Part shown: positions 1-29,569 of the stretch, one piece after another | Layout: each line of letters starts with the position of its first letter | Position numbering within the stretch: position 1 is the stretch's first letter | Notes under the pieces: generated by a model | The model's input: the letters and a program-made list of their open reading frames with translations, nothing else | What the model was told of the DNA's origin: nothing | Database searches by the model: none | From: an uncultured Bacilli bacterium | Lineage (GTDB): Bacteria > Bacillota_I > Bacilli_A > RF39 > UBA660 | Assembly (NCBI GenBank): GCA_905236935.1 | Contig: CAJOQL010000074.1 | Location: 1 to 29,569, forward strand | Reading direction: 5' to 3' | Length of the DNA stretch: 29,569 nucleotides | Translations under genes and position numbers: made by a program

Positions 1-2
1 AA

Positions 3-476
3 CTTAATAATTGGCAACATCAGGATTCTAAAAAAATAATCATTGCAAGAATTCCAACTGAATATATCAATCAAATGGGTGATCGTTCCGATATGGATGG
101 TGAAATGTTTGGCGCATTTTATACTCAAAAAATACAATCAAATGGTAATGGTACTAACTATTTAGATCCTAAATTTATTATTGGTTGTTTTGATGTTGAA
201 AAACAAGCGGTAAGATTAAATAGAAATTTTGAAAGAACTTTAACTCCTGAAACAATTGAACAGTTAAAAGTAGGATATAAAAAAGCTTTAGAAAAAACAA
301 AAGCAAGATTGGAAAGTCAACAACAAATATTTTCTAATATGGCACCTGTTTCTCAAGATATGCCACAGCAAATTGAACAAAGCATTCCACAAGAATGGGA
401 TATGTCTTCTTTTGATGATGAAAATATTGTTTGGGATGAACCAGATAAAACAATTAGTTCGGGTAGACATAGATAA
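3..476 (+). CDS. Hypothetical protein, 5' end outside the window
   Basis: The frame is open from base 3, so the gene begins left of the window; the first internal ATG is at base 75 and has no clear ribosome binding site. About 157 residues are visible. The middle part is mixed alpha/beta-like and includes DPKFIIGCFD. The end is a Gln-rich, acidic and probably disordered tail (residues such as SQDMPQQIEQ and SFDDENIVWDEPD). No known domain is recognised. A hairpin terminator follows at 517-548, so this is the last gene of its transcript. Confidence 0.6.
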   Translation, partial: LNNWQHQDSKKIIIARIPTEYINQMGDRSDMDGEMFGAFYTQKIQSNGNGTNYLDPKFIIGCFDVEKQAVRLNRNFERTLTPETIEQLKVGYKKALEKTKARLESQQQIFSNMAPVSQDMPQQIEQSIPQEWDMSSFDDENIVWDEPDKTISSGRHR

Positions 477-516
477 AAAATGGTTTAAGCACAAAATTAA
501 GTCTAACCAAGTATTC

Positions 517-548
517 AAAAAATGCAATAGCAAATATTGTATTTTTTT
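517..548 (+). terminator. Intrinsic terminator
   Basis: A 10-bp stem (520-529 with 535-544, one G-T pair) with a 5-base loop is followed by a T-run. It ends the transcript of the partial gene upstream. Confidence 0.65.
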
Positions 549-570
549 AATGCCAAAGTAATAATTGCTA

Positions 571-579
571 TGATATAAT
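571..579 (+). promoter_or_regulatory. Extended -10 promoter for the transglutaminase-like gene
   Basis: TGATATAAT matches an extended -10 element (TGnTATAAT) 30 bases ahead of the start codon. No good -35 hexamer is visible, which is usual for extended -10 promoters. It lies just after the terminator of the previous gene. Confidence 0.5.
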
Positions 580-608
580 AAAAATAACAATAGTAAGGAT
601 GATTTAAA

Positions 609-2648
609 ATGGAAATTATTAATATATGGGAAACATCTTTTGGAAATAGATATGAATATTTAAATAATATAAAGGATTTATTTCAACTTATCGAACCACG
701 AGATTTTAACAATATAGAAGTAAAAGACAAATACTTACCTGATGAAACTCCTGAATCCATATTAGAAGCGAGATACCAGAAAAGAAATCAGGGATTAAAT
801 TATATTAATGATAACCATTCTATTTTAGTTGAAAAAGAGCCATTATTTTTTTCTAAAAATATTATTATTTCAACTAAAGAATTTGAAAAAAGCAAAGACT
901 ATATTATTACTGAAATGGGAAAAAGGACAATAGAGTATATAGAGCAGCAGCATCCGAGATTTATAATTATAGATGCTTTATATTTTAGTGATGAATTATT
1001 AGATGTAGCACTGGCAAATTGTAATAGTGTAACTATTAATGATGTTGATTTAACTGATGAACAATTGCAAAAAATAAAAGATAGTTATATTGATGTTTAT
1101 TTAGAAAAAAATAGAAATAAAGAACTTATTAATGATAGCCGTTTATTAAATGAATATACTAAAAAAGACTTAGAAGAAAAGGAAAAGTTTTCTTTGGATA
1201 TTTCTGAATTGTCATTAGAAGAATTGAAAAATATTAAATTTATAAAAGATAATGTAAAAGTATCCTTATTAGCTTCACATAATGAGATATACGATGATGC
1301 ATATTATCAAAAATGTTTTGAAGTATTAAAAACTTTTAAAGAGTTAGGTAAAAATGTTAATGTTGATTTTAGAATAGGCACTAGATATGGTTTATCTAAA
1401 TATATTCCTGAATTAGAAAAATATACAGACTATAATTTGAAAGTAATTTGTGATGCTAATTTTTATACGATAGAAGAGTATATTCATGAAAACGAAAAAT
1501 TTGATAAGTTAGTTAGAGATATAAGAGATAGTTCTTTAAGTCCATTTGAAAAATACCTCGCTGTTTATAATATTGTAAAAAAATTCAAACCATATAAAGA
1601 AAACGATGAAGATTTAAATCAATCAAGGGACATAAGATACATAATAGATAATGAATACATTGTTTGTGCTGGTTATTCTAATTTGTTAGTGGAATTATTA
1701 GAAAGAGTAGGAATTGAATCAAGTTATTACAATACTAGTGTATATGGTATAGAAAATGATAAAAGCAAATATTTGGGAGGTCATGCTAGAACCATTGTAA
1801 ATCTTAAAGATGAAAAATATAATATTGATGGTTACTATATAGCTGATGCAACCTGGGATAATAATGACAATATAGGTGATACTTATGATTTTGCTTTAAG
1901 AACATTTGATAGTATGCAAAAATCATCACTTATGTTTGAATTAACAGAAACTGATTACATACTTGATAATCATAATTTTGAAGAATTTGTTCAAAAAGTT
2001 AATGTTTTACTAGATAAAAAAATTAAAAATCAAATGAAAAAAGAATATAATAAAAATGATTTTAAAAAGTGTCTATTAGAAGCATATAGTGAAATTTATA
2101 ATGATATCGTTATATTTTTTAGAAAAAATGATAAGAATGGTTATAATAAAATTCTTCCTTACATTCAAAAAAAGAACTTTAAAGTAGATGAATCATTTTA
2201 TGTCCAATTTTTAACTGAAGTAGGTCATTATATTGTAAATAAAAGTAATAAAGAAATTGATTTTGAAACATTATCAAAAGCTTCAGCTAATGCAAAATAT
2301 TATAAAGAAGATGTTCCAGATGTTCTAAAAGAAGCTTATTCAGAATTTGTAAAAAAAGAATTAGTAAAAAATAATTCAGAATATTTTATTCAATGGGAAA
2401 GCAAAGAGGAAAAGGAAAAGTTTGAAAGATTGATAGCACAAAATCAAATATATTTTATGGAAAACCCTTTGAATTTAGAAGCTGCAGGTGTTTCACTTAG
2501 TCAAGAAAAAAATGATAATACTTTAGTATTAAAACCAAAATCATCTCAAGGTAGGGGTGGATTCATTAGCATTAGTATAATTATTTCTTTAATAGTTATT
2601 ACAATAAGTGTTGTATCGTTGATAACTTATTATTTAATTACGAGGTAG
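609..2648 (+). CDS. Transglutaminase-like protein with a C-terminal membrane anchor
   Basis: The protein has 679 residues. The central region carries the transglutaminase-like (papain-fold) triad in the expected order and context: Cys353 in VCAGYSNLL, His392 in GGHARTIV and Asp413 in YIADATWD. Members of this fold act as proteases, amidases or cross-linking enzymes; the substrate here is unknown. Residues 1-340 are charged and lack a signal peptide. The last 30 or so residues form one hydrophobic helix ending in LITYYLITR, preceded by a Gly/Ser-rich stretch, so it is probably tail-anchored with the bulk in the cytoplasm. The start has an AAGGATG site and an extended -10 promoter. The next gene begins 3 bases after the stop and is likely co-transcribed. 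It is probably cargo of the mobile element; the fold call is firm, the role is not. Confidence 0.75.
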   Translation: MEIINIWETSFGNRYEYLNNIKDLFQLIEPRDFNNIEVKDKYLPDETPESILEARYQKRNQGLNYINDNHSILVEKEPLFFSKNIIISTKEFEKSKDYIITEMGKRTIEYIEQQHPRFIIIDALYFSDELLDVALANCNSVTINDVDLTDEQLQKIKDSYIDVYLEKNRNKELINDSRLLNEYTKKDLEEKEKFSLDISELSLEELKNIKFIKDNVKVSLLASHNEIYDDAYYQKCFEVLKTFKELGKNVNVDFRIGTRYGLSKYIPELEKYTDYNLKVICDANFYTIEEYIHENEKFDKLVRDIRDSSLSPFEKYLAVYNIVKKFKPYKENDEDLNQSRDIRYIIDNEYIVCAGYSNLLVELLERVGIESSYYNTSVYGIENDKSKYLGGHARTIVNLKDEKYNIDGYYIADATWDNNDNIGDTYDFALRTFDSMQKSSLMFELTETDYILDNHNFEEFVQKVNVLLDKKIKNQMKKEYNKNDFKKCLLEAYSEIYNDIVIFFRKNDKNGYNKILPYIQKKNFKVDESFYVQFLTEVGHYIVNKSNKEIDFETLSKASANAKYYKEDVPDVLKEAYSEFVKKELVKNNSEYFIQWESKEEKEKFERLIAQNQIYFMENPLNLEAAGVSLSQEKNDNTLVLKPKSSQGRGGFISISIIISLIVITISVVSLITYYLITR

Positions 2649-2651
2649 AAT

Positions 2652-2951
2652 ATGGATATAAAAATATTTGAAAATGAAGTAAAAAATAAAGAGTTTAATG
2701 AAAAAGGGACTGAATTAGTAGTTCTTACTAATGGTAAATTTAGAGTAGAAGAAGATATTAATTCAATGAGATTAGTATTAAAAGGATTAATACTAGAATC
2801 TGAACTAATAGAAACATTACATAGTATGGGAATAACTGAACATACATTAACTGATATAGAAGAATATGCTAATAAATTTAAAGAAGAAATAGATGTTACT
2901 ATTGTTCTTAAATTAATTGAACTATATAAAATGTTAGATTTAATAGGATAG
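2652..2951 (+). CDS. Small hypothetical protein
   Basis: A 99-residue protein that begins 3 bases after the transglutaminase-like gene, with a GAGGTAGA ribosome binding site overlapping that gene's stop codon. It is almost certainly translated in the same operon and may be a partner of the enzyme. The N-terminal third looks beta-rich (TELVVLTNGKFRVEED) and the rest alpha-helical and acidic. No signal peptide, membrane segment or known motif is recognised. Confidence 0.65.
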   Translation: MDIKIFENEVKNKEFNEKGTELVVLTNGKFRVEEDINSMRLVLKGLILESELIETLHSMGITEHTLTDIEEYANKFKEEIDVTIVLKLIELYKMLDLIG

Positions 2952-3058
2952 ATAATACTTTATATTAAATGAAATTTAACACAAAATGAAAGATATAATT
3001 AAAACGAAAAACAATATTTTAAAATGGTTCATAATATGATATATTTTTTATAAAGGTA

Positions 3059-3501
3059 GTGATAAAAATAGAACAAGAATATAATGAATTTAAAAAATAA
3101 TTGAAGAATCATACAAAGAAAATGGTATAGAGATACCTAATGTCATTACAAATGAATGGCTAGAAAAAGCTATGAGTAATAATACATTTAGCATATGGGG
3201 TTTTTCATTATTTGACATTTCAAATAAAAAATTTGTTGAAGAGATAGATAAAAATATATTACGAAGGGTTTCTTTTTCAACTAAAACTATATTACCTAAA
3301 GATAGTCCAATTAAATTAGATTCTAAAATGTATGAAATTGAATCAGAGCTTATAAATCTACATAATCAGGGAATTAATGGTGAAGGCATAAATGTTGCTA
3401 TTATAGACTTCGGCTTTAAATTTCCTCATAATGAGATAGAAAATGCTGAACTTATAAAAGAATTGGAACAGTTGTTTTTTGAGAAAATGAATTGGAATTA
3501 A
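3059..3501 (+). pseudogene. Broken subtilase-like (S8 peptidase) gene
   Basis: The region around 3376-3420 reads INGEGINVAIIDFGF, which matches the segment of S8 subtilisin-like peptidases that carries the catalytic Asp (usually VAIIDTG). The His and Ser motifs are absent because the frame stops soon after, at 3501. The upstream part is also broken. A GTG at 3059, preceded by AAAGG, opens a 13-codon frame that hits TAA in a run of six A at 3092-3097. The following frame continues without a stop from 3094 into the homologous region, so one base was lost in the A-run. What is left is the N-terminal quarter of a peptidase at most. A terminator follows directly. Confidence 0.6.
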
Positions 3502-3516
3502 TAAATAGTAAAATTA

Positions 3517-3554
3517 AAAACTGACAAATTAATGATTATTTCGTCAGTTTTTTT
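3517..3554 (+). terminator. Intrinsic terminator
   Basis: AAAACTGAC at 3517-3525 pairs with GTCAGTTTT at 3543-3551, and the T-run continues to 3554. It closes the broken subtilase unit. Confidence 0.75.
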
Positions 3555-3624
3555 ATATAGAGCAACTTGTTTAACGATTTTTATCAATTAGTATTGGTAT
3601 AAATAAAATTTTTTCGGAAAGATA

Positions 3625-3653
3625 TTGTTGCTTATTAAAAAATTTTATATAAT
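3625..3653 (+). promoter_or_regulatory. Promoter for the two small genes at 3679 and 4095
   Basis: TTGTTG at 3625-3630 and TATAAT at 3648-3653 are 17 bases apart, which fits a housekeeping sigma promoter. The start codon of the first gene is 25 bases downstream of the -10. Confidence 0.55.
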
Positions 3654-3678
3654 TAAGAAGTAAAATGGTGGTGTAGTT

Positions 3679-4080
3679 ATGTACAAAGATATCCAAGATA
3701 CAGTTAAATTGATAAATGAAATTTGTGAAATAATTAAAGAGTACAACAATGAAACTGAATATGAAGGAACGACTGGAACCATTAAAGATTTAATTATGCT
3801 TGATGAAGTAAGCACTGCTATAGAATTAAATAGATTAATTCAAACGAGTGATGGTAGAAAAATAATAATAGAAAAATTTAATAATACAATTGAAAAAACT
3901 AAACTATTTAGGCAAATAAGAATTGAATTCGAGCAATATTTATCTTATCCAAAAGAAATATGTGATAATATTGTTAAAAGTGAAATTAGGAATTGGAGTG
4001 TAACCGATCACAATATGATAAGACACTGGCATCTTTATTTAAAAATTAAAGATATGATTAGAATAATAAACGAAATGTAG
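3679..4080 (+). CDS. Hypothetical protein
   Basis: A 133-residue, mostly helical soluble protein with no signal peptide. It starts at ATG 3679 with GGTGGTG upstream. It is first in a two-gene unit with the 65-residue protein 14 bases downstream, bounded by a promoter at 3625 and a terminator at 4291. Two-gene units of this size on mobile elements are often toxin-antitoxin or immunity pairs, but no toxin motif is visible and no function is assigned. Confidence 0.6.
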   Translation: MYKDIQDTVKLINEICEIIKEYNNETEYEGTTGTIKDLIMLDEVSTAIELNRLIQTSDGRKIIIEKFNNTIEKTKLFRQIRIEFEQYLSYPKEICDNIVKSEIRNWSVTDHNMIRHWHLYLKIKDMIRIINEM

Positions 4081-4094
4081 ATTAGGAGGAGATA

Positions 4095-4292
4095 ATGATT
4101 ACAAAATTAGAAGAAAAGATATTAACTGAATTAGATTACCAAAGCCTTAATTCAAGTTTAATTGCATTTATTATGAAAAGCTTAGATAGTGTTGAAAAAC
4201 AAAGCCTATTTCTTGATTATCTTCTTTATAAAAGGGGGATAATAATTCCTATTCCTGATCTTTTCGATGAACTTAAATTACTAGCAAAATAA
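4095..4292 (+). CDS. Small hypothetical protein
   Basis: A 65-residue helical protein with a strong TTAGGAGGAG site 7 bases ahead of its ATG, 14 bases after the previous gene. Its composition resembles a short helical bundle. No family is recognised. It ends inside the left arm of a terminator. Confidence 0.6.
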   Translation: MITKLEEKILTELDYQSLNSSLIAFIMKSLDSVEKQSLFLDYLLYKRGIIIPIPDLFDELKLLAK

Positions 4293-4325
4293 AAGAATGT
4301 ATTAATAATTTCATACATTCTTTTT
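4291..4325. terminator. Bidirectional terminator between convergent genes
   Basis: AAAAGAATGTAT at 4291-4302 pairs perfectly with 4313-4324 around a 10-base loop, with A- and T-runs on the two sides. It serves the plus-strand small gene and probably also the minus-strand XRE gene. Confidence 0.7.
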
Positions 4326-4350
4326 AATTGATTTAAAGTTTTTATTATTA

Positions 4351-4614
4351 TTAATTATTATCTACTTTTTTATCGAGTAAATCTTCGTATCCATCAAAGA
4401 ATCTTCTAATATCAAAATTATATTTTTGTGATATATAGAAAAGAGTATCTAGTGAAACACCAACATCCACATTTGGGCTTTCAATTTGAGATATAAAGCT
4501 TCTACTCATATCTAAATCTTCTGCCATTTTTTCCTGTGATAATCCAATTAGTTCTTTTCTTATAACTTTCATATTTTTGCCGATAAGTTTAAATAATTCG
4601 TAAGTATTTTCCAC
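4351..4614 (-). CDS. XRE-family helix-turn-helix regulator
   Basis: An 87-residue Cro/C1-type DNA-binding protein. Helix 2 to helix 3 read LSQEKMAEDLDMSRSFISQIE, the classic HTH pattern, followed by the helix 4/5 region SLDTLFYISQKYNFDI. The start is set at GTG 4614. An ATG 15 bases upstream sits inside the GGGAGGT ribosome binding site and cannot be the start. It probably represses genes of the mobile element. A dyad (TGCTC/GAGCA) lies about 50 bases upstream and may be its operator. The acidic C-terminus (DGYEDLLDKK) could mediate dimerization, which is inferred only. Confidence 0.85.
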   Translation of the reverse strand: MENTYELFKLIGKNMKVIRKELIGLSQEKMAEDLDMSRSFISQIESPNVDVGVSLDTLFYISQKYNFDIRRFFDGYEDLLDKKVDNN

Positions 4615-4662
4615 AATAATACCTCCCATAACATAATTGTATAGAAAATATCATCATAAAAC

Positions 4663-4681
4663 TGCTCAATGGTATCGAGCA
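4663..4681. promoter_or_regulatory. Operator-like dyad upstream of the XRE gene
   Basis: TGCTC at 4663-4667 and GAGCA at 4677-4681 form an inverted repeat; one more pair each side is nearly symmetric. It lies 49 bases upstream of the minus-strand XRE start, where an autoregulated repressor would bind. Binding is inferred. Confidence 0.35.
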
Positions 4682-4792
4682 AAAAACTTTTATCTTTTGA
4701 ATAAATATGCTATTATTAAAATAAAGTAATTAGTGCAGTATCTTAATTACAAATATATAATGAACAGGAGCTGATACATATAGAATACAAAT

Positions 4793-4838
4793 AAAAAAGT
4801 AATTAATTTATCTTTTGCAGGGAATAATTAATTACTTT
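4793..4838 (-). terminator. Terminator of the second XRE gene
   Basis: On the minus strand a 13-bp perfect stem (4826-4838 with 4796-4808) is followed by a T-run. The upstream arm includes the last codons and stop of the XRE gene. Confidence 0.7.
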
Positions 4839-5106
4839 GCCTATCAACTCTTAATGAGTTTATAATTTTATTTTCATCATAGGTTAATAAATCTGCACTA
4901 CTAACTGTATATTTTAATAGTTTAGTAATTTTGCTAGATATTTTATCTAATGTATCAACTGAAACATTTCTACGATATTGTTCCAGTTCTCTTTCATACG
5001 TTAGACTTATATCTAGTTCTTCGGCGAATCTTTCTTGAGTCATGTTTAATTGATACCTATAGAATTTTAAATTTATTGCTACAATTTCTTTACTGCTTTT
5101 AATAAT
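4828..5106 (-). CDS. XRE-family regulator, probably with a non-AUG start
   Basis: The HTH core reads LNMTQERFAEELDIS, typical of Cro/C1 regulators. The first in-frame ATG (5043) lies inside this motif and would remove helix 1. The frame stays open upstream and encodes the expected helix 1 (KEIVAINLKFYRYQLN). A perfect AGGAGG at 5113-5118 is placed for ATA 5109, ATT 5106 or ATT 5103, and no ATG, GTG or TTG is available there. Initiation at ATT, as known for infC, is the simplest reading and gives about 93 residues. A start-codon mutation that silenced the gene is the alternative. The second half of the HTH (LTYERELEQYRRN) is slightly divergent. It is divergent to the pseudo-receiver gene and probably controls it. 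Confidence 0.65.
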   Translation of the reverse strand: MIKSSKEIVAINLKFYRYQLNMTQERFAEELDISLTYERELEQYRRNVSVDTLDKISSKITKLLKYTVSSADLLTYDENKIINSLRVDRQSN

Positions 5107-5142
5107 TATTCGCCTCCTATTAATGAAAATAACTAATTTTAT

Positions 5143-5183
5143 TATAATTTACTAACAACCTGTTGTCCTGCCAACGATTGTTG
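5143..5183 (+). promoter_or_regulatory. -10 element and two dyads ahead of the pseudo-receiver gene
   Basis: TATAAT at 5143-5148 is followed by two short palindromes of the same half-site, CAACCTGTTG (5156-5165) and CAACGATTGTTG (5172-5183). They lie in the divergent region between an XRE gene and the pseudo-receiver gene, so a repressor bound there would block transcription to the right. No good -35 is visible. Confidence 0.4.
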
Positions 5184-5207
5184 ATAGCATAAAAGAAAGG
5201 AACTTAA

Positions 5208-5858
5208 ATGGATGTAATTATATATTTATTAATTGTTATTATATTTTTAATTATGTTAGTTTTATTATCGCTTTATATCACTATAATTGGTAAAAATAAG
5301 TTATCTATTAAAGTTATAAATGATGATAATACTAATAAATTAAAAGAAGAAACTGATAAACTTAAAATAGATTTGAGAAAAAGCAAGTGGAGTAATGATA
5401 AAGCATTTATTAAAAATACTTTTTTAAATAAAAAGATTGAAATACTTGATGCTTATGAACTTAAGCATTCTAATATAAAATATAATCCTATTTTTAAATC
5501 TAAAAGAGCGATAATAGTTAATAATGATGCAGACATAATAATATCTATAAGATCAGTTTTACTATCATTGGGAATTGAAGTTGATTATGTACTTAATATT
5601 GATGATGCAATTAAAGCCATAGGTGATAATGGACATTATGATTTAGCTTTTATTGCTGCATCTTATGAATATGGTTTTATTAATAATTTTTTAAAAATAA
5701 TAAGAAGCGATTATGAAGATGGTGACTTAATAATATTATTAACTGGAAAAATGAAAAATATTACTAAAATTGATAATAAATATAATGTTCATATTGAAGA
5801 TAAGATAAGTCAGAAGAAATTGATAGATTTATTAAAAGTTTATTTTAAAGTATTATAG
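5208..5858 (+). CDS. Membrane-anchored pseudo-receiver protein
   Basis: 216 residues. Residues 4-28 form one transmembrane helix, 35-95 a Lys/Asp-rich linker, and 100-216 a CheY-like receiver fold: AIIVNNDADI (strand 1 and acidic pocket), YDLAFIAAS (strand 3), IILLTG (strand 4 with the conserved Thr179) and EDK (Lys199). The phosphoacceptor Asp that should follow strand 3 is Ala150, so classic phosphorylation is not expected. No output domain is attached. A membrane-bound, non-phosphorylatable receiver probably works by protein-protein contact. The start has an AAAGGAA site. It is followed by a strong terminator at 5950. The fold assignment comes from motif spacing and is fairly secure. Confidence 0.65.
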   Translation: MDVIIYLLIVIIFLIMLVLLSLYITIIGKNKLSIKVINDDNTNKLKEETDKLKIDLRKSKWSNDKAFIKNTFLNKKIEILDAYELKHSNIKYNPIFKSKRAIIVNNDADIIISIRSVLLSLGIEVDYVLNIDDAIKAIGDNGHYDLAFIAASYEYGFINNFLKIIRSDYEDGDLIILLTGKMKNITKIDNKYNVHIEDKISQKKLIDLLKVYFKVL

Positions 5859-5919
5859 TTTTAAAAAAATTATTCTTAAAATATTGATTTTTAGTTAATA
5901 ATATATTATATTTATGTTG

Positions 5920-5982
5920 TCAATTGGTGTTATACAATTGATGTAGTATAGGTGGTTGCTGTTATAGGACCACCTTTTTTTT
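5920..5982 (+). terminator. Dyad followed by a strong terminator
   Basis: AGGTGGT (5950-5956) pairs with ACCACCT (5969-5975), and T8 follows, giving a clear intrinsic terminator. Just upstream, TCAATTG (5920-5926) and CAATTGA (5935-5941) form a separate 7-bp inverted repeat of unknown role. Confidence 0.75.
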
Positions 5983-6031
5983 AAAAATGACAATTAGTAA
6001 CATGGTATCTATATATGAAAGAGAGGGTTTT

Positions 6032-6445
6032 ATGGCTAGTAATATTAAAGAAATGATTAATGAAATAATTGATTATAAAAGTAATAATCCTTATGTCCCA
6101 AAGTATAATTTTAGTTTTACAAGTGAAGAATTAGAAAAAAATCCTATTTTAAATAAGTACGAAAAATTATATAACAATCAAGAATACAATATTAAAGTAA
6201 TTTTATTATGTATTAAATATGTAGGAGATGATATTATTCCTTTTGATTCTTTTGAAAATTTTGTTATATTACAGGTTGAAGATGTAAATGAAGATAAGAT
6301 AGTAGTCATTAATGATTTAGTGTCATACAAAAACCGCTCGTATGATAAAATTAAAGAAGATTTCGAAAAAAAACAGAATTTTTTTAACACTGCAACTTTA
6401 GAAATGGCTCTATCTTTTATAAATAGAGAGATTGCTAAAAACTGA
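6032..6445 (+). CDS. Hypothetical protein
   Basis: The start is set at ATG 6032, which has GAGAGGG at the right distance. An in-frame ATG 45 bases upstream follows the terminator T-run and has no ribosome binding site. The 137-residue protein is soluble and mixed alpha/beta; the segment DSFENFVILQVEDVNEDKIVVINDL looks like beta strands and is followed by a helical tail. No known family is recognised. It stands alone between a terminator and the regulatory block at 6454. Confidence 0.6.
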   Translation: MASNIKEMINEIIDYKSNNPYVPKYNFSFTSEELEKNPILNKYEKLYNNQEYNIKVILLCIKYVGDDIIPFDSFENFVILQVEDVNEDKIVVINDLVSYKNRSYDKIKEDFEKKQNFFNTATLEMALSFINREIAKN

Positions 6446-6453
6446 TATTCTAC

Positions 6454-6508
6454 GATGAGGACAAAATGAGACCAAATTGTGCAGTAATTGAGAACAAATT
6501 GAGAACGA
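6454..6508 (+). repeat. Five tandem 11-bp repeats, likely activator-binding array
   Basis: Five consecutive 11-bp units start at 6454, 6465, 6476, 6487 and 6498. Units 4 and 5 read ATTGAGAACAA and ATTGAGAACGA; units 1 and 2 (GATGAGGACAA, AATGAGACCAA) differ at two or three positions, and unit 3 is most diverged. The 11-base period places each unit on the same face of the helix. The array ends 7 bases before the -35 hexamer at 6516, the position used by activators that contact RNA polymerase. The binding protein is unknown. Confidence 0.6.
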
Positions 6509-6515
6509 AAAAGTG

Positions 6516-6543
6516 TTGATTTGTTTTTGTCAAGTGGTATAAT
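6516..6543 (+). promoter_or_regulatory. Promoter downstream of the 11-bp repeat array
   Basis: TTGATT at 6516-6521 and TATAAT at 6538-6543 are 16 bases apart. Transcription would start near 6550 and run through a structured leader, a terminator, a leader ORF and a second terminator into the sigma-like gene at 6858. Confidence 0.6.
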
Positions 6544-6549
6544 GTGGTA

Positions 6550-6706
6550 AACTTGTATGAAAAAGCGAAAAAAGCTATTGATTTTACAAGATTTTTATTT
6601 TATAATAACTCGTAATTAATTTATTAATCGCAGTTTTGCGGTGAGTTATATATTATAGAAGGGTAGTATTTGGATTCTATATGAATTTTAATACTATCCT
6701 TTTTTA
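6550..6706 (+). ncRNA. Candidate structured leader RNA ending at an intrinsic terminator
   Basis: Between the promoter at 6516 and the terminator at 6659 there is no convincing gene. The segment 6601-6657 folds into a long hairpin: AACTC (6607-6611) pairs with GAGTT, the outer TATAAT pairs with ATTATA across a 4-base bulge, and a nested CGCA-GTTT-TGCG hairpin sits at 6629-6640. The product would be an RNA of about 155 bases. It could be a small RNA or an attenuator. It matches no riboswitch class I can name. This entry and the next features account for the gene-free stretch 6446-6857. Confidence 0.35.
6659..6706 (+). terminator. First terminator of the regulatory block
   Basis: AAGGGTAGTATT (6659-6670) pairs with AATACTATCCTT (6690-6701), followed by T-rich sequence. 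It sits directly after the hairpin at 6601-6657 and so is well placed for attenuation. Confidence 0.7.
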
Positions 6707-6722
6707 TTTGATAGGGGTTATT

Positions 6723-6842
6723 ATGATTTGTAAGGTAGTAATTGATATTGCAAATTTAGTAAGTTTTCATTTAAGTTTAATTTTTAAAGAGAAATTTATG
6801 GGTATAATGCGCTCTAAATTTCTCTTTTTTATATTTCAGTAG
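6723..6842 (+). CDS. Leader ORF (39 codons) running through a terminator
   Basis: ATG 6723 has AGGGG 5 bases upstream. The frame encodes 39 residues (beginning MICKVVIDIANLV) and ends with TAG at 6840-6842, just ahead of the ribosome binding site of the sigma-like gene. The intrinsic terminator at 6786-6830 lies completely inside this frame, so translating ribosomes would melt its hairpin. This resembles the translated leader ORF in front of tet(M) in Tn916. The peptide itself may have no function. Expression is inferred from the ribosome binding site and layout. Confidence 0.45.
   Translation: MICKVVIDIANLVSFHLSLIFKEKFMGIMRSKFLFFIFQ
6786..6830 (+). terminator. Second terminator, inside the leader ORF
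   Basis: A perfect 13-bp stem (6786-6798 with 6815-6827) is followed by T6. It lies between the leader ORF start and the sigma-like gene and would block transcription unless the leader is translated. Confidence 0.75.
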
Positions 6843-6857
6843 AAATGGGGGATATGA

Positions 6858-7358
6858 ATGAGCGAAAGGGATAATGGTAAAGCTATTAGTAGATTTGATG
6901 ATGGTATTAATCCAGAATGTTTTGTTTTAGAAAAGGTTGTTTGGAGTAAGTATGATATGACTTTAACCAGAGAAAATGTAGATTTATTCTTGAATGAGTA
7001 TTTTGAAGCAAAATCAATTTGCTTTAAAACATTATTTTTAAGTAAAATGACTTCAACGATTGATCCAAACAAAATATTTGTGCCATCAATAGTTAATAAT
7101 GGTGGTCATGCTGATAAGGTTAATGAAAAAGTAGATGCGGAATCCATTATTATTAATACTGAGCCATTATTAAACGAAGTATTAAAAACTTTCACACCAA
7201 AGGAAAAGCTATATTATGAATATTGTCTTATTAATAAGTATAGTGAAGATTACATAATGGAAAAATTTGGAAACATATCAAAAAATGGCTTATTACCAAT
7301 TAAGAATTCTTGTATTTTAAAACTTGCTTTAGTATTTGAAATAGCAGTATTAAAATAA
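6858..7358 (+). CDS. Sigma/ArpU-like transcription regulator of the element
   Basis: A 166-residue protein starting at ATG 6858 with GGGGA upstream. The C-terminal 60 residues read FTPKEKLYYEYCLINKYS and then YIMEKFGNISKNGLLPIKNS, which resembles a sigma region 4/ArpU-type helix-turn-helix: the usual phrase is xxEKxxxxxxYxxxxSxxxIAxxL. Genes of this type sit in the regulatory module of phages and Tn916-like elements (for example Orf7 of Tn916) and activate later genes. The N-terminal 100 residues are unfamiliar. Its expression is probably controlled by the tandem repeats, leader and two terminators upstream. The family assignment is moderate because the HTH is divergent. Confidence 0.5.
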   Translation: MSERDNGKAISRFDDGINPECFVLEKVVWSKYDMTLTRENVDLFLNEYFEAKSICFKTLFLSKMTSTIDPNKIFVPSIVNNGGHADKVNEKVDAESIIINTEPLLNEVLKTFTPKEKLYYEYCLINKYSEDYIMEKFGNISKNGLLPIKNSCILKLALVFEIAVLK

Positions 7359-7385
7359 ATGGAAACAATAGTAGTATTTATAATA

Positions 7386-7410
7386 ATAGCTTAGTTATAA
7401 GCTATTTTTT
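7386..7410 (+). terminator. Short intrinsic terminator
   Basis: ATAGCTTA (7386-7393) and TAAGCTAT (7398-7405) form an 8-bp stem with a 4-base loop followed by T-rich sequence. It separates the sigma-like gene from the small genes. Confidence 0.65.
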
Positions 7411-7425
7411 ATGTGGAGGAAAATT

Positions 7426-7533
7426 ATGATTTTAGAAATTTTACTATTAGTAATAGGAATAATCCTATTATTTATTTTTTGCAGTTTAAAATTATCAGCA
7501 AAGGCTGACGAAGAAATGGAGAAATTAAAATGA
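7426..7533 (+). CDS. Small single-pass membrane protein
   Basis: A 35-residue ORF with a strong TGGAGG site ahead of ATG 7426. Residues 2-21 are a hydrophobic helix (ILEILLLVIGIILLFIFCS) and the tail is charged (KADEEMEKLK). Its stop overlaps the next gene's start as ATGA, which indicates coupled translation. Proteins like this are common on Gram-positive mobile elements, and the function is unknown. Confidence 0.6.
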   Translation: MILEILLLVIGIILLFIFCSLKLSAKADEEMEKLK

Positions 7534-7745
7534 AAATAAAAACATATTTAGCGATAATACAAATTAATGATGAAATTATAACTATGCTTAGAAATGGCAA
7601 AAATAGAAACTGTGTAAAAATGGATATTATAGATTTAATGAGAAATTATTATTTAATTAAAAAAAATAGAATGATTAGATCTAAAGATATTCAAATTATT
7701 TTAGTTAGAGTTGAATATCATAATGGTGATTATATAGTATTGTAA
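7530..7745 (+). CDS. Small hypothetical protein
   Basis: A 71-residue basic protein, translationally coupled to the small membrane protein by the ATGA overlap. It looks like a helix followed by beta strands (IQIILVRVEYHNGDYIVL). It could be a small DNA-binding accessory protein, given its net positive charge and position upstream of the recombinase, but there is no recognisable motif. About 200 bases after it carry no supported gene. Confidence 0.55.
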   Translation: MKIKTYLAIIQINDEIITMLRNGKNRNCVKMDIIDLMRNYYLIKKNRMIRSKDIQIILVRVEYHNGDYIVL

Positions 7746-7942
7746 AAGTCAAGTATGCGATTTAAAATTTTATACATTTTTGTTATGAGTTTAATAAATA
7801 TATAATGTATTTGAAAATATTATTTTGTATTTTTATCTCATTTAAGAGTATTAGTTTTAAATCAAATATAATTTGTAATATTTATGAATATTGGTTCTTT
7901 TTTAAAATAAAATTAATAAATCTAAATGAGAGGTGAAAATAT

Positions 7943-8137
7943 TTGAATAGTATATTAGATAATGATTCTTATATTAATTCAAAAGTATTACCTAAAGAAT
8001 ATCTTATATTAAAATTAAGAATGATATTTAATGAGGAATTATTTGATAAAGAAATTATATCATTCGATACTTATAATCGGATGCAAACTTTATTAATTAA
8101 AAAAATGAATAAAATACTTTTGATTTTAGAAGAATAA
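7943..8137 (+). CDS. Small SHOCT-like protein upstream of the recombinase
   Basis: A 64-residue protein starting at TTG 7943 with GAGAGGTG 8 bases upstream. The segment KLRMIFNEELFDKEIISFDTY resembles the SHOCT pattern (short helix, acidic turn, "G/I-I-S/T-x-x-E/T-Y/F"), and genes of this kind often precede serine recombinases in Firmicutes elements. It ends 16 bases before the recombinase and is likely in the same transcript. It could help control excision; that is inference. Confidence 0.5.
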   Translation: MNSILDNDSYINSKVLPKEYLILKLRMIFNEELFDKEIISFDTYNRMQTLLIKKMNKILLILEE

Positions 8138-8153
8138 ATGAAAGGATAATCTT

Positions 8154-9947
8154 ATGGATATAATTAAGGCAAGGCAGGAATTATCACTTGGCAAATCAAT
8201 ATTTGATATGAAATTAAGAGTAGTTGATTTAAATCGTGTATCTACAGATAAAGAGGAACAATTAAATTCTTTGAGTAATCAAGTAAATTATTTTACGGAT
8301 TTAATAGATAGTGTTAAAAATTGGACTCATGTTGCTACATATTCTGATGAAGGAATAAGTGGAACGCAAACATATAATAGAGAAGAATTTTTAAAGATGA
8401 TTTTTGATGCTAAATTAGGAAAGTTTGATTTAATACTAACTAAGGAAGTATCTAGATTTGCTCGTAATACAGTTGATAGTATTAATTATACAAAAATGTT
8501 ACTTAATTATGGTGTTATAGTTTATTTTATATCTGATAATATAAATACACTTGATCCAGATAGCGAATTTAGATTAACATTAATGGCTAGCCTTGCTCAA
8601 GATGAAATTAGAAAATTATCTCAAAGGGTAAAATTTGGTGTACAAAGAAGTATTAAAGATGGAAAAGTTGGTGGTGGTGGCTTGTATGGATATGATAAAA
8701 GAGATGGTAAATTAACAATTAGAGAAGATGAAGCAATTGTTGTTAAAAAAATATTTTCTTTATATTCTGCTGGTAAACTTGGCTTTCGGAAAATAGGAGA
8801 AAAACTTGCTGAAGAAGGTATTTATACAAGAAAAGGAAAAATTTTTAGTGATGTTACATTAAAAAAAATGATAACTAATCCTAGATATAAAGGGTGGTAC
8901 ACTGGAAATCTATCTGGGGTTGTTGATTACCTAACTCATAAAAAGAAAGCTAAGCCAAAGGAAGAATGGGTTGTCCACCCAGATAAAACTGGATCAGTAC
9001 CTGCTATTGTATCAGAAGAATTATGGAATAGAGTTAATGATATATATAAGGAAAGATTAAAAGTAGCAAATAAAAATGTCTTGAATAAAGAAGAATATTT
9101 AAAGAATTCAACTTATACCTCAAAATTATTTTGTTTAGAACATAATACTACGTTTATAAGAACTGCTAATGGAAAAAGAAAAGAAAATCCAGTTTGGCAA
9201 TGTAATGAATATTTAAGACATGGTATAAAAGGTTGTGCAACACCTATATTATATGAAAAACATTTGAATGAGATTTTTTCTAATATACTTGATAATTTTA
9301 TAGATAATAAAGATGAATTACTTAATACGATAGAAAAAGATTATATTAATATAATTAAGGAAACAAATAAGAATTATGATGTAGATGAATTAAAAGCAAA
9401 AATATTAGAAGAAGAAAAAATGAAAGATAGATTACTTGATATGTCATTAAGAAAGATTATAAGTGAAGAGGAATATATCAACAAAAAGGAGAAAATAGAT
9501 AATGACTTGGAACAATTAAAAGAAGAATTAATTAAAATTGAAAGTAATACAGATTCTTCAGATTATTATGCAAATATAATAGAAAATATTAGAAATGAAA
9601 TTAAGCCTAAAATGAATGTAAAAGAAAATGTTAATACATATTTTAATTTATTTATTGATAAGGTATTTGTTAGTAAAATTGATAATGATCGAAAACATAT
9701 AAAATTACAAATTGTATTTAAGTTCAATAAAAATGATATGGAACTTGAATTAAATTTAAATCGTAACAATAATAATGGCTCTGGTGGTAGTATTGACCAA
9801 TTATTAGATAATATTACTAATAAAGGATCAAATAGAGATTATACATTTAAGCTGTCAGTGGACAGCAAATATTTAAAACAAAAGTATCTCTTGCTCGATG
9901 CCAATGAATCCAGGTTTTGTAGTATTGGGTCAAAGACTGGGCACTGA
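8154..9947 (+). CDS. Large serine recombinase (integrase) of the element
   Basis: 597 residues. The N-terminal resolvase domain has the catalytic Ser30 in RVSTD, the DEGISGT segment, and the conserved Arg in SRFARN. A recombinase domain follows (DEAIVVKKIFSLYSAGK to ITNPRYKGWYTG). After that come a zinc-ribbon-like segment (CLEH ... WQCNEYLRHGIKGC) and a coiled coil (about residues 410-490). It would catalyse integration and excision between att sites. It lies at the end of the element in the usual orientation, with AAAGGAT ahead of the ATG. Oddly, the frame crosses the integration point: roughly the last 15 residues and the TGA at 9945-9947 are encoded by the interrupted host gene in a different frame. 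In the excised circle the C-terminus must therefore be different. Confidence 0.92.
   Translation: MDIIKARQELSLGKSIFDMKLRVVDLNRVSTDKEEQLNSLSNQVNYFTDLIDSVKNWTHVATYSDEGISGTQTYNREEFLKMIFDAKLGKFDLILTKEVSRFARNTVDSINYTKMLLNYGVIVYFISDNINTLDPDSEFRLTLMASLAQDEIRKLSQRVKFGVQRSIKDGKVGGGGLYGYDKRDGKLTIREDEAIVVKKIFSLYSAGKLGFRKIGEKLAEEGIYTRKGKIFSDVTLKKMITNPRYKGWYTGNLSGVVDYLTHKKKAKPKEEWVVHPDKTGSVPAIVSEELWNRVNDIYKERLKVANKNVLNKEEYLKNSTYTSKLFCLEHNTTFIRTANGKRKENPVWQCNEYLRHGIKGCATPILYEKHLNEIFSNILDNFIDNKDELLNTIEKDYINIIKETNKNYDVDELKAKILEEEKMKDRLLDMSLRKIISEEEYINKKEKIDNDLEQLKEELIKIESNTDSSDYYANIIENIRNEIKPKMNVKENVNTYFNLFIDKVFVSKIDNDRKHIKLQIVFKFNKNDMELELNLNRNNNNGSGGSIDQLLDNITNKGSNRDYTFKLSVDSKYLKQKYLLLDANESRFCSIGSKTGH
9893..9907 (+). 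other. Right attachment site (attR) in the PBP gene
   Basis: To the left the sequence is the recombinase; to the right it is the PBP reading frame from NPGFVVLGQRLG onward. Homologues have a Ser-x-Asn motif exactly here; this junction reads Pro-Met-Asn, so the Ser codon has been replaced and the crossover lies at or just before 9904. The core dinucleotide cannot be fixed without the left junction. Confidence 0.6.
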
Positions 9948-10767
9948 AACATTATATAAATACTTACAAGACTTTGGATTTGGAAAGAAAACTGGCATTG
10001 ACTTAAATGGAGAATCTACGGGAATTATGTTTAAATTAGAAAATATGGGCCCAGTTGAAACAGCTACTACAGCTTTTGGTCAGGGAATAAGTGTTACTCC
10101 GATTCAGCAGGTTACTGGGGTTAGTGCTGCTATTAATGGAGGAACTCTTTATAAACCATACATTGTTAAAAGTATTAATGAAGGAGAAACAAATAGTACT
10201 ATTCTTTTAAATAAACCAGTAAAGGTGAGAAAAGTTATAACTGAAGAATCATCTAAACTTGTGAGATATGCTTTAGAAAGTGTAGTTGCTAATGGGACAG
10301 GAAAAAATGCTTATATTGAAAATTATAGAGTTGGTGGTAAAACCGGAACTGCTCAAAAAGTTAAAGATGGTAAATATATGGTAGGAAACTATATTGTATC
10401 GTTTATTGGTTTTTTACCTGCTGATAAGCCTGATTATGTTGTTTATGTTGCAATTGATAATCCCAAAGGGATTACTCAGTATGGTGGAACTGTAAGTGCA
10501 CCAATTGCTAAAAATGTCATGTTATCAATTATTGATTATAAAGAGTACCCCAAAGTTGAAAGTGATAAAACCAGAGAATATACTTGGCTAGATCAAAAAT
10601 ATGTCAAATTACCTGATGTAATTAATATGGATTTACAAGAAGCAAAAAAACTCTTAAAAGGGTTTAGTATTGAATATAATGGAAGCGGAGAAAAAGTATT
10701 AGACCAGTCACCAAACGGGAATGCGTTTGTTAAAGAAGGTAGTATAGTTAAATTAATGTTATATTAA
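9898..10767 (+). pseudogene. ftsI: 3' part of an interrupted penicillin-binding protein gene (FtsI/SpoVD type)
   Basis: 289 codons survive. They start right at the SxN motif of the transpeptidase domain (MNPGFVVLGQRLG), continue through KTG (VGGKTGTAQ, Lys codon at 10339) and end with one PASTA domain (YVKLPDVINM to the C-terminus). The N-terminal membrane anchor, dimerization domain and catalytic SxxK serine are missing because the mobile element is inserted there. ATG 9898 has no ribosome binding site and lies in the junction, so this fragment is probably not translated. Its position before mraY and ftsW and its PASTA domain fit the division transpeptidase of the dcw cluster; a sporulation-type SpoVD is the alternative. 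The 5' part should be left of the element. Excision would restore the frame. Confidence 0.85.
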
Positions 10768-10798
10768 CAAATGCTTTACTTAAAAGTGTAAAGCATAG

Positions 10799-10827
10799 TT
10801 TACAAAAAAATGATAAATAAGTATAAT
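10799..10827 (+). promoter_or_regulatory. Promoter of mraY
   Basis: TTTACA (10799-10804) and TATAAT (10822-10827) are 17 bases apart, ending 20 bases before the ATG of mraY. The promoter lets mraY and ftsW be expressed despite the insertion upstream. A 9-bp inverted repeat (ATGCTTTAC/GTAAAGCAT, 10771-10796) lies directly upstream without a T-run and could be an operator. Confidence 0.65.
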
Positions 10828-10847
10828 TATAATGTGAGGTGCTAGGT

Positions 10848-11843
10848 ATGTTAATATTAGCAAAATCAATTTTAGGTTTAATGTTAGGCTTTGTCTTATC
10901 TTTAATATCAGCAGCTGTTTTTATTCCACTTTTAAGAAGATTACATGTAGGGCAAAGCGTTAGTAGATTAATAAATGTAAGACATTTAAAAAAAGAAGGA
11001 ACTCCAACGATTGGGGGAGTAATATTTATAATTCCAACTTTGCTTATAATGTTGATTTTATATTTAAGAGGCAGTATTGATTTAAATCCTAATTTGATTA
11101 TTATATTGTTCGTTTTTATTGCATATGGATTATTAGGCTTTGTAGATGATTTTTTAAAGGTTAGATATCATAACAATAAAGGACTTCCAACTTTAGGAAA
11201 ACTTGCTTTACAAACGGTAATAGCAATAATATTCTACATAATTTTTATGAAAAATGGGGGAGATACTACTGTAGTTATATCTTCACTAAATAATTTAACT
11301 CTTCCTCTTGGTTGGGGGTATGGAATATTTATATTTTTAGTTTTAGTAGGTACAACTAATGCAGTTAATATAACTGATGGCTTAGATGGCCTTGCTGGTG
11401 GACTATCTGTTATGGCATTTTTGTCTTTTGGAGTAATTGCCTGGGGATCAAATTGGATTTCTGGATATCAAGAAATAGCTATCTTTGCTTTTGTTATAGT
11501 AGGCTCATTACTTGGATTTTTAGTATTTAATACATATCCAGCAAAAGTATTTATGGGGGATACGGGTTCTTTAGCATTAGGTGCAGCTCTTGCTACAATA
11601 GCGATTCTAACAAGACACGAACTATCATTAGTTTTAGTAGGTGGTGTATTTGTAGCAGAAACACTAAGTTCATTAATTCAAATTATAGCAATTCGCAAAT
11701 TCCACAAAAAAGTATTTAAAAAAGCTCCACTTCATCATCATTTTGAAGAACTTGGTTGGGTAGAAACTGATATAGTAAAATTATTCTGGGTTGTTGGTTT
11801 TTTATTATCAATGATAGGAATTATTTACGGAGTTTGGTTATAA
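10848..11843 (+). CDS. mraY: Phospho-MurNAc-pentapeptide transferase MraY
   Basis: Transfers phospho-MurNAc-pentapeptide from UDP to undecaprenyl phosphate, making lipid I at the inner face of the membrane. The 331 residues show the family's marks: about ten hydrophobic segments, FVDDFLKV (the DD motif), NITDGLDGLAGG, and PLHHHFEELGW near the C-terminus. The start is ATG 10848, with GAGGTG upstream; a GTG at 10839 overlaps that ribosome binding site. It has its own promoter and is followed 20 bases later by ftsW, the usual dcw order. Confidence 0.96.
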   Translation: MLILAKSILGLMLGFVLSLISAAVFIPLLRRLHVGQSVSRLINVRHLKKEGTPTIGGVIFIIPTLLIMLILYLRGSIDLNPNLIIILFVFIAYGLLGFVDDFLKVRYHNNKGLPTLGKLALQTVIAIIFYIIFMKNGGDTTVVISSLNNLTLPLGWGYGIFIFLVLVGTTNAVNITDGLDGLAGGLSVMAFLSFGVIAWGSNWISGYQEIAIFAFVIVGSLLGFLVFNTYPAKVFMGDTGSLALGAALATIAILTRHELSLVLVGGVFVAETLSSLIQIIAIRKFHKKVFKKAPLHHHFEELGWVETDIVKLFWVVGFLLSMIGIIYGVWL

Positions 11844-11863
11844 AATTTTAATAGGTGATTATA

Positions 11864-12946
11864 TTGAAAAAAAGCCTATTAATTTTTTTTGCTACAATTT
11901 TACTTGGTCTATTTGGTTTATTAATGGTTTATTCTTCATCAAGCATTTGGAGTGAATATAAATATAATGATGCTTTTTATTATGTGAAACATCAAGCAAT
12001 TTTTTACTTTCTTGGAATAATATTAATTCTTACTTTAAGAAAATTTGATTATAATTTTTATAAGAAAAATGCAAATAAGATATTATTTATTTGTTTTATA
12101 CTTTTAATATTAGTATTAATTCCTGGTATTGGAAAGGTGAGAAATGGATCAAGAAGTTGGTTTGGAATAGGTCCTTTTGGATTACAACCTTCTGAAATAA
12201 GTAAAATAGCTCTTATTATTTTTACATCTAAATATCTTGCTAATAATGAAAAAGAAGTTAAAAATTTTAAAAAGGGAGTATTACCAATTCTTTTAATAAT
12301 AGGATTGTTTTTTGGACTTATAATGTTAGAACCAGATTTTGGAACAGGTATGGTTATTGTAATGACATTAATATCTATGTTATTTGTTTCTAATATTAAG
12401 TTTTCATTTTTTGGATATATGGGTCTTTTAGGTATTCTTGGAATTGTCCTTTTAATTATAATTGCGCCATATCGAATGAGTAGAATTGTATCATTTATAA
12501 ACCCATGGTCTGATCCATTAGGTTCTGGATTTCAAATAATTCAAAGTTTATATGCCATTGGACCAGGAGGATTATTTGGTCTTGGTTTAGGAAATTCAAT
12601 ACAAAAACACTTTTATTTACCAGAGCCTCAAACTGATTTTATTTTTGCTATTATTTCAGAGGAATTTGGCATTATTGGTATTTTAATTATTAGCATACTA
12701 TTTTTAATTCTTTTTATTAATACTTTAAAAATTAGTTTAAATGAAAATGATTTATTTGCTAAATATTTATCTTTCGGACTTATTATGGGAATTATTTTAC
12801 AAACTATTTTGAATATTTCAGTAGTTATAGGATTAGTTCCAGTAACTGGTGTAACTTTGCCATTTATAAGTTATGGTGGGTCATCTTTATTAGTATCAAT
12901 GGCAAGCGTGGGAATAATTTTAAATATTGCCAGAAATATTGACTAG
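11864..12946 (+). CDS. ftsW: SEDS-family cell division glycosyltransferase FtsW
   Basis: A polytopic protein of 360 residues that polymerises lipid II into glycan strands at the septum, normally paired with the FtsI-type transpeptidase. Family marks are the conserved GIGKVRNGSRSWFGIG loop, LPEPQTDFIFAIISEEFG and the C-terminal PFISYGGSSLL. The start is taken as TTG 11864, 6 bases after TAGGTG; the in-frame GTG 11855 is part of that ribosome binding site. Its partner PBP is the gene broken by the element just upstream. A promoter for the next gene begins inside its last codons. Confidence 0.95.
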   Translation: MKKSLLIFFATILLGLFGLLMVYSSSSIWSEYKYNDAFYYVKHQAIFYFLGIILILTLRKFDYNFYKKNANKILFICFILLILVLIPGIGKVRNGSRSWFGIGPFGLQPSEISKIALIIFTSKYLANNEKEVKNFKKGVLPILLIIGLFFGLIMLEPDFGTGMVIVMTLISMLFVSNIKFSFFGYMGLLGILGIVLLIIIAPYRMSRIVSFINPWSDPLGSGFQIIQSLYAIGPGGLFGLGLGNSIQKHFYLPEPQTDFIFAIISEEFGIIGILIISILFLILFINTLKISLNENDLFAKYLSFGLIMGIILQTILNISVVIGLVPVTGVTLPFISYGGSSLLVSMASVGIILNIARNID

Positions 12947-12967
12947 CAAATATTTGTACGATATAAT
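12939..12967 (+). promoter_or_regulatory. Promoter for the ORF6N gene
   Basis: TTGACT (12939-12944) and TATAAT (12962-12967) are 17 bases apart. The -35 lies inside the end of ftsW, so the inserted ORF6N gene is transcribed on its own. Confidence 0.65.
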
Positions 12968-13042
12968 TAATTTACAATTCAAGGGAATTAATTATGAATG
13001 AAATAATAGAAAAAGAAAATATGATTTATAGGAGTTCAAGTA

Positions 13043-13846
13043 GTGCTTGCATCAGATGTAGCAAGACTCTACAATTCCGAGGTTAGAATAATAAATCAAG
13101 TAGTAAAAAGAAACATTAATAGATTTCCAGAAAATTTTTGCTTTCAATTAACTACAAATGAATATGAATTTTTGAAATCACAATTTGTGATTTCAAAAAA
13201 CAAAGAAAATGTTGGACGTGGTGGTAACAGACACTTACCTTATGTTTTTACTGAACATGGAATTATGATGTTATCAGGTTTATTAAAAAGTGATGTGGCC
13301 GCCAATGTTAATGTTTTAATTATTAATGCATTTGTTGCAATGAAAAAACATATATCAAACAATTTAATAGAACAAAAATATATAAATAATATGGTGCTAA
13401 AACACGATAATGAAATAAAATTATTACAAGAATCGTTTGATAAAATGAGTGGAAAGATGAAAAATAATCATTTGTTTTATGATGGACAAGTATATGATGC
13501 ATATTCATTAATGATTGATATATTTAATTTATCAAAAGAAAGTATAATAATAATTGATAATTATGTTGATAAAAACTTACTAGATATTTTATCAAAAACA
13601 AATAAAGAAGTAGTAATAATAACTAATAAATATAATGAAATGGATTTAAATAAATACAAAAAAGAATATAAAAATATCAAAATTAAGATTAAAAATAAAA
13701 TACATGATAGATTTATCATAATTGATAATACTACTTTATATCATTGTGGAGCCTCATTTAAAGACTTAGGAACTAAATGTTTTGCAATTAATAAAATAGA
13801 AGATAAAGAATTAATAAATCAAATAAAATGCTATATTAATAGATAG
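13043..13846 (+). CDS. ORF6N-domain protein with PLD-like C-terminal domain
   Basis: The first 110 residues are the ORF6N domain of phage antirepressor-type proteins (LASDVARLYNSEVRIINQAVKRN-like, then LPYVFTEHGIMMLSGLLKSDVAA). The C-terminal half (YDAYSLMIDIFN, then IIIIDNYVDKNLL, then HDRFIIID) matches a phospholipase-D-like fold with an H-x-R-x4-D version of the HKD motif. The normal N-terminus (MNEIIEKENMIY at ATG 12994, AAGGGA upstream) is in another frame: after TAT 13027-13029 the frames no longer agree, so about a dozen N-terminal residues are lost. GTG 13043 has AGGAG 8 bases upstream and can start the rest. It interrupts the dcw cluster and is probably a foreign insertion. It may bind DNA; its true target is unknown. 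Confidence 0.75.
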   Translation: MLASDVARLYNSEVRIINQVVKRNINRFPENFCFQLTTNEYEFLKSQFVISKNKENVGRGGNRHLPYVFTEHGIMMLSGLLKSDVAANVNVLIINAFVAMKKHISNNLIEQKYINNMVLKHDNEIKLLQESFDKMSGKMKNNHLFYDGQVYDAYSLMIDIFNLSKESIIIIDNYVDKNLLDILSKTNKEVVIITNKYNEMDLNKYKKEYKNIKIKIKNKIHDRFIIIDNTTLYHCGASFKDLGTKCFAINKIEDKELINQIKCYINR

Positions 13847-13945
13847 TTTTAGAAAGAAAAAATTAATTTGGCATAAGAATATAATCTTTGAAGAATTGAT
13901 TACATTAATAAAAGTCTTATTCCATTATTTATCATATACTATAGT

Positions 13946-14326
13946 ATGAATAAAGAATTAGAAGATAAATTAAAAGAACTTAATATTGAAGATTTTATAT
14001 GGGTAATATATATTGTAATTATCATTTTAAGTTGGTATTCTAATTCTTTAGAAAGAAAATATTTTACTAAAAAAGATGAAAAAGCTAAAAAACAATATCG
14101 TGAAATAATGATTGGGATTTTTATAGTTTTATTAATAGTGTATTTTTATTTTCTTTATAGTTCTTTTCAAGACATTAAGGAATTAAAGCCTACTGATTCA
14201 GAAAAGAAGAAAAGATTAATTATTTTATCATTTATAGGTTCTTTGTTTATAGTAATAAGTGGAATTATATTTTTATATATTGCTTTTAATGATGAAGATT
14301 TAAATGTTGAACTTGCTTTTAATTAA
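13946..14326 (+). CDS. Small membrane protein
   Basis: 126 residues with three hydrophobic segments (about residues 17-32, 52-71 and 91-113) separated by charged loops such as RKYFTKKDEKAKKQYRE. There is no ribosome binding site. TATACT at 13935-13940 is so close to the ATG that the message could start at the ATG itself (leaderless). No family is recognised. It lies between the ORF6N gene and the kinase-like gene. Confidence 0.55.
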   Translation: MNKELEDKLKELNIEDFIWVIYIVIIILSWYSNSLERKYFTKKDEKAKKQYREIMIGIFIVLLIVYFYFLYSSFQDIKELKPTDSEKKKRLIILSFIGSLFIVISGIIFLYIAFNDEDLNVELAFN

Positions 14327-14352
14327 ATATATAATATTGTTGGTGATGCAAA

Positions 14353-15234
14353 ATGATGAAGTTAACGGATGAGATGATACAAGAAACTATTAGAAATAAT
14401 CAGAAATTTAATATATATGACGATAAATGTGTTTTATTATATAAAAAATTTCCAGTTAAAAATACTGAAATAGATAAGTATATTAAAACACTTGAATCAT
14501 TAAAAGAAAAAGGAGTAAATACACCATTAATATTAGACTATCATATTGTTGAGACTAGTGAGTTTGGTTATTGTAAAGCCGTTATTTTAGAAGAAAAAGC
14601 AGATGGTACAACTTTAGATTTAAATCCTATTTATATTAATTTAAAAAATGAAAGCATAGATTTTAAAAAAGTAAGTGATAGTTATTTAAGTGCTTTAGAT
14701 TCTTATATTAATGAAATAGAAAATAGAGCAAATGTTAGTCAGAATATGTATGATAAGTTTTTAACTGATTTCTTTTTAATTAATAATAGTAATTTGCAAA
14801 TTGATCCTAAACCATTAAATTTTTATTTTAGTTCTAGTTCAGGTTTTACTTTTATTGATATAAATGGAGTAGGAGAAAATGGCTTAAATTATTTACCTAT
14901 GTATTTTTTAGGAGCAGTTTTAGGATATGGAGTGCCTAATTTAAAAATTCATAGTACTAATTGTATGTATATTGATAATGATAGATTAAAAAGATTAACA
15001 AATGGATATCAGACTATTATAAGTAAAGTTCTTGTAGCTTTAGAAAAGTATGGGTATAGTAGGAAATATATTTTAAAAGATACTCCAAATTGGCTTAATC
15101 AGCTAAACAGATTAAACTTAGTAGAATCTTTAGATGATTTAGATATTAAATTAGAAAATGATTTTATAAGAATAAAAAAAGAAGAAGAAGCCAAAAAGGT
15201 AGAAGCAGATGATGATTGGGGATTTAAATTGTAA
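14353..15234 (+). CDS. Kinase-like protein (phosphotransferase fold, uncertain activity)
   Basis: 293 residues. The layout suggests a small-molecule-kinase or protein-kinase-like fold. An N-terminal lobe (DDKCVLLYKKFPVKNTEIDKYIKTL) is followed by a hinge-like AVILEEKADGTTL. Then comes DPKPLN at 151-156 in the place of the catalytic loop (DxxxxN), and FIDIN at 167-171 in the place of the metal-binding DFG Asp (Asp169). A classic Gly-rich loop is not visible. The tail is acidic and coiled (KKEEEAKKVEADDDWGF). Its end overlaps the start of the KsgA-like gene, so the two are translated together and probably work together. The fold assignment is moderate and the substrate is unknown. Confidence 0.5.
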   Translation: MMKLTDEMIQETIRNNQKFNIYDDKCVLLYKKFPVKNTEIDKYIKTLESLKEKGVNTPLILDYHIVETSEFGYCKAVILEEKADGTTLDLNPIYINLKNESIDFKKVSDSYLSALDSYINEIENRANVSQNMYDKFLTDFFLINNSNLQIDPKPLNFYFSSSSGFTFIDINGVGENGLNYLPMYFLGAVLGYGVPNLKIHSTNCMYIDNDRLKRLTNGYQTIISKVLVALEKYGYSRKYILKDTPNWLNQLNRLNLVESLDDLDIKLENDFIRIKKEEEAKKVEADDDWGFKL

Positions 15235-15994
15235 TATGTTTAAAAATGATAGTAATTATTTAGACCAACATTTTTTAGTAGATAAAGTTGTTATTAATAA
15301 GTTTATTGAAACTTGTAATTTAAATATAGATGATATTGTAGTAGAAATAGGACCAGGCATTGGTACTTTAACTAAAGAAATATCTCCAAAAGTTAAATCT
15401 TTAACTGTAATTGAAAAGGATGTTAGATTAAAAGAGTATTTAGAGAAAATATCTAATATAAATATAATTTATGGAAATGTTTTAGAAATTGATATTCCTA
15501 AGTGTAATAAAATTATAACTGCTCTTCCTTATAGTATAATTGAGCCATTTATTAAAAAATTAGTGCATACTAATTTTGAAGAACTATATATGATAATGGG
15601 ATCTACTTATGTTAATAATGTTATAAATAAAGAAATAAATAATTTAAGTTTACTTACAAATACTTATTTTAAAGCGATTAAATACTTTGATATTAACCCA
15701 GCATCTTTTAATCCTAAGCCTAAGACTTTATCATCTGTAATTAAATTAACTAAAAAGAAAGAATATACTGATTTAGATAAAATAATTAAAACATTATATG
15801 AACTAGATGATAAAAAGATAAAAAATGCTTTAATGGAAGGCTTAATTTATGTTAAAAATATAACTAAAAGAGAAAGTAAAGAACTAATAGATGAATTAAA
15901 TATAGGTGAAGAGATATTAAATAAGAAGTTCAATTTAATATCTAATAATGAATTAAAAAAGTTATATAATATCTTAAGAAATAATATAAATTAG
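15209..15994 (+). CDS. KsgA/Erm-like rRNA adenine dimethyltransferase homologue lacking the catalytic Asn
   Basis: The family dimethylates adenines of rRNA using S-adenosylmethionine. Here LDQHFLVDK matches the N-terminal signature, VVEIGPGIGTLTKE is SAM motif I and TVIEKD is motif II. Motif IV, normally NLPY (or NIPY), reads TALPYSI: the catalytic Asn is Ala105. The protein may therefore bind RNA and SAM without methylating, or have changed chemistry. At 261 residues it has close to the family's usual length. Two starts are possible: ATG 15209, inside the previous gene, or ATG 15236, 1 base after its stop. It is co-translated with the kinase-like gene. A real KsgA would be expected elsewhere in the genome. 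Confidence 0.7.
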   Translation: MMIGDLNCNMFKNDSNYLDQHFLVDKVVINKFIETCNLNIDDIVVEIGPGIGTLTKEISPKVKSLTVIEKDVRLKEYLEKISNINIIYGNVLEIDIPKCNKIITALPYSIIEPFIKKLVHTNFEELYMIMGSTYVNNVINKEINNLSLLTNTYFKAIKYFDINPASFNPKPKTLSSVIKLTKKKEYTDLDKIIKTLYELDDKKIKNALMEGLIYVKNITKRESKELIDELNIGEEILNKKFNLISNNELKKLYNILRNNIN

Positions 15995-16012
15995 CCTCAA
16001 TTAAGGCTTTTT
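15993..16012 (+). terminator. Intrinsic terminator before murG
   Basis: AGCCT (15993-15997, overlapping the stop codon) pairs with AGGCT (16004-16008), followed by T-rich sequence. The stem is short but GC-rich for this genome. Confidence 0.6.
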
Positions 16013-16071
16013 CTTTACATCTTTATTAAAAAAAAATAAAAAATATTATATAATGTAATAGAGGTGTTTTT

Positions 16072-17148
16072 ATGCGTGTAATTATAACTGCTGGTGGAAC
16101 TGGGGGACATATTTATCCGGCACTCGCAATTCTTAATAAGATTGTGGAAAAGGAACCTGATAGTAAGATTTTATATATTGGAACACATAATCGTATGGAA
16201 AAAGATATTGTGCCAAATGCTGGATATGACTATATTCCATTAGAGATATATGGTTTTAGTAAGTCTGATATTAAAAGAGATGTTAAAAATATATTTTTAA
16301 TTAATAAAGCTTATAAAAAATGCTTACAAATAATGAAAGAATTTAAACCAGATATTGTTATTGGAGTAGGAGGATATGTAACATTTCCAGTTATTAAAGC
16401 AGCATGTAAACTTGGAATAAAAACATTTATTCATGAACAAAATAGTATTCCAGGTAAAAGTAATCGTGCTCTTGCTAAAAAAGTATCTATGATTGGGGTA
16501 AGTTTTGAAGATAGTAAAAAATACTTTGATGAAAAGAAAACTTATTTAACAGGCAATCCATGCGGAGAAAATGCATTAGATATAAGCGCTATTAGTAAAA
16601 CAAAATATGGTTTATCTAGAAATAAAAAATCAGTATTAATTGTTCAAGGATCACTTGGATCTAAAGTAATTAATGAAAAAATGTTACCATTTTTGCAATC
16701 AGTTGATAATGAAAAATATGAAGTATTATATGTAACTGGTAAAAATTATTATGAAGAATATTCTAAAAATAGCTTTAGTAAAAATGTAAAGGTAGTTCCT
16801 TATATAGAAAATTTAAGTGCTTTAATGAAAGATATTGATTTAATGATTACTAGGGCAGGTGCATCAACTATAAGTGAAATAATGGCTTTAGAAATTCCAA
16901 GTATATTTATTCCTAGTCCATATGTAGCTAATAATCATCAATATTATAATGCTTTATCAATTAAAAATGCTGGTGCGGGAGAAATGATTGAAGAAAAAAA
17001 TCTTACAAGTGATTTATTAAAAGAAAAGATAAATAATATTTTAGATAATCCAATGGTTTATAATAGTATAAAAAATAATTTAAAAGAAATGAGTATTAAC
17101 AATAGTAGTACAATGATTTATAATTTAATAAAGAATTTATTAAGATAA
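16072..17148 (+). CDS. murG: Undecaprenyldiphospho-muramoylpentapeptide N-acetylglucosaminyltransferase MurG
   Basis: Adds GlcNAc from UDP-GlcNAc to lipid I to make lipid II, on the cytoplasmic side of the membrane. A GT-B fold of 358 residues: N-terminal GGTGGHIYPALA (residues 8-17), VIGVGGYVTFPV, HEQNSIPGKSNR, and in the C-terminal domain VQGSLGS, the donor-binding TRAGASTISEIMAL and PSPYVANNHQYYNA. GAGGTG precedes the ATG and a TATAAT lies at 16049-16054, so it likely has its own promoter after the terminator. divIB follows 11 bases later. Confidence 0.96.
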   Translation: MRVIITAGGTGGHIYPALAILNKIVEKEPDSKILYIGTHNRMEKDIVPNAGYDYIPLEIYGFSKSDIKRDVKNIFLINKAYKKCLQIMKEFKPDIVIGVGGYVTFPVIKAACKLGIKTFIHEQNSIPGKSNRALAKKVSMIGVSFEDSKKYFDEKKTYLTGNPCGENALDISAISKTKYGLSRNKKSVLIVQGSLGSKVINEKMLPFLQSVDNEKYEVLYVTGKNYYEEYSKNSFSKNVKVVPYIENLSALMKDIDLMITRAGASTISEIMALEIPSIFIPSPYVANNHQYYNALSIKNAGAGEMIEEKNLTSDLLKEKINNILDNPMVYNSIKNNLKEMSINNSSTMIYNLIKNLLR

Positions 17149-17159
17149 AGAGGGATAAT

Positions 17160-17858
17160 ATGGCTCAGAAGAAAAAAAAGAAAAGGTTAAATGTTAAAAG
17201 ACTAATAGTATTTATATTAATAATTTATATTTTAATTAGTGTATTTAAAACAATTATTAATGAGCCAATAAAGAATATTATTATCACTGGTAATTATTAT
17301 GTTACAGATTCTGAAATAATTAACATGGCAGATATTAAAAATTATCCACCACTTATGAAATTAAATATTAATAAAATAAAAAATAGTATTAAAGAAAATC
17401 CATTAATTAGTGAAGTTGAGATTAAAAGAAATTTAAAATTTCAACTTAAAATTAATGTTAAAGAATTAAAAGCAATTTGTTTAGATAGAGCAAATAATGT
17501 TGTTTTATTAGAAGATGGTACTAAGGTAGCTAATAATAATGAGTTTATAGGAATTCCTACACTAATAAATTATACTAAAGAAGATATTTTGAAAAAGTTT
17601 TTAGAAAAAATGAGTTCTTTAGATTATGGAACTCTTAGTGGTATTAGTGAAATAGAGTATGCTCCTAGTAAAAGTGCCGATGACAAAATAGTCGATGAAA
17701 CAAGATTTTTACTTAAAATGAATGATGGAAATTCAGTGTATATTAATATTAGTAGAATAAATAATATAAAATACTATCAAAAAATATATGCTAATTTAGG
17801 TGATAAAAAGGGAATTTTACATTTGGATAGTGGTTCTTATTTGGAGGAAGTAAAATGA
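17160..17858 (+). CDS. divIB: Cell division protein DivIB/FtsQ
   Basis: A bitopic protein of the divisome. A Lys/Arg-rich N-terminus (AQKKKKKRLNVKR) is followed by one transmembrane helix (about 14-30) and a POTRA domain (about 36-95, IKNIIITGNYYVTDSEI to INVKELKA). A beta domain follows to the C-terminus. At 232 residues it is on the short side for the family. The start has AGAGGG upstream. Its position after murG is the standard dcw order, and its stop overlaps the start of queH (ATGA). Confidence 0.88.
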   Translation: MAQKKKKKRLNVKRLIVFILIIYILISVFKTIINEPIKNIIITGNYYVTDSEIINMADIKNYPPLMKLNINKIKNSIKENPLISEVEIKRNLKFQLKINVKELKAICLDRANNVVLLEDGTKVANNNEFIGIPTLINYTKEDILKKFLEKMSSLDYGTLSGISEIEYAPSKSADDKIVDETRFLLKMNDGNSVYINISRINNIKYYQKIYANLGDKKGILHLDSGSYLEEVK

Positions 17859-18448
17859 ATTATAATGAAGAAATGAAAAAAATAATAAGCACTTTTGATG
17901 GAAAAAAGACTATTTTATTACATAGTTGTTGTGGCCCTTGTTCATCTAGTGTTATTGAAAGATTAAAGCCATTCTTTGATATAACTGTAATTTATTATAA
18001 TCCTAATATTGAACCAGTAGAAGAATATATCAAAAGAAAGAATGAACAAATAAGGTTATTAAATGAATTAAATATAAAATATTTCGATATAGATTATTTA
18101 AATGAAGAATATCATGAGGCTATTGAAGGGTATGAAAGAGAACCTGAAAATGGGGCAAGATGTCCAATATGCTATCGTTTACGAATGGAAAAAACTGCTA
18201 AGATAGCTATGGATAATAATTTTGACTATTTTTGTACTACTTTAACAGTAAGTCCTCATAAACCTAGTAAAATAATTAATGAAATAGGTATATCTTTAGA
18301 AAATGAATATCATATTCCTTATTTATTATCAGATTTTAAAAAGGAAGATGGCTATAAAAGAAGTATTGAATTATCTAAAGAATATAATTTATATAGACAA
18401 GATTATTGTGGATGCACTTTTAGCAAAAGAATTAGTAATGAAGAGTAG
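17855..18448 (+). CDS. queH: Epoxyqueuosine reductase QueH
   Basis: Reduces epoxyqueuosine to queuosine in tRNA, as the non-homologous alternative to QueG. The conserved cysteines are all present: LLHSCCGPCSSS (Cys25, Cys26, Cys29), the central GARCPICYRLR, and YRQDYCGCTFS (Cys185, Cys187); these bind an Fe-S cluster and metal in the family. At 197 residues it has the normal length. A GGAGG site lies in the end of divIB, and the two genes overlap by 4 bases. It acts in tRNA modification, unrelated to division, but this genome places it in the operon. Confidence 0.93.
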   Translation: MNYNEEMKKIISTFDGKKTILLHSCCGPCSSSVIERLKPFFDITVIYYNPNIEPVEEYIKRKNEQIRLLNELNIKYFDIDYLNEEYHEAIEGYEREPENGARCPICYRLRMEKTAKIAMDNNFDYFCTTLTVSPHKPSKIINEIGISLENEYHIPYLLSDFKKEDGYKRSIELSKEYNLYRQDYCGCTFSKRISNEE

Positions 18449-18460
18449 GAGAAATATACA

Positions 18461-19312
18461 ATGAATAAAAAAGGATTTACACTAGTAGAAGTATTAGCAG
18501 TAGTAGTTTTACTTGCTATAATTATGTTAATCGCAATTCCAAATGTTTGGGATTCATTAAGTGCAACAAAAAATAAAATTAGTGAGATAGAGAAAAAGCA
18601 ATTAATAGAAGGAGCAGAAACAGCTGTATTAGGAGCTTTAGATTGTGAAAAAGATAATTATATTTATATTGTTGCTGAAGAAGAGTTAAAAGAAGATGGA
18701 AAGACTGCAAATTGTAAAGATGTTAAAGAAAAATTAATAAATGATGGTATAACAATTGATGTATCTTATTTGCAAGATAGCTATTTAAATAATCAAAATA
18801 CAAAATGTATTTATAAAGGACAAGCTAAGGTAAAAGTTTCAGAAAATTATGAAGTCCTTTTAGATTTGCAAGAAGGTGAAGAAGGAGGAGTACGTTGTGA
18901 TGGAACAAATGTAAGCACTACTACGAGAACTACTATTACATCTACGACAACAGAACCAATAATTACAAATGCTGTTACAAGCATTATTAGAAATTATTTT
19001 ACCATAGAAGTATCATACTTTCTACATAACAACATTGATGAATATACATTTGGATGTACTTATAATAAAGGAGACAATCAATATTATGTTAAAGAAATAC
19101 CCGTATATAATCAAGATTTAAATAAGCCAATTTGTATAAATCAATGTAATGCTATAGGCTGTTCATATACTTGTCCATTTTCTAAATTTAATACATATAG
19201 TGGTTATTTTAAATGCAGGTATTATAATGTAAATACACCAAGTAGTTTATCAGAAATAGTAGTTAATTATCAAATAAATAAATCAACTAAAAAAATAACA
19301 ATAATAAAATAA
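18461..19312 (+). CDS. Type IV pilin-like protein with a Thr-rich linker and Cys-rich tip domain
   Basis: The N-terminus KKGFTLVEVLAVVVLLAIIM is a class III (type IV pilin) signal: prepilin peptidase cleavage after Gly5, Phe6 as the first mature residue and Glu10 at position +5. A helical stalk and a first globular part follow. Then come a Thr/Ser-rich linker (about 150-165, STTTRTTITSTTT) and a C-terminal domain with several cysteines (FGCTYN, ICINQCNAIGCSYTC, FKCRYY), probably disulfide-bonded outside the cell. No prepilin peptidase, ATPase or other pilus gene is nearby, so it depends on a machine encoded elsewhere. AGGAG precedes the ATG. It may be a minor pilin or adhesin. Confidence 0.85.
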   Translation: MNKKGFTLVEVLAVVVLLAIIMLIAIPNVWDSLSATKNKISEIEKKQLIEGAETAVLGALDCEKDNYIYIVAEEELKEDGKTANCKDVKEKLINDGITIDVSYLQDSYLNNQNTKCIYKGQAKVKVSENYEVLLDLQEGEEGGVRCDGTNVSTTTRTTITSTTTEPIITNAVTSIIRNYFTIEVSYFLHNNIDEYTFGCTYNKGDNQYYVKEIPVYNQDLNKPICINQCNAIGCSYTCPFSKFNTYSGYFKCRYYNVNTPSSLSEIVVNYQINKSTKKITIIK

Positions 19313-19328
19313 TTATAGGAGGTTTAAA

Positions 19329-20300
19329 ATGGGACTATTTAGTAAATTTAAAGAGGTATTTAAAAAAGAAGAAAAGAAAGATTTGGATATTTATGATAAG
19401 GGATTAGAAAAAACTAGAAATGAATTTATTTCTGAAATAAATGTTCTTGGTCATAAATTTCATAAGGTAACAGATGATTATTTTGATGAACTTGAAAGAG
19501 TTTTGATTAAAGCAGATATTGGAGTACATACAGTAGAAAACTTTTTAGAAAAGCTTAAAAAAAGAGTTAAAGATGAAAATATAACTGATACTAATTATCT
19601 TAGAGAAGTTATTATTGATGAATTATTTATGATTTATGTTGAAGGAGAATCTTTAACTGATAAAATAAATATTCAATCTGAAGGACCAACTGTAATTTTA
19701 ATGGTAGGAGTTAATGGAGTAGGAAAGACTACTACTATTGGAAAACTTGCTAATAAATATAAGCAAATGGGCAAAAGTGTTATGTTAATTGCTGGTGATA
19801 CTTTTAGAGCAGGAGCTGTTCCCCAGTTAGAAGAATGGGCACAAAGGACTAACTCCTTATTTGTTGGAAGAGAAAATGCAGATCCTGCTAGTGTAATTTT
19901 TGATGGTCTTAAAGAAGCAACTGAAAAAAATGTTGATATAGTATTAATTGATACTGCTGGAAGACTACAAAATAAAATTAATTTAATGAATGAACTTGAA
20001 AAGATTAATAAGGTTATTGGTAAATTTATACCTAATGCACCACATGAAACTTTGCTTATTATTGATGCTACAACAGGACAAAATGGTATAAGCCAAGCTA
20101 AATCTTTTAAGGAAATTACTAATATTACAGGTTTAGTTTTAACTAAGTTAGATGGTACTGCTAAAGGTGGAATTGTTCTTGCAATTAAAGAAGAAACTAG
20201 TTTACCAGTTAAATTTATTGGACTAGGTGAAGGCATTAATGATTTAAAATCATTTGATATTGAAGAATATATTTATGGTTTATTAAAGGATTTGATGTAA
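19329..20300 (+). CDS. ftsY: Signal recognition particle receptor FtsY
   Basis: The SRP GTPase that docks ribosome-SRP complexes on the membrane. 323 residues with a short acidic N-terminal region typical of Gram-positives, the N domain (about 20-110), and the NG GTPase: GVNGVGKTT (about 127-135), DTFRAGAVPQL, DTAGRLQ, and TKLDGTAKGG near the C-terminus, then GLGEGINDL. A TAGGAGG site precedes the ATG. The stop overlaps the start of ylxM (TAATG), indicating coupled translation. Confidence 0.97.
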   Translation: MGLFSKFKEVFKKEEKKDLDIYDKGLEKTRNEFISEINVLGHKFHKVTDDYFDELERVLIKADIGVHTVENFLEKLKKRVKDENITDTNYLREVIIDELFMIYVEGESLTDKINIQSEGPTVILMVGVNGVGKTTTIGKLANKYKQMGKSVMLIAGDTFRAGAVPQLEEWAQRTNSLFVGRENADPASVIFDGLKEATEKNVDIVLIDTAGRLQNKINLMNELEKINKVIGKFIPNAPHETLLIIDATTGQNGISQAKSFKEITNITGLVLTKLDGTAKGGIVLAIKEETSLPVKFIGLGEGINDLKSFDIEEYIYGLLKDLM

Positions 20301-20581
20301 TGAAAGATTTAATATATTATTCAGCACTTTTTGATTATTATGGAGAACTTTTATCTGATAAAGAAAAGGATTATTTTAAGGATTATTATTTTGAAAATCT
20401 TTCTTTGCAAGAAATAGCTGATATAAATAAAATATCTAGAAATGCGGTTAGTAAAGTTATAAAAAATGCTAAAGAAAAAATGGAACATTATGAAAATATC
20501 TTAAAACTTTTAAATAAAAAAGAAAAAATAAAAAAATATTTAGATGAATTATCTTTCAAAAAGATTGAAAAGTACATATAA
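20300..20581 (+). CDS. ylxM: YlxM-family SRP accessory protein
   Basis: A 93-residue UPF0122 protein with a sigma-region-4-like helix-turn-helix: YSALFDYYGELLSDKEKDYF, then NLSLQEIADINKISRNAVSKVI. YlxM of Gram-positives stimulates SRP GTPase activity; it is normally encoded beside ffh or ftsY. It overlaps ftsY by one base and is followed by a bidirectional terminator. Confidence 0.92.
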   Translation: MKDLIYYSALFDYYGELLSDKEKDYFKDYYFENLSLQEIADINKISRNAVSKVIKNAKEKMEHYENILKLLNKKEKIKKYLDELSFKKIEKYI

Positions 20582-20611
20582 AAATATTCTTAGGATTTAA
20601 GAATATTTTTT
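20581..20611. terminator. Bidirectional terminator
   Basis: AAATATTCTT (20582-20591) pairs with AAGAATATTT (20599-20608), with an A-run before and a T-run after. It ends ylxM and the convergent membrane protein gene. Confidence 0.75.
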
Positions 20612-21030
20612 TGATTTTGAAAAGCTACAATGTTAATTGCTATTATGGGAATAAATATACAAAGATTACTTATATTATATGATAATGATTCTTTTATATT
20701 AATAGATAATATTAAAAGTATTACCCATAGTAATATCGCTATTAAATGAAATTTTATATCTTTGTAAATAAACGAAATTAAAGTAAATATAGAGATAAAA
20801 CATATAACTAATATTAACAATCCCCACCAAGAACTTGTAAACATATTTTGCAAAAGTAGAGCTAAATCTTTAGTTTTATTTGTAACACTTTCACTATAAT
20901 TTAATCTATCTAAATAATTAAAATATAACAAAAACCATGTACTTAATATTACTTCTAAAATAGTTATTAAAAATAATAATTTACTTCTATCTTTAAATAT
21001 ATTATTAAATTTATCTTTAATTATAATCAA
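20590..21030 (-). CDS. Membrane protein of unknown function
   Basis: About 146 residues with four hydrophobic segments (near FLITILEVILSTWFLLYF, WWGLLILVICFISIFTLI, FHLIAILLWVILLILSI and LCIFIPIIAINIVAF). The start is put at TTG 21030, 10 bases after AGGA; the in-frame GTG at 21039 touches that site. No family is recognised. It stands alone, convergent with ylxM and divergent from the Fic-like gene. Confidence 0.55.
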   Translation of the reverse strand: MIIIKDKFNNIFKDRSKLLFLITILEVILSTWFLLYFNYLDRLNYSESVTNKTKDLALLLQNMFTSSWWGLLILVICFISIFTLISFIYKDIKFHLIAILLWVILLILSINIKESLSYNISNLCIFIPIIAINIVAFQNQKNILKS

Positions 21031-21176
21031 AATAATCACATCCTACTTAAAAATTGTACTATTTATTTATAATAAGTGTCAAATGAAACTTATATTTTTA
21101 TCTTTAAATTATAGATATATTCACTTTTAAATATAAATTTGATACAATCTATTTAACAAAAGGAGTTTTGAATATA

Positions 21177-22121
21177 ATGAATTATGAAGAAAAAGTTCGT
21201 ATTGCTCAACAGCAAATAGAAAGTATTATAAATGCTGGTGCACCAATTGTTAAACTTAATATTTTTGATATACTTGATGGATATGTACCATCAGAATATA
21301 TTAAAAATCAAATAGAATATACTAAAGAATTATATTTAGATTTGGTTGATAAATTAAAAGAATTTAACGAAGAAGATCAAATTACTTTTTTAAAGACATT
21401 AAAAGATACAGATATTATTGATAATCAATCTATAGAAAAAGAAGATCCTTTTTTAATTACCTTGCATCGTAATTTTGAAAGTGTTTTTTCAGTTGATTTA
21501 TTACTAGATAAACTAACTTTTGGAGAGAAAATTTCCAAAGAAGAATTTGTGAAAATTCATGATATTTTATTGCTTGGAACATCATCAGAAAATAAATTAG
21601 GACTTAGAGATAACGACTTAAAATTTGTAGGTTCTTATGAGGTTAATCCGCAAACTAAATTTTCTTTTGAAAATAGAGCAATTAGTTATTTTCCACTCAA
21701 ACATACTGAAATAGATACTGCGATAAGTAAATTTTTAAATTTTATTAATAGTGGGGTAACACCTAATAATGAATATGATATAGTACTTCTTCCAATGGCT
21801 TGTCATGGTTTAATTTCAGCATTACAACTATTTAAAGATGGTAATACAAGATATGGAAGATTAATTCAAAATGTTTTAATTTATAAACTTGCTAATGAAG
21901 AATTAGGGTTAAATCTGGCTCTTCCGTTAGTGTATGCTACTAGACAATACGCAGCCTATAGAGGAGAATATCGTAAGAAAATTGAAAATATTGTTTTAAA
22001 TAATGATACTAAAGCGTGGGAAGAATGGTTTGATTTTAATTTAAAGAGAATTCAAGATGGACTATATTATAATACTAATTCATTAGATACATTAAGAAGA
22101 TATAAAGGCAAAACAAGATAA
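21177..22121 (+). CDS. Fic-fold protein without the catalytic histidine
   Basis: 314 residues. The C-terminal half follows the Fic/DOC fold: PFLITLHRNFESVF, a HDILLLGTSSENKLGLRDND region, and a core helix that ends in ALQLFKDGNTRYGRLIQN. This aligns with the Fic motif HPFxDGNGRxGR; DGN, R and R are kept, but the catalytic His is Gln217 and the Pro is Leu. Fic enzymes transfer AMP or related groups to target proteins; without the His, ordinary transfer is not expected. The start is ATG 21177; a TTG 9 bases upstream is too close to the AAAGGAG site. It is a single gene followed by a terminator. Confidence 0.7.
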   Translation: MNYEEKVRIAQQQIESIINAGAPIVKLNIFDILDGYVPSEYIKNQIEYTKELYLDLVDKLKEFNEEDQITFLKTLKDTDIIDNQSIEKEDPFLITLHRNFESVFSVDLLLDKLTFGEKISKEEFVKIHDILLLGTSSENKLGLRDNDLKFVGSYEVNPQTKFSFENRAISYFPLKHTEIDTAISKFLNFINSGVTPNNEYDIVLLPMACHGLISALQLFKDGNTRYGRLIQNVLIYKLANEELGLNLALPLVYATRQYAAYRGEYRKKIENIVLNNDTKAWEEWFDFNLKRIQDGLYYNTNSLDTLRRYKGKTR

Positions 22122-22130
22122 TATTTTATG

Positions 22131-22164
22131 AAAGAAACTTTTAGTAAAATAGTTTCTTTTTTTT
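22131..22164 (+). terminator. Intrinsic terminator
   Basis: AAAGAAACT (22131-22139) pairs with AGTTTCTTT (22151-22159) and T-rich sequence follows. It separates the Fic-like gene from the tRNA. Confidence 0.75.
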
Positions 22165-22191
22165 ATGAATTTTATTATAATATAAATGTAT

Positions 22192-22267
22192 TGCCCAATG
22201 GCCAAGCGGTAAGGCGTAAGACTCTGGATCTTATATTTCGTTGGTTCGAATCCAACTTGGGCAGCCA
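22192..22267 (+). tRNA. tRNA-Gln (anticodon CUG)
   Basis: All arms fold: acceptor TGCCCAA/TTGGGCA (U1-A72, as in tRNA-Gln), D arm GCC/GGC, anticodon stem TAAGA/TCTTA with loop CTCTGGA, T arm GTTGG-TTCGAAT-CCAAC, G73 and an encoded CCA. The middle of the 7-base loop gives CUG, reading CAG. Two oddities are a six-base variable region (five is usual) and G at position 37 where A is usual. A TATAAT at 22176-22181 is a possible promoter. Confidence 0.9.
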
Positions 22268-22296
22268 AGATGTTTTTTAAAGGAGATAAAAGATAG

Positions 22297-22707
22297 ATGA
22301 AAAAGAAAAATGAAGAAGAAATAATAGAAAAAGAATGTAATTGTGGTTGTGGTGAAGAATGTACTTGTGAAGGCGATTGTCATTGCGATAATTGTTCTTG
22401 TGATGATGAATGCTCATGTGATTGTGGATGCAACTGCTCTTGTGATGATGATTGTGATTGTCTTGAACCACTAGAAGAAAAATTGATTTTAATTGGTAAA
22501 AAGAGTAATAAAGAAACAAAAGAAGCTATAAAAAAATTAGATAGTAAAAATGTAGTATATGCATTTATTGATTTAGAAACTGAAGAAGATGAAAGATTTT
22601 TAAATTTAAAAGAAGATATTCAAATTCCATCGCTTTTACTAGTTCAAACACTAGTAGTTGGAGTTGCTTCTGGATTAGATGAAATTAAAGATATTATTAA
22701 AAAATAA
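22297..22707 (+). CDS. Cys-rich metal-binding-like protein fused to a thioredoxin-like domain
   Basis: 136 residues in two parts. Residues 14-55 hold 17 cysteines, most in CxC steps mixed with Asp and Glu (for example CSCDCGCNCSCDDDCDC). This is metallothionein-like and should bind several metal ions. Residues 60-136 look like a small thioredoxin/glutaredoxin fold (KLILIGKKSN, then VVYAFIDLETEED, then the cis-Pro region IQIPSLLLVQ). The usual CxxC at the start of helix 1 is replaced by KKSN, so it is not a redox enzyme by itself. The ATG has AAAGGAG upstream, 29 bases after the tRNA. Roles in metal storage, delivery or sensing are inferred. Confidence 0.65.
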   Translation: MKKKNEEEIIEKECNCGCGEECTCEGDCHCDNCSCDDECSCDCGCNCSCDDDCDCLEPLEEKLILIGKKSNKETKEAIKKLDSKNVVYAFIDLETEEDERFLNLKEDIQIPSLLLVQTLVVGVASGLDEIKDIIKK

Positions 22708-22726
22708 TAAGAAATAGGTGGGATAT

Positions 22727-23275
22727 ATGTTTTCTTTAGATGAAGTATTAAATTTTCTTAAATGTAGAAATTTAAATTCTAAAAATAATAATCATATAAT
22801 TACAGAGCTAACTTTAAAAATGAGAAAAGAAATTTTAGATGTAACGAATAATGGTAAAATGTATATAAAAAACTTTAATGCTTTAAATGATGAGTATTAT
22901 ATCCCTAATGTACCATATTTAAGAAATGTTATTATTGATTTAAGTGATGTTCCAGTTAAAGAAATATTTAACTTAACTTTAAAAATGCTTGATATTAATG
23001 ATAAAACTATTACATTTGATGATTGGAAAAGTATTTTAAAGTTTAGAGCTTTACTAAAGGAGTATGGAGAAGGTATTCAATTTATTTTCTATAATCCTGG
23101 CTTTGTAAAGCTAGAAGAGCAAGTATTAATTAATCATATATTTGCTTTAAGTGAATATTTATATAATAGTAATTTTCTTTTATTAGAAGGAGAAGAATTA
23201 TCTACATATATTGGCTTTAAAGGAAAAATGTTAGATTCAAGAGAAGACTATATGAAAATAGCAGTTAGGCATTAA
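22727..23275 (+). CDS. Hypothetical protein
   Basis: 182 residues from ATG 22727, which has AGGTGGG upstream; an in-frame GTG 9 bases earlier lies in that site. The protein is soluble, mostly helical, with a hydrophobic strand (NVIIDLSDVPVKEIF) and a C-terminal helical part. It follows the Cys-rich gene by 19 bases and is probably co-transcribed with it. No family is recognised. Confidence 0.6.
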   Translation: MFSLDEVLNFLKCRNLNSKNNNHIITELTLKMRKEILDVTNNGKMYIKNFNALNDEYYIPNVPYLRNVIIDLSDVPVKEIFNLTLKMLDINDKTITFDDWKSILKFRALLKEYGEGIQFIFYNPGFVKLEEQVLINHIFALSEYLYNSNFLLLEGEELSTYIGFKGKMLDSREDYMKIAVRH

Positions 23276-23279
23276 AAAA

Positions 23280-23302
23280 CCAAGTTTATACTTGGCGTTT
23301 TT
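23280..23302. terminator. Terminator between convergent genes
   Basis: CCAAGT (23280-23285) pairs with ACTTGG (23290-23295) around TTAT, with an A-run before and a T-run after, so it can work in both directions. Confidence 0.75.
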
Positions 23303-23307
23303 AATAC

Positions 23308-23877
23308 CTATTTTTTAACTGGTTTTAAAATTTTAATAGGTTGTTTAGTATCTAAAGATATATCTTCAGTTATAGACATATCTTCAGCTATTTCTAATAA
23401 TAATTGTTCAAATAAATCACATAATCTTAATTTATCTTTAAATTCATTTTTTTTAGTTTCATATAGGCTATTATTATTACCTAACGTTGGGATTGCCCAT
23501 AATATGTTAGCTTCTAATTCTTCATTTTTTTCATTTGCAATTATTTTAGCTTCTTCAAATGTATCAAATAAACTATCAACTATATTAACTGGATAAGGAT
23601 TATTATAAGCGTCATATCTAGGAAGTTCTGCTTTTCCTAGGTAGTATTCACCATTTTTAATGGAAATTTCTAATGTTTCTAAATTTTTATAAGGAAATAC
23701 TACTTTATGAGTTATTTTATTAGTTCCATCAGACTTGTATGATATACTGCTTTCCATTACATAGCATTTTGAAACAATATATCCTCTAATTATATCTTTA
23801 TATCCAACAGCCCAACCACCTTTTTCTTTAAGTTCCAATACAGCATACTTAATTGGAAAATTAATTTCTCTTTCCAT
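23308..23877 (-). CDS. Hypothetical protein
   Basis: 189 residues, soluble. The first two thirds look beta-rich (YAVLELKEKGGWAVGYKD, IRGYIVSKCYVMES, HKVVFPYKNLETLEISIKNGEYYLGKAE) with an acidic helical C-terminal third. GAAGGGAG precedes the ATG. It is the last gene of a minus-strand run after the dGTPase-like and LtaS-like genes, 30 bases after the former. No family is recognised. Confidence 0.6.
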   Translation of the reverse strand: MEREINFPIKYAVLELKEKGGWAVGYKDIIRGYIVSKCYVMESSISYKSDGTNKITHKVVFPYKNLETLEISIKNGEYYLGKAELPRYDAYNNPYPVNIVDSLFDTFEEAKIIANEKNEELEANILWAIPTLGNNNSLYETKKNEFKDKLRLCDLFEQLLLEIAEDMSITEDISLDTKQPIKILKPVKK

Positions 23878-23907
23878 TTTTTAAACTCCCTTCAATAATA
23901 AATAATT

Positions 23908-25023
23908 TTAATCTTGATATTTTTTATACTCATTTAAGAAATATTCATCAGTCATACCTGCAATATAATCGATAACTTTTCTTGCATTTGTAGTGTTTTT
24001 TAAATATTCATTAGTCATTTTATTAAGATACATCTTATAAATATTTTGATTTTCATCGCCTTTAGTTACAATATCTAATAATTTTTTAAATAAAACTTCA
24101 AACATTAGCTTATAATTTTGAATTACTTCTGTAGAATGAGCTTTAGTGTATATATTAGCATAATTAAATGCTTTTAGTTCCTTAATACCCTCAAAAACTT
24201 CATCACTTACTGATATATAATCTTTATTTATACTATTTTTTATAATATCTGTAATTATAGTATTAATAATTTCACGATTAGTATTTCCTAATATTTTAGT
24301 GATTTTTTCGGGAATCATATCTTTAGTGATAATTCCTAATTTTTCAGCATCTTCAATATCACGACCTAAATAACCAATAATATCAGATATTCTAACTACA
24401 CATCCTTCTAATGTCATTGGAATTAGAGTGGGGATGTAATTATCTTTTTTATAACAATTATAATAATCTAGTAAGAAATCATCAGTTGATTTCTTTTTAG
24501 GTTTATATTTTTTAAGTTCTAATTCTCCGTTATGACATAAAATTCCATCAAGAGTTTGAACTGTTAAATTACATCCCTTACCATTATTTTCTAAAACCAT
24601 AAGTTCTCTAACACTTTGAACATTATGATTAAAATAACCTTCACCAGCTTTAATAGATATATCATTTAATATTCTTTCACCTTCATGACCAAAAGGAACG
24701 TGCCCTAAATCATGACCTAAGCTAATTGCTTCAATTAAATCTTCATTTAAAGATAAAGCTCTACCAATGGTTCTCGCAATTTTAGAAACTAACTGAACAT
24801 GAACCATTCTTGTTGAAATATTATCATTATCAGATAAAGTAAAAACTTGTGTTTTTCCCATATATCTAGTATAACAATTTGAATGTAGAATTCGATCAGC
24901 ATCTCTAAAAAACTCTGGTCTAATATCTGAAGCAATATTATTTAATCTAATAGCATCTTTATTAAAACAAGCATATTTACTATAAAGATTTTCATATTTT
25001 AACATTTTACTTTTAATATCCAT
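23908..25023 (-). CDS. dGTPase-like HD-domain triphosphohydrolase
   Basis: 371 residues of the deoxynucleoside triphosphate triphosphohydrolase family, which removes triphosphate from dNTPs and so limits the dNTP pool. The HD metal site is complete: His75 (TRMVHVQ), His104-Asp105 (LGHDLGH) and the following VPFGHEGE with His108 and His113. Later come YFNHNVQSVRELMVLENNGKG and SDIIGYLGRDIEDA, where the last Asp metal ligand is expected. AAGGAAAG precedes the ATG, which lies 3 bases after the stop of the LtaS-like gene. Whether it is specific for dGTP cannot be told. Confidence 0.9.
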   Translation of the reverse strand: MDIKSKMLKYENLYSKYACFNKDAIRLNNIASDIRPEFFRDADRILHSNCYTRYMGKTQVFTLSDNDNISTRMVHVQLVSKIARTIGRALSLNEDLIEAISLGHDLGHVPFGHEGERILNDISIKAGEGYFNHNVQSVRELMVLENNGKGCNLTVQTLDGILCHNGELELKKYKPKKKSTDDFLLDYYNCYKKDNYIPTLIPMTLEGCVVRISDIIGYLGRDIEDAEKLGIITKDMIPEKITKILGNTNREIINTIITDIIKNSINKDYISVSDEVFEGIKELKAFNYANIYTKAHSTEVIQNYKLMFEVLFKKLLDIVTKGDENQNIYKMYLNKMTNEYLKNTTNARKVIDYIAGMTDEYFLNEYKKYQD

Positions 25024-25026
25024 TTT

Positions 25027-26952
25027 TTACTTTCCTTCAAAAACTGTACGATAGTAATCATTTTCCAAAATATTTTTAGATATAACATATTTATTGTAAA
25101 CTTCCTCATTCATTTTTTGAACATAATCATCTGGTGTTTCCTTAAATGCAGTAAATTTCTTTGTACTAGCATTGTATTTACCATATTCATTTATCCATGA
25201 ACGATCACTTAAAATTACAATTCCATCACTATTTGATAAAATATCACGTCCAATTAATAGCCTTGAATCGAAATCAAAACCAAATAAATTTAAAATAGTA
25301 GGTAAAATATCAATACTCATAGCATATTTATTAATTTCAGTATAAGGTATCTTATTATTCCAAATAATTAGATTATTTTTATGAATATCAAATTTTTCAT
25401 CTTCCATTGGGATTACTTCTTTTATTTGTGCATTAGTAAGTCCATAAGGGTAATGATCAGCACTCATTACAATAACTGTATCATCTAAAATTCCTTTTTC
25501 TTCTAACTTTTTAATTAATTCTTCTAAAGCTTTATCAAGTTCAATATGAGTAGCGATATAAGCTTTTATAGCGTCACTGTAAGGTAGATTTTTAACTTCA
25601 TTGCGGTTTTTATATGCCATATTATTACCACCAAAATTATATTCTAAATGGCCGCTAATTGTCATATAATAAGTCATAAATGGAGTATTATTTCCATAAT
25701 AATCAAATGATGCATTAATCATTTCTAAATCACTTTGAGGCCATGGTTTGCAATTCATATTTTTTTCTAAACCATTACCACAAGCAATATAATTAAATCC
25801 CATATTTGGATGAGTTAAATGTCTATCATAATACTTATATCTTCCATTATGAAAAGCATAAGTTGTATATCCTAAGTTAGAGAATAAATTACCATAAGCA
25901 TAAGGACGATAATTATTTCTTGAAGCATAAAATGACCAAACTCCTTCTTTAGGTATTAAACTATTTAAGGTTGAATATTCTCCATCAGATGTACTTGCAT
26001 AATATAAAGGAGTATAAAAATTAGTAAAATGAAATCCTTCATGAGTTAGTTTATAAAGAGTAGGAGTTAACTCTTCATTAATAGCGATAGGGTAAAAAGC
26101 TTCTGCTACAATTTCAATTAAATTTTTACCTTTAAAAATACCAGTATATTCATTTTTTTCACTAGGAAGTGAATTATTTACATAAAGATTTATACTTATT
26201 ATAGCTTTATTTTTACTATTTTCGGCAAGCTCTTCAAAATTAATATCTAATTTATTATATTCAATAATTTTTTCATTTATAACGTTATTATCTTTTTGAT
26301 TATTTTGTGATACATCAATAGTTTCTTCAAAATTATTAATTGTTCTAAATAAATCTAATTTCATAGTAGTAATTAATCCAAATGTTTGAGCGGCTGAATT
26401 TGGCACATGTTTATAATAGTACAAATTTTTAGCTGAATAAATATCTTTAGAATCTATATTCAAACTTAATAATGATAAAATGAAAAAGGCTATAAATACA
26501 ATAAATTTAAAAACAAAAGTCTTTTTATTAAAACTATAGCACCTAATTCTTTTATTAAATACTAATAATAGAATGGTAGGTAATATAAATAGAATAATAA
26601 ATATAATTTTACTTGTAAGAACGCTCCATATAGCTCCAAAAAATTCAAATACTTGTCCACCATGTAAAAATGAATAAATACTGATAATATTACCATAAAA
26701 TTGATAATTAATGTATTGTGATATAAATAGAATAGGTAAGAAGCCTAATACTATAATTAATAGCCATTTATTAATCTTTTTACTAAATAAACTAGTAAAT
26801 AAATCTATAAACAAACTAAATAATAAACTAAAAATAAAAGTATAAAATATTTCTTTAAAATGAAATTCATTAAATATAAGAATATGATATAAAAATTCTA
26901 AAAAGATAACTATTCCAAAGATAATAAAAAATCTTTTTATATAAGTTTTCAT
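25027..26952 (-). CDS. LtaS-like sulfatase-family phosphoglycerol transferase
   Basis: About 641 residues. The N-terminal 170 residues hold about five transmembrane helices and the rest is an extracellular alkaline-phosphatase/sulfatase domain. Active-site marks are IVAEAF (metal-binding Glu), the Thr321 nucleophile in YASTSDGEYS, NMGFN and MSADHYPYG (metal-binding Asp-His). This is the layout of lipoteichoic acid synthase, which polymerises glycerol phosphate from phosphatidylglycerol on a lipid anchor. Related enzymes that modify capsules or glycolipids are possible. The ATG at 26952 is preceded by AGGTG; an in-frame GTG at 26964 overlaps that site. It is the first gene of a minus-strand operon with the dGTPase-like gene. 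Confidence 0.88.
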   Translation of the reverse strand: MKTYIKRFFIIFGIVIFLEFLYHILIFNEFHFKEIFYTFIFSLLFSLFIDLFTSLFSKKINKWLLIIVLGFLPILFISQYINYQFYGNIISIYSFLHGGQVFEFFGAIWSVLTSKIIFIILFILPTILLLVFNKRIRCYSFNKKTFVFKFIVFIAFFILSLLSLNIDSKDIYSAKNLYYYKHVPNSAAQTFGLITTMKLDLFRTINNFEETIDVSQNNQKDNNVINEKIIEYNKLDINFEELAENSKNKAIISINLYVNNSLPSEKNEYTGIFKGKNLIEIVAEAFYPIAINEELTPTLYKLTHEGFHFTNFYTPLYYASTSDGEYSTLNSLIPKEGVWSFYASRNNYRPYAYGNLFSNLGYTTYAFHNGRYKYYDRHLTHPNMGFNYIACGNGLEKNMNCKPWPQSDLEMINASFDYYGNNTPFMTYYMTISGHLEYNFGGNNMAYKNRNEVKNLPYSDAIKAYIATHIELDKALEELIKKLEEKGILDDTVIVMSADHYPYGLTNAQIKEVIPMEDEKFDIHKNNLIIWNNKIPYTEINKYAMSIDILPTILNLFGFDFDSRLLIGRDILSNSDGIVILSDRSWINEYGKYNASTKKFTAFKETPDDYVQKMNEEVYNKYVISKNILENDYYRTVFEGK

Positions 26953-26971
26953 ACTACTAATCACCTAATTA

Positions 26972-26980
26972 ATTATAGCA
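26972..26980 (-). promoter_or_regulatory. Extended -10 promoter of the LtaS-like operon
   Basis: On the minus strand TGCTATAAT (TGn plus a perfect -10) lies 19 bases upstream of the ATG; the AGGTG site is between them. No clear -35 is seen. Confidence 0.5.
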
Positions 26981-26992
26981 TATTTTACATAT

Positions 26993-27030
26993 AAAAAGTT
27001 ATATAACATTGTAATCATATAACTCTTTTT
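26993..27030. terminator. Terminator of the ABC permease gene
   Basis: AGTTATAT (26997-27004) pairs with ATATAACT (27017-27024), with A- and T-runs on both sides. On the minus strand it follows the permease stop codon directly. Confidence 0.65.
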
Positions 27031-27805
27031 ACTTCTTTTTTTCTAACAAATTAATAAGTTCATAAATAATAAAAGAAATAATCATAATTAAAACAATACC
27101 ACTCATAACTAGATTTAAATTAAAAACTTGGGTTCCATATAGTATTAAATAACCAATACCAGCTTTACTTACTAAAAATTCTCCCATAATTACTCCAATT
27201 AAACTCATAGATATATTTAATTTTAAACTTGATATAATAGTTTCTTTATTATGTGGGATTATTAAGTATATTAAAGTTTGCAATCGAGTAGCTTTAAATG
27301 ATTTAAATAATTTTATTTTATAATTATCTGTCGTTATTAAACCATTATATATTGATATTAAAGTTACAATAGTATTTATAAGCAAACTCATAACAATAAT
27401 AGATGAAGTATTAGCACCTAGCCAAATAATTAGTAGTGGTCCAAGTGAAACCTTTGGTAAACTATTTATTAAATTTAAAAAAGGATCAAATATTTTCTTT
27501 AAAATTGGAACTAAATAAAAGATAATAGCAAGGATAAAACCAATTAAAGAACCAAGTGTAAAAGATAAAAATATTTCTTTTAAAGTTACAAAAATATGAT
27601 GAAAAAGTGTTTTATCTAAGTACAAATTATATAAAGTTTTAAGAATTTTTGATGGACTAGAAAAAATAAAACTGTTAATTATATTATATTTACTAAGTAG
27701 TTCCCAAATAGTAATAAAACCAACAAATAAAATAATTTGAACTGATAAAATAAATACTTTTTCTTGTTTTAGTTTCTTTAAATATAATTTATGTTCTCTA
27801 CTCAT
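27029..27805 (-). CDS. ABC transporter permease, SsuC/TauC type
   Basis: 258 residues of the BPD permease fold used for nitrate, sulfonate, taurine or pyrimidine-precursor uptake. There are about six transmembrane helices and the cytoplasmic coupling loop FKSFKATRLQTLIYLIIPH. GEFLVSKAGIGYLI near the end is typical of the SsuC/TauC group. The start is ATG 27805, which overlaps the stop of the ATPase gene as ATGA; an ATG 18 bases upstream lies inside that gene. No substrate-binding protein gene is in the window. Its ATPase partner is broken, so the transporter should be inactive while the second element is inserted. Confidence 0.85.
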   Translation of the reverse strand: MSREHKLYLKKLKQEKVFILSVQIILFVGFITIWELLSKYNIINSFIFSSPSKILKTLYNLYLDKTLFHHIFVTLKEIFLSFTLGSLIGFILAIIFYLVPILKKIFDPFLNLINSLPKVSLGPLLIIWLGANTSSIIVMSLLINTIVTLISIYNGLITTDNYKIKLFKSFKATRLQTLIYLIIPHNKETIISSLKLNISMSLIGVIMGEFLVSKAGIGYLILYGTQVFNLNLVMSGIVLIMIISFIIYELINLLEKKK

Positions 27806-28155
27806 ATGTCTAAATCCATCCATATTAAATCATAATAATAATTAAATTTTTCATCTTTACGATTCTTTGAAGGAACGCTAGGATTATTTAACTTAATATC
27901 ATATATTTTTTTAATAATTGCTGGTCTTTTAGATAAGACAACTATTCGATCACAAAATGATACACATTCTGCTATATCATGAGTTATTAATATAGTAGTA
28001 ACATTCATTTTTTTTAAAATAGAATATATTTCATCTGTTATGGTTAATCTTGTAACATAATCTAAAGCAGATAATGGTTCATCTAAATAAATAACATCTG
28101 GTTTAATTGCTAGTGTTCTAATTAAAGCAACTCTTTGAATGTGATGAAGACACTT
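27802..28155 (-). pseudogene. 3' remnant of the partner ABC transporter ATPase, cut by the second element
   Basis: The frame is open from 28155 and reads IQRVALIRTLAIKPD, then VIYLDEPLSALD (Walker B and D-loop), then ILITHDIAECVSFCDRI (His switch). Homologues have LSGGMxQRVALxR here; the sequence changes directly before the Gln, so Walker A, the Q-loop and most of the signature motif are missing. The C-terminus is intact and overlaps the permease start. The missing N-terminal part is expected beyond the second element, to the right of the window. No ribosome binding site serves this fragment. Confidence 0.85.
28138..28150. other. Attachment junction of the second element
   Basis: Left of about 28140 the sequence encodes the ABC ATPase; to the right the expected signature-motif codons (GGM) are replaced by codons reading HH on the minus strand, and a stop follows at 28156-28158. 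The crossover is within a few bases of 28141. Confidence 0.6.
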
Positions 28156-28219
28156 TTATATTATTTTTTATAGAGTTATTTATTTTCAATTAATTTATTA
28201 TCATCTTTATATTGATAGG

Positions 28220-29032
28220 TTAGGGCATTTTCTTTTGAAATAGCTGATGTTTTTGTTTCTTCTTCGTATAAATCTCTAGACCTTTAGCAACTCTTCCACC
28301 ACGTTTTGCTACTTTCATATTCTCGCTTAATCCTTGTGGATGTTCATTTTTAGCAATATCACGAGCAGCAATTTCACCAATGTTAGTAAGTGCTATTTCA
28401 ATATCGGTCATATTGTCTCTTAAAGATTCTTTTCTAAGACCTTTGTATGCTTTATATTCTGATGCTTTCATTCCAGACCAACCTTTATATATTTCATTTG
28501 TAAGTAGGGCATATTCTACTGGCTTTTCAATGCCACCATCTTTCCATATATCAGTTAATTTAAATCTATCAACAATACCAAGTAATCTTTTTTTAATCCA
28601 TTCATCAGTATACCCTTTATTACGATAATAGTTAACTGCTCGATTAATTGCTATTTCAGGATCAAATACTTCATTTATACGTTCATTGCCGAGCGTTGCT
28701 AACCACATTTTAAAAGGTTCAGCCTTAGATGATGGAATAGATTCAATAAGTCTTAAAATGTTTTGCGTATCAAGCATATCAGTATTTCTCATTTTTCCGT
28801 CTTGAGCCTTAAGTTTCAACTGGTTAGTCATACTAACCAGTTCACTACCTTCATTGTTAAGCTTACCCTTAAGCCATTTCCAATAATTTCTAGACTTTTG
28901 ATAATCTTTGTCAATTAAGACACTTATTACATCAACTATACTAAAATAGTATTCTTCTTTTTCAGCATTCCAAACACTTCTAATTTCTGCTCCTTCAAAT
29001 AGATTAGTAATTGTTTCTAATTTATTTTTCAT
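28220..29032 (-). CDS. BRO-N domain, antirepressor-like protein
   Basis: 270 residues. The N-terminal 120 residues are a BRO-N type DNA-binding domain (IRSVWNAEKEEYYFSIVDVISVLI, YWKWLKGKLNNEG, DTQNILRLIESIPSSKAEPFKMWLA). The C-terminal part is a helical region found with it in many phage and mobile-element proteins (YALLTNEIYKGWSGMKASEY, IALTNIGEIAARDIA, EHPQGLSENMKVAKRGGRVA). It probably acts as an antirepressor or regulator of the element. The start is ATG 29032 with GAGGAGG upstream; an in-frame ATG 54 bases earlier has no such site. It lies between the recombinase gene and the attachment junction. Confidence 0.85.
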   Translation of the reverse strand: MKNKLETITNLFEGAEIRSVWNAEKEEYYFSIVDVISVLIDKDYQKSRNYWKWLKGKLNNEGSELVSMTNQLKLKAQDGKMRNTDMLDTQNILRLIESIPSSKAEPFKMWLATLGNERINEVFDPEIAINRAVNYYRNKGYTDEWIKKRLLGIVDRFKLTDIWKDGGIEKPVEYALLTNEIYKGWSGMKASEYKAYKGLRKESLRDNMTDIEIALTNIGEIAARDIAKNEHPQGLSENMKVAKRGGRVAKGLEIYTKKKQKHQLFQKKMP

Positions 29033-29100
29033 TTTCAAAACCTCCTCATATAATAGAATTTTAGCAAATGTTTGCTTTCTATACAATGATATTTTTAAAA

Positions 29101-29569
29101 CTATTCAAAATTCCATTTGATTTGTATATCTCTACAATTTTTTTCTTTATTTACTTTTCCAATATAGATTTTATCAATAAATTCTTCAATAATGACTCTA
29201 TTTAATTCTTCTAATTTTTGGTATTTATTAAATATTTCTTTATTATTCTTCCAAGAATCTTCTTTCATTTTATAATAAGCAATTTCATTAGTAATAGATT
29301 TAATTTGGTCTTTATATTTATCTTCATTATTATTATAATTACTAATTAAATCTTTAAATTGTTCTGATGTAATAATACCATTAACTTTATCTTCATAAAG
29401 AACCTTTAAATAATTTCTTGTCTTAAAAGTTTTATTTTGAATATCAGTTTTTTGTTTTTCTAAAGCTTTAATTTTTTTCTTAAATCTACTATCAACTTTT
29501 TTTGAATCTAAATTTTCTAATTCTTCTTCATCATAAAACTTTTGAATCTTCTTATTAATTGCATCTAAT
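29101..29569 (-). CDS. C-terminal part of a serine recombinase, 5' end outside the window
   Basis: On the minus strand the frame is open from the right edge to TAG at 29101-29103, giving 156 residues. A long coiled coil (KKKIKALEKQKTDIQNKT, then ITSEQFKDLISNYNNN) is followed by LNRVIIEEFIDKIYIGK and a final IQIKWNFE. This is the usual C-terminus of large serine recombinases of the TndX/TnpX and related groups (zinc ribbon, coiled coil, then EFIDKIYI). The catalytic domain lies right of the window. It should be the integrase of the second element. Confidence 0.75.
   Translation of the reverse strand, partial: LDAINKKIQKFYDEEELENLDSKKVDSRFKKKIKALEKQKTDIQNKTFKTRNYLKVLYEDKVNGIITSEQFKDLISNYNNNEDKYKDQIKSITNEIAYYKMKEDSWKNNKEIFNKYQKLEELNRVIIEEFIDKIYIGKVNKEKNCRDIQIKWNFE

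Follow-up and report, generated by a model that had tools for sequence, protein, structure and literature searches.

A serine recombinase element at the SxN codon of spoVD: a probable variant of the sporulation gene-intervening elements in uncultured gut Bacilli

The DNA analysed here (the window: a stretch of 29,569 nucleotides from an uncultured Bacilli bacterium; we take the hosts in this analysis to be of the order RF39) contains only the right end of an integrative element, followed by host genes of the dcw cluster. It reads, in order, a small ORF, a large serine recombinase, the right attachment site (attR), the 3' part of a penicillin-binding protein (PBP) gene identified below as spoVD, mraY and spoVE (Table 1). 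Comparison with relatives places the start of the spoVD sequence at codon 9907-9909, the Asn of the SxN active-site motif, the preceding codons being those of the element. The ORF that holds this part (9898-10767) matches the Pfam transpeptidase domain (299 positions) only over positions 104-298, with PASTA in addition, and the spoVD part matches positions 346-633 of the 636 in TIGR02214 (333.9 bits). The 5' part is absent from the window, where tblastn returned the 3' part as the sole spoVD match. The recombinase frame overruns attR by about 38 nt (9907-9947), its last dozen residues being spoVD DNA read out of frame, so that the recombinase C-terminus would change on excision. An overrun past the junction is also seen in several other recombinases of the SxN site, while those of genomes G002, G003, G005 and G006 end before it.

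Table 1. Features of the window around the right junction of the element.
Feature	Position	Strand	Basis
Right part of integrative element	1..9906	+	Left end outside window; right boundary from comparison with intact and cut relatives
Candidate recombination directionality factor, small ORF, 64 aa	7943..8137	+	Position before recombinase; putative role
Large serine recombinase, 597 aa	8154..9947	+	Resolvase and Recombinase domains; phrog_95 integrase, 353.6 bits
attR element arm: GTATCTCTTGCT then 11 nt	9884..9906	+	Same 12 nt in G001
attR core AA (bases 1 and 2 of the SxN Asn codon)	9907..9908	+	Best symmetry centre in 10/10 related elements
spoVD 3' part, Asn of SxN through KTG to PASTA	9907..10767	+	TIGR02214 and Pfam transpeptidase/PASTA matches
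mraY, host dcw cluster	10839..11843	+	ORF named by eye
spoVE/ftsW, host dcw cluster	11855..12946	+	TIGR02615 and TIGR02614 matches

Three other loci of the window were recorded. An ORF6N-domain protein (13043-13846; 87.0 bits) lies between spoVE/ftsW and the later dcw genes, and a 679-aa protein of the element (609-2648) has a transglutaminase-like match below threshold (21.1 vs 23 bits). At the far end, on the minus strand (28220-29568), is the remnant or end of a second element, with the C-terminal part of a recombinase carrying DUF4368, a domain reported as common in multi-targeting recombinases (PMC10083194), beside a Bro-N protein.

The window recombinase matches the Pfam Resolvase (E 7.6e-26) and Recombinase (E 1.9e-21) domains, and its zinc ribbon scores just below the cut-off (23.3 vs 25.3 bits). 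Of 12 elements examined, with three insertion sites pooled, 11 have a small ORF directly before the recombinase; in G006 none was found. The window's copy has no Pfam match, and the position and conservation of these ORFs suggest that they likely encode a directionality factor. The elements at the SxN site that are assembled through measure about 5.5 kb (G003), 2.7 kb (G005), 9.1 kb (G006) and 3.0 kb (G002); the window element exceeds 9.9 kb. Their cargo varies, that of G003 including ABC-transporter-like genes (assigned by eye). The spoVD element of G006 (locus L113, 7793-14989) encodes a cargo protein of 2398 aa whose C-terminal region is that of an M26 peptidase. Among the nine proteins of the visible part of the window element, its left part lying outside the window, there is no phage structural gene; phage matches amount to one integrase and one weak transcription-regulator match. 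No relative of the recombinase was confirmed in viral_contigs.

The cut gene had been taken in an earlier note on this DNA for an essential division PBP. Against TIGR02214, the model of stage V sporulation protein D (cut-off 688), the intact orthologue L003 reaches 713.2 bits and L001, also intact, 710.0; on the same proteins the PBP2 (mrdA) model stays below its cut-off and the FtsI, PBP2X and PBP2B models far below theirs. The SEDS neighbour in the window passes both the spoVE model (TIGR02615, 450.9 bits; cut-off 448.8) and that of FtsW (TIGR02614, 414.4 bits; cut-off 337.5). The search for another PBP that the note had proposed, when run in the relatives, yielded an additional class B PBP in 13 of 13. 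It is about 710 aa long, G001 and G006 having it as pieces at contig edges, and a simple pattern search shows motifs like SxxK, SxN and KTG. Three of these proteins were scanned and fell below the SpoVD cut-off; PBP2X was the top model for two and the runner-up for the third, under its own cut-off as well. In Clostridioides difficile, dcw-encoded peptidoglycan synthases are reported to act in sporulation and not in vegetative division (PMC10693644). Judged by these models, the cut gene is spoVD, which encodes a sporulation-specific class B PBP, and not the divisome gene ftsI. The match to the SpoVD model, together with the further class B PBP in the relatives, makes sporulation rather than vegetative division the process at stake.

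Relatives of the 3' part were compared among the best 80 of 201 loci. Within this set the gene is full-length in 65 loci and cut just before N-P-G-F in 11 loci from 10 genomes; the others comprise one locus cut at another site (L041) and three that stop at a contig edge (L002, L055, L071). A related recombinase lies directly upstream in nine of the ten genomes cut at this codon, the contig of the tenth (G008, L056) ending before it. The 5' part of spoVD was present in all 13 genomes searched. In 10 of 10 cut genomes it ends V-V-E-N-S-C-N and then departs from the SpoVD sequence, a stop being reached within 20 residues in nine; the frame of G002 stays open for longer. Since the left junctions depart from SpoVD after S-C-N in all ten, the reading by which the element itself supplies a substitute 3' half at the left junction, the gene never being broken, was rejected. 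Both junctions of the SxN element lie on one contig in G003, G005, G006 and G002. Thus the claim of an integrative element whose end falls on the Asn of SxN holds for the window junction and for the 10 relatives cut at the same codon, and the 5' half expected at its other end is found in those relatives but not within the window. An intact second copy, named in the note as the sign of a decayed remnant, was sought as well: no backup spoVD was found in the cut genomes, other matches to the 5' part being 28-47% identical.

Some of these loci have features of their own. The MAG G002 (L014, L093, L107) has cuts at SxxK and at SxN together, which leave its spoVD as three pieces. Two apparent alleles in G007 were ruled out, the two contigs being a 99.96% overlap of one locus. 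A 343-aa protein, P0121, ends S-C-N-L-V-F. P0242 is the nearest relative of this protein and also of the window's 3' part (93.3% each), with the next relatives in a different order (P0123, 91.3 and 89.1%; P0149, 87.5 and 91.6%; P0246, 82.7 and 87.4%, for P0121 and the window part, respectively). P0121 may be the missing 5' part of the window's gene or that of a sister.

The left attachment site (attL) reads TGY-AAY-CT in 10 of 10 elements, and attR ends AAY-CC in the window and in 10 genomes. Set back to back, the two arms of an element make an inverted repeat that is best centred on AA in 10 of 10 elements, with 12 to 21 of 25 positions complementary as against shuffle means of 6.3 to 8.3; symmetry is weakest in G006 (12 of 25, p 0.03) and G010 (13, p 0.004). 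The window arm has its first 12 nt and its 11-nt spacing to AA in common with G001, whose opposite arm makes an inverted repeat about AA. In all nine genomes whose flanks were joined at the 2-bp AA, the frame lengthened from 353-386 codons to 637-655 and included STFK and KTGT, both ends being on one contig in G003, G005 and G006 and on separate contigs of one MAG in the other six; G002 was excluded because it is cut twice. The joins agree with the prediction in the note that precise excision would rebuild the enzyme. In the relatives, the sequences display the insertion point, the core, the inverted arms, both gene halves and the rebuilt frame, as well as the occupied and empty sites and the sporulation genes described below; everything about the window element's own left end we infer.

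On a tree of the 80 3' parts, the 11 cut loci require 10 changes (at least 8 by starred branches) and are no more clustered than shuffled labels. Judged from this tree, the scatter of insertions across the hosts is the mark of repeated insertion. Over 351 residues the SxN-cut protein P0161 and intact L009 share 99.4% identity, and proteins cut at a second site, Gln415, are up to 98.8% identical to intact L003; cut and intact proteins being nearly identical, the sites occur both occupied and empty.

Of 290 genomes sampled from the family, 235 have a match. Among the 150 family matches listed (about 86 more lie beyond), the frame is of 625 aa or longer in 109, of 340-395 aa in 20, of 410-450 aa in 18 and of another length in 3; a length suggesting a cut is thus seen in 38 of the 150, contig ends being counted in and swelling the short classes. 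Ten loci of each short class were fetched for checking. In the SxN class, six have an element tail, L132 is uncut, L127 lies at a contig edge and L131 and L133 reveal only the end of the alignment. In the Gln415 class nine are cut, three of them with a recombinase in the stretch, and the tenth (L137) is an incomplete stretch. In a class draw of 198 genomes, short frames made up 7 of 18 matches at 58% identity or above vs 1 of 39 others (Fisher p 0.0008), shortness being scored by frame length only and the centre genome being among the 18.

Further cut sites are SxxK, seen in G011 and G002, and Gln415, seen in L122 and other loci. The 5' part was also used as the query of a protein search, full-length SpoVD being excluded by size: by pattern, among the 120 of 2792 hits listed, 51 are cut at Gln415 and 36 at SxN, 10 lack the motif, 19 are of other kinds and 4 have an intact 3' half. 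The tails of two motif-lacking proteins, P0151 and P0210, suggest SxN and Gln415 cuts, and seven proteins end just past STF[KN]. Six (P0167, P0181, P0192 and P0211-P0213) have foreign-looking tails after Y-G-G-T-V, possibly a fourth cut site, predicted from proteins; P0223 was dropped from this group, its tail resembling uncut SpoVD. The recombinases of the SxN site (10 sequences) and of Gln415 (3 sequences) form separate clades with support of 99/98 and 100/100. It seems conceivable, and we put it forward tentatively, that spoVD is a multi-slot docking gene for recombinase clades each with its own motif (SxxK, SxN, Gln415 and possibly YGGTV), and that spores would need programmed removal of elements. 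The proposal applies to one family of small-genome uncultured gut Bacilli, includes one genome cut at two sites and makes the removed elements cargo-bearing.

The hosts retain sporulation genes. SpoIVA scores over its cut-off in 13 of 13 genomes, including all 10 cut ones, and in 249 of 290 genomes of the family; Spo0A does so in 12 of 13, the match in G002 being partial. Matches of SigE type were obtained in 10 of 13, at 286 to 308 bits (that of G011 contains a stop), the curated cut-off of 348.6 bits being reached in none of the 13. Comparing cut 3' parts with their nearest intact relatives gave a median dN/dS (NG86) of 0.088 (n = 11), as against 0.085 (range 0.029-0.225, n = 68) for intact nearest pairs. 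L074 (0.370) and L045 (0.257) exceed the intact range, which could reflect relaxed selection, and L080 (0.197) is high but within it. Synonymous divergence in these pairs is large (0.62-2.59) and recent insertions would look alike, so dN/dS is no proof of retained function. A promoter scan with sigma-factor consensus sequences covered 11 upstream regions. Allowing one mismatch at most, it found sigma-E-like sites in two of them, the window's included, vs 6.6% of shuffles, which is near chance, and no sigma-K-like site in the regions scanned. No attP or circle junction was found in viral_contigs (searched with one arm type) or in 6 genomes (one other arm type).

These data are probably best accounted for by a variant of the skin, gin and yin class of sporulation gene-intervening elements, residing in spoVD. 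A large serine recombinase would have inserted the element at the AA of the SxN Asn codon. With the element in place SpoVD is encoded as two pieces, each without the full set of catalytic motifs; recombination of attL with attR would give TGY-AA-YCC (Cys-Asn-Pro) and a full-length SpoVD, the small protein encoded upstream probably assisting the recombinase as its directionality factor. By analogy with skin in sigK or gin in gerE, excision would most likely take place in the mother cell during sporulation. Were it restricted to that cell, the spore line would keep the element while the mother cell would regain its spore-wall transpeptidase.

Plain inactivation would need no such timing: spoVD would be a handy landing site, the strain would have lost sporulation, and excision would serve element transfer without any developmental link. 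The near-chance promoter scan and the want of a circle junction in the searches made are in keeping with this, as are the raised dN/dS of L045 and L074 and the position of cut loci at scattered tree tips, expected of recent and perhaps short-lived insertions. The missing small ORF and weak arm symmetry of G006, and SigE hits short of the cut-off, likewise weigh against a sporulation-timed element. We nevertheless regard inactivation as less likely, in that the cut genomes retain SpoIVA and Spo0A matches, both spoVD pieces are open up to the junction, and the median dN/dS is equal in cut and intact genes, though a recent insertion would look the same.

The earlier note had gone further in another direction and seen in the element a switch over vegetative septal peptidoglycan synthesis, acting through an interrupted, essential FtsI. 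Such a divisome role is very improbable: the gene does sit in the dcw cluster, flanked by the recombinase and mraY/ftsW, and its SEDS neighbour also passes the FtsW model, but the SpoVD identity and the additional class B PBP of all 13 relatives both disfavour it. A misjoining of element and spoVD in assembly or binning might be suspected from a window with one junction only and from comparison genomes that are MAGs. It is scarcely credible given a cut at the same codon in 10 genomes and in 36 of the 120 listed proteins, and given the four genomes with both junctions on a single contig.

Excision of DNA timed to sporulation has been described for a few genes of cultured Bacillus and Clostridium. 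Elements have been described in sigK, spsM, spoVFB, gerE and yabG (PMC10747680, PMC5595907). Those in sigK (skin), spsM (SPbeta) and spoVFB (vfbin) are serine recombinase elements whose precise excision rejoins the gene (PMC10747680, PMC5595907); they are prophages or prophage-like and occupy other genes, whereas the nine proteins in the visible part of the window element include no phage structural gene. Another known system is gin, a non-phage element of 28.6 kb with three recombinases in gerE of Bacillus cereus ATCC10987, which needs the recombinase GirC and the small factor GirX for excision and restores gerE during sporulation (PMC5595907). Like gin, the spoVD elements split a sporulation gene and encode a serine recombinase; unlike it they span about 2.7 to more than 9.9 kb, have one recombinase seen and belong to uncultured gut Bacilli, excision being shown for gin alone. 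The prophage-like yin, known from one strain, lies in yabG of Clostridium botulinum V73, with its recombinase near one end and a small putative directionality factor (PMC10747680). It resembles the spoVD elements in its sporulation-gene target, terminal recombinase and small ORF, whereas the spoVD cuts recur over a host family. Convergence of diverse large serine recombinases on one conserved coding site, such as a prolyl isomerase gene, has also been reported (PMC10083194), and the varied recombinases on spoVD are similar in this respect; the main text of that paper, searched for this term and not for spoVD, contains 'penicillin-binding' 0 times.

In the literature searched, most subscription papers lying beyond its reach, no report of a natural spoVD element was found. 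ICEBs1 is likewise an integrative element that has been found within spoVD, with an integration system unrelated to the serine-recombinase one described here. That case, in B. subtilis, concerns a laboratory-obtained secondary site from which excision was undetectable (PMC3715440).

If the proposed mechanism is true, a peptidoglycan synthase gene would join those subject to sporulation-timed excision, uncultured gut Bacilli would join the hosts, and the elements involved would range down to about 2.7 kb in size. Excision from spoVD would then be common, a frame length suggesting a cut being seen in 38 of 150 listed family matches, contig ends included. A survey has reported the presence of spoVD as reduced or absent in the order RF39 (PMC10868615). 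Split genes could partly explain this scarcity, which bears on the prediction of spore-forming gut bacteria. Since removal of the element would restore a SpoVD that is cut at its active site, cells of this kind may be able to form spores only by editing their own DNA.
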